Shown piece by piece: positions 1 to 64,000 of a stretch of 64,000 bases of DNA (position 1 is the first letter of the stretch; the number at the start of each line of letters is the position of its first letter). The stretch covers positions 3,720,001 through 3,784,000 of the forward strand of contig NZ_AP022570.1 in the NCBI RefSeq assembly GCF_010728325.1. Direction: 5' to 3'. The notes below the pieces were generated by a model that saw nothing but the letters and a program-made list of their open reading frames with translations, was not told where the DNA came from and made no database searches. The position numbers and the translations under genes were made by a program. The stretch comes from Mycolicibacterium poriferae (GTDB lineage Bacteria > Actinomycetota > Actinomycetes > Mycobacteriales > Mycobacteriaceae).

Positions 1-744
1 ATCCTGCAAGAGCTGTGCGCGGGGGGCTGGACCACCCGCGACCCGTCGAGCAAGACCTTCACCATCGGGCCGGCATTTGTGGCGATGGCCCGCCAACTCG
101 ACCAGACCCGGCCGCTCACGCGATCGTGCAGTGCAGCTGCGCAGGCACTTGCCGGCGAGACCGGCTTCGCCGCGTCCGTCTCGGAGCGGCTCGATGACGT
201 GCTGGTCGTCGTCGACTTCGTCAGCGCCCCCGATGCGCCGTTTCGCATGTCCCCCGGTGAACAGCTGCCGTTCGCCGCACCCTTCGGGCCGTGCTTCGCC
301 GCGTGGGATGTGGCCGAGCAACGCGATCACTGGGTGGCGCGCAGCGGCGTCGAGAATGCCACTCTGGCAGCCCAACTCGAGGACTACCTCAACGCCACCC
401 GTGACCGTGGCTTCAGCGTGGAACGCATGTCGGCGCCGATGGCGCGGACAGTACAGGCAATGCTGCAGCTGCATGCCGAGGACGTCTCCGATTCGATGCG
501 CGCGCACATCAACGGGGTGCTCAGCGAGATCACCACCGCCGCGGCGCTGAGCCCGGATGGGCAGACGGCCGCACTACCAGTCGGGGCTCTCACCGCACCT
601 GTCTTCGACCGCCACGGTCGTGTCGCACTGAACGTCGGCGTCCACCCGTTCCGAGAACTCACGGCCCAACAGATCCTGCACATCGGAGGCCAAGTCGCGC
701 GCCACGCGCAGGCAATCGGTGTCGCGCCACCTGCACCGAGCTGA
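1..744 (+). CDS. IclR-family transcriptional regulator (5' end outside window)
   Basis: The reading frame is open from base 1 and ends at TGA 742-744, so the gene is cut by the window edge; 247 residues are visible. The first residues (WTTRDPSSKTFTIGPAFV) look like the wing of an IclR winged helix-turn-helix, followed by an effector-binding-like domain. The recognition helix lies upstream and cannot be seen. IclR proteins are cytoplasmic, ligand-responsive DNA-binding dimers. The gene points towards a SnoaL-like protein and two dehydrogenases, which it may regulate; this is inference. The ligand cannot be deduced. The first internal ATG (79) is not the true start because the homology-like sequence continues upstream. 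Confidence 0.75.
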   Translation: MLQELCAGGWTTRDPSSKTFTIGPAFVAMARQLDQTRPLTRSCSAAAQALAGETGFAASVSERLDDVLVVVDFVSAPDAPFRMSPGEQLPFAAPFGPCFAAWDVAEQRDHWVARSGVENATLAAQLEDYLNATRDRGFSVERMSAPMARTVQAMLQLHAEDVSDSMRAHINGVLSEITTAAALSPDGQTAALPVGALTAPVFDRHGRVALNVGVHPFRELTAQQILHIGGQVARHAQAIGVAPPAPS

Positions 745-789
745 ACGACCATGTGGCGCACTCAGAAAGTGGGATGCCGGCGACGCCAC

Positions 790-832
790 TTGACGTCACC
801 ACCATCGCTCCCTAATCTTCGGTTATCCGAAG
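790..832 (+). promoter_or_regulatory. candidate promoter with overlapping inverted repeat
   Basis: TTGACG (790-795) and TAATCT (813-818) are separated by 17 bp, a good housekeeping-sigma promoter. The inverted repeat CTTCGG-TTAT-CCGAAG (817-832) lies at the predicted transcription start. A regulator bound there would block transcription of the gene at 897, and the upstream IclR-family protein is the obvious candidate. This is read from sequence only. Confidence 0.45.
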
Positions 833-896
833 GATCATTTTGAATAATTGATTACGGCGGAGCCTCCTCTTCGTGGGAGCTCCCGAGGAGCACGCC

Positions 897-1391
897 ATGG
901 ATGACGCCGGGTGGCGCGACATCGAAGAGATCAAGCAACTGAAAGCGCGCTACTGTCGGCTTCTCGACACCAAGGACTGGGCCTCGTGGCGCAGCGTCTT
1001 CGCCGATGATTTCGTCAGCGACACCTCGGAAGCCGGAGGGCAGATCGTCTCGGGCGCCGACGAGTTCGTGGCCTTCACCCGAGGCAACATCGGGAAACCG
1101 AGTCAGCCCACAGTCCACCAGGTTCACGCGCCCGAAATCGAGTTGCTGTCAGCCACTTCCGCCCGTGGAGTGTGGGCTCTCGAGGACGTCGTGGCGCTGG
1201 CTCCCGGCGTCAATCTCAGGGGATACGGGCACTACCGTGAGACCTACGTGAAAACTGAAGGACGCTGGTACATCAAGAGTTCCAAGCTCACTCGGTTACG
1301 CGAAGACATCTTCAATCCGTTGTTCTCTGTCCGTATCACGGACCGGGTACGTCGGGTGGGTGCGAAACTCGTCAAGAACCGAAAATCGTGA
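897..1391 (+). CDS. SnoaL-like / nuclear transport factor 2 fold protein
   Basis: A 164-residue protein of the SnoaL_4 type. The N-terminal segment (IEEIKQLKARYCRLLDTKDW) is the typical first helix, and the rest fits the cone-shaped alpha+beta fold of ring hydroxylases, cyclases and dehydratase-like proteins. Start ATG 897 is chosen because GAGGAG (885-890) sits 6 nt upstream; an in-frame GTG at 873 lies before this ribosome site and is unlikely. The stop overlaps the GTG start of the epimerase-like gene (GTGA), implying translational coupling. Substrate unknown; the neighbours suggest lipid, steroid or aromatic metabolism. Confidence 0.75.
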   Translation: MDDAGWRDIEEIKQLKARYCRLLDTKDWASWRSVFADDFVSDTSEAGGQIVSGADEFVAFTRGNIGKPSQPTVHQVHAPEIELLSATSARGVWALEDVVALAPGVNLRGYGHYRETYVKTEGRWYIKSSKLTRLREDIFNPLFSVRITDRVRRVGAKLVKNRKS

Positions 1392-2503
1392 CAGTCCCCA
1401 TCCTGGTCACCGGCGCCTTCGGCCAGGTCGGTAGGCGCTGCGTCGCGAATTTGTTGGCGCGTGGCCACACAGTAGTTGCCTCCGATCTGCGGACCGAAGC
1501 CGCGCTGTCCGTCGTACGCACCTTGGCCGACCAACACACTCCTGGCACGTTGCTGCCCGCCTATGCCGATCTTCTCGACCCGGCCGCGATCGGCTCACTC
1601 GTCGCCCGACATCAGCCGCGGGCAATCGTCCACCTTGCCGCCATGCTCTCACCGGTGTCGTACCGCAACCCGGAACTGGCCCGGCGCATCAATGTCGGCG
1701 GTACAAGAACTCTGGTCCGTGCAGCGCAGGGTCTGGCTGCGCCACCGCTGTTCGTCTATGCCTCGAGTGCCGGCGTCTATGGGTCGCGCAATCCCTATCG
1801 CCACCCCGAACGCCTCTCCGCGCAGACGGCGGTCGACCCTGTCGACCAGTACGGCGAGGACAAGATGCTCGCCGAACGAATCATCGTCAATAGTGGTCTG
1901 TCCCATGCGATCCTGCGTCTCGGCGGCGTGATCTCGCCGGACGGCGCCGGTGCACTCAACCGGGACTACCTGTTGCTGATGAGAGCCACGCCGGGCGACA
2001 ATCGACTGCACACCGTCGACGCGCGCGACGCTGCGTTGGCCTTCGCCAACGCAGCCGAGCGGCCGGACTCGGTCGACGGCAAGGTATTGCTGATCGGTGG
2101 GGACGACAGCCACCTGAACCTGCATCGTGACGTCGAAGATGACATGCTCCAGGCCATCGGCCTCGGCCGACTGGGTCCACAAGCCAGCCTGCCGGGCGAC
2201 CCCGACGATGATCGCGGATGGAGTTTCACCGGCTGGCTCGACACCACCGAGTCCCAGGCGCTACTCGACTATCAACACCACAGCTGGGCCCACACCGTCG
2301 ACTGGGTGGCCAGTGCGCAACCCCGCGCCGTCCGCGTCATCGCCGGCGCTCTGGGCCCGCTGGCGCGACCGGTGGTTCGGACGGCCTTGACCCTGCAGCG
2401 ACGAGCAGAGCACAGAGGGCCATACGCCGATCCATGGACTCTCATCTCCGCAAAACTGGGCCCGGGAGTCTTGGCATCCAACGTCGACCCCGCGCCGACC
2501 TGA
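1388..2503 (+). CDS. NAD-dependent epimerase/dehydratase family protein
   Basis: A 371-residue extended-SDR protein. The Rossmann glycine motif TGAFGQVG is at residues 8-15. A catalytic Tyr-x-x-x-Lys (YGEDK) lies at 155-159, preceded by the usual Ser-rich strand (VYASSAGVYG). It probably acts on a nucleotide sugar or another NAD-linked hydroxyl/keto substrate in the cytoplasm, but the substrate cannot be inferred. The GTG start overlaps the stop of the SnoaL-like gene, and both probably share the promoter near 790-818. The roughly 100-residue C-terminal tail after the SDR core shows no motif I recognise. Confidence 0.8.
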   Translation: MTVPILVTGAFGQVGRRCVANLLARGHTVVASDLRTEAALSVVRTLADQHTPGTLLPAYADLLDPAAIGSLVARHQPRAIVHLAAMLSPVSYRNPELARRINVGGTRTLVRAAQGLAAPPLFVYASSAGVYGSRNPYRHPERLSAQTAVDPVDQYGEDKMLAERIIVNSGLSHAILRLGGVISPDGAGALNRDYLLLMRATPGDNRLHTVDARDAALAFANAAERPDSVDGKVLLIGGDDSHLNLHRDVEDDMLQAIGLGRLGPQASLPGDPDDDRGWSFTGWLDTTESQALLDYQHHSWAHTVDWVASAQPRAVRVIAGALGPLARPVVRTALTLQRRAEHRGPYADPWTLISAKLGPGVLASNVDPAPT

Positions 2504-2536
2504 TCGACACCAAGCCATTGGCGCTGACATCTCCTC

Positions 2537-2542
2537 TACACT
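2537..2542 (+). promoter_or_regulatory. -10 element for a leaderless start at 2549
   Basis: TACACT ends 6 nt before the GTG at 2549, and no Shine-Dalgarno sequence is visible. This is the spacing of mycobacterial leaderless promoters, in which transcription begins at the start codon. It supports 2549 as the true start and suggests the SDR gene has its own promoter. Confidence 0.45.
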
Positions 2543-2548
2543 CGCGCT

Positions 2549-3325
2549 GTGGACGTCAACGGAACCAGCGCAATTGTCACCGGCGGAGCATCCGGCATCG
2601 GAGCCGCCACCGCCCGGCTCCTGGCATCTCAGGGTGCCCGCGTCGTGATCGCCGACATGCAGGCCGAGCGCGGCCAGGAACTCGCTCACGAGATCGGTGG
2701 CGCTTTCGTCAGCGTCGACGTCACCGACACCGCGCAGATCGAGGATGCCGTCAACACCGCTGTCGATCTCGGACCTCTTCGCTCGCTGGTCAATTCGGCG
2801 GGGATCGGGTGGGCCCAACGAACCATCGGCAAGGACGGCGAGTTCGCCTCGGCACACAACCTCGACGCCTACAAGAAGGTGCTCGCCATCAACCTGGTCG
2901 GCACCTTCGACTGCATCCGACTCGCCGCAACGGCGATGAGTCGGCTCGATCCTGCAGACTCCGGTGAGCGGGGCGCGATCGTCAACATGACCAGTGTTGC
3001 CGCGTTCGACGGTCAGATCGGTCAGGCCGCGTACTCGTCCTCCAAGGGCGGCGTGGTCGGGTTGACGCTGCCGGTGGCCCGCGACCTGTCGGCCGTCGGT
3101 ATCCGGGTGAACACCGTCGCCCCCGGGCTGATCGACACCCCGATCTACGGCGAGGGTCCGGACTCGGAGGCGTTCAAGGCCAAGCTCGGCGAATCCGTCC
3201 TGTACCCCAAGCGGCTCGGCAAGCCCGAAGAGCTGGCGTCGATGGTGGTGGAACTGATCACCAACTCCTACATGAACGCCGAAGTGGTCCGCGTCGACGG
3301 CGGCATCAGGATGCCACCGAAGTAA
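2549..3325 (+). CDS. classical SDR oxidoreductase, 3-hydroxyacyl-CoA dehydrogenase type II-like
   Basis: A 258-residue classical short-chain dehydrogenase. It has the cofactor motif TGGASGIG near residues 11-18, NSAG, a catalytic Ser in NMTSVAAFDG, and YSSSK with Tyr162 and Lys166. The Asp after the second beta strand (VVIADMQ) indicates NAD preference. The overall pattern resembles the HSD17B10/3-hydroxyacyl-CoA dehydrogenase type II group, acting on fatty acyl-CoA, branched acyl-CoA or steroid alcohols. The GTG start appears leaderless. It follows the epimerase gene by 45 nt and may be co-regulated with it. The exact substrate is inference. Confidence 0.85.
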   Translation: MDVNGTSAIVTGGASGIGAATARLLASQGARVVIADMQAERGQELAHEIGGAFVSVDVTDTAQIEDAVNTAVDLGPLRSLVNSAGIGWAQRTIGKDGEFASAHNLDAYKKVLAINLVGTFDCIRLAATAMSRLDPADSGERGAIVNMTSVAAFDGQIGQAAYSSSKGGVVGLTLPVARDLSAVGIRVNTVAPGLIDTPIYGEGPDSEAFKAKLGESVLYPKRLGKPEELASMVVELITNSYMNAEVVRVDGGIRMPPK

Positions 3326-3389
3326 GCGCCTCTCTCGCCGCGGCCGCGTGCCGCGATGACTATCGAGACGACCTGAGGTCAACTCGATC

Positions 3390-3941
3390 ATGCGGAGATT
3401 GATCTACTCGTTCGGTGTGTCCCTGGACGGCTTCGTCAACGACCCTGGCGGGGGCATCGACTGGAGCGAGCCCGACGACGAGTTGCACCAGTTCCACAAC
3501 GACAGGTACCGCGAGTTCGAGATCTCGCTGCACGGCCGCCGGCTCTACGAGCTGATGGCCGAGCACTGGCCCTACGTCCCCGATTCAGCGGGGTCCATCG
3601 AGTGCGAGTTCGCCGCCCTGTGGACCGAGAAGCCCAAGGTCGTGTTCTCACGCACCCTGAACGAGGTGCACTGGAACAGCACGCTCGTGCAGAAGAACGC
3701 CGTCGAGGAAGTCCGCGCACTCAAGAACGGCGGTGACGGCATGATGGAGATCGGCGGGGCGAACCTCGCCGCATCGGTCATGCCGTACGGCCTCATCGAC
3801 GAGTACCAGCTGTTCGTCTCACCGGTCGTTCTCGGCGGCGGCACGCCGATGTTCCCGCCGCTGAACAACCGCCTGCACCTGCGGCTGGCCGAGACGAAGA
3901 ATTTCGAGTCCGTGCTGATGTTGCGGTACGTCACCGGTTGA
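3390..3941 (+). CDS. dihydrofolate reductase family protein (RibD C-terminal-like)
   Basis: A 183-residue protein with the RibD_C/DHFR-like fold. It starts RRLIYSFGVSLDGFVNDPGG, the typical N-terminal strand and loop, contains a GRRLYE segment and ends with a LFVSPVVLGGGTPMFP strand-loop. Members bind NADPH and reduce pterin- or flavin-related compounds; many actinobacterial paralogues are of unknown substrate. It lies 64 nt after the SDR gene and converges with whiB4; the last 123 nt overlap the extended whiB4 frame. Confidence 0.8.
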   Translation: MRRLIYSFGVSLDGFVNDPGGGIDWSEPDDELHQFHNDRYREFEISLHGRRLYELMAEHWPYVPDSAGSIECEFAALWTEKPKVVFSRTLNEVHWNSTLVQKNAVEEVRALKNGGDGMMEIGGANLAASVMPYGLIDEYQLFVSPVVLGGGTPMFPPLNNRLHLRLAETKNFESVLMLRYVTG

Positions 3942-4259
3942 GCGGCACGGCGACGACACCGCCGCGCTGGAAGCTCTTCTGCGGTGCTCGAAGAACAGCG
4001 CCCACGAACTGACCTCCGGGTGGGTGGCCAGCAACGCGCGCCGCTGACGCTCCGTCATCCCGCCCCACACCCCGTATTCCACCCGGGTGTCGAGCGCCTC
4101 GGCGGCGCACTGCAGGACCACCGGACAGTGACGGCAGATCTTCGCGGCCTTTTTCTGCGCGGCTCCCTGCACGAACAGCTCATCCGGATCGGCGTTGCGG
4201 CAGCGCGCCTGCGACATCCACTCGGCACGCGCCTCGAGTCGTCCGTAGTCGCGGTCCAT
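3819..4259 (-). CDS. whiB4: WhiB4-like iron-sulfur redox regulator with C-terminal extension
   Basis: A WhiB-family protein with four cluster ligands: Cys20, Cys42, Cys45 and Cys51. The GVWGG turn is at residues 63-67, followed by the basic RQRRALL segment. DELFVQGAAQ, ICRHCPV and GGMTERQRRALL are the WhiB4 hallmarks. M. tuberculosis WhiB4 is an oxygen- and nitric-oxide-sensitive 4Fe-4S DNA-binding protein controlling the oxidative stress response. ATG 4259 is preferred (GAAGGGG upstream); a longer frame opens at TTG 4292. The conserved part ends near residue 95, but the frame continues to residue 146 through the 3' end of the convergent reductase gene, so the tail is either a recent extension or a frameshifted stop. 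Confidence 0.85.
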   Translation of the reverse strand: MDRDYGRLEARAEWMSQARCRNADPDELFVQGAAQKKAAKICRHCPVVLQCAAEALDTRVEYGVWGGMTERQRRALLATHPEVSSWALFFEHRRRASSAAVSSPCRSTGDVPQHQHGLEILRLGQPQVQAVVQRREHRRAAAENDR

Positions 4260-4377
4260 GTCCTCTGCCCCTTCACGACGGGCCGGCGGCAAGCTGGTCT
4301 GCGATCCCCGACTCCTCGTTCAGCAAACGGTAGTGACAGACCACGGCCCGCGATCAGGAGCAAAGTGCCCAGGCTCG

Positions 4378-4397
4378 GTGGGACTTTGGTCGTTCGG
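4378..4397. promoter_or_regulatory. possible DosR/DevR-like box upstream of whiB4
   Basis: GGGACTTTGGTC (4380-4391) matches the core of the mycobacterial dormancy regulator box (GGGACTTNNGTCCC) except for the last half-site bases. It lies about 120 nt upstream of the whiB4 start, between the whiB4 and zinc-ribbon genes. A hypoxia/NO link to whiB4 would make biological sense but is inference from one imperfect motif. Confidence 0.3.
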
Positions 4398-4410
4398 CCC
4401 GGCCGCGTGC

Positions 4411-4575
4411 TCACAGGGCTGTTGAGCCGGTCGTGTCGCCCGCGGCGAGGGTGCCGCATCGCCAGCACGGCGACGCGGGGTCGTCGTTGAATCCGCCGCA
4501 CTCCGGACAGACATGGTCGAGCCAGCACACCGGATCACCAACGTCCGAGTCACGGCCGGGTCCGTCGTCAGCCAT
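4411..4575 (-). CDS. 54-residue zinc-ribbon protein
   Basis: A small gene below usual ORF length cut-offs. ATG 4575 to TGA 4411-4413 encodes an acidic N-terminus (MADDGPGRDSD), then CWLDHVCPECGGF and SPCWRCG. Cys23/Cys26 and Cys37/Cys40 form a two-knuckle zinc ribbon, with an extra Cys17. It begins 9 nt after the stop of the TetR gene on the same strand, so the two are probably co-transcribed. Zinc ribbons of this size often bind nucleic acid or another protein; no specific role can be assigned. The paired CxxC knuckles and tight spacing argue that it is real. Confidence 0.7.
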   Translation of the reverse strand: MADDGPGRDSDVGDPVCWLDHVCPECGGFNDDPASPCWRCGTLAAGDTTGSTAL

Positions 4576-4584
4576 CCACCGATG

Positions 4585-5187
4585 CTAGCCAGCCGCTACC
4601 GGCCAGCGTTCGGTGATCAGCTCCGTCATCGCCTCCACCCACGCGTCGTCGAGCACCGCATCGGGCCGGACGAGGATGCGGAAGATCGCCGTACCCGCCA
4701 CCACCTCGGCGAGCAACGGCAACTCGTCGTCGCGGCGCCGCTGCCCGAAGCGCGATTCGAAGGCGGTCAGGTTGCCCGCCAACCGGGCGATCATCAGTTT
4801 GTGAAGTTCGGGGTCGGCGACCGTGTCGGCGATCAAGCCAGGCAAAGCCACCCGCACCTCGGGCCTGTCGAACATCGAGCGCATCGCCTCCACCAGCGCC
4901 CGGATGTCCTCGCGGATATCGCCTGCACCGTTCGCCGCGAAGGCCGCATCTTCCGACAGCACGGCCTCGTGGACGAGATGGACCTTCCCCGACCACCGCC
5001 GGTAGATCGCGGCCGTGGTCGTCCCGGCGTGTGCGGCGATCGCCGACAGCGACAGCGCCGAGTAGCCGGTCTGCACGATCAGTTCACGGGTGGCCGCGAT
5101 GATCGCGGCATCGATCCTGCTGTCCCGCGGCCGTCCCGGCGCGGCCCGCGAGGCGGTCTTGCCATCGGTGTCTTGATCTGCTGTCAT
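4585..5187 (-). CDS. TetR-family transcriptional regulator
   Basis: A 200-residue TetR protein. The helix-turn-helix region runs from DAAIIAATRELIVQTGYSAL to TTTAAIYRRWSGKVHLVHEA (about residues 20-65), followed by an all-helical ligand domain. ATG 5187 is chosen because GTGGGGACC precedes it and upstream codons run into the operator. It is divergent from the operon starting at 5238, with a perfect 6-bp inverted repeat between them, so it very likely represses that operon and itself. Inducer unknown. Confidence 0.88.
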   Translation of the reverse strand: MTADQDTDGKTASRAAPGRPRDSRIDAAIIAATRELIVQTGYSALSLSAIAAHAGTTTAAIYRRWSGKVHLVHEAVLSEDAAFAANGAGDIREDIRALVEAMRSMFDRPEVRVALPGLIADTVADPELHKLMIARLAGNLTAFESRFGQRRRDDELPLLAEVVAGTAIFRILVRPDAVLDDAWVEAMTELITERWPVAAG

Positions 5188-5201
5188 GGTCCCCACAATT
5201 C

Positions 5202-5218
5202 CGATACAGGGCGTATCG
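5202..5218. promoter_or_regulatory. TetR operator candidate (CGATAC-N5-GTATCG)
   Basis: CGATAC (5202-5207) and GTATCG (5213-5218) are perfect inverted arms separated by AGGGC. The site sits in the 50-nt divergent intergenic space and overlaps the probable -10 region of the rightward operon, the expected position for repression by the neighbouring TetR protein. Confidence 0.65.
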
Positions 5219-5237
5219 TATCTTAATGGAGGGTGTT

Positions 5238-6353
5238 GTGAGTCTGAGCCCGCTCGACGAGTATCCGATCCACCAGACGCCGTCACCGATCGCCACACCG
5301 GCAACCTCGGATCGGAACTTCTACGATCGGTCCTACTTCAACGTGCTCGATCGCCAGGGCCGCTTCATGGCGCTGACCGGTATCGGGTACTACCCCCGCC
5401 TGGGCGTCAAGGATGCCTACTTCCTCGTCCGCCGCGGCGATACCCAGACCGCCCTGCACTTCAGTGACGCCGTCGACGACGACCGCCTCAACCAGCACGT
5501 CAACGGCTATCGCCTCGAGGTCGTCGAACCGCTTCAGGAGCTGCACCTGACAGTCGCCGAGACCGAGGGCATCTCGGCCGACCTGACGTGGCGCGGGTCG
5601 TTCCCCGCCGCCTTGGAGCGGCCCCACGAGATGCTCACCGAGCGCCGAGTCACGTTGCAGGCGTGCCGCTTTGCACAGGTCGGAACCTGGGAAGGCTGGA
5701 TCGACGTCGACGGCGAGCGGCTGACGGTCGGTCACGACACCAGTGTGGCGAGCCGGGACCGGTCCTGGGGTATCCGACCGGTCGGTGAGCCGGAGCCCGC
5801 CGGTCGCCCCGACGCGGCATTCCGCGGGATGTGGTGGCTGTATCTGCCGCTGGCGTTCGACGACTACCAACTGTTCCTGATCCTGCGGGAGGACCCGGAC
5901 GGCCACCGCAGCCTCTACGACTGCACCCGCCGCTGGCGCGACGGAACCGTCGAACAACTCGACGGCGTGCGCGCCACCATCCACTACACCCCGGGCACAC
6001 GGATTCCCCACGGGGCGCACGTCGAATTCATGAATCGGGCCGGAGACCGCATACACCTGGATGTCGAGTCGAAGTTGTTCGCACCCATCGCTTTCGGTTC
6101 CGGATACGGCGGCGACACCTCCTGGGGGCACGGAACCTGGAAAGACGGACCGTTCACCGAGCGGGTCAGCTTCGACCTGACCGATCCGGCGGTGATGGCC
6201 CGGGCGCCGTTCAGCCTGATCGACCACGTGGCCTCGGCGGTGTGCACCGAAGCCGATGGGCGTACCGCCCGGGGAGCCGGGCTGTTCGAACACGGGGTGA
6301 TCGGCCCGCACCACCCGTCGGGCTTCTCCGACTGGACCGACGTCGCGGGATAG
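5238..6353 (+). CDS. DUF7064/DUF7065-type protein of unknown function
   Basis: A protein of about 371 residues with many aromatic/Gly beta strands (FRGMWWLYLPLAFDDYQLFL, GSGYGGDTSWGHGTW). I place it with the actinobacterial proteins carrying DUF7064/7065, a lipocalin- or hydroxyneurosporene-synthase-like beta architecture often encoded beside acyl-CoA, steroid or phosphotransferase genes. The same kind of region is fused to a phosphotransferase at 14.7-16.7 kb. GTG 5238 is preferred because GGAGGG (5228-5233) is correctly spaced; ATG 5226 is an alternative. First gene of the TetR-controlled operon, 8 nt before the LLM oxidoreductase. No catalytic function can be assigned. Confidence 0.7.
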   Translation: MSLSPLDEYPIHQTPSPIATPATSDRNFYDRSYFNVLDRQGRFMALTGIGYYPRLGVKDAYFLVRRGDTQTALHFSDAVDDDRLNQHVNGYRLEVVEPLQELHLTVAETEGISADLTWRGSFPAALERPHEMLTERRVTLQACRFAQVGTWEGWIDVDGERLTVGHDTSVASRDRSWGIRPVGEPEPAGRPDAAFRGMWWLYLPLAFDDYQLFLILREDPDGHRSLYDCTRRWRDGTVEQLDGVRATIHYTPGTRIPHGAHVEFMNRAGDRIHLDVESKLFAPIAFGSGYGGDTSWGHGTWKDGPFTERVSFDLTDPAVMARAPFSLIDHVASAVCTEADGRTARGAGLFEHGVIGPHHPSGFSDWTDVAG

Positions 6354-6361
6354 GTACCAAC

Positions 6362-7348
6362 GTGAAGATCATGACAGCGCTGTTCGGTCCCACCGATGCC
6401 GTACAAAGAGCAACCCTGCTGCAGGAGGCGGGCGCATCGGGCGTGTTCACCTTCGAGGGTCCTCACGACGTGTTCACCCCATTGGCGCTCGCGTCGACGG
6501 TGCCTGGCCTGGATGTGATGTCCAATGTAGCGATTGCGCTCCCCCGCAACCCCATTCAGCTCGCTCACCAGGCCAACGATCTGCAACTGCTCAGCGAGGG
6601 CAGATTCATCCTCGGGCTGGGCACCCAGATCCGCACGCAGATCGAGAAGCGCTATGGGGCCGAGTTCGACCGGCCCGTCGCACGGATGAAGGAGCTGGTC
6701 GGGGCGTTGCGGGCGATCTTCGCCACCTGGAACACCGGCGAGCGGCTCGATTTCCGCGGTGAGTTCTACCGCCATACGTTGATGACGCCGACCTTCGTTC
6801 CCGGGCCCAATCCGTTCGGTCCGCCGCCGATCTTCCTCGGTGCGCTCGGTCCGCGGCTGACCCGCGCCACCGCGGAGGTGGCCGACGGCCTGTTGGTGAT
6901 GCCGTTCGGCTCGAAGCGGTTCCTGCACGAGACGACGATGCCCGCCGTACGCGAGGGCCTGGCCGCAGCAGGCCGCAGCGACGACGACTTCGCCGTGGTG
7001 CCCGAGATCATCGTGTCGGTGGGTTCCGACGAACGCGACCACACCTCGACGCGAATGTTGTTGGCGTTCTACGGATCCACCCCCGCCTACCGACCGGTGC
7101 TCGACGCCCATGGGTGGGGCGATCTGCAACCGGAGTTGAACGCGATGTCCAAGCAGGGCCGGTGGCAGGAGATGGCCACGCTGATCGACGACGAGATGCT
7201 TCACACGATCGCCGCGTGCGGCACCCCGGCCGAGGTGGCCGCACACATCCGCGACCGCGTCGAGGGGGTGTCCGACCGGATCTGTCTGTACCAGCCGGGG
7301 CCCATCGCGGTCGACGCGCTGGCCGAGATCGTGGATGCACTGGCCTGA
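6362..7348 (+). CDS. F420-dependent LLM-class oxidoreductase
   Basis: A 328-residue TIM-barrel protein of the luciferase-like monooxygenase superfamily. Typical segments are SNVAIALPRNPIQLAHQAND, LSEGRFILGLGTQ (cofactor phosphate region) and GPPPIFLGALGP. The combination fits the mycobacterial TIGR03617-type F420 subgroup rather than flavin-dependent bacterial luciferases. The GTG start at 6362 follows the upstream stop by 8 nt, and the next gene starts 4 nt after its stop, so it is the middle gene of a tight operon. F420H2 enzymes reduce activated double bonds or oxidise alcohols; the substrate is unknown. Confidence 0.85.
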   Translation: MKIMTALFGPTDAVQRATLLQEAGASGVFTFEGPHDVFTPLALASTVPGLDVMSNVAIALPRNPIQLAHQANDLQLLSEGRFILGLGTQIRTQIEKRYGAEFDRPVARMKELVGALRAIFATWNTGERLDFRGEFYRHTLMTPTFVPGPNPFGPPPIFLGALGPRLTRATAEVADGLLVMPFGSKRFLHETTMPAVREGLAAAGRSDDDFAVVPEIIVSVGSDERDHTSTRMLLAFYGSTPAYRPVLDAHGWGDLQPELNAMSKQGRWQEMATLIDDEMLHTIAACGTPAEVAAHIRDRVEGVSDRICLYQPGPIAVDALAEIVDALA

Positions 7349-7352
7349 CGAC

Positions 7353-9737
7353 ATGACAGCCGAGACCGTCGAATTCGACGACATCACCGATGCCCGCTTC
7401 GGCGGGAAGGCCGCCGGCCTCGCCGAGCTGCGTCGCCTCGGCCTCGCAGTACCACCGGGGTTCGTCCTCGCCGAGGCCTCCGCACCGAACGCCGCCGAGG
7501 TCGCCAGGAGACGTTTCGACAGGATGGCCGCAGCCGGGACGATCCCGGTCGCCGTCCGGTCCTCCGCAGTCGGCGAGGACGGCGTGGATCAGTCCTTCGC
7601 CGGCCAGTACGACACCGTGCTGGGCGTCGACTCTGTCGACGCGTTCGCCGCGGCCGTCCGCAGGTGCGCCGAATCGGTGGATTCGCAACGTGCCTCGGCC
7701 TACAGCGGGCATTGCACCACCACCATGAACGTCGTCGTGCAGCAGATGGTCGACGCGCGCGCGGCCGGCGTGGTGTTCACCGCCGACCCAGCCTCCGGCC
7801 GACGCGACCTGATGGTCATCGACGCCGTCGCCGGCCTCGGCGAGGCCCTCGTCGACGGGTCAGCCTCCCCCGAGCATGTCGTGTTGCACTCCGATGGCAG
7901 CACCGCCGTCCACGAAGTGACCGGGTCGGCCGTCCTGACCGCCCGGGACGTCGACGACATCCGGGCGGGAGCGCTGCGGGCCGCGCAGCACTGGGGCCGA
8001 CCACTGGATCTGGAATGGGCGATCGACCGGTCCGGGCGTCTGTGGTGGTTGCAGGCACGCCCGATCACGACGCTGCCCGGGGACCTCAACGAGATGGACT
8101 CCCCGGTGGCTGGGGCCACCCACGTCTACACCCGCTGCAACATCGGCGAGATGATGCCGGGCGCCTTCTGTCCGTTGACGGCGTCGGTGTCGGGCTTCGC
8201 CATCGATTACGCCATGCAGATGACGCAGGTGGTGGCCAGGGCACAGCCGCGCTACGAGTCGCCGTGGCTGCAGGTGGGCTACTTCTACGGACACATGTTC
8301 TTGAACATGACCGAGGGCACGGCGCTGAGTTCCGGAATTCTGGGTAACTCCCTGGAGCAGTTCTCCATGTCCATCTGCGGCCGGGTGATCGATGAACTGG
8401 AACCCAAACCGCCGCAGCCGTTCCGACGCAAACTCGGTAACACGGTCAGGCTCACCTCCCATGCGCTGTCGGCAGGGCCGGCGATCCGTCGGCTCGACCG
8501 CCAGATCTCCGGATTCCGGATACCGACCAGCCGTGACCCCCGCGTCGTGCTACGCCAGCTGGAGACCGGGGTCGACCTGTACTGCGACGTCACACTGACC
8601 CACGTGCGGTCGTCGTCACGCGCCGCGGTCGCGGCCAACGTCCTCGAAAGCCGCCTGATCGCAAAGGCGGTCAAGGACGGGCGCAGCGAGGAGGACGGCC
8701 GGGCCGACGCGATGCGCGTCATGGCCGGCGCCGCCGACGTCGAAAGTGCGGTCATGCTCGAGGAACTCGACGCAGTGGTACGCACGGTGGCCGCAGACAA
8801 CGCGCTCGCCGGGGTCTTTCTCGCCGCGGCACCGGAGGTCGCCGTCACAACGCTTCGCGCCGCAGACAGTCCCAGCGGCGCCGCGCTCCGCCGGTTCCTG
8901 AACCGCCACGGTCACCGCGGCTACCGCGAACTGTGTATGCGCGATCCCTCCTGGGCCGACGACCCGAACGGCCTGGGGACGATGATGCAGGCCATGCTCC
9001 AGGCCGCGCTCGACCCCGCCGACCGTGGTCCGGTATCCCGCGAGTCGCTTGCCCCCGCATCGTCGTCCGTCCGGCTGCTTGCCCGGCTGGCACAGGGCGG
9101 CGCGCGTGGTCGCGAGCACACGAAATCCAAGATGGCGTTGATGGCGCACGCACTCAAGCGCGGCTACCGCCACCTCGGCGAGTTGCTCGCCGGTGCGGGG
9201 CGGCTTCCCGACGCGGACCTGGTCTTCTTCTTCGACCGCACCGAGCTGACTCGCGTCGTCGACTCCGACGACCTCACCGACCTCGTCGAGCGCGCACTGC
9301 AGCGGCGGGAGGCACTGGCGTATCAGGATGCGCTGGAGTTCGAGGACGTATCGGTGGGCCGGCCCACGCCGCGGGTCCTGCGGCGGCCGTGCGCTGCCGC
9401 AGACGGCGAGATCGTCGGCCGGCCGGCCAGCCGGGGCGTCGTCGAAGGCCCTGTGCGCGTGGCGAAGTCGATCCACGAGGCCCGCGCCGTCCAGCGCGGT
9501 GAGATCCTGGTGGCACCGGTCACCGACGTGGGCTGGACGCCGTACTTCACGGTCATCGCCGCTCTGGTCACCGACATCGGAAGCTCGGTGTCGCACGGCG
9601 CGGTGGTGGCCCGCGAATACGGCCTGCCTTGTGTGGTCAACACCCTGGTCGGTACGCAGGTGCTCCAGACCGGCGATCGGGTGCGCGTGGACGGCGACCA
9701 CGGCGTGGTGACACGCCTCGACCCCACGGCGTCGTGA
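7353..9737 (+). CDS. PEP-synthase / rifampicin phosphotransferase-like enzyme
   Basis: A 794-residue protein with two recognisable ends. Residues 1-245 form a PEP/pyruvate-binding ATP-grasp domain (GGKAAGLAELRRLG, VAVRSSAVGED, FAGQYDTVLGV, GVVFTADPASG, LEWAIDRSGRLWWLQARP). The C-terminal 90 residues are a swivelling phosphohistidine domain with His748 in SSVSHGAVVAREYG. The middle (NIGEMMPGAFCPLT, RHGHRGYRELCMRDPSW) resembles the central region of rifampicin phosphotransferases and related PEP-utilising enzymes. Expected chemistry is transfer of the ATP beta-phosphate via the histidine to an acceptor, possibly a small molecule rather than pyruvate. Last gene of the operon; a 27-bp tandem repeat overlaps its 3' end. 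Confidence 0.78.
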   Translation: MTAETVEFDDITDARFGGKAAGLAELRRLGLAVPPGFVLAEASAPNAAEVARRRFDRMAAAGTIPVAVRSSAVGEDGVDQSFAGQYDTVLGVDSVDAFAAAVRRCAESVDSQRASAYSGHCTTTMNVVVQQMVDARAAGVVFTADPASGRRDLMVIDAVAGLGEALVDGSASPEHVVLHSDGSTAVHEVTGSAVLTARDVDDIRAGALRAAQHWGRPLDLEWAIDRSGRLWWLQARPITTLPGDLNEMDSPVAGATHVYTRCNIGEMMPGAFCPLTASVSGFAIDYAMQMTQVVARAQPRYESPWLQVGYFYGHMFLNMTEGTALSSGILGNSLEQFSMSICGRVIDELEPKPPQPFRRKLGNTVRLTSHALSAGPAIRRLDRQISGFRIPTSRDPRVVLRQLETGVDLYCDVTLTHVRSSSRAAVAANVLESRLIAKAVKDGRSEEDGRADAMRVMAGAADVESAVMLEELDAVVRTVAADNALAGVFLAAAPEVAVTTLRAADSPSGAALRRFLNRHGHRGYRELCMRDPSWADDPNGLGTMMQAMLQAALDPADRGPVSRESLAPASSSVRLLARLAQGGARGREHTKSKMALMAHALKRGYRHLGELLAGAGRLPDADLVFFFDRTELTRVVDSDDLTDLVERALQRREALAYQDALEFEDVSVGRPTPRVLRRPCAAADGEIVGRPASRGVVEGPVRVAKSIHEARAVQRGEILVAPVTDVGWTPYFTVIAALVTDIGSSVSHGAVVAREYGLPCVVNTLVGTQVLQTGDRVRVDGDHGVVTRLDPTAS

Positions 9738-9807
9738 CACGCCTCGATCGACCCGGCGTCATGGCACGCCGCGATCGGCCCGGCGTCATGGCACGCCGCG
9801 ATCGTCA
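9727..9807 (+). repeat. 27-bp tandem repeat, three copies, overlapping a stop codon
   Basis: Units at 9727-9753, 9754-9780 and 9781-9807. The first copy contains the last codons and TGA (9735-9737) of the PEP-synthase-like gene; the second and third are nearly identical to each other (CGGCGTCATGGCACGCCGCG...) and differ from the first at a few bases. The array fills most of the gap to the convergent TetR gene. It looks like local duplication of the gene's own 3' end. Confidence 0.85.
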
Positions 9808-9818
9808 CCGAAGGCCCG

Positions 9819-10397
9819 TCACTCCGAAAGGCCCAGCATCCGGCGCGTCAGACTCTTCAGGTGGACACGCAACGTGTCCCCGTCGACGTCGGCCACCAGC
9901 GGGTGCATCACGCACACGCTGATCGCGCTGGACAGGATCGCGGCGTGCAGTCGCGCCTCGACCCCCGCCTCGGTGCCCAGCAGCGTTGCATACAGACGCT
10001 CGACGAACCGCTGGAACGGCTCGTACTCCCCTTGCAGCCTGATGATCACCGGATCGAAGTTCAGTGCGCTGACCACCCCGCGCCGGTCGATGGCCTGATC
10101 GACCATCCGGTCGAGCAGGACTTCGCGCGCACGGGGACCGCCGGCTTCAGCGTCGTCGAGGGCATCCTCGAGCGCGGCCATCTCGCGTTCCGTGATCGCG
10201 ATGACGATTTCCTCTTTGGTCCGGAACTGCCGGTAGACCGCGGCCTTCGTGACTCCCATCGCGTCCGCGATCATCTGCAGCGAGGTCCCGCTGACGCCGT
10301 GCTCGGCGATGAGAACCAAAGCCGCGTCCAGTACCCGTGTCTGCGCCGCGGTGCGCCGGATCGCGCGAAAGCTGCGGACTTCGTGCGGGGACGTCAC
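9819..10397 (-). CDS. TetR-family regulator of the 10.5-13 kb membrane operon
   Basis: A 192-residue TetR protein with its helix-turn-helix at about residues 15-60 (VLDAALVLIAEHGVSGTSL, MGVTKAAVYRQFRTKEEIV) and a C-terminal helical domain. GTG 10397 is chosen because TATCCT (complement of 10404-10409) lies exactly 6 nt upstream, a leaderless promoter, and the operator lies just beyond. A much longer frame to 10601 would run through the operator and into the divergent gene. It almost certainly represses the divergent operon through the long inverted repeat at 10426-10471. Ligand unknown. Confidence 0.88.
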   Translation of the reverse strand: MTSPHEVRSFRAIRRTAAQTRVLDAALVLIAEHGVSGTSLQMIADAMGVTKAAVYRQFRTKEEIVIAITEREMAALEDALDDAEAGGPRAREVLLDRMVDQAIDRRGVVSALNFDPVIIRLQGEYEPFQRFVERLYATLLGTEAGVEARLHAAILSSAISVCVMHPLVADVDGDTLRVHLKSLTRRMLGLSE

Positions 10398-10425
10398 AGC
10401 GTCAGGATAACGAACGATTGACCGG

Positions 10426-10471
10426 GTGGTTGCCGATCGGCTACCGTGCCGAGTAGCCGATCGGCAACCAC
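10426..10471. promoter_or_regulatory. TetR operator: perfect 18-bp inverted repeat with nested palindromes
   Basis: GTGGTTGCCGATCGGCTA (10426-10443) is repeated exactly as its reverse complement at 10454-10471 across a 10-nt spacer. Each arm itself contains the palindrome GCCGATCGGC, so two TetR dimers could bind side by side. It occupies the space between the leaderless TetR start and the start of the membrane operon (10483), ending 11 nt before that start. Confidence 0.8.
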
Positions 10472-10482
10472 GAGTGAGGTTC

Positions 10483-11196
10483 ATGATGCGACGCACGGAC
10501 GGTGAGCTCATCCTCTTCTGGACACTGCCGGCGGTGGCGCTCATCTGGATCAGTGCGTTCTTTCTGTTTCCCGGCTTCCTGCATCCGATGTCTCCGACCA
10601 TGTCCGCCGAGGAGGTCGCGGGCTTCTACCGTGACGAAGCTGCGCGGATCCGCTACAGCATGATCCTGTTCAACTGGTTCGGTGTCGGTCTGGTGCCTGT
10701 GGTGGTGCTGCTGGCCCTGCAGGTGCGCCGGATGGCCCATCGCACGCCGATCCTGTCCTACAGCCTGATCGCCTGCGCGGGCGGGCCTCCCGCACTGTTC
10801 CTGATCGCCAACATGTTCTGGCTTCTCGGCGCATTCCGTCCTGACCGCGCTCCGGATCTCACCATGCTGTTCAACGATCTGGCCTGGATCACGTTCTCGG
10901 TCATGGTGTCCTATCTCATCGCACAGTGTCTGCTGCTGGCGCTGGCGATCTACTGGGATCGCAACGATACCCCGGTCTTTCGGCCCTGGGTGGCCCACTT
11001 CAACGTGGCGACCGCGGTCGCCCTGATGCCTGCGGCGTTCACGGCGCTGGCGCTCGACGGGCCCTTCGCCTGGGACGGGCTGCTGAGCTTCTGGCTCAAG
11101 AACATCGCCATCGCGACGTGGATCATCGTGATGGGAGTCGTTCTCGGACAGACGATCATGCGTCAGCGACGCAGTGCCGAGCAGGTGTCGGTGTGA
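10483..11196 (+). CDS. six-TM membrane protein, paralogue A
   Basis: A 237-residue integral membrane protein with about six hydrophobic helices. It is paralogous to the next gene: both contain a GA(F/L)RPDRxP signature between helices 3 and 4, then a D(L/F)A helix, a (Y/L)WDRN/LLDRN loop and an N-x-x-x-A helix. I do not recognise a named family. Tandem ATGs at 10483 and 10486 follow GTGAGGT; the longer frame from 10426 crosses the operator and is rejected. First gene of the TetR-controlled operon, overlapping the next by 4 nt. Co-expression with oxidase subunit III- and IV-like proteins suggests a shared membrane complex (inference). Confidence 0.75.
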   Translation: MMRRTDGELILFWTLPAVALIWISAFFLFPGFLHPMSPTMSAEEVAGFYRDEAARIRYSMILFNWFGVGLVPVVVLLALQVRRMAHRTPILSYSLIACAGGPPALFLIANMFWLLGAFRPDRAPDLTMLFNDLAWITFSVMVSYLIAQCLLLALAIYWDRNDTPVFRPWVAHFNVATAVALMPAAFTALALDGPFAWDGLLSFWLKNIAIATWIIVMGVVLGQTIMRQRRSAEQVSV

Positions 11197-11987
11197 GCAC
11201 CCGGCTGGCGCGCGTCCGCTGGAACCTGACTCGCAGTCCCAAACGGGAGTTGTGGTTCTCCTGGTACGTGATGGTCGTCTTCTACAACCTGTACGGCTTG
11301 TTGTTCGTCATCGTCACCCGCGTGCAGCCACCGCCGAGCCCCGGCTGGGGCACCCCGACGGTGGTCGCCTGGTTCACCGATCACCAGCTGGGGCTGCTCG
11401 CCGGGTTCGGTGCCGTGTTCCTCGTGGCGGGCATGTGCGGACCGATGAACGCGCTGCTGGCCTACTCGATGCGGCGCATGTCGGTCAGCCCGGTTTTCGC
11501 CTACTCGTACATGATCATGTACGCGCTCGCCGCGGTTCCCGGGATGTTGGTGATGGCCATCGCGATGACGGTCGGGGCACTGCGCCCCGACCGCGATCCT
11601 GAAGTCGTCATGTGGCTGTACGATTTCGCCTTTTTGTCCTTCAGCGGAACCATGGGCGTGTTCCTGATCGGCTCCCTGGTGTGGATGGTCGCAATCCTGC
11701 TGGACCGCAACGGCGTCTTCCCCAAGTGGTTCGGATACCTGAACCTGTGCAACGCCCTCACCGAGGTCGTGGTCGCGCCCGCGTGGATGTTCCAGCGGGG
11801 CGCGCTGGCCTGGCACGGCGCGATCGCCTGGTGGATCAACGTTTTCGTGTTCGCGTTCTACACCTGCGTGTTCATCGTGTTGCTGCGCGGGATGATCGAG
11901 CGGGAGGATTTCGGCACGGGACCGCTGCCGGACCCCGGCCCCGAAGGCGCCGTCGGTCATCGCGATCCGGTCGAGGCAGCTCGATGA
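11193..11987 (+). CDS. six-TM membrane protein, paralogue B
   Basis: A 264-residue integral membrane protein, homologous by eye to the preceding gene. GALRPDRDPEVVMWLYDFA here matches GAFRPDRAPDLTMLFNDLA there, and ILLDRNGVFPKWFGYLNLCNA aligns with the next helix. It differs in a basic N-terminus (TRSPKRELWFSW) and a hydrophilic tail of about 30 residues. GTG 11193 overlaps the previous stop (GTGA), and its own stop overlaps the next ATG (ATGA), so the genes are translationally coupled. No histidine pattern typical of oxidase subunit I is visible. Function unknown. Confidence 0.75.
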   Translation: MSTRLARVRWNLTRSPKRELWFSWYVMVVFYNLYGLLFVIVTRVQPPPSPGWGTPTVVAWFTDHQLGLLAGFGAVFLVAGMCGPMNALLAYSMRRMSVSPVFAYSYMIMYALAAVPGMLVMAIAMTVGALRPDRDPEVVMWLYDFAFLSFSGTMGVFLIGSLVWMVAILLDRNGVFPKWFGYLNLCNALTEVVVAPAWMFQRGALAWHGAIAWWINVFVFAFYTCVFIVLLRGMIEREDFGTGPLPDPGPEGAVGHRDPVEAAR

Positions 11988-12568
11988 GCACAAGTATCGA
12001 GCCGCTGGAGCGCAGCAGACGCGAATTCGTGCCCGGTCAGCCCGACATGTGGATGTTCGTGCTGTTCGAGACGCTGCTGTTCACCGGCTACTTCTCGGTC
12101 TATCTGGTGACGCGCACCCAGAACGAGGAGCTTTTCCTGCAGGCGCAGGGCGATCTCGACCTGCGCTTCGGCGTGTTCAACACGATCGCGCTGCTGCTGG
12201 GTTCCTGGGCGATCGCCCGGTGTGTGCAGGCCTCCCGGGCGGGGGCCTGTCGGTCAGCCCTGAGAAACGTCTTCCTGGCCATCGGCTGCGGCGTGGTGTT
12301 CGCGGCAACCAAGGTGACCGAGTGGGTCGCCGAGATCCGCATGGGCAACACGTTCACCACCAACGAGTTCTTCCAGCACTACTACTTTCTCACCGCGATC
12401 CACTTCATCCATCTGCTGATCGGCTTCGTCGTGCTCGGCGTCGTCGTCTACCAGCTGTGGAGCCCGGCGCGGCGCTCCCAGCAGTTGGTCGAGACAGGGG
12501 CGACCTATTGGCACACCGTCGATTTCCTCTGGGTCCTGATCTTCGCGCTGCTCTACGTCGTGAGATGA
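11984..12568 (+). CDS. cytochrome c oxidase subunit III-like (NorE-type) protein
   Basis: A 194-residue protein with five hydrophobic helices. The N-terminus PGQPDMWMFVLFETLLFTGYF is characteristic of subunit III-like/NorE proteins, which start with a helix carrying the MW-FE pattern. The ending TGATYWHTVDFLWVLIFALLYV is the conserved final helix of the heme-copper oxidase subunit III family (W-H-x-V-D-x-x-W). Subunit III is non-catalytic and binds next to subunit I. No subunit I or II is encoded nearby, so the protein may serve a distant oxidase/NO reductase or a different complex. ATG 11984 overlaps the previous stop. Confidence 0.85.
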   Translation: MSTSIEPLERSRREFVPGQPDMWMFVLFETLLFTGYFSVYLVTRTQNEELFLQAQGDLDLRFGVFNTIALLLGSWAIARCVQASRAGACRSALRNVFLAIGCGVVFAATKVTEWVAEIRMGNTFTTNEFFQHYYFLTAIHFIHLLIGFVVLGVVVYQLWSPARRSQQLVETGATYWHTVDFLWVLIFALLYVVR

Positions 12569-12645
12569 ACCGAGCCGTGAGATGAACCGAGCCGTGAGTC
12601 GACCGGGGGTCGTGAGATGAACCGAGCCGTCAGATCGATCGGGCC
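12560..12645 (+). repeat. 17-bp tandem repeat overlapping the subunit III-like stop codon
   Basis: GTGAGATGAACCGAGCC occurs at 12560-12576, 12577-12593 and 12612-12628, with diverged units at 12594-12611 and 12629-12645. The first copy includes the final codons and TGA (12566-12568) of the subunit III-like gene. The array fills the space before the ribosome-binding site of the subunit IV-like gene. Confidence 0.85.
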
Positions 12646-12658
12646 TTGAAGGGAAGCC

Positions 12659-12952
12659 ATGACGAGCACGAACTCCAGAAGGCTACTGATCGTCTGGGCC
12701 GTCCTGGCCGCGATGACGCTGGTGTATGTCTGGATGGATCACGCGGTAGACGAGTCGGGCACGCTGCGCGCCAGCACAGTCGTCACCGTCACCGCCATCC
12801 TGATCGCTCTGGTGAAGGTGCGGATCATCTTCCGAGAGTTCATGGAAGTCCGTCACGCGCCGGCGTGGCTTCGGCGACTCACCGATGCCTGGGTCCTGCT
12901 GCTCGGCGCCGCCTTACTCGGGTCGTACTTCATCGGGACGGCCGTCGCCTGA
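12659..12952 (+). CDS. cytochrome c oxidase subunit IV-like protein (COX4_pro type)
   Basis: A 97-residue protein with three hydrophobic helices. The central VKVRIIFREFMEVRHAP motif is typical of the prokaryotic subunit IV/NorF-like family, in which a conserved K-x-x-x-I-x-x-x-F-M-E-x-R lies between helices 2 and 3. GAAGGGAAGCC precedes ATG 12659. It is separated from the subunit III-like gene by the 17-bp repeat array but is on the same strand, and III/IV-like pairs commonly occur together, so it is the probable last gene of the operon. Its last 39 nt overlap the convergent antiporter gene. Confidence 0.82.
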   Translation: MTSTNSRRLLIVWAVLAAMTLVYVWMDHAVDESGTLRASTVVTVTAILIALVKVRIIFREFMEVRHAPAWLRRLTDAWVLLLGAALLGSYFIGTAVA

Positions 12953-14533
12953 TTGACGTTCGCGCTCACCGCCGGCCACCTGGTCGGCCAGCTCCAGCCC
13001 GGCACCGGCGTAGACGTTGAACGCGATGTCGACACCGTGCTCCTTGGCCCACGCCACTTCGTCGTCGTAACGGGCGACCGCGGCCACCGTTCCACCGAAA
13101 CCCGATTCCCGCAGACACTCCAGGGCGGTGACGTTGGCACCGTGGCGCGGCATCGCGAGCACGGCCATCCGCACCGAGTCGGACCGCTGGAGTTGCATCC
13201 AGAAATGCAGATCGGTGGCGTCACCCTCGATGACCCGCAGGCCCTGCTCGTCGAGGCGACCGATCCGCGGCCCGTCATAGTCCACCCCGACGACCCGCAG
13301 CCCGTAATGCTCCGTCAGGCGCTGATAGGCGGCATACCCCACCCGGCCCATGCCGATGACGACGACCTCGGCGTCACCGGCGTCACCGGAGCGTTCCTCG
13401 GGGTGCAGGGTGTCTTCGTCCTGGGCCGGCAACCGTGCGGCGATCTTCTCGACCATCAGGTGCCCGCGGCCGTTGACCAACGCCGAAACCACGAAACTCA
13501 GCGCCACCGCGATGGACATCTCCACCAGCCAGGCTTCGGCCAGCAACCCGACCGATACGCCCACCGACACGACGATCAGCCCGAATTCCGAGTAGTTCAT
13601 CAGGCTCAATCCGGCCAGGATCGCGGTCCGGTGGCGCAGCTTCATCATGGTCAGCAGCGTGATGTACCAGCCCGCCTTGAACGGCAGCAACAGCACCATC
13701 AGCACCGCGACGGCGATGGTGGGCAGGTCCGGCAGTCCGGTCAGCCCGATCGAGACGAAGAAACCGACCAGCAGCAGTTCCTTGATGTGGAACAGTGAGC
13801 GGGCCAGCTCCGAGGACGCAGGATGGGACGCGAGCAGCACCCCCATGATGAGCGCGCCCAGGTCACCCTTGAGCCCGACCGCGGTGAACAACGCGTAACC
13901 GGGCACCAGCGCCATGACGATGCCGAACAGTGACTGCATCTCACCGTGACCCAGGCGGCTCCAGACCTTGCGCAAAATGCGGGTCAGCGGCCACAGGCCC
14001 ACCAGCGCCAACGCCCACGGGCTGGGCAGATGCCCGCTGGTCGCGGTCAGGAACACCACGGCGATGATGTCCTGCATGACGAGTATGCCGATGGCGACAC
14101 GGCCATAGAGGGCGTGCGACTCACCGCGCTCCTCGAGAACCTTGACCACGAACACGGTGCTGGAGAAGGACAACGCGAACGCCAGCAACGCGATGGTCTG
14201 CATGCTCTGTCCGACCAGCATCGCCACGCCCGCCACGGCCGCCAGCCACAGCGCGGCGCCACCGAGCACGACGCTGATCAGCATGTGCACCGAGGTGGTC
14301 AACCACACCTCGCGGCGCAACAATATCCGGACGTCGAGCTTGAGCCCGATGGCGAACAGCAACAGCGTGACGCCCAGGTCGGCCAGCACGTCCAGTTGCG
14401 GCACCTCGGCGACGTCGAGGGCGTTGATGACGAAGCCCGCCGCCAGGAATCCCACCAACGGAGGCAGCCGAACCGCCAGGGCGAGCCCGCCGAGCCCGAA
14501 GGTGATGACGAGATAGATGGCGACAACAGTCAC
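12914..14533 (-). CDS. CPA2-family cation/proton antiporter with TrkA-N domain
   Basis: A 539-residue protein. The first ~390 residues contain 11-13 transmembrane helices of the KefB/CPA2 type (LAAGFVINALDVAEVPQLD, LGVTLLLFAIGLKLD, FALSFSSTVFVVKVLEERGE, VMQDIIAVVFL). The cytosolic C-terminus carries a RCK/TrkA-N Rossmann domain (VVIGMGRVGYAAYQ, VVGVDYD, VIEGDATD). It should exchange K+ or Na+ for H+ under nucleotide control. GTG 14533 is preferred because GGGGGA lies just upstream; ATG 14563 is an alternative. The 3' end overlaps the subunit IV-like gene by 39 nt tail to tail. Confidence 0.88.
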   Translation of the reverse strand: MTVVAIYLVITFGLGGLALAVRLPPLVGFLAAGFVINALDVAEVPQLDVLADLGVTLLLFAIGLKLDVRILLRREVWLTTSVHMLISVVLGGAALWLAAVAGVAMLVGQSMQTIALLAFALSFSSTVFVVKVLEERGESHALYGRVAIGILVMQDIIAVVFLTATSGHLPSPWALALVGLWPLTRILRKVWSRLGHGEMQSLFGIVMALVPGYALFTAVGLKGDLGALIMGVLLASHPASSELARSLFHIKELLLVGFFVSIGLTGLPDLPTIAVAVLMVLLLPFKAGWYITLLTMMKLRHRTAILAGLSLMNYSEFGLIVVSVGVSVGLLAEAWLVEMSIAVALSFVVSALVNGRGHLMVEKIAARLPAQDEDTLHPEERSGDAGDAEVVVIGMGRVGYAAYQRLTEHYGLRVVGVDYDGPRIGRLDEQGLRVIEGDATDLHFWMQLQRSDSVRMAVLAMPRHGANVTALECLRESGFGGTVAAVARYDDEVAWAKEHGVDIAFNVYAGAGLELADQVAGGERERQSGDGRPDEVRPE

Positions 14534-14722
14534 GCGCAATCCCCCTGCCCGGTGGGGCGTCATGGTCGCCGAACCCGCCGGCGACACCGGTGTGCTGATG
14601 GAGTCCTGCCAGTATCGTGACAAACTCGCTCGGCCTCTGCCGACCTCCACTCGCCCAGCGCGTCGGCCGCGGGTGCTCGCCCGCCGACCCTTCAGCGTGT
14701 CTGCGGGCTGATCACGCGCGAC

Positions 14723-16714
14723 TCACGACTGGTTCTGGTTCCACTCGATCCAGCCCACACCGGTGCGGCCGTCGGGAGTCTCGACGGTGCCCCACGCCCG
14801 CGAAAAGCGGCTCAGGCGGCCGTCGGGTGAGCTCAGCAGCACCGGGGCGTGGCCTCGCAGCGTGATGTCCACGGCGAGGTCGCCGAAGCCGAGTTGCGCG
14901 GTCAGCGGCAGCCCATCGGGTGCGAACGTCGCGTTGGTGGCGATCTGCTCGAGTTCGACCAGTGGCTGTCCGGGTTGCTGCAGGTAGCCCACCGCCAGCG
15001 GCGGCATTCCGGGGATGTGGATGTCGACGCCGTGCAGATGAGTGCCGTCGTCGAGGTGCAGCGCGCTCCACACCCAGTCCATCGCCCACCAGTCCCGCGG
15101 GGCCCACGAATGGTCGCGTTGGCCCTGTACCTGTGCCAGCTCGATTGTGCGTCCGTCGGCGGTGACCGAACCCGTGACTCGACAGGGAATCTCGTACCGG
15201 GGCGACACCCGGTACTGGTAGGGGACGCCGTCGGTGCTCCAGGTGAGGTCGAAATCGACGGCGACCGGCCGGCCTGCCTCCCCCCGCAGCAACGCCGCCG
15301 GGTCGTCATAGGCCTGCCCCTGCGCGCGGACGGTGACCAGGAAGGTGCGCAGCGGCTCGACAACCTCCATGCGGACCTCGGCGTCGTGGGTGCGCACCCG
15401 GGTGTGGTCGTCGGGCAGGGCGACCTCGAAGTCGAGCACCGCGACGGTCGGCATGCCGGGACCGCACAGCAGCGCGTTGATCCACGCATGTCCCTGGTTC
15501 GGGATCAGCCCGAGGCGGATCCATCCGCCCACGTCCTTGCGGAGATCGGCAAAGTCGAAGTACCAGCTTTCGCTCCACAGCGGTTCGTCGCCCGGCGGGT
15601 GGCTGTCCTCGTCCTCGGCGCCAGGCCGCAACGGCTCCGGTCGCGTCGGTGGAGGCAGGATCGCCAGCGCGTCGGTGTCGAGAACGTGCTGGCAGTGACG
15701 CGCGATCATCGCCATGAACATCTGGTCGCCGCGCTCGGTGCGCTCGACGAGCATCGGCGACACGATCGACATCAGGACGCCGAAGAAGCTCTGGCGGCGC
15801 ACGCCTTCGCGGACGTCGTCGACAGTCACGCCGGCCGCGGGTCCGAGCGCCTCGGTGTAGGCGGCCAGCAACGTGTCGTAGTGCTCACGGCGTCGCTCGA
15901 TCGGCAGTGCGCAGCCGAGGAAGTAGGCGACGTCGGTGAACGCCGGACCCCAGGTGACGGTCTGCCAGTCCACGACGGTCAGCGGCCGGTCGGCACCGGG
16001 CTGGCCGAACAGCATGTTGTCGAGCCGGTAGTCGCCGTGGATCAGGCCGCGTGGGCCGTTCCGCTCGGCTTCGGCGGCCAGGTAGGCGTCGAAGGTCTGG
16101 ACCAGCCGTTCGCAGACTTCCCGGTGCTGCTCGGCGATCTGGTCGCGATAACGCTCGATGAATCCGGCGTACAGCGCGGCGATCAGCGCCTGGTTGACCG
16201 GCGACTCCCGATTCACGCGGTCGTTGGCGGCCAGCGTCTGGTCGTCGAGTAGCGGACCGTGGACGAGCGCGAGCTGGCTCAGCGCCAGTCGCGCCTGTTC
16301 TGCGGTGGCGCCGCTGATCTCGTCGCCGACGACCGCCGGCGCGGCGTCACCGAGCACCAGGTCGAAGGCGCCGGTCGCGGGGTCGTAGGCCGCGTGGTAG
16401 CACGGCGCGATCGGTCCATCCAGGCCCGGGGCGGTGGAGGTGTAGAACTCGACTTCCCGTTCGTAGAGGCCCATCGCCAGACCCGTCTGACGGCTGCTGG
16501 GGTCGGCTGCGGCGACCTTGAGCACGACCGAGGCCGGCCCGGCCTTCTCCTCGGCGTAGGTCAGGGCGACGCGGTAACACTCGCTCATCTGCCCGGTGCC
16601 GATCCGCTCGACGGTGAAGTCGCGCACCGCGGCCCCGCCGAGGATGTCGGTCAGCCGGTCGGCGGTGAGGTCGGTGGGACGTTCGATCAGAGGGGGGCGC
16701 AGCGACGACGACAC
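14723..16714 (-). CDS. phosphotransferase-family kinase fused to a DUF7064/7065-type region
   Basis: A 663-residue two-part protein. Residues 1-360 are an aminoglycoside-phosphotransferase/choline-kinase-like fold with the catalytic HGDYRLDN motif (226-233) and VDWQT (248-252), the metal-binding Asp. From about residue 390 the protein changes to a beta-rich region (WSESWYFDFADLRKDVGGWI, YEIPCRVTGSV, GQRDHSWAPRDWWAMDWVW, HGVDIHIPGMP) resembling the stand-alone protein at 5238-6353. The kinase part probably phosphorylates a small hydrophobic or CoA-linked alcohol; the partner domain may bind the substrate (inference). A paralogous kinase without the second part is at 59013-60077. A perfect palindrome lies 54 nt upstream. 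Confidence 0.82.
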   Translation of the reverse strand: MSSSLRPPLIERPTDLTADRLTDILGGAAVRDFTVERIGTGQMSECYRVALTYAEEKAGPASVVLKVAAADPSSRQTGLAMGLYEREVEFYTSTAPGLDGPIAPCYHAAYDPATGAFDLVLGDAAPAVVGDEISGATAEQARLALSQLALVHGPLLDDQTLAANDRVNRESPVNQALIAALYAGFIERYRDQIAEQHREVCERLVQTFDAYLAAEAERNGPRGLIHGDYRLDNMLFGQPGADRPLTVVDWQTVTWGPAFTDVAYFLGCALPIERRREHYDTLLAAYTEALGPAAGVTVDDVREGVRRQSFFGVLMSIVSPMLVERTERGDQMFMAMIARHCQHVLDTDALAILPPPTRPEPLRPGAEDEDSHPPGDEPLWSESWYFDFADLRKDVGGWIRLGLIPNQGHAWINALLCGPGMPTVAVLDFEVALPDDHTRVRTHDAEVRMEVVEPLRTFLVTVRAQGQAYDDPAALLRGEAGRPVAVDFDLTWSTDGVPYQYRVSPRYEIPCRVTGSVTADGRTIELAQVQGQRDHSWAPRDWWAMDWVWSALHLDDGTHLHGVDIHIPGMPPLAVGYLQQPGQPLVELEQIATNATFAPDGLPLTAQLGFGDLAVDITLRGHAPVLLSSPDGRLSRFSRAWGTVETPDGRTGVGWIEWNQNQS

Positions 16715-16767
16715 CGCGCCAACGTATAGCAGCCGCGACGCCGCGACCGGCGGATCGCACGAAAAAG

Positions 16768-16781
16768 TTGACGGCCGTCAA
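16768..16781. promoter_or_regulatory. perfect 14-bp palindrome TTGACGGCCGTCAA
   Basis: The site is self-complementary and lies 54 nt upstream of the kinase-fusion gene start, in a 77-nt gap. Its form fits operators used by TetR-type repressors and overlaps possible -35 hexamers (TTGACG) on both strands. The cognate regulator is not encoded next to it. Confidence 0.45.
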
Positions 16782-16791
16782 GCGTGACCGG

Positions 16792-17256
16792 TCAGTGGTC
16801 GGGAGGCAGCCTCTTCGGTCGCGGACGGTCCAGCCATCGCGCGATGCGAGGCTCCAGCGTGGCCAGCACGCCGGCACACACGAACCACAGCACCGACAGC
16901 ACCAGCGTGGTGTGCCAGGCGTCCTCGGAGAATCCCTCGTCGCTCTCGGCGTGGAAGAACGGTGTGACGATCAGGTACTGGATGGCCGGCGCCACGGCGA
17001 TACAGAATGCCAGCCCGGTGGTGGCGCCGAAGGCCGCGCGCAGCAGGTACGCGCGCGGCGTCCGCTCGGTCGGCGCGGCGAGATGGTGCGCCAACAGAAT
17101 GAACAGCAGCATCAACCCGACCACGACAGCGAGCAGATCCCACTCACCGGGCCCGAGGATGAACGCGACGGCGCCCGCGACCGTCGCCAGAGCCAGTGCT
17201 CCCGGATCAACCCGCGGTCGGTCGTATCCGGTCGGCACACCGGCTCGCTCCCCCAT
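16792..17256 (-). CDS. four-TM membrane protein of unknown function
   Basis: A 154-residue protein with four predicted transmembrane helices (LALATVAGAVAFIL, LLAVVVGLMLLFILLAHHLA, AFCIAVAPAIQYLIV, LVLSVLWFVCAGVLA) and basic ends. I do not recognise a family. ATG 17256 is chosen; the frame stays open far upstream but that part is antisense to the epimerase gene. It lies upstream of the kinase-fusion gene on the same strand, separated by the 14-bp palindrome, so a shared transcript is possible but not required. Confidence 0.65.
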   Translation of the reverse strand: MGERAGVPTGYDRPRVDPGALALATVAGAVAFILGPGEWDLLAVVVGLMLLFILLAHHLAAPTERTPRAYLLRAAFGATTGLAFCIAVAPAIQYLIVTPFFHAESDEGFSEDAWHTTLVLSVLWFVCAGVLATLEPRIARWLDRPRPKRLPPDH

Positions 17257-17346
17257 GGCGACACTGTAGGCCGTCGAGCACTGACGGTGCGGGATTCGGA
17301 TCGCCGGCGATCGGGTAGTTTCCGACCGGCGAGACGTGGAGGGCAG

Positions 17347-18336
17347 ATGAAGGTACTGATCACCGGCGGCACCGGCTTCGTCGGCGCGTGGACCGCGAAA
17401 GCCGCACAGGACGCGGGCCATGAGGTGCGGTTCCTGGTGCGCAACGTGGGTCGGCTGAGCACCAGCGCCGAGCAGATCGGGGTCGACATCACCGACCACG
17501 TGATCGGTGACATCGCCGACGGCTCGACCACCGCGCAGGCACTGGATGGATGCGACGCCGTGATCCACTGCGCGGCAATGGTTTCCACCGATCCCAACCG
17601 CGCCGACGAAATGTTGCACACCAACCTCGAGGGCGCCCGCAACATCCTCGGCGGCGCCGCAGCGGCAGGCATCGACCCGATCGTCCACGTGTCCAGCTTC
17701 ACGGCACTGTTCCGACCCGGGTTGGACGTGCTGCATGCCGATCTGCCCGTGGTCGGCGGCAGCGACGGCTACGGCCGGTCGAAGGCAGCAGTGGAGGCGT
17801 ATGCGCGCGGCCTGCAGGACGGCGGAGCACCGGTGGCCATCACCTACCCCGGCATGGTGCTCGGCCCGCCGGCGGGTGACCAGTTCGGCGAGGCGGCCGA
17901 GGGGGTCGAGGCGGCGGTGAAGATGCACGGGGTCCCCGGCCGGGGCGCCGCGTGGATCGTCATCGACGTGCGCGACCTGGCGGCGCTGCACGTCGCGCTG
18001 CTCGAACCCGGCCACGGCCCCCGCCGCTACATGGCCGGCGGCCGGCGGGTCAGCGTGGACCGGCTCGCATCGATGATCGGCGCCGCGGCGGGCAAGTCAC
18101 TGGCGGTCTTCCCGGTGCCCGACGTCGCGTTACGCAGCGCCGGCCGGCTCCTCGACGTCGTCGGCCCGTATCTGCCGGTCGAAACCCCCATCAACTCCGC
18201 GGCGATGCAGTACTACACCCAGATGCCCACCTCCGACGACCGGCCCAGCGAGGAAGAACTCGGCATCGTCCAGCGCGATCCCGCCGAAACCATCGCCGAC
18301 ACGGTGGCCGGACTCGAGCGCGTCGGCCGGCTCTGA
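17347..18336 (+). CDS. NAD-dependent epimerase/dehydratase family protein
   Basis: A 329-residue extended SDR. It begins MKVLITGGTGFVGAW with the glycine motif GGTGFVG, has a catalytic YGRSK (about residues 142-146) and HVSSF. The pattern resembles the actinobacterial 3-beta-HSD/dihydroflavonol-4-reductase-like group. GGAGGGCAG sits directly upstream of ATG 17347. It converges with the TetR gene at 18340 with only 3 nt between stops. Possible substrates are sterol or other cyclic alcohols; this is inference. Confidence 0.82.
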   Translation: MKVLITGGTGFVGAWTAKAAQDAGHEVRFLVRNVGRLSTSAEQIGVDITDHVIGDIADGSTTAQALDGCDAVIHCAAMVSTDPNRADEMLHTNLEGARNILGGAAAAGIDPIVHVSSFTALFRPGLDVLHADLPVVGGSDGYGRSKAAVEAYARGLQDGGAPVAITYPGMVLGPPAGDQFGEAAEGVEAAVKMHGVPGRGAAWIVIDVRDLAALHVALLEPGHGPRRYMAGGRRVSVDRLASMIGAAAGKSLAVFPVPDVALRSAGRLLDVVGPYLPVETPINSAAMQYYTQMPTSDDRPSEEELGIVQRDPAETIADTVAGLERVGRL

Positions 18337-18339
18337 CTC

Positions 18340-18942
18340 TCAGCGGGACAGCACTCCGGCTGAGACCAGGTCCGCCAACGACGTAGCGGCGGAGTCGAGG
18401 TCGGTCACGTTGCGCACACACACCGCGTACCAGGCGGCGCCCGCGATCGCGTCCATCACCGTGTCGGCGTCGACGCTCGGGCGGACGGCGCCCTCACCGA
18501 CGCCGTCGGCCAACTGCGCCGCCAGTTGCCGTCTCGCTGCCGCTTCCAGCCGGTCGTGGATCAGGCGCCGCATCGCCGGTTCGGCGCTCAGATCGTGGAG
18601 CAGACCCGGAACCGCTTCGCGCACCACGGGATCGGCGTACATCGCCAACGCCCCGCGGCACAGCCGGGCGATCTCACCGGCGACGTCGTCATCCGCCGGG
18701 TCGGGACCCAGATCGGGAAAAGCCGCCTCGTGCACGAGATGTGCCTTGGTGCGCCAGCGCCGGTAGATCGCCGGCCTGCTCACCTTCGCGGTGATGGCGA
18801 TCAGGTCGATCGACGTGGCGGCGTACCCGCGCGTCACCAGGAGGCGCCGGGTCGCGTCGAGGACGGCGGCGTCGATGTCGGGGTCGCGGCGTGAGCCTCG
18901 ATGGGGTCGCCGCGCAGCGGGGACGTTTCGCACGGAATTCAC
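18340..18942 (-). CDS. TetR-family regulator (Rv0196-like), divergent from the molybdoenzyme
   Basis: A 200-residue TetR protein with the helix-turn-helix at about residues 20-65 (AAVLDATRRLLVTRGYAATS, KVSRPAIYRRWRTKAHLVHEA). The domain resembles that of the 4585 TetR protein. GTG 18942 is preferred because GAGGGG lies just upstream; a GTG at 18978 lies inside the first operator repeat and would place the coding start on the binding site. It is divergent from the molybdopterin oxidoreductase with two direct operator-like repeats between them. The arrangement matches my recollection of the Rv0196-Rv0197 pair of M. tuberculosis. Confidence 0.85.
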   Translation of the reverse strand: MNSVRNVPAARRPHRGSRRDPDIDAAVLDATRRLLVTRGYAATSIDLIAITAKVSRPAIYRRWRTKAHLVHEAAFPDLGPDPADDDVAGEIARLCRGALAMYADPVVREAVPGLLHDLSAEPAMRRLIHDRLEAAARRQLAAQLADGVGEGAVRPSVDADTVMDAIAGAAWYAVCVRNVTDLDSAATSLADLVSAGVLSR

Positions 18943-18962
18943 CCCCTCGGCGGCCGCGGAAT

Positions 18963-19005
18963 CGTTACAGTGTGTCACAACCTTTTGTCGTTACAGCTTG
19001 TCACA
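18963..19005. promoter_or_regulatory. two 17-bp direct repeats, TetR operators
   Basis: CGTTACAGTGTGTCACA (18963-18979) and CGTTACAGCTTGTCACA (18989-19005) are repeated with a 26-bp period. Each is an imperfect palindrome of the form GTTACA-N3-TGTCAC. They lie between the divergent TetR and molybdoenzyme starts and fit cooperative binding of two repressor dimers on the same helix face or nearly so. Confidence 0.65.
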
Positions 19006-19030
19006 GCAGTCTGAATCGAGGCACCCGGCG

Positions 19031-21280
19031 ATGGGCCATGATGTTCACGAGCTCGCGGGAGTCGGCGAGGACGGCCTCCACCTCTACACCTGCCCACTGT
19101 GTGAGGCGATGTGTGGGCTTGAGGTCCATGTCGAAGACGGTCAGGTGGCCGCCATCCGACCCAACCGCGACGACGTCTGGAGCCGGGGTCACATCTGCCC
19201 CAAGGGCGCCTCGCTGGGGGCAGTGCATGAGGATCCGGACCGGATCCGGCGCCCGATGATCAAGGTCGACGGGCAGTGGCACGAGGTCGACTGGGACACC
19301 GCGTTCCGGCGCTGCACCGAACTGCTCGCCCCCGTGATCGACCGGTACGGCATCGGTGCCGTCACCGCGTACACCGGCAATCCGCTGGCGCATTCGTTCT
19401 CGCTGGCGCGTTACAGCGCAGTCCTTCTCGGCATGTCCGGCATGCCCCTCACCTACTCTCCCGGCACCGTCGACCAGTGGCCGAAGAACCTGACCTCCCA
19501 TCTGATGTACGGCGGCTGGTGGAGCTTCCCGGTACCCGACCTGGAACGCACCGATCTGCTCGTCGTGATGGGGGCCAATCCGGCTGCATCACAGGGCTCG
19601 CTGCTCGCCGCCCCCGACGTGATGGGCCTGATCCGTTCGATCAGCGAGCGCGGCACCGTGATCGTCGTGGACCCGGTGAGAACCCGCACCGCCGAGCGCG
19701 CCGACGAATGGCTGCCGATCAACCCGGGCACCGACGCCGCGCTGCTGCTGGCCGTGTGCCACACCCTGTTCGCCGAAGACCTGGTCGACCTCGGCACGCT
19801 GGAACCCCACCTCGATGGACTCGAGACGCTCCGTACTGCCGTGGCCGACTGGCCGCCGGAGCGCGTCAGCGCCGTCACGGGCGTCGCCGCCGACCGGATT
19901 CGTCAGCTGGCGCGCCAACTCGCCGGTACGCCCCGCGCGGTCGTCTACGGGCGCATCGGAACGTGTAACCAGGAGTTCGGCAGCCTCGCCAGCTGGCTCG
20001 TCGACGTCGTCAACATCCTGACCGGGCACTTCGACGTCGCCGGCGGCGCCATGTTCCCGACCCCGGCAGCCTGGTCGGTGACAGTCCAGCCGATCCCCGG
20101 ATTGGAGGACGGCGCAGCCGATTTCGGGCGGTTCCGCACCCGGGTGCGCGGAGCGAAGGAGGTGTTGGGCCAGGTTCCGGTGTCCTGCCTGGCCGAGGAG
20201 ATCGCCACCCCCGGCGACGGTCAGATCCGAGCGTTGATCACGGTAGCGGGCAACCCCGTGCTGTCCACGCCCGCCGGACACAAACTCGACGAGGCACTTC
20301 CCGGGCTGGACGCGATGATCGCGATCGACCTGTGGCTCAACGAGACGACGCGGCATGCCGACGTCATCCTGCCCGGCGCGTCTCCGCTGGAGCAGCCCCA
20401 CCACGACGACCTGATCCTCAACTTCGCCATCAACAGCGTGGCGAACTACTCGGCGCCGGTCTTCGCCAGACCGGACCAGGATACCCCCGACGAGTGGGAG
20501 ATCCTGATCCGGTTGACCGGGCTGTGCACCGGCACCCCCGCCGAAGATGTCGACGTGGCCGCCGTCGACGACGGGTTCTTCGACTACCTGTGTTTCACCC
20601 AGGGTCTCGACGGAGCCGAGGTGCGGGCCCATTACGACCATGGCGGACCCGAGCGCATCCTCGACCTGACGCTGCGCACCGGACCCTTCGGCGACCGGTA
20701 CGGCCGCGACCCCGACGGCCTGACGCTGGACAGCCTCAAGGCGGCACCCGACGGCGTCAACTTCGGCCCGATGGTTCCCCGGATACCGGAGGTGCTCGGC
20801 ACGTCGGACGCCAAGATCCGGCTGGCCCCAGCCTATCTGCTCGACGACCTGCCCAGGCTGGCCCGCCGGCTCCGTCGCCAGCCCGATGACCTCGTACTGG
20901 TCAGCCGGCGACATCTACGGTCGAACAACTCATGGCTGCACAACGTCGGCGCGCTGATGAAAGGCAGGGACCGCTGCACACTGCTGATGCACCGCGACGA
21001 CGCCGCCCGACTCGGATTGCACGACGGTGACCTGGTGGCGGTGACCTCGGCGGGCGGACGCATCGACGTTCCCCTCGAGGTGACCGAGGCGATCAAGCCG
21101 GGGGTGGTGTCGATGCCCCACGGATGGGGACACGGCAAGCAGGGCACCCGACTGACCGTTGCCAACGGCTCCCCCGGGGTGAACACCAACATCCTGTCGC
21201 CGCCGGATTTCCTCGACGAACCGTCGGGCAACGGCGCGCTCAACGGCATCCCCGTCACGGTGACCCGAGCTGGGGACTGA
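19031..21280 (+). CDS. molybdopterin-dependent oxidoreductase with N-terminal 4Fe-4S motif
   Basis: A 749-residue protein of the DMSO reductase/formate dehydrogenase alpha family. Cys21, Cys24, Cys28 and Cys56 (CPLCEAMC ... HICPKG) bind a 4Fe-4S cluster. MGANPAASQGSL, VVDPVRTRTA and LPINPGTDAALLLA are molybdopterin-guanine-dinucleotide-contact segments, and the C-terminal MoCo-binding beta domain includes LRSNNSWLHN and MPHGWGHG. There is no Tat signal, so it is likely cytoplasmic. The residue coordinating molybdenum is not obvious (SPGTVDQW region), so the substrate cannot be named. It resembles the uncharacterised M. tuberculosis Rv0197. Controlled by the divergent TetR. Its stop abuts the stop of the amidase gene. 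Confidence 0.85.
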   Translation: MGHDVHELAGVGEDGLHLYTCPLCEAMCGLEVHVEDGQVAAIRPNRDDVWSRGHICPKGASLGAVHEDPDRIRRPMIKVDGQWHEVDWDTAFRRCTELLAPVIDRYGIGAVTAYTGNPLAHSFSLARYSAVLLGMSGMPLTYSPGTVDQWPKNLTSHLMYGGWWSFPVPDLERTDLLVVMGANPAASQGSLLAAPDVMGLIRSISERGTVIVVDPVRTRTAERADEWLPINPGTDAALLLAVCHTLFAEDLVDLGTLEPHLDGLETLRTAVADWPPERVSAVTGVAADRIRQLARQLAGTPRAVVYGRIGTCNQEFGSLASWLVDVVNILTGHFDVAGGAMFPTPAAWSVTVQPIPGLEDGAADFGRFRTRVRGAKEVLGQVPVSCLAEEIATPGDGQIRALITVAGNPVLSTPAGHKLDEALPGLDAMIAIDLWLNETTRHADVILPGASPLEQPHHDDLILNFAINSVANYSAPVFARPDQDTPDEWEILIRLTGLCTGTPAEDVDVAAVDDGFFDYLCFTQGLDGAEVRAHYDHGGPERILDLTLRTGPFGDRYGRDPDGLTLDSLKAAPDGVNFGPMVPRIPEVLGTSDAKIRLAPAYLLDDLPRLARRLRRQPDDLVLVSRRHLRSNNSWLHNVGALMKGRDRCTLLMHRDDAARLGLHDGDLVAVTSAGGRIDVPLEVTEAIKPGVVSMPHGWGHGKQGTRLTVANGSPGVNTNILSPPDFLDEPSGNGALNGIPVTVTRAGD

Positions 21281-22138
21281 TCACAGGTCGACGTCGATCA
21301 GACGTAGTTCGAGCGCGGCCGCCGTGGCCGGCCCGACTATGCCATCGACGTGTAAACCCGGTGTCCGCCGCTGGAATTCACGTACCGCTTCCTCGGTTGC
21401 GACGTCGAACTCACCGCTGATCTCCAACCCCCCGGCATAGGACGCATAGGCGAACTTCAGGCGGCGCTGCAGTTCGGCCACCTGCCGACCGCGGGTGCCG
21501 CGGTAGAGCAGCACGTCGGCGTACCTGCCGACCGGTACCGCCGGCCGCGGGGACGTCGCGCGGGCCGGGGCACCGATCTGGCGCGCAACGTCGAGTCGAA
21601 GCCGGTCCATGTCGATGGCTCCGGGATCCCACTTGCCCTGGGCTCGACCGGCATACTCCTTGTGGCCGATTGTCCGGGCGGCTGGCAACCCGAGGCGCCG
21701 GCTGATCGCCGCACAGCTGTTCACCAGCGCAAAGTACTGAGCGTCAGGCCAGTTCTGGCGGTGCGGCGCCCACGGCGCCGTCCCCGAGTTCGCACATTCG
21801 ATCCCGATGGTGTGCCAGTTGCCCATGTTGACCGGCAACCACGGATACACGCCGACCCCGGCATGCCAGGCCACGCCCGCCGCCACGACAGTCACCGTGC
21901 CGGCACGGCCGATGTGCACCTGTGACAGCGGGCCCGGCAGCTCCGGGCGCCCGTAGGCGATCGAGGCGGCGGTCGCGAAATCCGATCCGGTGTGGTGCAC
22001 CATGACCCCGCGGATGTCGTGGAAGTCGCCGTGGCCCCGCCCGCGCCAGCCCGCGAACTCTGCCACGTCGAGACCTTCGGCCCGCAGCACATCGGCCAGC
22101 CACAGGGGATCACCGCGCCACCCGGCGGCCTGGGGCAT
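21281..22138 (-). CDS. N-acetylmuramoyl-L-alanine amidase with peptidoglycan-binding domain
   Basis: A 285-residue protein. Residues ~35-180 form an Amidase_2/PGRP zinc domain. The ligand set appears as VMVHHTGS (first His), NWHTIGIECAN and IGHKEYAGRAQGKWDPG (second His with catalytic Lys and Asp). A PG_binding_1 three-helix repeat occupies residues ~205-275 (GTRGRQVAELQRRL, FDVATEEAVREFQ, DGIVGPATAAALE). It should cleave between MurNAc and L-Ala. No signal peptide is visible, as in several mycobacterial Rv3594-type amidases, so its export route is unclear. ATG 22138 follows GAGGAGA; the frame to 22186 is not needed. Confidence 0.88.
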   Translation of the reverse strand: MPQAAGWRGDPLWLADVLRAEGLDVAEFAGWRGRGHGDFHDIRGVMVHHTGSDFATAASIAYGRPELPGPLSQVHIGRAGTVTVVAAGVAWHAGVGVYPWLPVNMGNWHTIGIECANSGTAPWAPHRQNWPDAQYFALVNSCAAISRRLGLPAARTIGHKEYAGRAQGKWDPGAIDMDRLRLDVARQIGAPARATSPRPAVPVGRYADVLLYRGTRGRQVAELQRRLKFAYASYAGGLEISGEFDVATEEAVREFQRRTPGLHVDGIVGPATAAALELRLIDVDL

Positions 22139-22269
22139 GCAGAACTCTCCTCGAAACGCGGGCTGTCGGTGCTTCCCACCATGCAACCACCATGTTCGTG
22201 CCGCCCTGACCGCGGGGTGGTCGCGCGGCCGCGGGGTTTGGCCCCCTGTGGCGGGGGTATTGCACTGCG

Positions 22270-22749
22270 GTGAGCGAGGATCCGGACGAGAGCCGACATC
22301 CCCTGATCGTGCGGCGCGACACCTCGGCGTCCCGTCGACAGGTCTGGGACATCATCGCTGACGGGTGGACGTACTCGCAGTGGGTGGTGGGCAACTCCCG
22401 GATGCGCGCGGTGGACCCGAACTGGCCGCAACCGGGCAGCGTCATCCACCATTCCGTGGGCGTGTGGCCACTCGTCATCAACGACAGCACCAGGGTCGAC
22501 GTATGCGTCCCGATGAACAAGCTGGTGCTGATCGCCAAGGGCAGGCCGTTGGGTGCCGCGAGGATCACGTTGCGGTTGAGCGACCTCGACGACGGTGGCT
22601 GCCGTATCGAGATGTCCGAGGTTCCGCTGTCGCCGCCGTTGAGTTGGCTGCCGCGAGCGGCCGCGTTGGCCGCCGTGATCCCCCGCAACCGCGAAACCAC
22701 CTGGCGGCTGGGGGTTATCGCCGAGCGGCGCGGTTCGGACCAGGACTGA
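22270..22749 (+). CDS. SRPBCC-family (START-like) protein
   Basis: A 159-residue protein with the polyketide cyclase/START-like pattern: RRDTSASRRQVWDIIADGWTY at the N-terminus, a G-S-V-I-H-H strand, and a C-terminal amphipathic helix (IPRNRETTWRLGVIAERRG). These proteins form a hydrophobic cavity that binds lipids or polyketides. GTG start at 22270. Divergent from the amidase gene. Ligand unknown. Confidence 0.78.
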   Translation: MSEDPDESRHPLIVRRDTSASRRQVWDIIADGWTYSQWVVGNSRMRAVDPNWPQPGSVIHHSVGVWPLVINDSTRVDVCVPMNKLVLIAKGRPLGAARITLRLSDLDDGGCRIEMSEVPLSPPLSWLPRAAALAAVIPRNRETTWRLGVIAERRGSDQD

Positions 22750-22777
22750 CGACGACCGACGATCGATTACGGCCGGC

Positions 22778-23215
22778 TCAGGTCGTCGCCTCGTGCGGCG
22801 TGGGATCGCTCACCCCGCGCCGACGCAGATCATCGGCCGCCCAGGCCCCACCGCCGGTGAACACCAGCATCAGGAATGCGAAGCAGTACAGTGCGGCGGA
22901 CTCGCCGCCGTTCTGAATCGGCAGCAGCGCATCGGGCTGGTGCCGCCAGAAATAGGCCACCGCCATCGTCCCCGACGCGAGGAAAGCGGCTGCGCGGGTG
23001 AACAATCCGGCCATGACCAGCAGGCCGGCGACCAATTCGATGAGCCCGGCCCACCACGACGGCCACATACCGACGACCGCCACCGTGCCCCCATCCGGAG
23101 GCCAACCGAACAGTTTCACCGTTCCGTGCGAAGCGAACAGGAATCCGAGAACGACGCGGAACACGAACACTCCCAGCGGCCCGTTGACCTTGCTCAACGC
23201 CATCATCTTCGCCAT
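22778..23215 (-). CDS. DoxX-family membrane protein
   Basis: A 145-residue, four-helix membrane protein: FRVVLGFLFASHGTVKLFGW, the diagnostic DoxX helix 1 with Gly and Lys, then WWAGLIELVAGLLVMAGLFTR, AAFLASGTMAVAYFW and ALYCFAFLMLVFTGGGAWAADD. DoxX proteins are associated with thiol/redox homeostasis in mycobacteria. ATG 23215 begins MAKMMAL; the upstream part of the open frame is arginine-rich and non-conserved in appearance. Converges with the SRPBCC gene across 28 nt. Confidence 0.85.
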   Translation of the reverse strand: MAKMMALSKVNGPLGVFVFRVVLGFLFASHGTVKLFGWPPDGGTVAVVGMWPSWWAGLIELVAGLLVMAGLFTRAAAFLASGTMAVAYFWRHQPDALLPIQNGGESAALYCFAFLMLVFTGGGAWAADDLRRRGVSDPTPHEATT

Positions 23216-23477
23216 GGCCGGCACGTTAGGCGAGCGGTGGCGCACATGGTTGGGCACGACGGCGACGCCGCCGGCCTTCGCCGGGCTCCTGGCAATTCGG
23301 CGTCGCATTCCGGCATGGCGGTGACAAGGGTGCATGCCGTCAGCCAGCTGTCGACGCAAACGGTGCCTACGATTTGAGAAAACCGTGGCGTAATCTGCGT
23401 CACGTCAGTCCGGATCAGTGCAGATCAAACCCGGACCACGCCCTGCTGGCGAGGCCGGACCGAACGAGAGGTGCGTG

Positions 23478-23876
23478 GTGCAGTCGTTTCGTGAAGCCGT
23501 GGAAGCTCGGGACACCGACGCAATGGCGGCCTTGCTGGCCGATGACGTGGTGTTCACCAGTCCCGTCGCCTTCAAGCCCTATCCGGGGAAACCGATCACG
23601 GCGGCTATCCTGCGGGGTGTGATGCGGGTGTTCGAGGACTTCCGTTATGTCCGGGAGATCACCGACAGCGGCGGACGCGACCATGCTCTCGTCTTCGAGG
23701 CGACCGTGGCAGGCAAGAAAGTCACCGGCTGCGACTTCATCCATGTCAACGATGCCGGGTTGATCGACGACTTCATGGTCATGGTGCGACCGTTGTCCGG
23801 CGCCACCGCATTGTCCGAGGCGATGGCCGCCCAGTTCGACCGCATCCAGGCAGAAGCCGCCGGGCACAGCAGCTGA
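23478..23876 (+). CDS. SnoaL-like / nuclear transport factor 2 family protein
   Basis: A 132-residue protein with the NTF2-like fold: VVQSFREAVEARDTDAMAALL, DDVVFTSPVAFKPYPGK, then a VFEATVAGKKVTGCDFIHVN strand and LIDDFMVMVRPL. It probably binds a small hydrophobic ligand or catalyses an isomerase/hydrolase step. GTG 23478 is preferred because GAGAGG (23466-23471) is 6 nt upstream; an earlier GTG at 23418 has no such site. It lies upstream of the PHP gene by 44 nt. Confidence 0.78.
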   Translation: MQSFREAVEARDTDAMAALLADDVVFTSPVAFKPYPGKPITAAILRGVMRVFEDFRYVREITDSGGRDHALVFEATVAGKKVTGCDFIHVNDAGLIDDFMVMVRPLSGATALSEAMAAQFDRIQAEAAGHSS

Positions 23877-23920
23877 GGCTGGCCGGGCAGCGCGGCCACG
23901 CGCGTGCGACGATCGACGCG

Positions 23921-24754
23921 ATGCTTCCTGCCGACAACCACGTGCATTCTCGATGGTCGTGGGACACCGCTGAGACGGCGACGATGGAGCGCGAATGCGA
24001 GTCCGCGATCCGGCGCGGTATTCCGGCGGTGGCGTTCACCGAACACGTCGACTTCACCGAGTGGGGCGATGGCGACCGTGGCTACAGCAGGTCGGCCGAC
24101 GTCGAGGTCGGTGACCGGCCGGGGGTGGCACCGTTCGATCCCGTCGGTTATGCCGAGAACATCGAGCGCTGTCGCGAGATGTTTCCGACTTTGCGCATCT
24201 GGTCAGGTATCGAAGCCGGTGAGCCGCACTACTTCTCGGCCAGTGTGGCTCGCGTGCTGGGCGCCGGTGTCTTCGACCGGGTGCTGGGTAGCTTGCACGG
24301 CATCGCCGTCGACGGCCGGCTCGAAGCGATCAACTCTGCGCTGTTCGACCGCCACGATCCTCGCGAGCTGATGGACCGTTATCTGAGCGACATGGTCGAC
24401 CTGGTCGGACAGTCACAGGTGTTCGGCGTGCTGGCCCACTGCGACTACCCGCGCCGCTACTGGCCTGTCGAACGGGTCGGACAGTACCGCGAGGCCGACT
24501 TCGAAGAGCAGTACCGGACCGTGTTCGCTGCGTTGGCACCCACCGAGCGGGCCTTGGAGATCAACACCAAGTCGCCGCTGTCGTCGGTCGAACTGATTCG
24601 CTGGTGGTGGCAGGAAGGCGGGAAAGCCGTGTCGTTCGGCAGTGACGCACACCGACCCGACCGCGTCGGAGACCAGTTCGAGGTGGCCGTGCACATCGTC
24701 GAGGCGGCCGGTTTCCGGCCCGGCCGAGACCGTTTCGACTTCTGGCGTCGCTGA
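23921..24754 (+). CDS. PHP-domain phosphatase, histidinol-phosphatase-like
   Basis: A 277-residue protein with the trinuclear metal site of the PHP superfamily: H7-x-H9 (NHVHS), EH at 41-42 (FTEHVDF), E in IWSGIEAGEPHY, H in VLGSLHG, H/D in LAHCDYPRRY and D-x-H in FGSDAHRPDR. The overall layout matches HisK-type histidinol-phosphate phosphatases (EC 3.1.3.15), but PHP paralogues hydrolyse varied phosphoesters, and no other histidine genes are near. Soluble, cytoplasmic. Confidence 0.82.
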   Translation: MLPADNHVHSRWSWDTAETATMERECESAIRRGIPAVAFTEHVDFTEWGDGDRGYSRSADVEVGDRPGVAPFDPVGYAENIERCREMFPTLRIWSGIEAGEPHYFSASVARVLGAGVFDRVLGSLHGIAVDGRLEAINSALFDRHDPRELMDRYLSDMVDLVGQSQVFGVLAHCDYPRRYWPVERVGQYREADFEEQYRTVFAALAPTERALEINTKSPLSSVELIRWWWQEGGKAVSFGSDAHRPDRVGDQFEVAVHIVEAAGFRPGRDRFDFWRR

Positions 24755-24763
24755 GCGCCGTCG

Positions 24764-25576
24764 TTACTCGTAGTTGATGCCCTCCAGCCGGAAGTCGCGC
24801 GCGGAGAAGTCGATCTGCGCGGCCGGGTTGGCGACCGCGGTCGTCAGCCCCGAGCCGAACGCGCCCAGGCGATCGAACAACGTCGCCGTCCCGACGGCGA
24901 TGCCCGCAGCGGAGTGGTGCGAGACGGCCTGTACCCCGAGCCAGTCGTCGACCGGCAGGCGCGAGAGGGCCACGGTGAGGTCACCGTTGATGTATCCGAT
25001 TCCGGCGGTGCCCAGATTGGTCACGAGGCTCGTCGACTCGGCCACCGTGGCCGCACGCACGAACGGCGAGTTCTGTCGTCCGGCAACGATGCTGATCGAG
25101 TCATTGAAGAAGCGCTTGCGCGAGTCGTTCTGGTGCCCGGCCGGCGATCGAGTCCAGCCGGCCTGGTCGCTGCCGACGTAGGGCGGCGGCGTTCCGTCCG
25201 GAGTGGGATGCTCGGGGAAGCCGTCGTCGGACGTCCACAACTCCCCCGGCGGCGGCGCAGAGGTCCGGAACTGTACGAGCGTGGCGCGCGCCACCACACG
25301 GTCGTCCTGCCTGACCTCACACTGCGCACTGTGCACCCGCCGGCCGTCGCGGACCACCTCGACGTCGACGGTGGTGTGCGCGTTGCGGGCGGCGCGTTGC
25401 AGGTCGACGGTCAACCGGGCGGGCTGGAAGCCGTCGGTGGCGCACTCGCTCTCCAACGCCAGCGCGGCCAGCCCGACCATGGCCGGCCCGTTGAGATGAT
25501 CGTCGCCCCAATGGCTTTGCGCGTACGGTGTCGGGTCGTAGCCCCCGCCGGAGGCGGTGAAGTAGGCGGTGACCAT
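24764..25576 (-). CDS. acyl-CoA thioesterase-like double hot-dog protein
   Basis: A 270-residue TesB-like protein. It opens with a hot-dog segment (QSHWGDDHLNGPAMVGLAALALE), continues with LTVDLQRAARNAHTTVDVEVVRDGRR and an acyl-CoA-binding strand VVARATLVQF, and ends with a second hot-dog unit containing GYINGDLTVALSRLP and SHHSAAGIAVGTATLFDRLG. It should hydrolyse acyl-CoA thioesters. ATG 25574-25576 immediately follows the TGA of an SDR remnant, so the two were once, and may still be, on one transcript. Converges with the PHP gene. Confidence 0.8.
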   Translation of the reverse strand: MVTAYFTASGGGYDPTPYAQSHWGDDHLNGPAMVGLAALALESECATDGFQPARLTVDLQRAARNAHTTVDVEVVRDGRRVHSAQCEVRQDDRVVARATLVQFRTSAPPPGELWTSDDGFPEHPTPDGTPPPYVGSDQAGWTRSPAGHQNDSRKRFFNDSISIVAGRQNSPFVRAATVAESTSLVTNLGTAGIGYINGDLTVALSRLPVDDWLGVQAVSHHSAAGIAVGTATLFDRLGAFGSGLTTAVANPAAQIDFSARDFRLEGINYE

Positions 25577-25732
25577 TCAGGTGTTCCCGTCGCCGTTGAC
25601 GCCGAAGGACTGCCCGGTGATGTCGCCGGCCTCCTCGGAGACCGGGAACGCGCCTGCCACGGCGATGTCGTCCGGGGAGCCCGTTCGTCGAACCGGCGTC
25701 GCGTCGGTGGTTGCCTGCACGTCGCCCAGCAT
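25577..25732 (-). pseudogene. 3' remnant of a short-chain dehydrogenase gene
   Basis: Reading leftwards from ATG 25732 to TGA 25577-25579 gives 51 codons. They contain the classical SDR C-terminal signature: RRTGSPDDIAVAGAFPVSEE, then DITGQSFGVNGDGNT (compare the family's R-x-G-x-P-E-D-I-A ... F-L-x-S-x-x-A-x-x-I-T-G-Q-x-x-x-V-D-G-G). The frame upstream (25733-25832) reads through without stops but no longer resembles an SDR, and the Rossmann and YxxxK parts are absent. The remnant ends directly before the thioesterase ATG. It is most simply the tail of a deleted gene; the truncated ORF may still be translated. Confidence 0.65.
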
Positions 25733-25832
25733 GCCGCGTGCCTCCGAACTGGGCAGCGTCGGGGTACCGCCGTCACCGACTGTGAGCCCCGTGCGAAAAA
25801 CCGGCCGGGAAATCGCACAGGGTTCACTCTCG

Positions 25833-25944
25833 GCGACGGAAGCCCGGCGAGAGCCCCGCGGCCACAGAAGCCGGGGGACAGCCCCGCAGCGACGGGAGCC
25901 CGGCGAGAGCCCCGCAGCGACAGAAGCCGGGCGTCAGCGGTTGA
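25833..25944 (-). repeat. 28-bp tandem repeat, four copies, overlapping the TspO stop codon
   Basis: Units at 25833-25860, 25861-25888, 25889-25916 and 25917-25944 share the frame GCGACGGAAGCCCGGCGAGA followed by GCCCCGC. The last, most diverged unit contains the stop codon (25934-25936) of the tspO-like gene on the minus strand. The array lies between that gene end and the SDR remnant. Confidence 0.85.
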
Positions 25945-26416
25945 GCTGCCAGATCCGCGTCGACAACGCAGTGGCGAACGCGCACCACAGCGGGTACGGC
26001 GCGAGAGCCGCGCCGGCCGGCGCGTTCACCTGGCCTGCCCTTCGGGCCAGGTCAGCGCTGCTGAGCGTCAGCACACCGGCCAGCGCCGCCGCCGGTCCCA
26101 GCATGCGGCGGTTGAAGAACACCCAGCTCCAACCCGCGTTGAGCACCAGGTTCACCGCCAGCGCACGACTGTAGGCGCGGGCCTGCTCGGTGTCACCACG
26201 CTCATCGAGCGTGTCGATCGTCGACGCCGAGACCACCGCGATGTCGGAGTACAGGATGTTCCAGGCAACCGGGAACGCCCACCTCGGCGGCTGGAAGCCG
26301 GGTTTCTTCAGGCGGCGGTACCAGCGCGACTCGACGACAGGGGTGGTGGCCAGACCGCCCGCTGCGGCGGCGGTGAACGCAGCCCCGGCAGTCTTCGCGA
26401 GGGTCGACGGACGCAT
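25934..26416 (-). CDS. TspO/MBR-family tryptophan-rich sensory protein
   Basis: A 160-residue, five-helix membrane protein. It shows the TspO pattern: WYRRLKKPGFQPPRWAFPVAWNILY (the Pro/Trp-rich loop between helices 1 and 2), LVLNAGWSWVFF and the final APYPLWCAFATALSTRIWQLNR (conserved P-Y-x-x-W). TspO binds tetrapyrroles, cholesterol-like ligands or stress signals. ATG 26416 follows AAAGGATC; three codons of uncertain use lie upstream. Divergent from the MFS gene. Confidence 0.88.
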   Translation of the reverse strand: MRPSTLAKTAGAAFTAAAAGGLATTPVVESRWYRRLKKPGFQPPRWAFPVAWNILYSDIAVVSASTIDTLDERGDTEQARAYSRALAVNLVLNAGWSWVFFNRRMLGPAAALAGVLTLSSADLARRAGQVNAPAGAALAPYPLWCAFATALSTRIWQLNR

Positions 26417-26599
26417 CGGTGATCCTTTCGTCAAGGCGGCACGGGACCGTGCCCTTGGGCAATACCCCGATCACGGTGCCATGACTCACCGGCTCTGCGA
26501 CAGCCCCCGAGGGCCACCGCCCGGCGGACGGCCGCCGGTCGTGGGCTGGGGCACCCCGCGCATAATCGCCTGGGAAGCACAGACGGGCTAACGATCGGA

Positions 26600-28081
26600 G
26601 TGGGCGTGCACGAGATTGGCGTGGACCGATCCGCTGCCGCGCTCGACGATCCGGTTCGACGGCCGCGCCTGCTGGTCATCGGCCTCGGCATCGTCGTGCT
26701 CACCGTCGCGGTGCTGCAGACAGCGGTCGTCCCGGTGCTGGGCGTGATCGCCGAGCAACTCGACGCCTCGACCGTGGCCGTCAGCTGGGCAGTGACAGCC
26801 AATCTGCTTGCGGCTGCCGCGATGACACCGCTGATCGGACGCCTGGCCGATCTGCACCGTAAGAAGCGGGTGCTGCTCGGCGTGCTCATCGTGGTCCTGG
26901 CCGGTTCGGTGCTGGCGGCGGCGACCACCTCGTTGGCGCTGTTGATCACAGCGCGGGTCCTGCAGGCCGCATCCTTTGCGCTGTACCCGATCAGCATCGC
27001 GATCCTGCGCGAGGAACTTCCACCCCAACGGATGGGGTCGGCACTGGCGATCCTGTCGGGCACGTTGGGCTTCGGCGGTGGCGCCGGCCTGGTCGTGGTG
27101 GGCCTGCTGATGAGCGGGAACGCCGACTACCACCGGGTGTTCTGGCTGACGACGGGGTTCACCGTGCTGGTGATCGGGCTCGTCGTCGCGCTGGTGCCGA
27201 ACCGGCCGCGCAGCGCTACCGGCTCGATCGACTGGCTGGGCGCGCTCGGACTGGCCGCCGGGCTCACCGCAGTACTGCTGACGATCACCCAGGGCAACGA
27301 ATGGGGCTGGGCGTCCCCTCGCACCCTCGCCACCGCCGCCGGTGGGGTCGTGATCCTCGCCTGTTGGTGGATCTGGGAGCGACGGGTGGCCCGGCCGCTG
27401 GTGTCGACCCGCATGCTGACCCGGCGGTCCATGCTGTTCACCAACCTGGCCACGGTCAGCGTCGGTATGGGTCTGTACTTCGCCTTCCTCGGCCTGACCC
27501 AGTTCGTGCAGATGGATCCGGAGATCGCCGGTTACGGCTTCGGGGCCACCGTGCTGCAGGCCAGCGTGGTCTATCTGCTTCCCGGGGCGCTGGCGGGGTT
27601 CGTCGTCGCGTTGGTGTCCGGCCGGTTCATCGACCGGTTCGGCGCCCGGCCGGTGCTGATGATCGCCGCCGTCGTCGGGATCGCGGGTTTCGCCCTCATT
27701 GCCTTCGCGCACACCTCGGCCTGGCAGGTGATCGTGGCGAGCGTGCTGGCCAACGTCTACATCAGCCTCGGGTATGGCGCGTTACCGGCGTTGGTGGTCA
27801 GCGAGGTCGAGACCGGAGAGACCGGTGTCGCCACGGGCATGAACGCGATCGCGCGGACGGTGGGCAGCTCCATCGCGGCGGCACTCGTCGCGCTGCTGCT
27901 GAACCGCACCACGGCCGCCGGCACCCCGCTGGAGAGCAGCTTCGTGGCTACGTTCCTGGGCGGTTCGGCGACCGCCGTGCTGGCGATCGCGCTCATCGCC
28001 GCTTCGCGGCCCCGACCCCCACACCGCGAATCCGTGGAGGCGCGCTACGAATCCCGCGCGATGAACCACGAGTGGGGCTGA
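26600..28081 (+). CDS. MFS transporter, DHA2 (14-TM) drug-efflux type
   Basis: A 493-residue major facilitator. It contains the A-type loop between helices 2 and 3 (LIGRLADLHRKKRVLLGVLI), the helix 4-5 region (LLITARVLQAASFALYPISIAILREELPPQ) and about 14 hydrophobic helices. It is likely a proton-coupled exporter of drugs or lipids at the inner membrane. GTG 26600 or GTG 26606 may be used; CGGAG lies just upstream. Its stop is 9 nt from the stop of the convergent SRPBCC gene. Substrate unknown. Confidence 0.87.
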   Translation: MGVHEIGVDRSAAALDDPVRRPRLLVIGLGIVVLTVAVLQTAVVPVLGVIAEQLDASTVAVSWAVTANLLAAAAMTPLIGRLADLHRKKRVLLGVLIVVLAGSVLAAATTSLALLITARVLQAASFALYPISIAILREELPPQRMGSALAILSGTLGFGGGAGLVVVGLLMSGNADYHRVFWLTTGFTVLVIGLVVALVPNRPRSATGSIDWLGALGLAAGLTAVLLTITQGNEWGWASPRTLATAAGGVVILACWWIWERRVARPLVSTRMLTRRSMLFTNLATVSVGMGLYFAFLGLTQFVQMDPEIAGYGFGATVLQASVVYLLPGALAGFVVALVSGRFIDRFGARPVLMIAAVVGIAGFALIAFAHTSAWQVIVASVLANVYISLGYGALPALVVSEVETGETGVATGMNAIARTVGSSIAAALVALLLNRTTAAGTPLESSFVATFLGGSATAVLAIALIAASRPRPPHRESVEARYESRAMNHEWG

Positions 28082-28090
28082 CAACCCCAA

Positions 28091-28531
28091 CTAGCGCAGT
28101 CGGGCCAGATTCTGCACGGACTTACGCACGTCACCCTTGATGACCCTGGCGACCAGCCCGCCGACCGGCGTGCTGAGCAGACCGCCGGACAGGTCCGCGA
28201 GCACCCGGAAATCGGAGCCTTCCACCCCGTCCTGCGTCCTCGGCTGTACCTCCATGCTCAGACCGATCCGCACGCCACCGAAACCGGTGCCGACCAGCTC
28301 GATCTCCTTGGGCTCGTCATAGCGGGTGACCCGCCAGTGGATCGTGTTGCGGAAGCCCTTGACCTTGATGCAAGAGGACACCTCTGTACCGACGTCGATC
28401 TCGTCGGGCACCTCGCTGCGCCACCCGCCGAAGATGGTCAGCCACTCCTCGAACCGACGCAGGTTCGAGGCCAGATCCCACGCCCGCTCGGGACTGAGGT
28501 CGGAGGACACCGAGACATCGACAGAAGCCAT
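28091..28531 (-). CDS. SRPBCC-family protein (MxaD/CoxG-like)
   Basis: A 146-residue START-like protein: DVSVSSDLSPERAWDLASNL, WLTIFGGWRSEVPDEIDVGTEVSS, IHWRVTRYDEPKEIELVG and a C-terminal helix (VARVIKGDVRKSVQNLARL). This sequence pattern is frequent in mycobacteria as a lipid- or polyketide-binding protein. ATG 28531 follows GGGAGAACAGC; a longer frame to 28558 lacks a better site. Divergent from the polyamine transporter operon. Confidence 0.8.
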   Translation of the reverse strand: MASVDVSVSSDLSPERAWDLASNLRRFEEWLTIFGGWRSEVPDEIDVGTEVSSCIKVKGFRNTIHWRVTRYDEPKEIELVGTGFGGVRIGLSMEVQPRTQDGVEGSDFRVLADLSGGLLSTPVGGLVARVIKGDVRKSVQNLARLR

Positions 28532-28814
28532 GCTGTTCTCCCTACCCCACCTGATCATCGCCGTAAACGGGCTTCACCCGACGAAGTCAGCTGCGAAGAT
28601 CATGATCGGCGACGACCGCGACGACCGCATGCCGGCCCACCCCAGGTCCGGCGGTAGTACTGCACGCGCCTCGATGCGCGGATTCCCGCGACGTGAGCCA
28701 GAATCAGCAAGGGATTCGATTGTGGAAATGTAAATTCGTTGCGGAATCGCTTGCGAAGGTCGGCGCGATCCGCGAAGGTTTACCCACAGCTTCACGGCTG
28801 GCACCTGAGGAGGA
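28532..28814. other. intergenic region upstream of the polyamine transporter operon
   Basis: No gene is visible in these 283 nt. The right half (28700-28780) is clearly more AT-rich than the surroundings and is where the promoter of the potA-like operon should lie. A strong ribosome-binding site, GAGGAGG, sits at 28807-28813. No riboswitch fold or clear operator was recognised. Confidence 0.5.
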
Positions 28815-30023
28815 TTGGCCCTGACCGGCACACACGCAACCGCTGTAGACCAGATGGCGGAAACCGAGGCCACCCAACACAAGGGCGGCCCGGTCATCGA
28901 GATCGACCATGTCACCAAGCGCTTCGGCGATTACGTCGCCGTCGCCGACGCGGACTTCACCATTGCCCAGGGCGAGTTCTTCTCGATGCTGGGGCCGTCC
29001 GGGTGCGGCAAGACCACCACGCTGCGGATGATCGCCGGGTTCGAGACGCCCACCGAGGGGGCCATCCGGCTCGAAGGCACCGACGTGTCCAAGACGCCGC
29101 CCAACAAGCGCAACGTCAACACCGTTTTCCAGCACTACGCGCTGTTCCCCCACATGACGGTTCGCGACAACGTGGCCTACGGTCCGCGATCGGCCAAGAA
29201 GGACAAGAACACGGTCCGCAAGCGAGTCGACGAACTCCTCGAGACCGTGCGCCTGGCCGACTTCGCCGAGCGCAAGCCCGCGCAGCTGTCCGGCGGCCAG
29301 CAGCAGCGTGTCGCCCTGGCCCGGGCTCTGGTCAACTACCCCAGTGCCCTCCTGCTCGACGAGCCCCTCGGAGCGCTGGACCTCAAACTGCGCCACGTCA
29401 TGCAGTTCGAGCTCAAACGGATCCAGCGCGAGGTCGGCATCACGTTCATCTACGTGACCCACGACCAAGAGGAAGCGCTGACGATGAGTGACCGCATCGC
29501 GGTCATGAACGCTGGCAACGTCGAACAGATCGGCACGCCCACAGAGATCTACGACCGCCCCGCCACGGTGTTCGTGGCCAGCTTCATCGGACAGGCCAAC
29601 CTGTGGTCAGGTCGCCAGACCGGACGCCACAACCGTGACTTCGTCGAAGTCGACGTGCTCGGCTCCAGGTTGAAGGCCCGGCCCGGCGAGACCACGATCG
29701 AGCCGGGCGGCAACGCCACGCTGATGGTGCGTCCCGAGCGCATCCGTGTCACCCCGGCGGAGCAGGAGCCGCCCACCGGCGATGTCGTCGGGGTGCGCGC
29801 CACCGTGACCGATCTGACGTTCCAGGGTCCGGTGGTGCGGCTGTCGATGGCCGCACCCGACTCGTCGCCGATCGTCGCTCATGTCGGTCCGGAGCAGGAC
29901 CTGCCGCTGCTGCGCCCCGGCGACGAAGTCCACGTCTCGTGGGCTCCCGGCGCCTCGCTGGTGTTGCCCGGCGCCGACATCCCGACCACCGAGGATCTCG
30001 AGGACATGCTCGACGACTCCTGA
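28815..30023 (+). CDS. potA: spermidine/putrescine ABC transporter ATP-binding protein (PotA-like)
   Basis: A protein of up to 402 residues. It has Walker [10 protein letters not shown] (about residues 60-68), a Q-loop at [13 protein letters not shown], signature LSGGQQQR (about 158-165), Walker B LLLDEPLG and switch His in [10 protein letters not shown]. The C-terminal 110 residues form a TOBE domain ([11 protein letters not shown]). It energises import by the permeases encoded downstream. The start is uncertain: TTG 28815 and CTG 28821 follow GAGGAGG closely, while ATG 28854 is a conservative alternative; the first ~25 residues carry no conserved motif. First gene of a four-gene operon. Confidence 0.88.
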
Positions 30024-30078
30024 TCCCGTCATCAGGCCGCCCCATCCCTTCCCTGAGCCGACGAAAGGCACCCTTCGC

Positions 30079-31260
30079 ATGTCCCGTGAAATTGATCCCC
30101 GCCTGCTGGCCCGCTTGACCGCCGGCCGCACGACACGCCGCCGGTTCCTGGGCGGCAGCGCCGCGGCCGCTGCGGGACTGACGTTGGGCTCGTCGCTGCT
30201 GGCGGCGTGCGGTTCCGACAGCGACACGTCCACCACAGCCACCGACGCCGGCGGACCCGCCAGCGGCACCCTGCGGATCTCGAACTGGCCGCTGTACATG
30301 GCCGACGGTTTCGTGGCCGGCTTCCAGACGGCCTCCGGCATCACCGTCGACTACAAAGAGGACTTCAACGACAACGAGCAGTGGTTCGCCAAGGTCAAGG
30401 AGCCGTTGTCGCGCAAGCAGGACATCGGCGCCGACCTGGCGGTCCCCACGACGTTCATGGCGGTGCGGCTGCATCAGCTCGGCTGGCTGAACAACATCAA
30501 TCACGACGCCGTTCCGAACATCAAGAATCTGCGCACCGACCTGCTGGAGGCCAGCGTGGACCCGGGCCGCGAGTTCAGCGCGCCCTACATGTCCGGTCTG
30601 GTCGGCATCGCTTACAACCGGGCGGCCACCGGACGCGACCTGACCACCATCGACGACATGTGGGACCCTGCCTTCAAGGGCCGGGTGAGCATGTTCTCCG
30701 ACGCGCAGGACGGCCTGGGCATGATCATGCTGTCCCAGGGCAACTCCCCCGAGAATCCGACCACCGAGAGCGTGCAGCAGGCCATCGACCTGGTGCGCGA
30801 GCAGAAGGATCGTGGCCAGATCCGCCGGTTCACGGGCAACGACTACGCCGACGATCTGGCGGCCGGCAATGTCGCTGTCGCGCAGGCCTATTCCGGCGAC
30901 ATCGTGCAGTTGCAGGCGGACAACCCCGACCTGCAGTTCGTGGTTCCGGAAACCGGCGCCACCACGTTCGTCGACACCATGGTGATCCCGTACACCACGC
31001 AGAACCAGAAGGCGGCCGAAGCGTGGATCGACTATGTCTACGACAGGGCGAACTACGCCAAGCTGGTGTCGTTCGTCCAGTACATCCCGGTGCTGTCGGA
31101 CATGACCGAGGAGTTGGAGAAGATCGACCCGGAGTCGGCCAACAACCCGCTGATCAACCCGCCACAGTCGGTGCTCGACAAGGCGAAGGGCTGGGCCGCG
31201 CTCACCGACGAGCAGACCCAGGAGTACAACACCGCTTATGCGGCCGTGACCGGCGGCTGA
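30079..31260 (+). CDS. potD: spermidine/putrescine-binding lipoprotein (PotD-like), Tat-exported
   Basis: A 393-residue periplasmic-binding protein. The N-terminus combines a twin-arginine motif (RRRF at residues 20-23) with a lipobox LLAAC at 40-44, so it is probably exported folded and lipid-anchored at Cys44. The mature part begins LRISNWPLYMADGFVAGFQ and contains GLVGIAYN and NDYADDLAAGNVAVAQAYSGD, all typical of the PotD/PotF family. AAAGG precedes ATG 30079; it lies 55 nt after potA and 4 nt before potB. It should deliver polyamines or a related cation to the permeases; exact ligand not provable from sequence. Confidence 0.87.
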   Translation: MSREIDPRLLARLTAGRTTRRRFLGGSAAAAAGLTLGSSLLAACGSDSDTSTTATDAGGPASGTLRISNWPLYMADGFVAGFQTASGITVDYKEDFNDNEQWFAKVKEPLSRKQDIGADLAVPTTFMAVRLHQLGWLNNINHDAVPNIKNLRTDLLEASVDPGREFSAPYMSGLVGIAYNRAATGRDLTTIDDMWDPAFKGRVSMFSDAQDGLGMIMLSQGNSPENPTTESVQQAIDLVREQKDRGQIRRFTGNDYADDLAAGNVAVAQAYSGDIVQLQADNPDLQFVVPETGATTFVDTMVIPYTTQNQKAAEAWIDYVYDRANYAKLVSFVQYIPVLSDMTEELEKIDPESANNPLINPPQSVLDKAKGWAALTDEQTQEYNTAYAAVTGG

Positions 31261-31264
31261 GTTC

Positions 31265-32140
31265 ATGGCAGGCGTAGCAGCCAGCAGCCGGCAACGGAGC
31301 AAGATCGCTCCCTACCTGATGGTCCTGCCGGCCCTGGTGTACCTCGGCGTGTTCTTCGTGGTGCCGTTCTTCACGCTGGCACGCACGTCGTTGTCGGAGA
31401 CCAGCGGCTCGGTGTTCCTGCCCACGCTCACCTTCGCGTGGGACTTCGGCAACTACACCCAGGCGTTCAGCGAGTACCGGGAACCGATTCTGCGCTCGTT
31501 CGGGTACGCGTTCGTGGCCACGGTGTTGTGTCTGCTGATGGCCTTCCCACTGGCCTACGTGATCGCTTTCAAGGCAGGCAGATTCAAGAACCTCATCCTC
31601 GGCCTGGTCATCCTGCCGTTCTTCGTCACGTTCCTGATCCGCACGCTGGCATGGAAGACCATCCTCGCCGACGAGGGATGGGTGGTCAGTGCGCTCGGCA
31701 CCGTCGGGCTGCTGCCTGAGGAGGGCCGGTTGCTCTCGACGAGTTGGGCGGTGATCGGCGGGCTGACCTACAACTGGATCATCTTCATGATCCTGCCGCT
31801 CTACGTCAGCCTGGAGAAGATCGACCCGCGCCTGCTCGAGGCGTCGAAAGACCTGTACTCCTCGGCCACGCGCAGCTTCCGCAAGGTGATCCTGCCGTTG
31901 GCCATGCCGGGCGTGCTGGCAGGCAGCATGCTGGTCTTCATCCCGTCGGTCGGCGATTTCATCAACGCCGACTACCTGGGCAGTACCCAGACGACGATGA
32001 TCGGCAACGTCATCCAGAAACAGTTCCTGGTGGTCAAGGACTACCCTGCCGCGGCCGCACTGTCACTGGTGCTGATGCTGATCATCCTCGGCGGGGTGCT
32101 GCTCTACACCCGGGCCCTCGGCACGGAGGACCTGGTATGA
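31265..32140 (+). CDS. potB: ABC transporter permease (PotB-like)
   Basis: A 291-residue BPD_transp_1 permease with six transmembrane helices: PYLMVLPALVYLGVFFVVPF at the start and the EAA-like cytoplasmic loop LLEASKDLYSSATRSFRKVI before the last helices. It pairs with the next gene product to form the transmembrane channel. Its stop overlaps the start of potC (ATGA), indicating coupled translation. Confidence 0.88.
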   Translation: MAGVAASSRQRSKIAPYLMVLPALVYLGVFFVVPFFTLARTSLSETSGSVFLPTLTFAWDFGNYTQAFSEYREPILRSFGYAFVATVLCLLMAFPLAYVIAFKAGRFKNLILGLVILPFFVTFLIRTLAWKTILADEGWVVSALGTVGLLPEEGRLLSTSWAVIGGLTYNWIIFMILPLYVSLEKIDPRLLEASKDLYSSATRSFRKVILPLAMPGVLAGSMLVFIPSVGDFINADYLGSTQTTMIGNVIQKQFLVVKDYPAAAALSLVLMLIILGGVLLYTRALGTEDLV

Positions 32141-32994
32141 CGACTCAGGCCGGCGCGGCTGTCGCCACCGCCGCCACCCAGCCGCCGCATCCCAAAAAGG
32201 TGCGGGCACGCCGCAACTGGGGCGACGGCGTGTTGCGGCTCGTGGCGGGGCTGGTGCTGCTCTTCCTGTTCCTGCCGATCTTCGTCATCATCCTGTTTTC
32301 GTTCAACAAGCCCCTGGGCAAGTTCAACTACGCCTGGCAGGGGTTCACGTTCGAGAACTGGGCCGACCCATTCAAGTACCCCGCACTGACCGATGCACTG
32401 CTGCTCAGCCTCAACGTGGCCGCGGTGTCGACGGCCATCGCGCTGGTGCTGGGCACCCTGGTCGCCATCGCGCTGGTGCGCCAGCGCTGGCGGGGGCATC
32501 GCGCCGTGGACACCTTCCTGATATTGCCGCTCACCGCGCCCGAGGTGGTCATCGGTGCGGCGCTGCTGACGCTGTTCCTCGATTTCGGCTGGGCGGCCGG
32601 TTACACCACGATTCTGATCGCGCACATCGCGTTCGAGGTGAGCTTCATCGCGATGACGGTGCGCGCCCGGGTGCGCGGGTTCGACTGGACGCTCGAGGAC
32701 GCCTCACTCGACCTCGGCGCCGGTCCGGCCCGCACCTTCTTCCGGGTGACGCTGCCGCTGATCGTGCCGGGCATCGTGGCGGCGGCGATGCTGTCGTTCG
32801 CGCTGTCGCTCGACGACTTCATCATCACCTACTTCGTCAGCGGGTCGACCGTGACCTATCCGCTGTACGTCAACGCCGCGGTCAAGGCGGCTGTGCCGCC
32901 GCAGATCAACGTGCTGGCCACTGCGATCCTGGGCGTCAGCTTGCTCTTCCTGGCAGTCGGGACACTGTGGCGCCGTAAACGATTCGAGGGTTGA
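32137..32994 (+). CDS. potC: ABC transporter permease (PotC-like)
   Basis: A 285-residue permease. After a hydrophilic N-terminus of 35 residues come six helices; the EAA loop reads TLEDASLDLGAGPARTFFRVTLP, and SLDDFIITYFVSGS is the PotC-typical segment after helix 5. ATG 32137 overlaps the potB stop. Last gene of the operon; a 32-bp tandem repeat begins 3 nt after its stop codon. Confidence 0.88.
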   Translation: MTTQAGAAVATAATQPPHPKKVRARRNWGDGVLRLVAGLVLLFLFLPIFVIILFSFNKPLGKFNYAWQGFTFENWADPFKYPALTDALLLSLNVAAVSTAIALVLGTLVAIALVRQRWRGHRAVDTFLILPLTAPEVVIGAALLTLFLDFGWAAGYTTILIAHIAFEVSFIAMTVRARVRGFDWTLEDASLDLGAGPARTFFRVTLPLIVPGIVAAAMLSFALSLDDFIITYFVSGSTVTYPLYVNAAVKAAVPPQINVLATAILGVSLLFLAVGTLWRRKRFEG

Positions 32995-32996
32995 CG

Positions 32997-33092
32997 AGCG
33001 TCGGCCCCAACCGGCTCCGACCTCAACCAGCGTCGGCCACAGCCGACTCCGACCTCGACCAGCGTCGGCCTCAGCCGGCGCCGAGGCGCACC
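32997..33092. repeat. 32-bp tandem repeat, three copies, spanning two convergent gene ends
   Basis: Units at 32997-33028, 33029-33060 and a diverged 33061-33092 share AGCGTCGGCC...CCGGCTCCGACCTC. The array begins directly after the potC stop (32992-32994), and its third copy contains the stop codon (33071-33073) and last codons of the convergent F420-type gene. Confidence 0.85.
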
Positions 33093-33427
33093 CGCACCGT
33101 GACGCGGCCCCGGTCGTCGCGGTGCGCCACCGCGTGACCCGTGCGGTCGGCACCGTCGAGGCCGACGAGCGTGATCGGTCCGCCTTCCTCGGTGAAGTTG
33201 CGCCACCACGTCTTGGAGTCGGGCGTCATGACCCGGATGACGAGGTCGTCGCCGTCGCGGCGATAGTTGACCGGGGTCTGGAACGTCCGGCCGGAACGAC
33301 GCCCGGAGTACCGGACGGCGACCATGTTGCGGCGCAGCAGTGCACCGAGGCCCGGCACATCGAGCAGCCGCATCGCGCCGGAGTTCACTGCCCCCACCAG
33401 GGGTGAACGGAATATGCCACTGGCCAT
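33071..33427 (-). CDS. nitroreductase/F420H2 quinone reductase-like protein (Ddn family)
   Basis: A 118-residue split-barrel protein of the deazaflavin-dependent nitroreductase family. VAVRYSGRRSGRTFQTPVNYRRDGDDLVIRV is the characteristic beta-barrel core, followed by KTWWRNFTEEGGPITL. Members use F420H2 to reduce quinones, and in M. tuberculosis one member activates nitroimidazole drugs. ATG 33427 is preferred (GGTGG upstream); ATG 33436 is possible. The C-terminal codons lie inside a 32-bp repeat array, so the tail may be recently altered. Confidence 0.82.
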   Translation of the reverse strand: MASGIFRSPLVGAVNSGAMRLLDVPGLGALLRRNMVAVRYSGRRSGRTFQTPVNYRRDGDDLVIRVMTPDSKTWWRNFTEEGGPITLVGLDGADRTGHAVAHRDDRGRVTVRVRLGAG

Positions 33428-33455
33428 GTGCACCACCGTATCTCGGCGGGCGCTG

Positions 33456-34322
33456 TCAGGCGATCTCCAGCCCGACCGGTGCCGAGCGCGCCCCGGCGCG
33501 GGCAGCGCCGACGCCCGCTGCCACGACGACGCAGATCCCGACCAGACCGAAGGGACCGGGCACCTGATGCAGCACCAGGAAGCCGACGATCATCGCGAAT
33601 CCGGGTTCGAGGCTCATCAGCGTGCCGAAGGCGGCGGCGGTGAGACGGCGCAGCGCCAGTAGTTCCAGCGTGAACGGCACCACCGGCAACAGCACTGCGA
33701 TCCCGACGCCGAGCAGCAGGATCTGGGGTGTCATCCGGTCCAGCACCGCGGGTCCGACTGCCAGGGTCGCGACCAGACCGGCGACGGGCATGGAGACCGC
33801 CAGCGCATGGATCCCGGTGACCTGGTCACCCACGCGCTGGGTGAGCAAGATGTATCCCGCCCAGCAGGCCGCTGCGGCCAACGCGTATCCGACTCCCACC
33901 GGGTCGACGGTGCCCGACCACGGCTGAGTGAGCAGGAGGACTCCGAGCGCGGCCAGCCCCGGCCACAGCAGGCGCGTGCGGCCGCGGCCTCTGGCCACCG
34001 CGACCCCGAGCGGTCCGAGGAACTCGAGCGCGCTGGCAGTTCCGAGCGGGATGCGGTCCACGGCGGCCATGAACAGCAAAGTGACCCCGGCTGTCACCAC
34101 GCCGAGCAGCACACAGGTCAGGAAGCTGCTGCGCGTGTAGGCGGCCCGGCGCGGACGGACGATGACCAGGAGCAGAACGCCGGCCCACGCCAGTCGCAGC
34201 CACGCCACCCCCTCGACGCCGATCCGGTCGATCAGGGTGACCGAGATCGCCAGGCCCATCTGCAGGGAGACCATGGCGGCCACGGCCATCGCGGCGCCCG
34301 TACGCGCCTGATTTGCTGCCAC
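33456..34322 (-). CDS. EamA/RhtA-family exporter
   Basis: A 288-residue membrane protein with ten hydrophobic helices forming two EamA repeats. [19 protein letters not shown] and [31 protein letters not shown] are the RhtA (threonine/homoserine exporter) hallmarks. It probably exports amino acids or small metabolites. The gene lies 28 nt downstream of the Ddn-like gene start on the same strand. No regulator nearby. Confidence 0.85.
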
Positions 34323-34379
34323 CCCTGCATTGAACGGGACGGTGGCGGTCGCGGTCCACGCGATTTACGGGCCCCACCT

Positions 34380-34453
34380 CTCAGCCGGACCGGTCCGGCC
34401 CCACCACTCAGCCGGACAGGTCCGGCCCCAACACTCAGCCGGACAGGTCCGGC
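34380..34453 (-). repeat. 27-bp tandem repeat, three copies, overlapping the enoyl-CoA hydratase stop
   Basis: Units begin at 34380, 34407 and 34434 with CTCAGCCGGACAGGTCCGGC followed by CCCAMCA-type ends. The unit at 34434 contains the stop codon (34435-34437) and last codons of the hydratase on the minus strand and diverges after about 20 bp. The array fills the gap towards the EamA gene. Confidence 0.85.
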
Positions 34454-35250
34454 AGGGGCTCCCACTCCCGCGACACCGAAGCGGTCCACCGCGGCGGGCG
34501 ACGCTGCAGGAAGGCCGCAACGCCTTCGCGGGCATCGGCGCCGCCCATCACCCGGTGGTGCAGGGCCGTCTCCATCGCCGCGACCTGGCCGGGTCCGTAA
34601 CCCTTCGCCATCGTGTCCCAGAGCAGTCGCTTGCTCAGCGCCACCGACATCGGGGCGGTGTTGACCGCGATGTCGGCGGCCATCGTCATAGCGAGACCGA
34701 GCACATCGCCGGCGGCCGCGACACGGGACGCGATTCCCAGCGCGGCGGCCTCGGCACCGTCGAACGTCCGGCCGGTCAGCAGCAGATCGGCGGCGACGGC
34801 GCCGCCGACCAGCGCCGGCAGCGTCCAGTGCGACGCGCAGTCGGGGATCACCCCTCGGCGTACCTGTGCCACCGCGTATTTCGCGTCGCGTGCCATGATG
34901 CGCACATCCGCCTGCAGCGCCATCGTGAGACCGATCCCGATGGCGTGGCCGTTGACGGCGGCGATCACCGGTGTGCGCAACTCGAACGCTGCCGGCGCGA
35001 TCGGCGACGCACTGAACTGGTCGTCGGGCGCATCGAAACGACCGGTCGGCTGCGTGAAGTCCGCACCGGCGCAGAACGCCTCTCCCGCCCCGGTGAGCAC
35101 GATTGCGCGGACCTCGTCGTCGTCGTCGCAGCGCCGGTACGCCTCGCCGAGGAGCGCCCCCATCTGAGGGGTGTAGGCGTTGCGGCGTTCGGGCCGATTC
35201 AGCGTCAGCACCGCCACTCCGGCCTGGATCGCGACGGTGAGATCGGTCAT
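34435..35250 (-). CDS. enoyl-CoA hydratase/isomerase family protein
   Basis: A 271-residue crotonase-fold protein. AVLTLNRPERRNAYTPQM opens the fold. GAGEAFCAGADF and NGHAIGIGLTMALQADVRIMA form the oxyanion hole and CoA pocket. RRGVIPDCASHWTLPALVG lies where the second catalytic Glu usually is, but it reads C-A-S here, so classical hydration may be altered towards isomerase or another crotonase activity. Probably involved in fatty-acid or sterol side-chain degradation. Its 3' end lies in a 27-bp repeat array. Paralogues are numerous in mycobacteria, so no gene name is given. Confidence 0.85.
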   Translation of the reverse strand: MTDLTVAIQAGVAVLTLNRPERRNAYTPQMGALLGEAYRRCDDDDEVRAIVLTGAGEAFCAGADFTQPTGRFDAPDDQFSASPIAPAAFELRTPVIAAVNGHAIGIGLTMALQADVRIMARDAKYAVAQVRRGVIPDCASHWTLPALVGGAVAADLLLTGRTFDGAEAAALGIASRVAAAGDVLGLAMTMAADIAVNTAPMSVALSKRLLWDTMAKGYGPGQVAAMETALHHRVMGGADAREGVAAFLQRRPPRWTASVSREWEPLPDLSG

Positions 35251-35290
35251 GCGGTGAACTTACCGGGCGGCGCCTGTGCGCATCGGACGA

Positions 35291-35998
35291 TCACCGCCGC
35301 GCCAACCAGTCTGCTTGGCGCCGCACGAATTCGGCGTCGACGACCGCCCCGTGGCCGGGCACGTACGCCGCCGACGGGCCACCCGCGGCGAGCACACGGT
35401 CCAGCGTCGTCGGCCACTCCTGGAGGTCGGAATCGTGGTCGACGCAGGGCTCCCCGGACTCCTCGACCAGGTCGCCGCAGAACACCACCGGCCGGTCGAT
35501 GTCGGAGACCAGCACGATCAGGTCGTGGTCGGTGTGGCCACGCCCCGGATGGCTGATCCTCACGGTCACGTCGCCGAGGTCGAGCACCGCATGGGTGACG
35601 GCCGGACCGATCGGCACGGACGCTGCCAGAGCGCGATCTACCTCCGCAGCGTCGGCACCGTGGCTCAGCGCCTCCGCGCGCACCTGCGCGCTCCCGGTGT
35701 CCAGCGCCGCAATGACCGCCGGTGCGCAATACGTCTGGGCAGCGGTGAACACCGAATGACCGAGAATGTGGTCGAAGTGATGGTGGGTCAGTATCAGGTG
35801 GCCGACGTCTCGCCCGGTGAGCAGGCGGACGTCGTCCGCGACCGCCCGCGCCTCGCGCAGCGTGGTGCCGGTGTCGATCAGCACCACTGCCGTGGGAGTG
35901 GCGACCAGCCCCACCGTGACATCGCAGAACGGCAGCCGGCAACGGCGCGCGTGGGTGCTGACCTGCTCCCATGTCCAGTTCAGCGCAGCCTCGCCCAT
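35291..35998 (-). CDS. MBL-fold metallo-hydrolase
   Basis: A 235-residue metallo-beta-lactamase-fold protein. The metal motif THHHFDHILGH has the H-x-H-x-D-H set; further ligands are in HPGRGHTDHDLIVLV, VVFCGDLVEES and YVPGHGAVVD. It should bind two zinc or iron ions and hydrolyse an ester, thioester or lactone. ATG 35998 is chosen; the frame stays open to 36586 but that part is antisense to the DoxX-like gene. Divergent from that gene. Confidence 0.85.
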   Translation of the reverse strand: MGEAALNWTWEQVSTHARRCRLPFCDVTVGLVATPTAVVLIDTGTTLREARAVADDVRLLTGRDVGHLILTHHHFDHILGHSVFTAAQTYCAPAVIAALDTGSAQVRAEALSHGADAAEVDRALAASVPIGPAVTHAVLDLGDVTVRISHPGRGHTDHDLIVLVSDIDRPVVFCGDLVEESGEPCVDHDSDLQEWPTTLDRVLAAGGPSAAYVPGHGAVVDAEFVRRQADWLARR

Positions 35999-36059
35999 AC
36001 TGCAGAAGTTACCCGGAACACCGGGTTTGTCCGCCGGTGCGCCGGGGAACACAGCCGCC

Positions 36060-37019
36060 ATGTTGATCCGACGTGTCGCGCGCCCCATGCTCTCCGCCGT
36101 GTTCATCTCCCGCGGGGTGGAATCTCTGCGAAGCCCCAAACCCGCAGCGGACGCCACCCGACAGACCCTCGACGGGTTGTCCAAGCTGCCCGACCCGGTG
36201 GGCACCAACGTGCCCTCCGATGCCGAGACGGTGGCCAAGGTCAATGCCGCAGTGCAGATCGGCGGCGGGCTGCTGTTGGCGACCGGAAAGTTCCCGCGCA
36301 TCGCCTCGATCGCACTGGCAGCCAGTGTGGTGCCGGGTTCCCTTGGTGGAAACGCCTTTTGGAACCAGTCCGACCCGCAGCGCAAGAGCGAGGAGCGCAA
36401 AGCGTTCATCACCGACATCAGCCTGCTGGGCGGGCTGATCATCGCCGCGGTCGACACCGAAGGCAAACCGTCGCTGGGGTGGCGCGGCCGCCGTGCGGCG
36501 CACAAGGTTTCGGAAGCGGTCTCGGCGGCGTTGCCGGTCGGGGCGGCCGCCGGTTCGTCGCTGTCGGACAGTGAGTTCGCCGACAAGCTCGGCCACGGAC
36601 TGCAGGTCGGCGCCGAGCGGGGACGTGAACTGGCCCATCTCGCCCGCGAACGCGGTGAGGAGTGGGCCGAGGTCGCGCAGAAGCGCGGTGAGGAGTGGGC
36701 AGAGGTCGCCCAGAAGCGCGGCGGCGAGTGGGCTGAGATCGCGCAGAAACGCGGCGGTGAATTCGCCGACGTCGCCCGCGAACGCGGCGAAGGGTGGGCC
36801 GAGCTGGCCCGTCACCGCGGGACCGAGCTGGCCGGCACGGCGCTCGACCGGGCTCCGGACCTCGCCGACACCGCCCGGGGACGCGGACACGAGCTGGCCG
36901 GGCAGGCCCGCAGGCGCGCCGCCAAACTCACCAAGGCCGCCGAGAAGCAGGCCAAGGCCGCCGAGAAGCACGCGAAGGTCGCTCGCAAGGAAGCCAGGAA
37001 ACAGCGCCGCAAGCTCTGA
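36060..37019 (+). CDS. DoxX-like membrane protein with nine 11-residue helical repeats
   Basis: A 319-residue protein. Residues 1-165 resemble a mycobacterial DoxX-like membrane domain (hydrophobic helices around INGGLLLATGKFPR-like and LLGGLIIAA segments). From residue ~187 nine consecutive 11-residue units follow, consensus R-G-x-E-(W/L)-A-(E/G)-x-A-(R/Q)-(K/E), then a lysine/alanine-rich tail (AAEKQAKAAEKHAKVARKEARK). Eleven-residue periodicity is typical of amphipathic alpha-11/3 helices that coat lipid surfaces. The first ATG, 36060, is used. It precedes an RDD-family gene by 73 nt. The repeats could bind membranes, lipid bodies or polyanions (inference). Confidence 0.75.
   Translation: MLIRRVARPMLSAVFISRGVESLRSPKPAADATRQTLDGLSKLPDPVGTNVPSDAETVAKVNAAVQIGGGLLLATGKFPRIASIALAASVVPGSLGGNAFWNQSDPQRKSEERKAFITDISLLGGLIIAAVDTEGKPSLGWRGRRAAHKVSEAVSAALPVGAAAGSSLSDSEFADKLGHGLQVGAERGRELAHLARERGEEWAEVAQKRGEEWAEVAQKRGGEWAEIAQKRGGEFADVARERGEGWAELARHRGTELAGTALDRAPDLADTARGRGHELAGQARRRAAKLTKAAEKQAKAAEKHAKVARKEARKQRRKL
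36618..36914 (+). repeat. nine in-frame 33-bp coding repeats
   Basis: Exactly nine 33-nt units (36618, 36651, 36684, 36717, 36750, 36783, 36816, 36849, 36882). The second and third are the most similar (RGEEWAEVAQK twice), and units decay towards the 3' end, suggesting repeated internal duplication followed by divergence. Confidence 0.85.
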
Positions 37020-37092
37020 AAACGTTTCCCTACGTCACATTCGCTCGGTACCGTGAGGTCGCATCGCTGACCTCTGGAGAAAGAGCGAATCC

Positions 37093-37584
37093 ATGACGAG
37101 CGACTATCCGCCTCAGTCCGGCCAGTACGGATACCCCGGGTCCTATCCCCCGCCGGGCGGCAACTCGAAGCCCGGCGGGTTGGGCGTGCGCTTCGCCGCC
37201 CGCTTCATCGACGGCATCATCGTGGGGATCATCGGGTTCGTCCTCGCGTTCGCCGTCGACGCCACCTCCAACGTCTGGATCACCGGGTTGTTCACCGGGT
37301 TGCTGACCTTCATCTACTACGTGGCGCTGGAAGTGACGCAGGGGTGGACCCTGGGCAAAAAACTGCTCGGTCTGAGCGTGCACGGACCGTCTGGCGCACC
37401 GAAGCCGACCGTGGCTCAGTCGGCCATCCGAAACTCGTGGACGCTGCTGCCGATCATTCCCTTCGTCGGTGGCCTGCTCGGAATCGTCGCGATCATCGTC
37501 ATCGCGGTGACGATCAACGGCAGCCCGACCAAGCAGGGCAAGCACGACGAACTGGCCGGCGGCACACAGGTCGTCAAGAGCTGA
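37093..37584 (+). CDS. RDD-family membrane protein
   Basis: A 163-residue protein. The first 28 residues are Pro/Gly/Tyr-rich (SGQYGYPGSYPPPGG), then the RDD signature VRFAARFIDGIIVGIIGF (R..D), a second helix pair, and GWTLGKKLLGLSV and KPTVAQSAIRNSWTLLPIIP, the typical RDD loop. Pro/Tyr-rich heads of this kind are common in mycobacterial membrane proteins and may be cytoplasmic docking tails. GGAGAAAGAG lies upstream of ATG 37093. Function unknown; some RDD proteins are ion exchangers. Confidence 0.85.
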   Translation: MTSDYPPQSGQYGYPGSYPPPGGNSKPGGLGVRFAARFIDGIIVGIIGFVLAFAVDATSNVWITGLFTGLLTFIYYVALEVTQGWTLGKKLLGLSVHGPSGAPKPTVAQSAIRNSWTLLPIIPFVGGLLGIVAIIVIAVTINGSPTKQGKHDELAGGTQVVKS

Positions 37585-37590
37585 GAAATC

Positions 37591-38328
37591 TCACCCGGTC
37601 GGCGCGTAGCTGTAGTCGATCGCGTCGCCGTCGACCGCGGTGACCGTCAGCCGCAGCGTCGCCGTGGTCGAGGCGTCTGCGACGGTGCAGTCGACGGTGT
37701 TGCCGGGCCGGCCTTCGAGGTGGCCGGCGCAGGTGGCCGAGTCCGGCCGCGCCCCGACATGCGCGGCCAGGTCGTCCAGCAGTGAGTTCTCCAGTTCGGT
37801 GCGCGTCAGGATCGGGACCAGATCGAAGTTCATCATCAACCCGTCGACGCTGGTGACCTCGGCCGTGCGCGGCAGGGTCAGCCCTGCGGTGGTGATGTCG
37901 CACCGGGAGATGGCACCGATCTGGCCGTGCAGATCCCCCAGGCACACCACCGACGTCGGCGCGGCTGCTCCGGCATCGTCGAGCAGACGGACCACCGCCC
38001 GTTCCAACTGCTCGCGGGACAGCGCGGGCGTCATCTCGTAATTGATGGTGGCGCCGTCGACGGCGGTGACGGTCACGATCGGCTGGAAACTGTTCGTCGG
38101 ACTCATCACGACGTCGCAGCGTGAGGTCTGGCCCACCTCGCCGACCAGATCCGCGCGGCAGGTCACCTCCTGCGGCTGCTCGCCCGCGCTCGCCAGCTGC
38201 GCGGCGATGTCGTTCTGCAGGTCTGCGCTGGTCACGGTCGGGGCGCCGGAGGCGTCCTGCACACTGCACCCCGCGGCGACCACCGCGCTTGCTGTCAGCG
38301 CCGTCAACGTGGCGATCAGCGTCCTCAT
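37591..38328 (-). CDS. lipoprotein with three DUF4333-like modules
   Basis: A 245-residue secreted lipoprotein. The signal peptide ends in the lipobox VAAGC (Cys21). The mature part consists of three similar modules of ~70 residues. Each begins with an L-x-x-x-(I/L)-x-x-x-L helix, contains a paired Cys...Cys (V-T-C-R-A-D-L...S-R-C-D-V; V-V-C-L-G-D-L...S-R-C-D-I; A-T-C-A-G-H-L...V-D-C-T-V) and ends in a (V/I)-x-(A/S)-V-D-G strand. This matches the DUF4333 fold of mycobacterial envelope proteins; most carry one module. ATG 38328 starts the signal peptide; the upstream open frame is not needed. Converges with the RDD gene. Confidence 0.78.
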   Translation of the reverse strand: MRTLIATLTALTASAVVAAGCSVQDASGAPTVTSADLQNDIAAQLASAGEQPQEVTCRADLVGEVGQTSRCDVVMSPTNSFQPIVTVTAVDGATINYEMTPALSREQLERAVVRLLDDAGAAAPTSVVCLGDLHGQIGAISRCDITTAGLTLPRTAEVTSVDGLMMNFDLVPILTRTELENSLLDDLAAHVGARPDSATCAGHLEGRPGNTVDCTVADASTTATLRLTVTAVDGDAIDYSYAPTG

Positions 38329-38407
38329 CAGCTGCCCCGTCACGACTAGGAAGTTTGCACCGGGGACCCTAGCAGACCTGTCTGCCGGGCAGTGGTTGAC
38401 TGCTCTG

Positions 38408-39292
38408 GTGACGAGAGAACCCTCGCTGGCCCGCCGCCTGTTCGATCGAGTCGAACCCGTCCACGCCGTCACCTACTTCGCCCCCGAAGCGCGCACCACC
38501 TTCGACCAGTTGGGGATGCGAGGATTCTGGATGGGTTACTTCGCGGCCCGTTCGGCACCACTGGGCAGGGTGCCCGCCGAGATCGTGACCGCCGCCTTCT
38601 ACAACTTCACCCCCGAGCGGGTCGCCAAGTCGCTGTCGGGAGCGTGGTCGGTGATCTCACCCTCCGATGCGCTGCGGGCCCGGGAACAGTCGGCGGCCGC
38701 GGCGTTGCGCCGGTGCGGCGTGGCCGACGACGAGGCCGGCGTCGCGGCCGAACTGGCGATGAAGGCGGCGACCGGGGCCGAGGTCGGCGGCCGCACTCTG
38801 TATGCCGCCAACCGGGCACTCGAGTTGCCGCAGGATCCGGTCGCGCGGCTGTGGCAGGCCATGACGCTGCTGCGCGAACACCGCGGTGACGGCCACATCG
38901 CCGTGCTGACCGCGCTTGGCATCTCGGGCCGCGAATGCAACGTGCTGCACGCGGCGGCGGAGCGCGTGCCGGAGGAGATGATCAAGCGCAGCCGCGACTA
39001 CGACGACGCGCAGTGGGAGCTGCATCGTGACGCGCTGCGGGAGCGAGGACTGCTCGACACCGCCGGCGTGCTCACCGAGGCCGGCCGTGAACTCAAACAG
39101 CACCTCGAAGACACCACCGATGCGCTGGCGCTGCCGGCCTTGGCAGCCCTGGACGACGACGAAGTCGAGGAGCTGTTCCGCACGCTGACACCGATCACGA
39201 GGAAGGTGGTGGCCGCCGGGGACATCCCCGCGGCAACGCCGATGGGGCTGAGCCGCGCCGACCTCGACGACGACAGCGCCCACCTGCGCTGA
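38408..39292 (+). CDS. SCO6745-family helix-turn-helix-like protein
   Basis: A 294-residue soluble protein. It contains FAPEARTTFDQLGMRGFWMGYFAARSAPLG and FYNFTPERV near the N-terminus, both typical of the actinobacterial SCO6745 family. A C-terminal winged-helix-like segment (LHRDALRERGLLDTAGVLTEAGRELKQHLEDTTDALA) resembles MarR-type domains. Role unknown, possibly a regulator. GTG 38408 is the start; GTG is followed by ACG AGA GAA. It is divergent from the DUF4333 lipoprotein gene and converges with the YnfA-like gene. Confidence 0.75.
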   Translation: MTREPSLARRLFDRVEPVHAVTYFAPEARTTFDQLGMRGFWMGYFAARSAPLGRVPAEIVTAAFYNFTPERVAKSLSGAWSVISPSDALRAREQSAAAALRRCGVADDEAGVAAELAMKAATGAEVGGRTLYAANRALELPQDPVARLWQAMTLLREHRGDGHIAVLTALGISGRECNVLHAAAERVPEEMIKRSRDYDDAQWELHRDALRERGLLDTAGVLTEAGRELKQHLEDTTDALALPALAALDDDEVEELFRTLTPITRKVVAAGDIPAATPMGLSRADLDDDSAHLR

Positions 39293-39298
39293 ACGACC

Positions 39299-39625
39299 TC
39301 AGCGGGGCGCGTACATGATCAGTCCCACGCCGATGAGTGCCACCGCGGCGCCGGTGAGGTCCCATCGATCGGGCCGGAAACCGTCGGCGACGACGCCCCA
39401 CAGCAGGGAGCCGGCGATGAACACCCCGCCGTAGGCGGCCAACACGCGGCCGAAATGCGGATCAGGCTGGAACGCGGCCACGAAGCCATAGGCACCGAGC
39501 GCGAGCACACCGGCGCCGACCCATACGAGCCCGCGCTGTTCGCGCACGCCCTGCCACACCAGCCACGCTCCGCCGATCTCGAGGACGGCGGCGAGGACGA
39601 ACAACAGGACCGATCTGAGCACCAC
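39299..39625 (-). CDS. YnfA/UPF0060-family four-TM protein
   Basis: A 108-residue membrane protein, the usual family length. [26 protein letters not shown]-like YGFVAAF and [20 protein letters not shown], ending [24 protein letters not shown], are the complete UPF0060 pattern. It belongs to the SMR-like superfamily; transported substrate unknown. GTG 39625 or GTG 39622 is the start, with GGAGC just upstream. Confidence 0.88.
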
Positions 39626-39752
39626 CGCTCCAGCCTGTCGCGAGCGCGCCCGAAATGCCCGATTACGTCCCGCGTGTCGTGCGGGGACACGCACGCTCGC
39701 GGGGATCAGCGGCACACGCCGGGCGCCGATTCACCCGGTTCGCCAGCTCGGC

Positions 39753-41261
39753 TCACCGGTTGGCCAGCGAAAACCCCTGCCAGGCCCGTCGCCGTTCGCC
39801 ATGCGGATCGAACTCGATGCGGCGCTTGTGATCGAGTACCAGTACGGCGCGCTCATGACGGTCGTAGAGCGGCCAGTCGTCGCCCGGAACTCCGTGTCGG
39901 GCGAACGCCAGCCAGCGCCGCTGGATGTCGTCGCTGACCCGACGGGCGGCGCGCGAATCGACCCCGGCGGCCAGCCACCTGCCGAACCGCGAGCGGTACA
40001 CGTCGAACACCGCCAGCAGCTCGGTGGCGTGGGTGGCTCCGAAACCGGACCAGCGCAGCGCGCGGGTGGCGTAGTCGTAGCGGTACACAAAGGTCGGGGC
40101 ATGCCGGCTGTGCGCATGGGCGATCTGCCACACCGCCGCTCCGAAGATCAGGTCGCCGCCGAGCTGCACGCAGACCGACGGATCCGGGTAGCCGGGGTAG
40201 GCGGCGAGGATGCGTTCGCGCTCAACCGGATCGGCCTGCGCCAACAGGCGCTCGATGGCGACTTCGTTGGTGGGCAGCAGCTTCAGGAATCTGGTGAACA
40301 GCCGGCCCTCGTCCGCGTTGGTCCCGACGATCAACGGCACCCGGTGGGCGTCTCCGTCGGCCATCGCCATGACCGGCTCCTTCGGCAAGAAGTCGGTGCC
40401 GTAGGCCGGTCCGATCGCGAAGGCGCCCAGCATGTCCCGCTGCCCTTCGAGAATCAGCCGGTGTAACGCGTCGACGAGTTCGGCCGGACGGGCGGCGCGC
40501 AACGCCGCAGCGGCGTCGCGCTCGCCGACCCCGAGCTGCGCGGCGAAGCGGCCGGCGAATTCCGCGGCCACGTCGGCGTCGCGGGTCATGCCCGTGGTGG
40601 GACTCTGCGAGATCGCCTGGGTGAACAGGCCCCCGGCGGCGGGGGTGGCCAGCAGGGTCGCCACCGCGTGGGCGCCGGCGCTCTCGCCGAAGATCGTGAC
40701 GTTGTCGGGATCACCACCGAACGCCTCGATGTTGTCCTGCACCCAGCGCAGTGCAGCCACCAGATCACGCAGGAACAAGTTGTCGTCGATGGTGATGTCG
40801 TCGGTCGACAGAGACGACAGCTCCAGGCAGCCCAGGGCGCCGAGTCGGTAATTCACCGACACGTACACACAGCCCTTGCGGGCCAGCGAGGCACCGTCAT
40901 AGATGGGGGTCGCCGAACTGCCGAGCATGTAGCCGCCGCCGTGGATGAAGACTTTGACGGGCAGCGGGCCGCCGGCCTGGCCCGCGGGGGTGGTGACGTT
41001 GAGGGTCAGGCAGTCCTCGCTCATCGGCTGGTATTTGCCGGGCGCCAGGATGGTGTACATCCGCTGCTGCGGCGAGCAATGCCCGAAACCGTGGCAGTGC
41101 CGCACCCCCGACCACGGCTGCACAGGTTGAGGCGCCCGGTAGCGCAGATCGCCCACCGGTGGGCGCGCATACGGGATGGATCTCCAGCGGTGGACGCCGT
41201 CCCGGGTGAAGCCCTCCACGGCGCCCGAGGCGGTTCTCACCGTGACGATGTGCTCATGCAT
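39753..41261 (-). CDS. type-B carboxylesterase
   Basis: A 502-residue alpha/beta-hydrolase of the carboxylesterase family. YRAPQPVQPWSGVRHCHGFG, SEDCLTLNVTTPA and VFIHGGGYMLGS (oxyanion hole HGGG) precede the nucleophile Ser194 in GESAGAHAVAT; the Glu and His of the triad lie in NADEGRLFTRF and GATHATELLAVFDVY. It hydrolyses esters, possibly para-nitrobenzyl-like or lipid esters. No signal peptide, so cytosolic. ATG 41261 starts the gene, 73 nt from the divergent lipoprotein gene. Confidence 0.88.
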   Translation of the reverse strand: MHEHIVTVRTASGAVEGFTRDGVHRWRSIPYARPPVGDLRYRAPQPVQPWSGVRHCHGFGHCSPQQRMYTILAPGKYQPMSEDCLTLNVTTPAGQAGGPLPVKVFIHGGGYMLGSSATPIYDGASLARKGCVYVSVNYRLGALGCLELSSLSTDDITIDDNLFLRDLVAALRWVQDNIEAFGGDPDNVTIFGESAGAHAVATLLATPAAGGLFTQAISQSPTTGMTRDADVAAEFAGRFAAQLGVGERDAAAALRAARPAELVDALHRLILEGQRDMLGAFAIGPAYGTDFLPKEPVMAMADGDAHRVPLIVGTNADEGRLFTRFLKLLPTNEVAIERLLAQADPVERERILAAYPGYPDPSVCVQLGGDLIFGAAVWQIAHAHSRHAPTFVYRYDYATRALRWSGFGATHATELLAVFDVYRSRFGRWLAAGVDSRAARRVSDDIQRRWLAFARHGVPGDDWPLYDRHERAVLVLDHKRRIEFDPHGERRRAWQGFSLANR

Positions 41262-41334
41262 TCATTCGACGGTAGCGAACTGTGGCCCGCCCCGCCTCGC
41301 CTTCAGCGCCGTGTCGGACCGCTAGCCTGGCGCA

Positions 41335-42033
41335 ATGCGCATAGCAGGACTGATCGCGATCGGCGTGTTGGTGGCCGGTTGCTCGCAGTCGGTGGGTGGC
41401 GAGGCCGAGCCGTCGGGCGCCCCGCCCGCAGCGTCGTCGTCGCAGGCCTCGCCGACCGGGGCAGCACCGCCGACGACGCGCCCGCCGGCCGCTGCGCCCC
41501 CGCCGGGCGCCCCGGTCGGCGACGTCATCGAATGGATCGAAGAGGCCGACGCCGTCGACCCGGCCGAACACCATGTCGCGTTCCGTGACGGCGTGACCAC
41601 GCAACTCGGTGACGACATCGCGTTCACCGCGCCGTCCGGATCGCCGCACGACTCGACCCAGTGCATCACCGACGTCGAGTACGACGCCGACGCGTTGATC
41701 TGTTTGGCCGACCTCGACTCCCCCACCCCTCGACCGGACGGCGCCGAGGGCATGTGGAAACCGGGCTGGATCGAGTACACCGGCACTGCGATGCAGGTCG
41801 GGGCGCTGCACGGTGATCCTGGCCCGTTCATCAAGGGCGTCGGTCCCGAGTTGCCGGCCGGTAGGACACTCGCGTTCGGTGACTTCCGCTGCCGCAGCGA
41901 TGGCAGCGGATTGGCCTGTGTGAACTACGCGCACCGTTCGGCCACGTGGATCAGCGCGGCGGGCGTGGTGCCCTACGGCTGCCTGCAGCCGGCCACCGCA
42001 CCCCCCGGCGTCGGGAAGATGTTCAGCTGCTGA
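41335..42033 (+). CDS. Pro/Ala-rich lipoprotein of unknown function
   Basis: A 232-residue lipoprotein with lipobox LVAGC (Cys16), a Pro/Ala/Ser-rich linker up to residue ~62, then a globular domain with six cysteines (TQCITDVEYDADALICLADLD, FRCRSDGSGLACVNYAHR, YGCLQPA). The Cys-rich domain with aromatic and acidic strands resembles LppI/LppP-like mycobacterial envelope proteins. A leaderless promoter is likely: TAGCCT (41323-41328) is 6 nt before ATG 41335. Ligand unknown. Confidence 0.78.
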   Translation: MRIAGLIAIGVLVAGCSQSVGGEAEPSGAPPAASSSQASPTGAAPPTTRPPAAAPPPGAPVGDVIEWIEEADAVDPAEHHVAFRDGVTTQLGDDIAFTAPSGSPHDSTQCITDVEYDADALICLADLDSPTPRPDGAEGMWKPGWIEYTGTAMQVGALHGDPGPFIKGVGPELPAGRTLAFGDFRCRSDGSGLACVNYAHRSATWISAAGVVPYGCLQPATAPPGVGKMFSC

Positions 42034-42037
42034 AGCC

Positions 42038-42616
42038 CTATCCGTGCGTGTCGCGGGCCTTCGCCCGGGCCCGGCCCGGGTAGATCTGCGTCATGCCGAT
42101 CGCGCCGACGATCACCACCACCGGGATCACCGCCTTGGTCCAGTGCACCGTCGACGGCGACGTGGCCGCCACATAGCCCAACACCGCGATCAGCGCGAAG
42201 ACCAGCGCCCACATCAGGGTGAGTACCTGGTTGGTTCGCCGGAAAGCGGTCTCTTCCCACTCCTGGCGCCCGGCCTCGGGTGGGGCGTACTGCGCGGTGA
42301 ACGGTTCGAAGGCCAGCGATACGAGTGCCATCGCGGCCAGCACACCGCTGGACAGGGTGGTGGCGTAGGTGTCCATCCAGTCCCGGTCGGTCGACCCGAG
42401 GATCAGGCCGACGACGGTGACGCCGGAGAAGAACACGACGGTCACGACGTCGAGCAGCCGCACACCGGCGAATCCCGCCGACACCCCGAGCAGCACGGTG
42501 GCGAGCACCGCGCAGATCGCCCCGAACATCCAGGTGCTGGGGCCGTCGGCGACGAGCCAGTAGATGATCCACGGGACGAACCCGATGAAGGGGCTGCGCT
42601 CGAACCATTCGTCCAC
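42038..42616 (-). CDS. multi-pass membrane protein of unknown function
   Basis: A 192-residue protein with about six hydrophobic segments (IGFVPWIIYWLVADGPSTW, AICAVLATVLLGVSAGFAGV, LLDVVTVVFFSGVTVVGLIL and later helices); a polar loop (EAGRQEWEETAFRRTNQ) lies between helices 4 and 5. I do not recognise a family with confidence. The gene converges with the lipoprotein gene, stops 4 nt apart. The start ATG lies 53 nt from the stop of the next lipoprotein gene on the same strand. Confidence 0.7.
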   Translation of the reverse strand: MDEWFERSPFIGFVPWIIYWLVADGPSTWMFGAICAVLATVLLGVSAGFAGVRLLDVVTVVFFSGVTVVGLILGSTDRDWMDTYATTLSSGVLAAMALVSLAFEPFTAQYAPPEAGRQEWEETAFRRTNQVLTLMWALVFALIAVLGYVAATSPSTVHWTKAVIPVVVIVGAIGMTQIYPGRARAKARDTHG

Positions 42617-42669
42617 GCCCCACCAATACCTGTCGACGACCGCTCAGGCCAGGCGAATGCGGCGTTTGA

Positions 42670-43377
42670 TCAGCCCAGCCGGAACGTGCCGGTCACCAAT
42701 TCCGGAGTCACCGACACACCGTTGATGGTCGCCTTCGGCGTGCCGTCCTCGAACTCGATCGGGTCCGCCGGCCGCAGCGTCCGACTGGGCCTGATGTCGT
42801 TGCGCACGTCGAAGTCGCTGAACTCGTCGAGGTTGAACGGATCGAAGTTTCGGCGATCCTCGGCGAACCCGCTGAAGCGCACACCGGTGGCCGAGCCGTC
42901 CGGACGCACAACCCAGGAGTCCCGGACGCCGTCGACCTCGGCGGTGTACATGCCGGCCTGACCGGACACCTGGTTGGCGGTGAAGTCGTAGGCGACGCCG
43001 TTCATCGTGAGCTCACCGGTGGCCACCGCGCCGTCGAAGCTCGCGTCCAGGGTGTCCCGGAACTTCGATGTGATCTCGGTGTCGCCGGCGGTCTGGTTGC
43101 CGAAGAACCAGGCCTCGTCGTCGACGCCGTTACAGGCATACCCCGCAACCGAATCGCCGTCGACACTGATCCCGATCGTCATCGTCTTGCCGTCGGCCGC
43201 CTCCATGTCAGCCATGTAGCGGGCGGACTCGGGCACCTCCGAGACGGCCGCGGTCTGCGAGCCGGGCTGCGCCTCGCTCGACGATGGCGTCGAGGAGTTG
43301 CCGGAGCACGCGGTCAACATGCCGAACGCCGCCAGCGCGCTGATTCCTGCCACCAAGGTGTGGGTGTGTTTTCTCAT
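42670..43377 (-). CDS. secreted lipoprotein of unknown function
   Basis: A 235-residue lipoprotein with lipobox MLTAC (Cys24), then a Ser/Pro/Gln-rich linker and a beta-rich domain. A segment of the form IGISVDGDSVAGYACNG...EAWFFG recalls the actinobacterial envelope proteins that carry an A-I-A-V...A-Y-x-C-D-G...E-A-W-L pattern. ATG 43377 is chosen (basic MRKHTH start of a signal peptide); the longer frame to 43452 is unsupported. Ligand unknown. Confidence 0.75.
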   Translation of the reverse strand: MRKHTHTLVAGISALAAFGMLTACSGNSSTPSSSEAQPGSQTAAVSEVPESARYMADMEAADGKTMTIGISVDGDSVAGYACNGVDDEAWFFGNQTAGDTEITSKFRDTLDASFDGAVATGELTMNGVAYDFTANQVSGQAGMYTAEVDGVRDSWVVRPDGSATGVRFSGFAEDRRNFDPFNLDEFSDFDVRNDIRPSRTLRPADPIEFEDGTPKATINGVSVTPELVTGTFRLG

Positions 43378-43455
43378 GTGAGCAGCATGGACGCCCTTGA
43401 CGGGGGCCGCATGAAGATTATGTGGAGATTGCGTGGAGAACTCATCCCCCACCGC

Positions 43456-44676
43456 TCAGTCCGCGAGGAAAGCGCGCACCTCGTCGCAGAACACCCGCCA
43501 GGCCGGTTCCGTGGCGGTCAACAGGTGATTGTTGCTCGCCAGGGCCACCAGTCGGGAATCCGGAATCAGCGCGGCCAGTTCCTCGCCATAGCGCATCGGA
43601 ACGCGGTGATCGTTGCGGGAATGCAGGATCAGCGTCGGGCACCGTACCTGCCCGGCCTGCTCGCGCACATCGATGTGCGCGAACTCCTGCAGGAACCGAA
43701 CCGCGTTCTCCGGCGACGTCGTGCGCCGCTGCAGTTGATCGAAAGCATCCCAATCCGCTCGGGTGCCGTCGGGCAGGAACTGCGCGGCGAACACCTGGCG
43801 GAACGCCGGGTCGTCGCGGCCCCAGCCAACCCGAGCCAGATCCAGATCCAGTGCGGCGGCACGCTTTTCGTCCTCGCCCTGGGCTCGCACCGCACGGCCC
43901 CTCGCGTAGGCTCCGCACAACACCAGTCTGGTGACCTGCTCCGGGTGCCGGGCCGCGTAGGCCACGGCAACCGCGCCGCCCTGAGACACACCGAGCAGCG
44001 GAAAACGATCCAGGCCCACCGCATCGACGACGGACTCCAGGTCCGCGACCCAGTCGTCGAACGTAAAATCCTCTGCGTCCCAATCGGACAGGCCGCAACC
44101 TCGCTCGTCGTAGCGGATGAACGTGTGGTGCGCCGACATGTCCCGCACCCAGTGCCGCCAGACCGGGCTCTCGACGTCGTAGCCGAGATGCGTCATCCAG
44201 TTCGCTGCCCGCACCAACGGTGGTCCGTCTCCGGTCACCGCGTAGGCCAGCCGGATTCCGTCGCCGGCCCGGCAGAACGCGATGTGCTGGCGGGGAATCT
44301 CCGGTTCGGGCTGCGGTTCGGGCTCGCCGTCCGTGCCGTGGTGGGCTCGCAGCGCCCCGACGAACTGATAGCCGCGCCCGCGAACGGTACGGATGTATCG
44401 CTGGGATTCGCCGTCGTCGCCCAACGCGCGGCGCACCGCTTTGATGCGGCTGGTCAACGCGGCCTCACCGACGAATCGGCCGCCCCACACCGCGTCGAAC
44501 AATTCCTCTTTGGTCACGCAGCGTTCGTGGTTGCTCAGTAACTGGGCCAGGACGTCGAACACCTGCGGTTCCACGCGGACCACGTCCTCGCCACACTTGA
44601 GTTCATAGCGAGCCGTGTCGAGGGTGTAGTCGTCGAAGCGCCACACCCGGGGCGCTGGCGACTCAGCGCTGGACAC
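43456..44676 (-). CDS. winged-helix DNA-binding domain fused to alpha/beta-hydrolase
   Basis: A 406-residue fusion. Residues ~10-110 are a Trans_reg_C (OmpR/CadC-type) winged helix: WRFDDYTLDTARYELKCGEDVVRVEPQVFDVLAQLL, TSRIKAVRRALGDDGESQRYIRTVRGRGYQFV. Residues ~135-406 are an alpha/beta hydrolase with nucleophile Ser in GVSQGG, acid in HSRNDHRVP and catalytic His in SNNHLL. It may be a one-component sensor in which the hydrolase fold binds or cleaves a signal. GTG 44676 is leaderless: TACTGT (complement of 44683-44688) ends 6 nt upstream. Target genes are unknown. Confidence 0.82.
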   Translation of the reverse strand: MSSAESPAPRVWRFDDYTLDTARYELKCGEDVVRVEPQVFDVLAQLLSNHERCVTKEELFDAVWGGRFVGEAALTSRIKAVRRALGDDGESQRYIRTVRGRGYQFVGALRAHHGTDGEPEPQPEPEIPRQHIAFCRAGDGIRLAYAVTGDGPPLVRAANWMTHLGYDVESPVWRHWVRDMSAHHTFIRYDERGCGLSDWDAEDFTFDDWVADLESVVDAVGLDRFPLLGVSQGGAVAVAYAARHPEQVTRLVLCGAYARGRAVRAQGEDEKRAAALDLDLARVGWGRDDPAFRQVFAAQFLPDGTRADWDAFDQLQRRTTSPENAVRFLQEFAHIDVREQAGQVRCPTLILHSRNDHRVPMRYGEELAALIPDSRLVALASNNHLLTATEPAWRVFCDEVRAFLAD

Positions 44677-44732
44677 GCGGTAACAGTACCGCCGGTGGCG
44701 CCCGATTGTCGGGCGCGTCAAGCACGCCGGCG

Positions 44733-45092
44733 TCAGCGCCAGCCGTCAGCGGCTTGGGCCGCGCGCATCACTGCATCGCACAGTTCACGTAACTCGGCCG
44801 GGCCCGCGCCCTCCTCGATCGCCACCGCCATGTCCTCGGCGGCGCACCTGACCTGATACACCCGGTCGGACAGCAACGACGCCTCATCGGCCGAGAGCAC
44901 CACGGCGTCTGCAGGCACCGATGTCCCCTTGACCATCGCGCGCTGCTCGTAGGCGCGCTGCCGGCACGACTGCCGGCAGTACTGTCGCCGGCGACCCATC
45001 CCGGTGTCGGCCACCTCCCTACCGCACCAGCGGCAACTCTGCGGACGGGCGCGCGTCGCGTCACGGGCGGCAGTCGGGGTCACCGAGGTCAC
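44733..45092 (-). CDS. 119-residue protein with Cys-Cys zinc-finger-like motif
   Basis: It contains CRWCGREVAD and YCRQSCRQRAYEQR (Cys20, Cys23, Cys39, Cys43), a treble-clef-like zinc site, followed by an acidic, alanine-rich helical C-terminus (LSADEASLLSDRVYQVRCAAEDMAVAIEEG). Such proteins next to rbpA are conserved in mycobacteria. A nucleic-acid or protein-binding role is possible. Divergent from rbpA across 144 nt of regulatory DNA. Confidence 0.7.
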   Translation of the reverse strand: MTSVTPTAARDATRARPQSCRWCGREVADTGMGRRRQYCRQSCRQRAYEQRAMVKGTSVPADAVVLSADEASLLSDRVYQVRCAAEDMAVAIEEGAGPAELRELCDAVMRAAQAADGWR

Positions 45093-45148
45093 CGCATGAC
45101 TCTAAACCGGGGTATTCGCCGCGACGCGTATCATCGACGGCCGAGTCG

Positions 45149-45204
45149 GGAACTCCAGGGGACGTCTACGCGTTGACACTGGGTTCTCGCTTCGCCTGCG
45201 AAGC
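45149..45204 (+). promoter_or_regulatory. rbpA upstream region: ECF-type promoter motif and palindrome
   Basis: GGAAC (45149-45153) and CGTT (45171-45174) are separated by 17 bp, the pattern used by mycobacterial stress sigma factors of the SigE/SigH class. Downstream, GCTTCGC-CT-GCGAAGC (45189-45204) is a perfect inverted repeat, a possible hairpin or operator. In Streptomyces, rbpA belongs to the SigR stress regulon, which makes stress control here plausible. Confidence 0.45.
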
Positions 45205-45236
45205 TTGGACCACTAGCGTTCATTGAGGAGTTGACG

Positions 45237-45575
45237 ATGGCTGATCGCGTTTTGAGAGGCAGTCGCCTCGGAGCTGTGAGCTACGAGACCGACCGCAACC
45301 ACGACCTGGCGCCGCGTCAGGTGGCCCGTTACCGCACCGACAACGGAGAAGAGTTCGACGTCCCCTTCGCCGACGACGCCGAGATTCCCGGCACCTGGCT
45401 GTGCCGCAACGGCATGGAAGGCACCCTGATCGAGGGTGATGTTCCCGAGCCGAAAAAGGTCAAGCCGCCCAGGACCCACTGGGACATGCTGTTGGAGCGC
45501 CGCTCGGTCGAGGAGCTCGAAGAGCTGCTCAAGGAGCGGATGGACCTGATCAAGACCCGTCGCCGCGGCAGCTGA
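45237..45575 (+). CDS. rbpA: RNA polymerase-binding protein RbpA
   Basis: A 112-residue protein, the normal length. The N-terminal MADRVLRGSRLGAVSYETD is the RbpA tail that reaches the polymerase active-site cleft. YRTDNGEEFDVPFADDAEIPGTWLCRNG is the core domain, and RTHWDMLLERRSVEELEELLKERM is the sigma-interaction domain. RbpA stabilises open complexes with SigA and SigB. GAGGAG (45225-45230) sits 6 nt before ATG 45237. Convergent with ppm1, stops 3 nt apart. Equivalent to M. tuberculosis Rv2050. Confidence 0.97.
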   Translation: MADRVLRGSRLGAVSYETDRNHDLAPRQVARYRTDNGEEFDVPFADDAEIPGTWLCRNGMEGTLIEGDVPEPKKVKPPRTHWDMLLERRSVEELEELLKERMDLIKTRRRGS

Positions 45576-45578
45576 GCC

Positions 45579-46394
45579 TCATCGTGTGGTACCGCGCGCC
45601 CGGTCAATCCGGGCGCGCAGGCCCCACTCGGCGACTTTGACGATCGCCTCGCGGATCGTCGAGCCATCCATCTTGGACACACCGTGCTCGCGTTCGGTGA
45701 ACGTGATCGGGACCTCGGTGACGGTGAATCCGGCGTTGATGCTGCGCCAGGTCAGGTCGACCTGGAAGCCGTAGCCCTTGGTGTCGATGGCGGCGAGGTC
45801 GATCTTCTCCAGCACCTCGCGGCGATAGGCACGGTATCCGGCGGTGATGTCGTGGATGTCCACCCCGAGCAGGATGCGTGAGTATCCATTGGCGGTGCGG
45901 GACAGCACCAGCCGCCTGCGCGGCCAGTTCACCACTTCACCGCCGGGAACATAGCGCGACCCGATCACCACGTCGGCGCCGTCGTCGACGGCGTCCAGCA
46001 GGCGGTACAGCTGCTCGGGCGGGTGACTACCGTCGGCATCCATCTCCACCAGCACGGTGTACTGCCGAGCCAGTCCCCACGCGAAACCCGCGAGATAGGC
46101 CGCGCCCAGGCCCTCCTTGGCCGTCCGGTGCATGACATGAACCCGGTCCGGGTCGGCCATCGCGAGTTCGTCGGCCAGCGCGCCGGTACCGTCGGGGCTT
46201 CCGTCATCGACGATCAACAGGTGCACGTCGGGCTGCGCGGCCTGTAGCCGCTCGACGATCAACGGAAGATTCAGCCGCTCGTTGTAGGTCGGAACGATCA
46301 CCAGAGTCCGCGCGCTGGGCTTCTCGACCGGCCCTCCCGTGCTGCCCCCCGGCTGCGTGGCTCTGTCACCGGGCATGCCACCGGGGACACTCAT
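45579..46394 (-). CDS. ppm1: polyprenol-phosphate mannosyltransferase (Ppm1 catalytic subunit)
   Basis: A 271-residue GT2 glycosyltransferase. It contains [28 protein letters not shown], the D-x-D-like [19 protein letters not shown] and [10 protein letters not shown]. It transfers mannose from GDP-mannose to decaprenyl phosphate, the donor for lipomannan, lipoarabinomannan and protein mannosylation. The ATG overlaps the lnt stop by 4 nt (ATGA). In M. tuberculosis the two domains are one polypeptide (Rv2051c); here, as in M. smegmatis, they are separate. Confidence 0.95.
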
Positions 46395-48085
46395 GAGGCT
46401 CCTTTGTCGTTGTCGGTCGTCACTCGCCGCCGCCGCAGGCGTGTCGGCGAGGATGAACCATTGTGCAGTATCGCCCCCAGAACTCCCGAAACGCCGAGAG
46501 CGACCAGTACCGCCTCGACGTAGGGGCCGTACCGGGTGGCCGGTGTCAGCGCGGTGTTGAGACGGATCTGTTGGACCAGGGTGGCGGGCTCGAAGAACTC
46601 GGTGCGGGCGAGCTCACGGCCGTCCGGAGCGATGACGGCGCTGATGCCGGTAGTGCCGGCGACGACGACGTAGCGGTCGTGCTCCACGGCGCGCAGCCGG
46701 CCGAAGGCCAGCTGCTGTTCGCTCATCGCCTGGTTGAACGTCGCGTTGTTGGTCGGGACGGCCAGCACCTGGGCACCGCTGCGCACCGCCTCACGGGGTG
46801 CGCGGTCGAAGATGACCTCCCAGCAGGTGGTCACTCCCACGGGGACCCCGGCGGCCTGCACGACTCCGTCTCCCTGTCCGGGCACGAAGTAACCGGCCCG
46901 GTCGGCATACGGGGAGAGCTTGCTGAAGAAGCTGCGCCACGGCAGGTATTCGCCGAACGGTTGCACGATCTGCTTGTCGTGCCGGTCCGCCGGTCCGGTC
47001 TCGGGGTTCCACACGATCACCGTGTTGTTCGACACCGGGTTGGTCGGGCTGTAGCCGTCGGCGGCGACCACGCCGCCGACCAGGATCGGTGCGTCGATGG
47101 CGTCGGCAGCCCGGGAGATCAGCTGCGCAGCGTCGGCGTTGGCCAGCGGATCGATGTCGGAGGAGTTCTCCGGCCAGATGACGAACATCGGCTGGGGCAC
47201 CTGCCCGGCCCGCACCCGTTCGGCCAGTCGCAACGTCTCGGCGACGTGGTTGTCGAGCACCGCGCGGCGTTGGGCGTTGAAGTCGAGCCCCAGTCGCGGC
47301 ACATTGCCCTGCACCGCGGCGACCGTGACCGGCGCGTTGTCGCCGGCACCCGCGCCGGCCTTGCGTACTGTCGGCCACGCCAGCGCCGCCGACAGGAAGA
47401 CCAGCGCGATGCAGATCCCCGGGATCAGGACCGCCGGTGCGGCAGCGGCGCGGGACACCGCGTCCCGGCGCCACCAGTCGATGATCTCCAGCGTCAGGGC
47501 GGCCACGCCGAACCCCAGCAGCGCGACCGCGAAGGAAACCAACGGCGCCCCGCCCACGTAGGCCAAAGACAGCAGCGGACTCTCGGTCTGCGAGTATCCG
47601 ACGACACCCCACGGAAACCCGCCGAACGGCACGGTCGACTTCAGCCACTCCTGCGCCGACCACAGCCCGGCGAACCACACGGGCCATCCGGGCAGCCGAC
47701 GCACAACCACCGCCACCGCCCCGAACGCCGCAGGGAACAGCGCTTCGGCGAAGCTCAGGGCCAGCCACGGCACGGCCCCCACCAGCCCGCTGATCCAGGG
47801 CAGCAGCGGCAGGTAGAAGGTCAATCCGAAGAGCAGTCCGTAGCCGAAACCGCCGACCACGGTAGTGCCGGGTCGCTTCAGCACCCATGACAGCAGGGCG
47901 AACGCCGCGATCGCGGTGTACCACCAGCCCAGCGGGGGGAAGGCTGCATACAGGGCGATCCCGGCCGCCATCGTGACGGTCAGGGCGGGCATCCGGTCCA
48001 CGACGGCCGTACCGAACCGCGCCAACCGGGAGCGCCGGCCCTCGTCGTCCGCTTCTGCCGCCTCCGCGGCCACCGGCTCAGCCAT
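46391..48085 (-). CDS. lnt: apolipoprotein N-acyltransferase
   Basis: A 564-residue protein with about seven N-terminal transmembrane helices followed by a nitrilase-like catalytic domain and a final helix. The catalytic triad is visible: Glu in [13 protein letters not shown], Lys in [16 protein letters not shown], Cys in [10 protein letters not shown]. It N-acylates the lipid-modified Cys of exported lipoproteins at the membrane. ATG 48085 overlaps the amidohydrolase stop by 8 nt; the longer frame to 48301 lies inside that gene. Mycobacterial Lnt also helps Ppm1 work at the membrane, consistent with the overlap of the genes. Confidence 0.93.
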
Positions 48086-49646
48086 GGATGACCACCCCGC
48101 GGTGGACGGTCTGCCGACAGCGCGGCAGACGGTCGTCCAGTCTGGGCAGAACGGGCACTCGCGAGCGCGGATCGGTGGACCAGCGCTGGACCGCGTCGGC
48201 GGGCGCGGCGACGTCGAACTCGTCGGCGTCCCAGATCGCGTAGGACGCCGGGGCACCGGGAACCAGTGTGCCGGTGATGCCGTCGCGCACCCCTCCGGCA
48301 CGCCACGCGCCGCGTGTGGCGGCCGAGAACGCCGCCCGCGCCGAGATCGCGCTGCCTGTGGTGTGATGCCGGGTTGCCGCGCGGACCGCGGCCCACGGGT
48401 TCATGTCGGTCACCGGGGTGTCGGAGCCGAACGCGAGTGGCACGCCTTGGGATGCTAACAGCGCGAAATGATTCATCGGCCGAGCTCGCTCAATACCGAG
48501 ACGCTGGGCATACATGCCGGATTCACCGCCCCACAGCGCATCGAAGCCCGGTTGCATGCTCGCGATCACTCCCCAGCTTCCCAGCTTGGCAGCCTGCTCC
48601 TCGGTGACCATCTCGACGTGCTCGAGCCGATGTCCACACCGCGCCACCGCCACCGCCCCGTACTTCGCGACCACGGCGTCGAACGCGTCCACCGCCGCGG
48701 CCACCGCTGCATCGCCGATGACATGGAATCCTGCGGTCACGCCCACATCGGTGCAGGCCCCCAGGTGAGCCGTGATGGCCTCGATGTCGAGATAGCGGTT
48801 GCCGGTTGTGCATTCTGAGTCGGCGTAGGGCTCGTTCAACCAGGCGGTGCGCGACCCGATGGCGCCGTCGACGAACAGGTCACCGGCCAACCCGCGCGCG
48901 CCGGTCGTGTCCATCAGCGACTTGGCCGCCTCGGCGGTGTCCACCGCCTCGCCCCAGTAGCCGACGACCTCGACGCCATGCTCGAACGCGCGGAGCTCGT
49001 GCCAGTCGTCGAGACCGGCGATGTCCGGACCGGCGCATTCGTGCACCGCGACGATTCCCGCCGCGGCCGCCGCGGCCAGCGCGGCACCACGCGCCGCTGC
49101 GCGTTGAGCGGGTGTGAGCCCCGCTCGGGCCGCGGCGCGGACCCGGTGGTGGGCGTCGGCGGTCAGCGGCTCGCCGTCGGGGATGCCGGCGGCGCGCCGG
49201 AGTGCGGTCGACGCGACCGCGGAATGGACATCGATGCGGGACAGGTAGGCGAGCCGGCCGCCCACCACGGCGTCTACGTCGGCGGTGGTCGGTGCGGCAC
49301 GTTCGGGCCAGCGGGTCTCGTCCCAGCCGTGCGCCCAGATCGCGCCGTCTGTGTGGGTGCGGGCGAAGTCGGCGAGCAGGTCGAGGCAGTGCCGCAGCGA
49401 GGTGGCCTGCCGCAGGTCCAGACCGGTGCGGGTGAGACCGGTGGCGGTGACGTGGACGTGGCTGTCGACGAAGGCCGGAGCGACGAACAACCCATCGAGG
49501 TCGACGACGGCCGCGTCCGGAAACTGCGCCTGTCCGACGTCGTCGCTGCCGAGCCAGGCGACCAGACCGCCGCGGACCGCCATCGCGGTGGCGTCGGGCA
49601 TGGCGGGGCTGTGCACGCGCCCGTTGAGCAGCAGGGTGGTTGTCAT
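48078..49646 (-). CDS. amidohydrolase family protein (YtcJ-like)
   Basis: A 522-residue metal-dependent hydrolase. The first metal motif is [55 protein letters not shown] and [13 protein letters not shown] follow, matching the YtcJ/NfdA group of N-acyl-amino-acid or N-substituted formamide deacylases. Substrate unknown. ATG 49646 is chosen over the upstream part of the open frame. It lies upstream of lnt and overlaps it by 8 nt, so it belongs to the amidohydrolase-lnt-ppm1 operon. Confidence 0.87.
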
Positions 49647-49680
49647 GGGTTGGAGGTGAGTGGCGCGGTGGGCGCGAAAG

Positions 49681-50211
49681 TCAGTCGGTGAGCCGGCGCT
49701 GTTCGGCGCCGGGGCGGTACTCGTCGACGGTGGCGTTGACGTCATCGGCGCCGTAGGTGACGTCGTCGCTGACGTCGAGGACCTCGCCGTCGATGTAGTC
49801 GGTGCGCCGCGGCGCGCGACCGACGGCGACGCCGCCGACGGTGCTGATACCGACGATCAGCGGCGCCCGCCTGGCGGCCAGCGCGGTCACCACGGGACGC
49901 GCGGCAGCGCGGGTCGGGGGCAGCAGCAGCAGGGCTCCGAGCGCGGAGCTGGCCAGACCGGGAATCACGACGAGCACGGTACCCAGCGCGACGAGCGCAC
50001 TGTCGGTCACCGTCCCGGCAGCGTTGGCGGCGGTCAGACCGGACCGAAGTCTGCGCAGGTGGCGGCGCAGCTGAGACCCGGCCAACGCCAATCCCAGGAC
50101 GAACGCACCGGCGAGGGCGAGCACCGTCCAACCGAAACCGAGCGTCGAGACGAGCGCGACCAGCACGGCCAACTCAACGACCGCGTAGAGCAGGAACAGC
50201 CTCATCGCCAT
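49681..50211 (-). CDS. fxsA: FxsA-family membrane protein
   Basis: A 176-residue protein with FxsA-type helices: LFLLYAVVELAVLVALVSTLGFGWT, ALAGAFVLGLALAGSQL, and the GTVLVVIPGLASSALGALLLLPPTR segment, followed by a hydrophilic tail. In E. coli FxsA relieves phage F exclusion; in mycobacteria the role is unknown (Rv2053c counterpart). Located 34 nt upstream of the amidohydrolase start on the same strand. Confidence 0.87.
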   Translation of the reverse strand: MAMRLFLLYAVVELAVLVALVSTLGFGWTVLALAGAFVLGLALAGSQLRRHLRRLRSGLTAANAAGTVTDSALVALGTVLVVIPGLASSALGALLLLPPTRAAARPVVTALAARRAPLIVGISTVGGVAVGRAPRRTDYIDGEVLDVSDDVTYGADDVNATVDEYRPGAEQRRLTD

Positions 50212-50253
50212 AGTGTGTCAACGCACGGCCGGGCGCCCGGGTTCCAGCGGCGG

Positions 50254-50667
50254 CTAAGAATCGGCTGTGACCGCCTGGACCTCGATGGCGGCGTGCACCT
50301 TGTCGATTCCGCCGCGCAACAGCGCCTGCGGGATGAAGTACCAGGCGTGGTTCCAGTACCGCCTGATGACCATGTCGAACACCCGTCGCGTCTCGGACTT
50401 CGGCAGCATCCGCGCGACGGCCTCCACCGGTTCACCCTTGACTTTGCCGAGGACACCGCACTTCTGGATCAGCACGCGGGGGGTGTTGTTGATCCTCTTG
50501 GTCTTCCACGAGCCGTCGTCGGTGATGATCAACAGCTTGTCCCCGTCGGGCACGCCCCACACGGGCGTCGGCTTGGGCCAGCCGTCCTTGGTGAACGTGG
50601 TCAGCAGCAGGTACTTCTCGCGGTAGACGTCGGCGAACGTCGGGGACGCCACGGGCTGTCCGGCCAT
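50254..50667 (-). CDS. PPOX-class F420-dependent oxidoreductase
   Basis: A 137-residue split-barrel protein: SPTFADVYREKYLLLTTFTKDGWPKPTPVW, DGDKLLIITDDGSWKTKRINN. This is the F420-binding pyridoxamine-oxidase-like fold (Rv2061c-type). A Trp/His-containing C-terminus (RRYWNHAWYFIPQALL) differs from its tandem neighbour. ATG 50667 overlaps the upstream stop (TGATG). Substrate unknown. Confidence 0.85.
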   Translation of the reverse strand: MAGQPVASPTFADVYREKYLLLTTFTKDGWPKPTPVWGVPDGDKLLIITDDGSWKTKRINNTPRVLIQKCGVLGKVKGEPVEAVARMLPKSETRRVFDMVIRRYWNHAWYFIPQALLRGGIDKVHAAIEVQAVTADS

Positions 50668-51044
50668 CACGCCGCCTTGATCTCGACGGCGACGTTGTTC
50701 TTCATCCCGCCCCGCAGCTTGGAGAAGAAGTTGAAGGTCTTGCCCAGCAGACCGTAGCGCTCGCCGATCGCGTCGTAGGCATCACCGGCACGGGCCGGGT
50801 CGACCTTCGCGACCGCCTCGACGGCTTCGCCGAGTGGCTTCCCGCGACGGTCACATTTGGCGATGGTGACGCGAGAGGTGTTGCGGATCCGCTTGACCTT
50901 CCAGGACTTGCCCTGGGTGATCGCGATGAGACCGTCCCCGTCGGGCGCCGCCCAGATCGGTGTCGGCTTCGGACGGCCGTCTTTGGTGAATGTCGTCAGC
51001 AGGATGTACTCGGATCCGGCGATGTCGGAGAAGGTCGGGGCCAT
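50667..51044 (-). CDS. PPOX-class F420-dependent oxidoreductase (tandem paralogue)
   Basis: A 125-residue protein very similar in layout to the next gene: SEYILLTTFTKDGRPKPTPIWAAPDGDGLIAITQGKSWKVKRIRN, VTIAKCDRRGKPLGEAVEAVA. The shared LLTTFTKDG(R/W)PKPTP(I/V)W block shows a tandem duplication. Both genes are coupled by a TGATG overlap, suggesting a heteromeric or sequential pair. F420H2 is the expected cofactor. Confidence 0.85.
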   Translation of the reverse strand: MAPTFSDIAGSEYILLTTFTKDGRPKPTPIWAAPDGDGLIAITQGKSWKVKRIRNTSRVTIAKCDRRGKPLGEAVEAVAKVDPARAGDAYDAIGERYGLLGKTFNFFSKLRGGMKNNVAVEIKAA

Positions 51045-51080
51045 GCCGACAATCTAACCGCGCCGGCACGGCGACCCTGT

Positions 51081-51142
51081 GCGGCGTTGAAGGTGATGAG
51101 GTCGAGCCGCGGGCGGTCGACGATCCGGCGCTGCTCGACTGG
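51081..51142 (-). pseudogene. vestigial 3' tail of a second DUF222-HNH gene
   Basis: Read leftwards, this stretch encodes ...RRIVDRPRLDLITFNAAQ, which matches the end of the intact neighbour (RRSIIEDGLSIDLITFDAA) at both DNA and protein level (shared GTGATGAGGTCGA), but it follows that gene's stop and has no upstream part. It is the tail of a deleted or recombined 13E12-type copy. Confidence 0.6.
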
Positions 51143-51146
51143 TATC

Positions 51147-52433
51147 TCACGCAGCGTCGAACGTGATGAGGTCGATGCTCAGTCCGTCTTCGATGATGCT
51201 GCGCCGTGTCACTGGGGTTCCGGGTGCCGGTGGGGCCAGGGAGTGGTAGGTCGCGCCGGTGGGGGTGGTGTAGGTGGCGGTGTGGGTGCCGTCGTCATCG
51301 GTGGTGGTGACGGTCCAGCCGGGGGCGTCTTTGGCGTAGTTGCAGGTTTCACAGCTGCCCAGGCCGTTGAATGCGCTGGTCGGCCCGCCTTGGCGGTCGG
51401 GGGTGGCGTGGTCGTGGTGGCGGATCGGGGCGTCGCAGTAGGGGGTGCGGCAGCTCTGGTCGCGCACGTCGATGAACCGCGCCAGCCCGGGCGGGAAGAA
51501 CCGGGCCCGTGACTCCATGGCGACCAGTTGTCCGGAGGTGGGGTGGCGGTACAAGCGGCGCAGGGTGGCTTGCGCGTCGGTTTGGGCGGCGGTCGCGGCG
51601 TCGGCGAGCAGATGACGGGCCACCGCCGCGGGTATCGGGCCGTAGCCCTGCACCCAGGCGGGGCTGGTGTCGGTGCCGAACAGGGTGGTATCGGCCATCA
51701 CCAGGTTCAGCGCCACCGACACCGGTTCGGTGACGGATTGGCCGGTGGTGCGTTCGTAGAGGGTGTCGGCCATCACCTGCCCGCGCGAACGCCCATCACA
51801 GGTCACGTCGGCTTGGCGTTTGAGCGCGGCGTAGACGCCGACGCCCTGGGCCACCGGCAGCAGCGCGGTGACATAGACCATCGCATCAGGGGCCGGGCGG
51901 GTCCACACCGCCCGATCCGCCGGAGCCTTGCGGGCCCGTTCGGCGACCGCGGCGGCATCCAACCGGGCGGCGATCTTCGCGGCTTCGGCGGCCACGCGCT
52001 GATTTCCCCACCCGGTCAGCCGGGTCGGGTCGGCGCACAGCTCGGCGTCCAGGACGCGGCGGTGCTCGACGCTCAAACAGGCGGATTCTCTGACGATCAG
52101 GGTGGCCCGCCATTCCGAGAGCGCCCCGGCCTGCAGCGCGGCCAGGGTGTGGGGCATCTCGGACACCAGGGCCCGCGCGAACCCCAGGTGGCGGTTGCCG
52201 CAGGCCGGGGCGTCGCGGCGGGCCAGCGCGACCTCGCTGGCCAGGCCCTGCCCCCGCTTGGCGGCCGGGATCCCGGCAGCTTTCTCGGCCGCTTCCCGTT
52301 TGGCCGCCCACAACGCCGTCGCGCGGGCTTGGGCGGCGGCCGCGGCCGATTTCAGGTGCTCGCAGCGCTCGACGACGGCGCGCAGCTCGGCCTCCGACGC
52401 CCCCGCATCGACATCGAACACACTTTCGAACAC
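51147..52433 (-). CDS. DUF222 and HNH endonuclease-domain protein (13E12 family)
   Basis: A 428-residue protein. The N-terminal DUF222 region (ELRAVVERCEHLKSAAAAAQARAT) is followed by a C-terminal HNH nuclease: SCRTPYCDAPIRHHDHATPDRQGGPTSAFNGLGSCETCNYAKD, with two Cys pairs and the H-H-x-H core. This is the repetitive REP13E12-type family of mycobacteria; recombination between copies is known. GTG 52433 (VFESVF) fits the usual N-terminus; the frame stays open to 52502. Cellular role unclear, possibly DNA mobility or repair. Confidence 0.85.
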   Translation of the reverse strand: MFESVFDVDAGASEAELRAVVERCEHLKSAAAAAQARATALWAAKREAAEKAAGIPAAKRGQGLASEVALARRDAPACGNRHLGFARALVSEMPHTLAALQAGALSEWRATLIVRESACLSVEHRRVLDAELCADPTRLTGWGNQRVAAEAAKIAARLDAAAVAERARKAPADRAVWTRPAPDAMVYVTALLPVAQGVGVYAALKRQADVTCDGRSRGQVMADTLYERTTGQSVTEPVSVALNLVMADTTLFGTDTSPAWVQGYGPIPAAVARHLLADAATAAQTDAQATLRRLYRHPTSGQLVAMESRARFFPPGLARFIDVRDQSCRTPYCDAPIRHHDHATPDRQGGPTSAFNGLGSCETCNYAKDAPGWTVTTTDDDGTHTATYTTPTGATYHSLAPPAPGTPVTRRSIIEDGLSIDLITFDAA

Positions 52434-52553
52434 GAAACCGACGCTACACCGCGGCGCCGACAAGAATCGTTGAGCGGGTTCGAGTGAGATTCGAGTGAGC
52501 ATGGTCTGGCTCGTTCCCCGGCCACGACTTCGGGGCCGACGAAACCGGTGAGT

Positions 52554-55500
52554 TCAGCCCTCCAGATCGCCCTCGGCCTCGAGCATCACCTGGCGCAGGC
52601 CGTCCAGGGTGGCTTGTTCCGGAGCCGCCCACATTCCGCGACCGGCGGCTTCGAGCAACCTCTCGGCCATGCCATGCAGCGCCCACGGGTTGGACTCGGA
52701 GAGGAATTTGCGGTTCTCCTCGTCGAGGACATAGCTCGCCGACAGCTGTTCGTACATCCAGTCGGCCATCACGCCGGCGGTGGCGTCGTAGCCGAACAGG
52801 TAGTCGACGGTGGCCGCCATCTCGAATGCGCCCTTGTAGCCGTGGCGGCGCATCGCGGTCATCCAGCGCGGATTGACCACCCGCGCCCGGAACACCCGGG
52901 TGGTCTCCTCCGAGAGGGTGCGGGTGCGTACCGACTCAGGGCGGGTGTTGTCGCCGATGTACGCCGCCGGGGCCTTACCGGTCAACGCCCGCACGGTGGC
53001 CACCATGCCGCCGTGGTACTGGAAGTAGTCGTCGGAATCGGCGATGTCGTGCTCACGGGTGTCGGTGTTCTTCGCAGCCACCGCGATACGCCGGTAAGCC
53101 CGGTTCATGTCGTCGGTGGCGGCGCACCCGTCGAGCCCGCGGCCGTAGGCGAAACCGCCCCAGGCGGTGTACACCTCGGCCAGGTCGGCGTCGTCACGCC
53201 AGTTCCGGCTGTCGATGAGCTGCAGCAGTCCCGCCCCGTACGTTCCCGGCTTCGAACCGAAAATCCTTGTCGTGGCTCGCCGTTGGTCGCCGTGCTCGGA
53301 CAGGTCCGCCTGCGCGTGAGCGCGCACGAAGTTGTCCTCGGCCGGCTCGTCCAGGTCAGCAACGAGGCGCACCGCGTCATCGAGCATCGCGACGACGTGC
53401 GGGAAGGCATCGCGGAAGAAGCCGGAGATCCGGACGGTGACGTCGATGCGTGGTCGGCCGAGCTCGGCCAGCGTCATCGGTTCGAGGTCGACCACACGGC
53501 GCGACGCGTCGTCCCAGATCGGCCGGACACCCAGCAGCGCAAAGACTTCGGCGATGTCGTCACCGGCGGTGCGCATCGCCGAAGTGCCCCAGACCGACAA
53601 CCCGACCGACTCCGGCCAGCGGCCGTGGTCGTCGCGGTAACGCTGCAACAGCGAATCCGCCATCGCCTGCCCGGTTTCCCACGCCAATCGGGACGGCACC
53701 GCCTTGGGATCCACCGAGTAGAAGTTGCGCCCGGTCGGCAGCACGTTGACCAGGCCGCGCAGCGGGGAACCGGACGGCCCGGCGGCGATGAACCGACCGT
53801 CCAGGGCCCGCAGGACCTGGTCGATCTCCTCGGCGGTGCCCGCCAGCCGGGGCACGACCTCGTCGGCTGCGAACTGCAGGATCGCGGCCACGTCGGCGTT
53901 GTCGGTCAGCGAATCGACAACGCCGGCGTCCCAACTGTTGTTCTGAAGTGCCGCAACGAGTTCACGCGCCTGCTGTTCGGCGGAATCGACAGCTGCGCGG
54001 TCGTCGTGGCCGTCCTCACGCAGACCCAGCGCCTGCCGCAGACCTGGCACCGTCTGTTCACCGCCGAAGAGCTGGCGGGCACGCAGAATCGCCAGCACCA
54101 GGTCCAGCTCGCTCTCCCCGGCGGGCGCCGACCCGAGAATGTGCAGGCCGTCGCGGATCTGGACGTCCTTGATCTCGCACAGCCAACCGTCCACGTGCAG
54201 GAGCATGTCGTCGAAGGAGTCCTCGTCGGGGCGGTCCTCGAGCCCCAGGTCGTGGTCCATCTTGGCGGCCCGCATCAATGTCCAGATCTGCTGACGGATC
54301 GCGGGCAGCTTGCCGGGATCGAGCGCCGAGATGTTGGCGTGCTCGTCGAGCAGCTGCTCCAGCCGGGCGATGTCGCCGTAGGTCTCGGCGCGCGCCATCG
54401 GCGGGATGAGGTGATCGATCAGCGTGGCATGGGCCCGCCGCTTGGCTTGGGTGCCCTCGCCGGGGTCGTTGACCAGGAACGGGTAGATCAGCGGCAGGTC
54501 GCCGAGCGCGGCGTCGGTTCCGCAGGCCGCCGACATACCCAGCGTCTTCCCCGGCAGCCATTCCAGGTTGCCGTGTTTGCCCAGGTGCACCAGTGCGTCC
54601 GCACCGAACGAGCCGTCGAACTCGCCGGCCAACCAGCGGTAGGCGGCCAGGTAGTGGTGGCTGGGTGGCAGATCGGGGTCGTGGTAGATGGCGACCGGGT
54701 TCTCGCCGAATCCGCGCGGCGGCTGCACCATCAGCACGACGTTGCCCGAGCGCATCGCGGCGATGACGATCTCACCGTCGGGGTCGGCGCTACGGTCCAC
54801 ATACAGGTCCCCGGGAGGCGGCCCCCAGTGTTCGACGACGGCGTCGGCGATGGAGCTGGGCAGGGTGGCGAACCAGGTCCGGTAATCCCGCGCCGACACG
54901 CGGATCGGATTGCCGGCCAGCTGGCCGTCGGTGAGCCATTCGGGGTCCTGCCCGCCGCGCTCGATCAGGGCGTGCATCAGCGCGTCACCATCGCCGGAAG
55001 CGAGAATCGTGGTCAGGTCACCCGCTTCGAGGCCGGACGCGTCCCCCACGTCATAGCCGTGCTCGCGCATGGCCCGCAGCAGCGCGATCGCGCTGGCCGG
55101 GGTGTCCAGCCCGACCGCGTTCCCGATGCGCGAGTGTTTGGTGGGGTACGCCGAGAACACCACGCCGACGCGTTTCTCGGATGCGGGCACCGAGCGCAGG
55201 CGGGCGTGCCGCACCGCGAGGCCGGCGACTCGGGCGCAGCGTTCGGGGTCGGCGACGTAGGCGATGAGCCCTTCGTCGTCGATCTCCTTGAACGAGAACG
55301 GAACGGTGATGAGGCGCCCGTCGAACTCGGGTACCGCGACCTGGGTGGCGACGTCGAGGGGTGAGAGCCCGTCGTCGTTGTCGTCCCACTGGGCGCGCGA
55401 GCTGGTCAGGCACAACCCCTGCAGGATCGGCATGTCCAGCGCGGCGAGGTGTGCCACGTTCCACGCATCGTCGGTGCCGCCGGCACCCACCGCGGCCGGG

Positions 55501-56186
55501 GTGGCGCCGCCGGCGGCCAGCACCGTGGTGATCATGGCGTCGGCAGAACCCAACAGTTCGATCAGGTCTTCGTCAGCGGTGCGCAGGGACGCGCAGAACA
55601 CCGGCAGCGGATTACCGCCGGCATTCTCGATCGCCTCGCACAGTGCTTCGATGTAACCGGTGTTTCCGGCCAGATGCTGGGCCCGGTAGTACAACACCGC
55701 CACGGTGGGGCCGTCCTGCCGGGCGCCGATACGCTCCAGCAAACCCCAGCGCGGGGTGCTCTGCGGTTCGGCGAACCCGAATCCCGTCATCAGCAGGGTG
55801 TCGGAGAGGAAGGCGTACAGGTTCTTCAGGTTCGCCACACCGCCCTGAGCGAGGTAGACGTGGGCTTGCAGCGCCACCCCGGCCGGCACCGTCGAGTGCT
55901 TCATCAGCTCAGCGTCGGGCGCCTGCTCCCCGCTGACGACGACGGCGGGCACGCCGCTGGCTGCCACCGCGTCGATGCCGTCTTCCCACGCCCGATAGCC
56001 CCCGAGGATTCGGACCACGACGACATCGGCGGATTCCAGCAACTCCGCTAGCTCGCCCTCGACGAGGCGGGCCGGGTTGGCCCAGCGGTATCCGGCGCCG
56101 CTCGCGCGGGCGGTGATGAGATCCGTGTCGGACGTCGACAGCAGCAAGACGGTGGGGGTCGGCGCGGCGGCAGAGGGCACGGTCAC
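52554..56186 (-). CDS. cobN: cobaltochelatase subunit CobN
   Basis: A 1210-residue protein covering the full CobN/magnesium-chelatase H-like architecture: NTGYIEALCEAIE, FSAYPTKHSRIGNAVGLDTPAS, LVHLGKHGNLEWLPGKT, YPFLVNDPGEGTQAKRRAHA, GRNFYSVDPKAVPSRLAWETG, and RRHGYKGAFEMAATVDYLFGYDATA. With CobS and CobT it inserts cobalt into hydrogenobyrinic acid a,c-diamide in the aerobic B12 pathway. GTG 56186 is a likely start (VTVPS); ATG 56204 and GTG 56180 are alternatives. Divergent from cobG; a 34-codon gene lies between. Rv2062c counterpart. Confidence 0.95.
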   Translation of the reverse strand: MTVPSAAAPTPTVLLLSTSDTDLITARASGAGYRWANPARLVEGELAELLESADVVVVRILGGYRAWEDGIDAVAASGVPAVVVSGEQAPDAELMKHSTVPAGVALQAHVYLAQGGVANLKNLYAFLSDTLLMTGFGFAEPQSTPRWGLLERIGARQDGPTVAVLYYRAQHLAGNTGYIEALCEAIENAGGNPLPVFCASLRTADEDLIELLGSADAMITTVLAAGGATPAAVGAGGTDDAWNVAHLAALDMPILQGLCLTSSRAQWDDNDDGLSPLDVATQVAVPEFDGRLITVPFSFKEIDDEGLIAYVADPERCARVAGLAVRHARLRSVPASEKRVGVVFSAYPTKHSRIGNAVGLDTPASAIALLRAMREHGYDVGDASGLEAGDLTTILASGDGDALMHALIERGGQDPEWLTDGQLAGNPIRVSARDYRTWFATLPSSIADAVVEHWGPPPGDLYVDRSADPDGEIVIAAMRSGNVVLMVQPPRGFGENPVAIYHDPDLPPSHHYLAAYRWLAGEFDGSFGADALVHLGKHGNLEWLPGKTLGMSAACGTDAALGDLPLIYPFLVNDPGEGTQAKRRAHATLIDHLIPPMARAETYGDIARLEQLLDEHANISALDPGKLPAIRQQIWTLMRAAKMDHDLGLEDRPDEDSFDDMLLHVDGWLCEIKDVQIRDGLHILGSAPAGESELDLVLAILRARQLFGGEQTVPGLRQALGLREDGHDDRAAVDSAEQQARELVAALQNNSWDAGVVDSLTDNADVAAILQFAADEVVPRLAGTAEEIDQVLRALDGRFIAAGPSGSPLRGLVNVLPTGRNFYSVDPKAVPSRLAWETGQAMADSLLQRYRDDHGRWPESVGLSVWGTSAMRTAGDDIAEVFALLGVRPIWDDASRRVVDLEPMTLAELGRPRIDVTVRISGFFRDAFPHVVAMLDDAVRLVADLDEPAEDNFVRAHAQADLSEHGDQRRATTRIFGSKPGTYGAGLLQLIDSRNWRDDADLAEVYTAWGGFAYGRGLDGCAATDDMNRAYRRIAVAAKNTDTREHDIADSDDYFQYHGGMVATVRALTGKAPAAYIGDNTRPESVRTRTLSEETTRVFRARVVNPRWMTAMRRHGYKGAFEMAATVDYLFGYDATAGVMADWMYEQLSASYVLDEENRKFLSESNPWALHGMAERLLEAAGRGMWAAPEQATLDGLRQVMLEAEGDLEG

Positions 56187-56244
56187 CCCCCATTCGTACC
56201 GCACACGCGCCGGCGGCGGCCGCGCAGACGCCCGCGCGGCAGGC

Positions 56245-56349
56245 TCAGCGGCGCGGATTCCAGCGGCTGTACCAGGTCTGCTGGTAGGGGTTTCCGATCA
56301 GCACTGCGAGCAGCAGAATGACCGCCGCGAACATGAGGAGTGCGAACAT
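56245..56349 (-). CDS. 34-residue single-pass membrane protein
   Basis: A very short gene upstream of cobN. ATG 56349 to TGA 56245-56247 encodes a hydrophobic helix (FALLMFAAVILLLAVLIG) followed by a polar tail NPYQQTWYSRWNPRR. GAAGGGA lies about 7 nt upstream, at ideal ribosome-binding spacing. The tail is Trp/Tyr/Arg-rich and would lie on one side of the membrane. It could be a small subunit or regulator of a cobalt- or envelope-related complex; function unknown. It is 59 nt upstream of the cobN start on the same strand. Confidence 0.65.
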   Translation of the reverse strand: MFALLMFAAVILLLAVLIGNPYQQTWYSRWNPRR

Positions 56350-56501
56350 CGCCGTTCCCTTCGTCGTTCCCGTTGTTCAACACGGGTTCAGTAAGCGGAC
56401 CGTACCGCTGCGATCAGCGCGATTGACGCCCTTGTGCTGGACGGAGCAGTACGGCCTCGATGTGACCGGGATCACCAAGGCGCTCTGGGTACCGTGGTCG
56501 G

Positions 56502-57626
56502 ATGGCGCGGCAACGCGAGAACGACGCCTGTCCCGGCGCACTCCAGACGCACTCGGCCGCCGACGGGCAGCTCGCCCGGATTCGGCTGCCCGGGGGGTTG
56601 ATCGACGCCGCCCAGCTGGAGGCCGTCGCGCTGGCGGCGCAGGAGTTCGGCGCACCTGGACTGGAACTGACCTCGCGGGGGAACATCCAGATCCGCGCCG
56701 TCAGCGACGCCGCAGCCGTCGCCGACAGGCTGCGTGCGGCAGGGCTGTTGCCGTCATCGCGGCACGAGCGGGTGCGCAACATAGTCGCGTCGCCGCTGTC
56801 GGGCCGCCTCGGCGGTGTCGCCGACGTCCGCGCCGTGACGGCTGGGTTGGACGCCGCGGTGCTGCGTGACGACCGGATCGTCGACCTGCCCGGCCGTTTC
56901 CTGTTCAGCATCGACGACGGCCGCGGTGACGTCTCCGGTCTGAGCGCCGATGTGGGTGTGCACGTCATCGACGAGCGGCGCGCGGCGCTTCTGCTCGCCG
57001 GTCGCGACACCGGCGTGCGCATCGACACCGACGACGCGGTCGGCACCCTGCTCGCCGTCGCCCACCGCTTCCTCGATGTCCGCGGAAAGTGTTGGCGGGT
57101 AGCCGAGCTCGCTGATCCAGAGGTCGTGCTCGACGGGCGCGCGCCGTCGAGTGCCGCCGGTGCCACGTGGCCGGTGACCACCCGTCCACCGGTGGGCTGG
57201 CTGGAACAGACCGATGGCCGGATAACCCTTGGTGCGGCGGTTCCGCTGGGCGTGCTCGACGCCGAGGTGGCCCGCTACCTCGCTGCAGTCGCCGCGCCGA
57301 TGGCCGTCACGCCCTGGCGCTCGGTGCTGTTGTTCGACCTCGACGAGGACACCGCCGACGTCGCCCTGCGCGTCCTCGCCCCCCTCGGCCTGGTGTTCGA
57401 CGAGAACTCGCCGTGGCTGGCAGTCTCGGCCTGTACGGGCAGCCCCGGGTGCGCGCAGTCGGTCGCCGATGTGCGCGCCGACGCCGCCGCTGCCCTCGCG
57501 GTATCCCCCGCGGTGCAGACGCACCGACACTTCGTCGGATGTGACCGTGCCTGCGGCAGCCCCGCCGAAGGTCAGGTGCTGATCGCGACCGGAGACGGTT
57601 ACCGGCCGCGGGATGACCACCCGTAG
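56502..57626 (+). CDS. cobG: precorrin-3B synthase (CobG)
   Basis: A 374-residue siroheme- and iron-sulfur-dependent monooxygenase-like protein. It has two nitrite/sulfite-reductase ferredoxin-like halves (ELTSRGNIQIRAV) and the cluster-binding cysteines in ACTGSPGCAQS and GCDRACGSP. It converts precorrin-3A to precorrin-3B in the aerobic pathway. A leaderless promoter is clear: TACCGT (56490-56495) is 6 nt before ATG 56502. Rv2064 counterpart. Confidence 0.93.
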   Translation: MARQRENDACPGALQTHSAADGQLARIRLPGGLIDAAQLEAVALAAQEFGAPGLELTSRGNIQIRAVSDAAAVADRLRAAGLLPSSRHERVRNIVASPLSGRLGGVADVRAVTAGLDAAVLRDDRIVDLPGRFLFSIDDGRGDVSGLSADVGVHVIDERRAALLLAGRDTGVRIDTDDAVGTLLAVAHRFLDVRGKCWRVAELADPEVVLDGRAPSSAAGATWPVTTRPPVGWLEQTDGRITLGAAVPLGVLDAEVARYLAAVAAPMAVTPWRSVLLFDLDEDTADVALRVLAPLGLVFDENSPWLAVSACTGSPGCAQSVADVRADAAAALAVSPAVQTHRHFVGCDRACGSPAEGQVLIATGDGYRPRDDHP

Positions 57627-57635
57627 GGTGAGCGG

Positions 57636-58262
57636 GTGCTGGACTACATCCGTGACGCGGCCGAGATCTACCGGCAGTCGTTCGCGACGATCAGGGCCGA
57701 AGCCGATCTGGCCCGCTTCCCGGAGGACGTCTCGCGGGTGGTCGTGCGGCTGATCCACACCTGCGGGCAGGTCGACGTCGCCGACCACGTCGTATTCACT
57801 CCGGACGTGGTGACCCGCACCCACGCGGCCCTGGCTGCCGGCGCCCCGATCCTGTGCGATTCGTCGATGGTGGCGGCCGGCATCACCCGCTCGCGCCTGC
57901 CCGCCGACAACGACATCGTGTCGCTCGTGGCCGACTCCCGCGCACCCGAGATGGCTGCCCGATTGGGCACCACCCGCTCGGCGGCCGCAGTCGACCTGTG
58001 GGCCGACCGGATGGGTGACGCCGTGGTCGCCATCGGCAACGCCCCGACCGCGCTGTTCCGCCTCCTCGAACTCCTCGACGACGGCGCCCCCGTGCCGGCG
58101 GCCGTGTTGGGCGGCCCCGTCGGGTTCGTCGGCTCTGCGCAGTCCAAGCAGGAACTGATCGACAACCCCCGCGGGCTGTCCTATCTGATGGTCACAGGCC
58201 GGCGCGGCGGCAGCGCGATGGCGGCCGCAGCGGTCAACGCGATCGCCACCGACGTCGAATGA
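57636..58262 (+). CDS. cobH: precorrin-8X methylmutase (CobH)
   Basis: A 208-residue protein: [23 protein letters not shown] (with the conserved catalytic His later in [10 protein letters not shown]), [53 protein letters not shown]. It moves the C-11 methyl group to C-12, giving hydrogenobyrinic acid. GTG 57636 lies 9 nt after the cobG stop, and TAGGGT (57624-57629) sits 6 nt upstream, so it may also start its own leaderless transcript. Rv2065 counterpart. The gene that normally follows, cobI(J), is absent. Confidence 0.94.
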
Positions 58263-58301
58263 CCCCGCACCGCCACCCGGACTGACAGACGTCGTCCATC
58301 T

Positions 58302-58332
58302 TTGACACTCGTCAGAAATCCGCGTTAGTGTC
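58302..58332 (+). promoter_or_regulatory. promoter with overlapping inverted repeat for the TetR/kinase pair
   Basis: TTGACA (58302-58307) and TAGTGT (58326-58331) are separated by 18 bp, a good SigA promoter. GACACT (58304-58309) and AGTGTC (58327-58332) form an inverted repeat spanning both elements, an ideal place for TetR autorepression. Confidence 0.55.
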
Positions 58333-58365
58333 GCGCGTCACGGGCTCTCGAACGGAAGGCGCTGC

Positions 58366-58995
58366 GTGCAGCGAGGACTACCGGTCCGGTCGGCGACCGA
58401 CCGCCGCCAGCCGCAGAAGAGCGACCTGCGCCGCAACGCGATCCTGGAGTCACTCGACCACCATCTGCGTGAAGTGGGACTCGACGGCATCAACATCGCC
58501 GACGTCACCCGCCGCGCCGGGGTGACCCGCTCGGCGTTCTACTTCTACTTCGAGAACAAGGCGGCTGCGGTCGCCGCGCTGCTGGAACCCATGTACGACG
58601 ACGGATTCCTGGCCAGCGACATCCTGACCGCCACCACCCGCCCGCCCAGGGACCGCATTCGGGCCATGCTCGAGGCGTTGCTCGACACGGTCGACCAGCA
58701 CCGCTACCTGCTCGAGGCGATGCTCGAGGCCCGCGCAACCAACCCGGCGATCCGCCGAGTCTGGGACGACGCCCGCGACTCGTTCATCCCCGAGCTGTCG
58801 GCGATGATCGCCGACGAGCGGGCCGCGGGGCGCGCCGAGGACGGTCCGCCGACCGAGGTGCTGGCGGAGTTGCTGCTGGAATTCAACGACCGCCTCCTCG
58901 AGCGCTACACCGTCGGCGGGCGGCTGACCCGGGACCAGCTCGTCGACGGGGCGGAGGCGCTCTGGTTGGGCACTCTCTACGGCCACGTCGGCTGA
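58366..58995 (+). CDS. TetR-family regulator (EthR-like)
   Basis: A 209-residue TetR protein. The DNA-binding domain reads RRNAILESLDHHLREVGLDGINIADVTRRAGVTRSAFYFYFENKAAAVAALL, where R-S-x-F-Y-F-Y-F is shared with the EthR subgroup. GTG 58366 is the start. It stops 17 nt before the phosphotransferase gene, so the two are one operon. The inverted repeat at 58304-58332 is its likely operator. The pair occupies the place of cobIJ, sigC, cobK and cobM in the M. tuberculosis order. Confidence 0.87.
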   Translation: MQRGLPVRSATDRRQPQKSDLRRNAILESLDHHLREVGLDGINIADVTRRAGVTRSAFYFYFENKAAAVAALLEPMYDDGFLASDILTATTRPPRDRIRAMLEALLDTVDQHRYLLEAMLEARATNPAIRRVWDDARDSFIPELSAMIADERAAGRAEDGPPTEVLAELLLEFNDRLLERYTVGGRLTRDQLVDGAEALWLGTLYGHVG

Positions 58996-59012
58996 CAGCG
59001 AAAGGCAACATC

Positions 59013-60077
59013 GTGACGATCCCCTGCAAACCCGAAGACCTCACCGCCGACTGGCTCGGCGGGGTGCTGGGCACCCCCGTCGCGAGCGTGGAGGTGACCG
59101 CAATCGGTACCGGCCAGACGGGCGCGACCTACCGCGTCGCGGCGACGTATGCCGGCGGCCCCGGTGACGCGCCGGCCACATTCGCGGTCAAGTTGCCCGC
59201 CCAGGACGACGCCGTGCGTGAACGGGTGGCGTTGGGCTACCTGTCCGAGGTCGAGTTCTACTCGACTGTCACCACCCAGGTGGCGATTCCGGTACCCGGC
59301 TGCTTCTACAGCGAGATCTCCTCCGACGGAGCGGATTTCGTGCTCTTGATGGCCGACATGGCTCCGGCCGTGCAGGGAGACCAGATCGCCGGGTGTACCA
59401 CCGCCGAGGCTGCGCTGGCCGTCGAGGCGCTGGCCGGCCTGCACGGACCGAGCTGGGGCGATCGGCGCTGGTTCGATCTGCCGTCGATCGTGATGCCCAA
59501 ACCGGGCGATGCCGAGGCGGCCAAGGGCCTCGGTGACGTGGCGGTGATGGCCGCCGACATCACACTGGACAAACTGGGCGGCAAGGTCAGCGACGAGGAC
59601 CGCGTCACGTTGACCACCTCGATGGCACTGGTCTCACCGTGGCTGATGGCCGAACCGGAGCGCTTCTCACTGATGCACGGCGACTACCGCCTGGACAACC
59701 TGCTGTTCGATCCCGAGCGCACCCGGGTCACCGTCGTGGACTGGCAGACCATCGGGTTGGGCCTGCCCGCACGCGATCTGGCGTACTTCACCGCCACCAG
59801 CCTGCGACCCGACGATCGCGCCGGCCTGGAACGAGACCTCGTCCAGCGTTACCACCGCGCTCTCGTCGGCTACGGGGTGCCCGACTACGATCTGCAGACC
59901 TGTTGGCAGGACTATCGTCTCGGCGTACTGCAGGCGCCGCTGTTGACCACGCTGGGCTATGCGTTCGCGGCGTCGACCGAACGCGGTGACGAGATGATCC
60001 TGACGATGCTGCACCGGGGCTGCCGAGCGATCCGCGAACTCGACGCGATCGAACTCGTCAGGTCGTATCAGGCTTGA
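59013..60077 (+). CDS. phosphotransferase-family (APH/choline-kinase-like) enzyme
   Basis: A 354-residue kinase fold. The catalytic loop is HGDYRLDN starting at His222, the metal Asp lies in VVDWQTIGLGLPARDLAYF, and MAPAVQGDQIAGCTTAEA resembles the hinge region. The similarity to the N-terminal half of the 14723-16714 fusion protein is clear (HGDYRLDN, DWQT, GDQI). Substrate unknown; family members act on hydroxylated antibiotics, alcohols or acyl carriers. AAAGG precedes GTG 59013. Its 3' end overlaps the 3' end of cobL by 20 nt. Confidence 0.85.
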   Translation: MTIPCKPEDLTADWLGGVLGTPVASVEVTAIGTGQTGATYRVAATYAGGPGDAPATFAVKLPAQDDAVRERVALGYLSEVEFYSTVTTQVAIPVPGCFYSEISSDGADFVLLMADMAPAVQGDQIAGCTTAEAALAVEALAGLHGPSWGDRRWFDLPSIVMPKPGDAEAAKGLGDVAVMAADITLDKLGGKVSDEDRVTLTTSMALVSPWLMAEPERFSLMHGDYRLDNLLFDPERTRVTVVDWQTIGLGLPARDLAYFTATSLRPDDRAGLERDLVQRYHRALVGYGVPDYDLQTCWQDYRLGVLQAPLLTTLGYAFAASTERGDEMILTMLHRGCRAIRELDAIELVRSYQA

Positions 60078-61245
60078 CTGCCGCCCACTGCGTCACCGGC
60101 ATGGCCGGTCGCCAACCGGTGAACGACCCCACCGGTTCCCCGCGATAGTGCTGGTAGCGGCGCAGTTCGCCGCCCAACCGTGAATGCTGTTGTATCAGAA
60201 CTGCTTCGGATTCAGCGGTGACGGCGTTGGCGACGAGTCGGCCACCCGGCTTCAACCGCTCCCAGCACGCGTCGATGAGCCCGGGCAGGCTCACACCGCC
60301 GCCGACAAAGACCGCGTCCGGCGATGGAGTGGACTCGAAGGCCACGGGAGCGGCGGACGTCGCCTCGACAGGAACCCCGAATACCAAGGCGTTGCGGGCG
60401 ATCCGCGCGCGGCGCGCCTCGTCACGTTCGAATGCCAGAGCCCGGCAGCCCGCTCCGGCCAGACACCACTCGACGGACACGCTGCCCGAACCCGCCCCGA
60501 CGTCCCACAGCATCTCACCGGGCCGGGGTGCCAGCGCGGCGAGGGTCGCGGCCCGCATCATCTGTTTGGTGATCTGGCCGTCGTGGGCGAAAGCATCGTC
60601 GGGCAGGGTCGCGAACCGGCGCGCGTCGGGCAGGTAGCGCACCGCCATCACGTTGAGGTCGTCGACGCCGCCGGGCGGCCGGGCCGCCCACTCGCGCGCG
60701 GTGGACGAGCGACGCAGTTCCTTTGGTCCGCCGAGCTGTTCGAGAACGGTCAGCTCGGAATCACCCCGTCCGGTGTCGGTGAGCAGCCGCGCCAACTCGG
60801 CCGGTGTCGAAGCGTCGCGCGACAACACGACGGCCTGCCCGCCGCGGCGCACCGCGGTATGGGTGGGCGCGGTCACCAGGCTGATGATCTCGGTGTCCTG
60901 TACCGGCCAGCCGACCCGCGAACAGGCGAGCGTGACCGACGAAACATGCGGCAGCACCATGACCCGCTCTGGCCCGTACAGGCGGATCAGCGATCCCCCG
61001 ACTCCGTGCATCAGCGGATCGCCGCTGGCAACGACGTGGACGTCACCGTCGGCGTCGTCGAGCAGAGTGCGCAGCGCGGGCAGCATCGGAGACGGCCACG
61101 GCCGTCGGGGCGCCGAGACGGTGTCGTCGAGCAGCTCGAGTTGGCGCGGCGACCCGTGCACCACGGTGGCGCGGGCCAGCTCGGCGCGCGCGGCCGGCGC
61201 CAGCCCAGCCATGCCGTCGGCGCCGATCCCGACCACGACGATCAT
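60058..61245 (-). CDS. cobL: precorrin-6Y C5,15-methyltransferase (decarboxylating) CobL
   Basis: A 395-residue two-domain enzyme. Residues 1-200 are the CbiE-like tetrapyrrole methylase (VVVGIGADGMAGL, VVASGDPLMHGVGGSLI), and residues 210-395 the CbiT-like SAM domain (EMLWDVGAGSGSVSVEWCL). It methylates C-5 and C-15 and decarboxylates the acetate side chain at C-12. ATG 61245 overlaps the SDR stop by 4 nt (ATGA); the longer open frame to 62184 is antisense. Rv2072c counterpart. Its partner genes cobK and cobM are not beside it. Confidence 0.93.
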   Translation of the reverse strand: MIVVVGIGADGMAGLAPAARAELARATVVHGSPRQLELLDDTVSAPRRPWPSPMLPALRTLLDDADGDVHVVASGDPLMHGVGGSLIRLYGPERVMVLPHVSSVTLACSRVGWPVQDTEIISLVTAPTHTAVRRGGQAVVLSRDASTPAELARLLTDTGRGDSELTVLEQLGGPKELRRSSTAREWAARPPGGVDDLNVMAVRYLPDARRFATLPDDAFAHDGQITKQMMRAATLAALAPRPGEMLWDVGAGSGSVSVEWCLAGAGCRALAFERDEARRARIARNALVFGVPVEATSAAPVAFESTPSPDAVFVGGGVSLPGLIDACWERLKPGGRLVANAVTAESEAVLIQQHSRLGGELRRYQHYRGEPVGSFTGWRPAMPVTQWAAVKPDTT

Positions 61246-62009
61246 CGTCTCAGCCTGCGCCACATCGACCTCGGCAGCAGCCGGAACCCCAGCGCCAACA
61301 CCGCCAGCGAGCGGGGCACCCACACCGTCGACCGTCCTTTCTTCAGTGCCGCCACCGCGGCCTCGGCCACCTGCGCCGGGGTGCTCGACAACGGCGCGGG
61401 CGCCATCCCCTGCGTCATCCGGCCCACGACGAATCCGGGCCGCACGAGGAGGAGCCGAACACCGCTGCCGTGCAGCGCGTCGGAGAGGCCGCTGCAGAAA
61501 CCGTCCAGGCCCGCTTTGGCCGAACCGTAGACGTAGTTGGCTCGGCGTACCCGCACCCCCGCGATCGACGAGAACGCCACGATCTGCCCGGCGCCCGCAG
61601 CACGCATCGCATCGGCCAGCACGGTCAGCAGGCTGACCTGCGCCACGTAGTCGGTGTGGGCGATCGCTGCCGCATGGGCCGCGTCCTTCTCGGCGAGGGC
61701 TTGATCGCCGAGGATGCCGAACGCGACGACCGCGGTGGTGATCGGCCCGTGCTCGGCGACGATGCTGTCGACCACGCCGGCATGGGCGCTCAGGTCGTCG
61801 GCGTCGAAGGCCACCACATGCACCGCCGCGGCACCCGCCTGCTCGACGATGCCGCGCTCGGCGGCGAGATCCTCGGGTCGCCGCGCGGCCAGCACCACGG
61901 TCGCACCGGACGCGAGCCGCCGGCCGATCTCGATGCCGATCTCGCTGCGTCCGCCGAAAATCACGATCACCTCGCGTCGGCCGCTCGACCCCTCCGCCGT
62001 GTCTGTCAT
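61242..62009 (-). CDS. SDR oxidoreductase (Rv2073c-like)
   Basis: A 255-residue short-chain dehydrogenase. The cofactor motif is [12 protein letters not shown]. The active site has Ser in [24 protein letters not shown], with Tyr in the YGSAK motif. The C-terminus is basic and Trp-containing ([12 protein letters not shown]). It resembles decaprenylphosphoryl-ribose-type 2-reductases and belongs to the cobL operon in M. tuberculosis. GATAAT lies 7 nt upstream of ATG 62009, a leaderless start. Substrate not provable. Confidence 0.82.
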
Positions 62010-62043
62010 GGCAGCGATTATCACCTGCGCTAGCGTGGACCCG

Positions 62044-62457
62044 ATGGCGAAGGCAACGACACGGCTCACCAACGACGCGCTCGCATTCCTCACCGAGCGG
62101 CATCTGGCGATGCTGACCACCCTGCGGTCGGACCAGTCGCCGCATGTGGTCGCGGTCGGCTTCACCTTCGATCCCAAGACCCACATCGCGCGTGTCATCA
62201 CCACCGGTGGCTCGCAGAAGGCTGTCAACGCCGACCAGCGCGGGGTGGCCGTCCTGAGCCAGGTCGACGGCGCGCGCTGGCTCTCCCTGGAGGGCAAGGC
62301 GACGGTCAACCCCGACATCGACGCCGTCCGTGACGCCGAGTTGCGCTACGCGCAGCGCTACCGCACGCCGCGGCCCAACCCCAAGCGGGTGGTGATCGAG
62401 GTGCGGGTCGAGCGGGTGTTGGGTTCCTCGAGCCTGCTCGACCGCGGCGAAGACTGA
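62044..62457 (+). CDS. F420-dependent biliverdin reductase-like PPOX protein (Rv2074-like)
   Basis: A 137-residue split-barrel protein, exactly the length of Rv2074. [65 protein letters not shown] and [21 protein letters not shown] match the Rv2074 pattern, known to reduce biliverdin with F420H2. TAGCGT (62031-62036) is 7 nt upstream of ATG 62044, a leaderless promoter. It is divergent from the SDR gene and converges with pepE. Confidence 0.88.
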
Positions 62458-62464
62458 GCAGCGC

Positions 62465-63640
62465 TCAGGAGGCCGGCACGACCACCAAGTCGTGCGGGCG
62501 ATTGTTCACCGACTGTGCTCCGTCGGCGGTGACGATGACGATGTCCTCGATGCGGGCGCCCCACTCGCCCGGAAAATAGATCCCCGGCTCCACCGAGAAC
62601 GCCATGCCCTCCTGTAGTTCCAGTCGGTTGCCGGCCACGATGTAAGGCTCCTCGTGCACCGACAGGCCGATGCCGTGCCCGGTGCGATGGACGAACGCCT
62701 CCCCCATCCCCTCGGCCGCCAGGACGTCGCGCGCGGCGGCGTCGATCTGCTCGGCGGTCACACCGGGGCGCACCGCGTCGACGGCGGCGCGCTGGGCCCG
62801 CTGCAGCACCGCGTAGCGGCGGGCGATGTCGGGGTCGGGTTCGCCGATGCTGTAGGTGCGGGTCGAGTCGGAGTTGTAGCCCGGCTCGTAGGGACCCCCG
62901 ATGTCGACGACCACGATGTCGCCGGAACGCAACTCGCGATCCGAGCACTCGTGATGCGGGTCGGCGCCGTGTGGGCCGGAGCCGACGATGATGAAGGCGA
63001 CCTCGGAATGCCCTTCGGCGACAATGGCTTCGGCGATGTCGGCGGCGACGTCGGCTTCGGTGCGCCCTGGCACCAGGAACTCCGGCACCCGCGCGTGAAC
63101 GCGATCGATCGCCTCGCCGGCCTTGCGCAGCGCCTCGACCTCGGCGGCGTCCTTGATCATCCGCAGTGTGCGCAGCACATCGGTGGCCAGCACGGGCACC
63201 ACGCCGAGCGTCTCGGCCATCGGCAGCAGATGCAGCGCGGGCATCGAGTCGGTGACCGCGACCGCGAGCGGCGCAGATTTCCCAGCGACCGCGAGCGGCG
63301 CAGACTTCCCCGCGACCGAGCTTCCCCCCAGCGCCGCAGCCACCAATGCGTAGGGGTCGTCGCCGTCGACCCAGTCGCGCAGCGCGATTCCCAGCTCACC
63401 GACCGCCGATTCCTTCATCGCGGCAAGCTCCAACCGGGGAACGATCATCGTCGGATCGCCGGCCGCAGGCACGACCAGGGCGGTGAGCCGCTCGAACGTC
63501 TGGGCCCGTGAGCCGACCAGATAGCGCAGATCGTAGCCGGGTGTGATGACCAGGCCGGCCAAGCCCGCCTCAGTGGTCGCGCGGGCCGCGGCGGCCAGCC
63601 GTTGTGCGTACACGTCGCTGCTGAAGCGGCTCGTCGTCAT
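62465..63640 (-). CDS. pepE: Xaa-Pro dipeptidase-like M24 peptidase (PepE)
   Basis: A 391-residue pita-bread-fold metallopeptidase. After the N-terminal creatinase-like domain come the metal ligands: D in [20 protein letters not shown] (two Asp), H in [17 protein letters not shown] in FSVEPGIY and E in ARIEDIV. It should cleave Xaa-Pro dipeptides or related peptides. ATG 63640 follows GGAAGG, with TAACCT 7 nt upstream. In the N-terminal domain a 9-residue block (AGKSAPLAV) is present twice. Rv2089c counterpart. Confidence 0.92.
63258..63311 (-). repeat. in-frame 27-bp tandem duplication inside pepE
   Basis: Units 63258-63284 and 63285-63311 differ at two positions and encode AGKSAPLAV twice; a partial third copy (GCGACCG) follows. 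The unit length equals that of the stop-codon-associated repeats at 9727 and 34380. Confidence 0.85.
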
Positions 63641-63680
63641 GCCTTCCAGGTTACGTTTCCCCCTACGGCAGGATGACACC

Positions 63681-64000
63681 ATGACTTCGACCGCCGGTCC
63701 CCTGCTGCTGCTCGACGGTGCCAGCATGTGGTTCCGCTCGTACTTCGGTGTGCCGTCCTCGATCACCGCACCCGACGGCAGGCCCGTCAACGCGCTGCGC
63801 GGCTTCCTCGACGCCGTCGCGACGCTGATCACCCGCGAACGCCCGCACCGGTTGGTCGTGTGCCGTGACGACGACTGGCGGCCACAGTGGCGGGTGGAGA
63901 AGATCCCGTCGTACAAGGCGCACCGCGTGGCGCAGGAGAGCACCGGCGAGGAACCCGATGCCGAGGAAGTGCCCGACGAGCTGACCCCGCAGGTCGACAT
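63681..64000 (+). CDS. 5'-3' exonuclease (N-terminal part, cut by window edge)
   Basis: The visible 106 residues carry the 5'-3' exonuclease N-terminal pattern: [19 protein letters not shown] (metal-binding Asp), [31 protein letters not shown] (second Asp), SYKAHRV. This is the polymerase-I-like FEN domain without the polymerase part, equivalent to Rv2090. It is divergent from pepE, 40 nt apart. The gene continues beyond base 64000, so its end is not seen. Confidence 0.88.

What the first reader, a model, noticed from the sequence alone, without database searches (positions are those of the whole stretch)
10397..12952. TetR-controlled membrane operon with oxidase subunit III- and IV-like proteins but no catalytic subunit
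A leaderless TetR gene faces a four-gene operon across a perfect long inverted repeat. The operon encodes two paralogous six-TM proteins and subunit III-like (NorE-type) and subunit IV-like (COX4_pro) proteins. No heme-copper subunit I, subunit II or c-type cytochrome is encoded in the window. The first three genes are fused by 4-nt overlaps. Seen: gene order, overlaps, operator. Known: III- and IV-like proteins are accessory to heme-copper oxidases or NO reductases. Inferred: this is a ligand-inducible membrane complex built on the accessory scaffold, with the two paralogues replacing the catalytic core or adapting a distant oxidase.
Basis: partly seen in the sequence, partly recalled or inferred. 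Interest (0 to 1): 0.78.

Follow-up and report, generated by a model that had tools for sequence, protein, structure and literature searches.

The report
NorEF-like membrane module without oxidase core
A small repressor-controlled operon in an environmental mycobacterium makes two helper proteins of the kind that usually accompany oxygen- or nitric-oxide-reducing enzymes, but pairs them with two membrane proteins of unknown function instead of the enzyme, and relatives of this set recur in gene clusters that appear to break down oily, ring-shaped compounds.

Summary
The operon is real: tetR <- -> A-B-C-D, with A/B and B/C overlapping by 4 nt. The 19-bp inverted repeat is two copies of one near-palindromic box; all 73 divergent tetR-A gaps of relatives carry a box core (<=1 mismatch; shuffles: mean 1.5 of 73), 51 carry two or more. 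C is a complete subunit III of NorE type (it groups with NorE, not CtaE/CyoC). D is COX4_pro (NorF-like). A and B are paralogues, distantly DUF4386-like; the 6-TM model of A has no confident PDB match and neither has a conserved His. They do not look like a replaced catalytic core.
The module recurs as A-B-C-D or A-C-D in Actinomycetota and Proteobacteria. No heme-copper subunit I was found near 109 module C genes, while the same queries found it in 7 of 7 comparison loci. Across 59 same-genus genomes, A number tracks COX3 (rho 0.83), not subunit I (0.04).
Best reading: a ligand-inducible, NorEF-type membrane module handling lipophilic compounds for neighbouring oxygenases. Identity and association are shown; function is inferred. 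A 2026 paper still calls NorE/NorF proteins of unknown function. Modifying a distant oxidase remains possible.

The parts
9819..10397 (-). TetR-family repressor gene, divergent from the operon
   Evidence: PF00440 E 2.6e-15; a TetR hit is present in 77 of 80 related loci
10426..10471 (.). operator: two near-palindromic boxes TWGCCGATCGGCWA (10430-10443 and 10454-10467), together a 19-bp perfect inverted repeat with 8-bp spacer
   Evidence: exact box only here in the genome
10483..11196 (+). A: 6-TM membrane protein, distant DUF4386-like
   Evidence: AF2 model mean pLDDT 94.8; 2091 homologues at E <= 0.001; relatives hit PF14329 over cut-off
11193..11987 (+). B: paralogue of A; own supported clade
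   Evidence: E 5e-17 to A; tree
11984..12568 (+). C: NorE-type subunit III-like protein (COX3 superfamily)
   Evidence: PF00510; tree; residues invariant in all 42 compared rows kept; AF2/Foldseek match to actinobacterial aa3 supercomplex chains, TM 0.83
12659..12952 (+). D: COX4_pro, NorF-like small membrane protein
   Evidence: PF03626 over cut-off; a D match within 1 kb of C in 79 of 80 related loci
5831..9737 (+). upstream context: luciferase-like monooxygenase (ORF 5831-7345; its true start is probably further in) and PPDK_N/PEP-utilizer protein (7335-9737)
14726..16714 (-). downstream context: APH/ecdysteroid-kinase-like protein with DUF7065/DUF7064

Best explanation
A TetR-controlled inner-membrane module in which a NorE/NorF-type pair (C, D) works with one or two DUF4386-like 6-TM proteins (A, B) and not with its own heme-copper enzyme. 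The TetR repressor sits on two adjacent palindromic boxes and is released by a small ligand, presumably a substrate or intermediate of the neighbouring catabolic genes. The membrane complex then takes up, holds or passes on a lipophilic small molecule (the substrate, or the O2 needed by the oxygenases) on the periplasmic/outer-leaflet side of the bilayer, for enzymes such as P450s, FAD oxidoreductases or luciferase-like monooxygenases. Shown: operon, operator conservation, identity of C and D, paralogy of A and B, recurrence without subunit I in the loci examined, catabolic neighbours. Inferred: complex formation, repression and ligand release, side of the membrane, and the handling function.
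For: Conserved module: A within 3 kb of C in 80 of 80 C-selected loci, D within 1 kb in 79 of 80, subunit I within 6 kb in 0 of 80; the same queries found subunit I in 7 of 7 comparison loci that have it annotated or encoded. Operator core with <=1 mismatch in 73 of 73 gaps (shuffles: mean 1.5, largest 5); exact CCGATCGG in 68 of 73. Copy number over 59 genomes: A vs COX3 rho 0.83, vs AveC_like 0.55, vs DUF7064 0.46, vs subunit I 0.04. Next predicted gene downstream in 80 loci: P450 in 36, FAD_binding_2 in 22. Plasmid copies beside acyl-CoA, thiolase, SDR, Mce, Rieske or P450 genes. C keeps the residues invariant in all compared subunit III proteins and the fold. The conserved A motifs (PxSP, RPDRxP, GPxAWxG) fall in loops that positive-inside reasoning puts outside (topology inferred by hand).
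Against: No ligand, complex, transport or binding data. 45 of 76 A copies in the fetched genome stretches lie without C within 3 kb, so A does not always need C/D. Most P450 or flavoprotein neighbours are convergent and come from related mycobacteria, so they are not independent events. Some contexts are weakly informative: rhamnose genes beside the Novosphingobium pLA3 copy, Tn3 transposase and recombinase genes beside the Sphingobium amiense copy, though an acyl-CoA dehydrogenase gene follows. The own genome has no AveC_like gene, so the AveC link does not apply to the window itself.
Confidence: 0.4

Rival explanations
1. C and D replace or join CtaE/CtaF in the aa3 oxidase encoded elsewhere and retune it while the catabolic pathway runs; A/B are adaptors.
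For: C retains the subunit III residues and fold, best PDB matches being actinobacterial aa3 supercomplex chains. All 59 genus genomes, and G053, G117 and G049, have subunit I. The own genome has four COX1 genes.
Against: C groups with NorE, not CtaE; CtaE model score 69 bits against a cut-off of 190. A number is uncorrelated with COX1 matches (rho 0.04) and with CtaD-type genes counted by hand (0.04); COX3 with these is 0.16 (p 0.23) and 0.19 (p 0.15). G257 has 11 COX3 and 2 COX1; G275 has 8 and 1. No subunit I nearby in 109 module C genes.
Confidence: 0.17
2. A and B are themselves integral-membrane enzymes (acid/base catalysis on a lipophilic substrate, like AveC spirocyclase or membrane terpene cyclases) and C/D form their scaffold.
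For: A copies sit among AveC_like genes in islands of other genomes. Nearly invariant charged residues R83, R119, D132, D159 in A. Large copy number with much divergence.
Against: No sequence or confident fold match to any enzyme. Location of the charged residues in one pocket was not computed. The analogy with terpene cyclases is from memory.
Confidence: 0.15
3. The module handles diatomic gas (O2 or NO), as NorEF might in denitrifiers: a gas reservoir or route, or NO tolerance, for membrane-bound oxygenases.
For: C groups with NorE. NorE homologues occur in annotated nor clusters on plasmids. A subunit III lipid/O2 role is recalled from memory; the one paper search for it returned nothing.
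Against: NorE and NorF are reported without effect on heterologous cNOR expression (passage of PMC9976466). In the 18 genus genomes with a second, longer COX1 class (about 780-840 aa frames, perhaps quinol-type NO reductase; not verified) A is not more numerous (median 2 against 3, p 0.30). Gas handling does not explain the expansion of A.
Confidence: 0.15
4. An ordinary, non-specific membrane stress operon (envelope protection against solvent-like compounds), not tied to any pathway.
For: TetR-divergent membrane operons are often of this kind (general knowledge); one local regulator, no wider regulon seen.
Against: Repeated catabolic neighbourhoods and copy-number correlation with catabolic families.
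Confidence: 0.13

Closest known systems
NorE-NorF of denitrifier nor clusters (norCBQDEF)
   Same: COX3-type plus COX4_pro-type small membrane pair in the same order; same subunit III group; Lys at window position 110 in 28 of 28 module and 9 of 9 NorE or NorE-like rows against Q/E in 5 of 5 CtaE/CyoC rows
   Different: No norB found near it; instead one or two DUF4386-like proteins; TetR control; catabolic neighbours
CtaE/CtaF of the actinobacterial bcc-aa3 supercomplex
   Same: Fold and invariant subunit III residues
   Different: Separate group, far below the CtaE family cut-off, no subunit I within 6 kb
DUF4386 (PF14329) membrane proteins
   Same: Members of the A family hit nearly the full model over cut-off
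   Different: Window A and B do not hit it; function unknown by its name; none of the 10 papers listed of 515 found held the word DUF4386
AveC-like spirocyclase family (PF17198)
   Same: Found in the same islands of other genomes
   Different: Window A and B do not hit PF17198 at E 10; absent from the window's own genome

Membership tests
NorE / COX3 superfamily (C) | PF00510 over gathering score | tested here: met
   38.2 bits, cut-off 23.8
NorE / COX3 superfamily (C) | subunit III fold and conserved residues | tested here: met
   model pLDDT 93.9; Foldseek E 6.9e-7, TM 0.83 to 7qhm_F; E113, H140, H143, W176, H177, D180, W183 invariant in all 42 rows and position 29 acidic in all 42
NorE / COX3 superfamily (C) | groups with NorE rather than CtaE/CyoC | tested here: met
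   split of 37 rows from 5 canonical rows, 95/97 (midpoint root, long branches meet, one search)
NorE / COX3 superfamily (C) | encoded with norB | tested here: not met
   no NorB, CtaD or CyoB match in window ORFs; 0 of 80 near relatives within 6 kb
NorF / COX4_pro (D) | PF03626 over gathering score, gene after norE-type gene | tested here: met
   45.4 bits, cut-off 28.9
aa3 oxidase subunit III CtaE | NF050119 over curated cut-off | tested here: not met
   69.3 bits, cut-off 190
heme-copper catalytic subunit (A or B) | PF00115 match and conserved heme/CuB His ligands | tested here: not met
   PF00115 finds four other places in the genome, not A/B; no invariant or nearly invariant His
DUF4386 (A, B) | PF14329 over gathering score | tested here: inconclusive
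   no hit for window A/B at E 10; relatives P0164, P0181, P0190 over cut-off, P0178 just below
TetR repressor-operator unit | TetR_N domain and palindromic operator in divergent gap | tested here: met
   binding itself not testable here
known solute transporter family (A, B) | sequence or fold match to a characterised transporter | tested here: inconclusive

The most novel reading that the evidence does not exclude
NorE/NorF did not arise as oxidase or NO-reductase subunits but belong to a wider, mostly undescribed class of membrane modules whose core partner is a DUF4386-like 6-TM protein. They serve to load or route lipophilic small molecules (terpenoid- or steroid-like substrates, O2, NO) in the bilayer. 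Denitrifiers borrowed the pair for NO.
Probability: 0.2. Interest if true: 0.85.

Novelty: new variant of a known kind. Interest (0 to 1): 0.6.

Why it matters
[quoted passage not shown] A conserved setting with a likely ligand-sensing repressor and no NO reductase nearby, in organisms that can be grown on defined lipophilic substrates, makes their role testable. The A family, with at least 42 copies in one genome of the same genus (47 of 78 candidates were scored), is also an unexplained gene-family expansion inside catabolic islands.

Tried and rejected
Mycofactocin link: suggested by one Streptomyces plasmid and a mycofactocin-type regulator near the Novosphingobium pLA3 copy. In 246 genomes, mftC was over its cut-off in 33; 6 of the 8 genomes with strong A hits (E < 1e-50) have it, but all 6 are of the window's family, and G053 and G117 lack it over cut-off (in one search only up to 11 candidates per genome were scored, so its tally of 14 of 246 may be low). 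Dropped as confounded and not general.

Paper searches (listings, unless said otherwise): 504 papers, 20 listed, unrelated, 17 papers, 12 listed, 515 papers, 10 listed, 1 paper, not opened, 0 papers, 1 paper, not opened, 12 papers, 21 papers, 10 listed. Passages only were read of PMC8139620, PMC9976466, PMC13036017 and PMC6152468; PMC12507874 was opened for a word search and gave no occurrence. No paper describing the A-C-D module appeared in these listings; that is no proof that none exists.
Full report
OBSERVATION. The described anatomy is in the sequence. TetR (9819-10397, minus, GTG start) faces A (10483-11196), B (11193-11987), C (11984-12568) and D (12659-12952). A/B share GTGA and B/C share ATGA; C and D are 90 bp apart. 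The inverted repeat has two 19-bp perfect arms (10426-10444 and 10453-10471) and is the longest in the 64 kb; only one other perfect repeat with arms of 12 bp or more and spacer up to 20 bp exists. Each arm holds a near-palindromic box, TTGCCGATCGGCTA or its complement, so the repeat is better read as two adjacent operator boxes.

OPERATOR CONSERVATION. Of 80 loci kept from a C-based genome scan (121 encoded a relative, the best 80 were kept), 77 show a TetR hit (absent in L032, L037, L066) and 73 have it divergent and within 400 bp of A. All 73 gaps hold at least one GCCGATCGGC core with at most one mismatch, against a mean of 1.5 (largest 5) of 73 in 200 block shuffles; 51 hold two or more, 47 of them spaced 22-26 bp. 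The exact 8-mer CCGATCGG is in 68 of 73. Pairs of boxes are seen in Streptomyces (L067) and Frankia (L072) too. In the own genome the exact box occurs only here; five one-mismatch sites are no more than the reversed control gives. This supports a dedicated local switch. Most of the 80 loci are mycobacterial, so these are not 73 independent events.

WHAT C AND D ARE. C matches COX3 over cut-off and D matches COX4_pro over cut-off. C is far below the cut-off of the actinobacterial CtaE model. A 42-row tree separates 28 module C proteins and 9 NorE or NorE-like proteins from 5 canonical rows (two CtaE of the own genome, CtaE of Fischerella, two CyoC) with support 95/97. The root is a midpoint and long branches meet, so the direction is not settled; the 9 NorE-type rows form a clade of moderate support (89/94) among module C rows. 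That clade includes Azoarcus L164, labelled orphan in the tree, which one search shows to have an A gene about 0.8 kb downstream. Seven residues are invariant in all 42 rows and kept in C (E113, H140, H143, W176, H177, D180, W183), and position 29 is acidic in all 42. Lys 110 is shared by all 37 module/NorE rows and absent from all 5 canonical rows. The C model (pLDDT 93.9) matches subunit III chains, TM 0.83. JGI names for many listed relatives of a module C protein read 'nitric oxide reductase NorE protein'.

WHAT A AND B ARE. They are paralogues. In a 62-row tree, the A and B members of the A-B-C-D operons form two clades of 12 rows each (100/97 and 100/100), which fits one old duplication kept in Mycobacterium, Frankia, Streptomyces and other genomes; whether the two clades are sisters is not resolved. 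Distant relatives hit DUF4386 over cut-off, the window proteins do not. The A model is confident (pLDDT 94.8, pTM 0.89) with no confident PDB match. Nearly invariant positions are P35, P38, R83, R119, D132, D159, A196, W197, with W169, G193 and G199 invariant; no His. By the positive-inside rule (my reading, not a tool result), the Pro-rich, RPDRxP and GPxAWxG motifs face outward. These are not a heme-copper core.

DISTRIBUTION. In the C-selected loci, A is within 3 kb in 80 of 80, D within 1 kb in 79 of 80, and subunit I within 6 kb in 0 of 80 (71 of 80 loci reach 5.9 kb on both sides). In A-selected plasmid loci 11 of 11 C genes and in genome stretches 18 of 18 have A and none has subunit I; these two sets were chosen by A, so only the absence of subunit I is informative there. 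The 109 C proteins are all different. As a control, the same queries found subunit I in 7 of 7 comparison loci: NorB in L167, L172, L176, L177 and L180, CtaD/CyoB in L178 and L179. itself counted only three of the NorB loci because two NorE rows fell below its C score threshold. Azospirillum L165, Skermanella L181 and Thiothrix L166 carry C-D with neither A nor subunit I in the stretch. A is not tied to C: 45 of 76 A copies in the fetched genome stretches have no C within 3 kb, and the Streptomyces plasmid copy L089 stands without C and D.

CATABOLIC SETTING. Plasmid copies sit near Mce genes, thiolase/OB-fold and acyl-CoA genes, Rieske and enoyl-CoA hydratase genes, P450 and FAD monooxygenase, or epoxide hydrolase, phosphotransferase and luciferase-like genes; one sits beside rhamnose genes. 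In the 80 loci, the first predicted gene downstream is a P450 in 36 and an FAD_binding_2 protein in 22; upstream MeaB in 12 of 77 (genes predicted by a GC3 heuristic of mine, related genomes). Genomes G257, G280, G278, G268 and G275 hold 42, 35, 28, 16 and 10 A copies, the first three being lower bounds because not every candidate was scored. Stretches of these genomes show A among AveC_like, FAD amine-oxidase-like, acyl-CoA dehydrogenase, APH/EcKL, DUF7064, PEP-utilizer and TetR genes (P450 and enoyl-CoA hydratase there are my reading of the sequences). Over 59 genomes, A correlates with COX3 (0.83), AveC_like (0.55), DUF7064 (0.46), genome size (0.39), and not with COX1 (0.04, p 0.78); without the five expanded genomes the values are 0.79, 0.41, 0.30, 0.26 and 0.16. 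With CtaD-type genes alone, recounted by hand, A gives 0.04 (p 0.78). Shared ancestry is not corrected for. The seven genomes without A have one COX3 (five) or two (two). The window fits: SnoaL, 3beta-HSD-like, SDR, a second TetR, a luciferase-like monooxygenase and a PPDK-like protein upstream, and an APH/EcKL-DUF7065-DUF7064 protein downstream.

MECHANISM AND VERDICT. The most economical reading is a substrate-induced membrane module that handles a lipophilic molecule for nearby oxygenases, built on a NorEF-type pair. Induction, complex formation and function are inference. An effect on the aa3 oxidase cannot be excluded because all 62 genomes tested for it have subunit I (59, 3). [quoted passage not shown] Novelty is therefore a new variant of a known kind, with a bolder case stated separately.

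Noticed in passing
G257:C4 25-187 kb; G280:C1 4.38-4.82 Mb; G278:C149, C171 (L144-L155): DUF4386-like A genes reach at least 28-42 copies in single genomes of the genus, in islands with AveC-like spirocyclase genes, FAD oxidoreductases and TetRs.
   Followed up: partly
window 12569-12658: The C-D gap holds repeats of a unit like GTGAGATGAACCGAGCC; in many relatives the C and D matches are only about 5-25 bp apart, so the gap seems expanded in this lineage (also in L001).
   Followed up: no
G000:C2 69739-78129 (L174): The 216-kb second contig of the own genome carries its own COX3 and COX1 genes about 7 kb apart, the COX3 close to the chromosomal CtaE; the genome has four COX1 genes in all.
   Followed up: partly
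18 of 59 genus genomes, e.g. G294, G281, G248: A second, longer class of COX1 matches (about 170-190 bits, open frames about 780-840 aa), perhaps quinol-type NO reductase; absent from the own genome and not linked to A number.
   Followed up: partly
window 14726-16714: A 663-aa protein fuses an APH/ecdysteroid-kinase-like domain with DUF7065 and DUF7064; DUF7064 matches at E <= 0.001 in 52 of 59 genus genomes.
   Followed up: no
L164-L166, L181: NorE/NorF-like pairs also occur in other settings: Azospirillum and Skermanella without subunit I and without A, Thiothrix with norQ/norD-like genes but no norB in the stretch, Azoarcus with A.
   Followed up: partly
window 52557-58262: Cobalamin-type genes: CobN and CbiC among the window ORFs, and a nitrite/sulfite-reductase half-domain protein at 56502-57623.
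   Followed up: no
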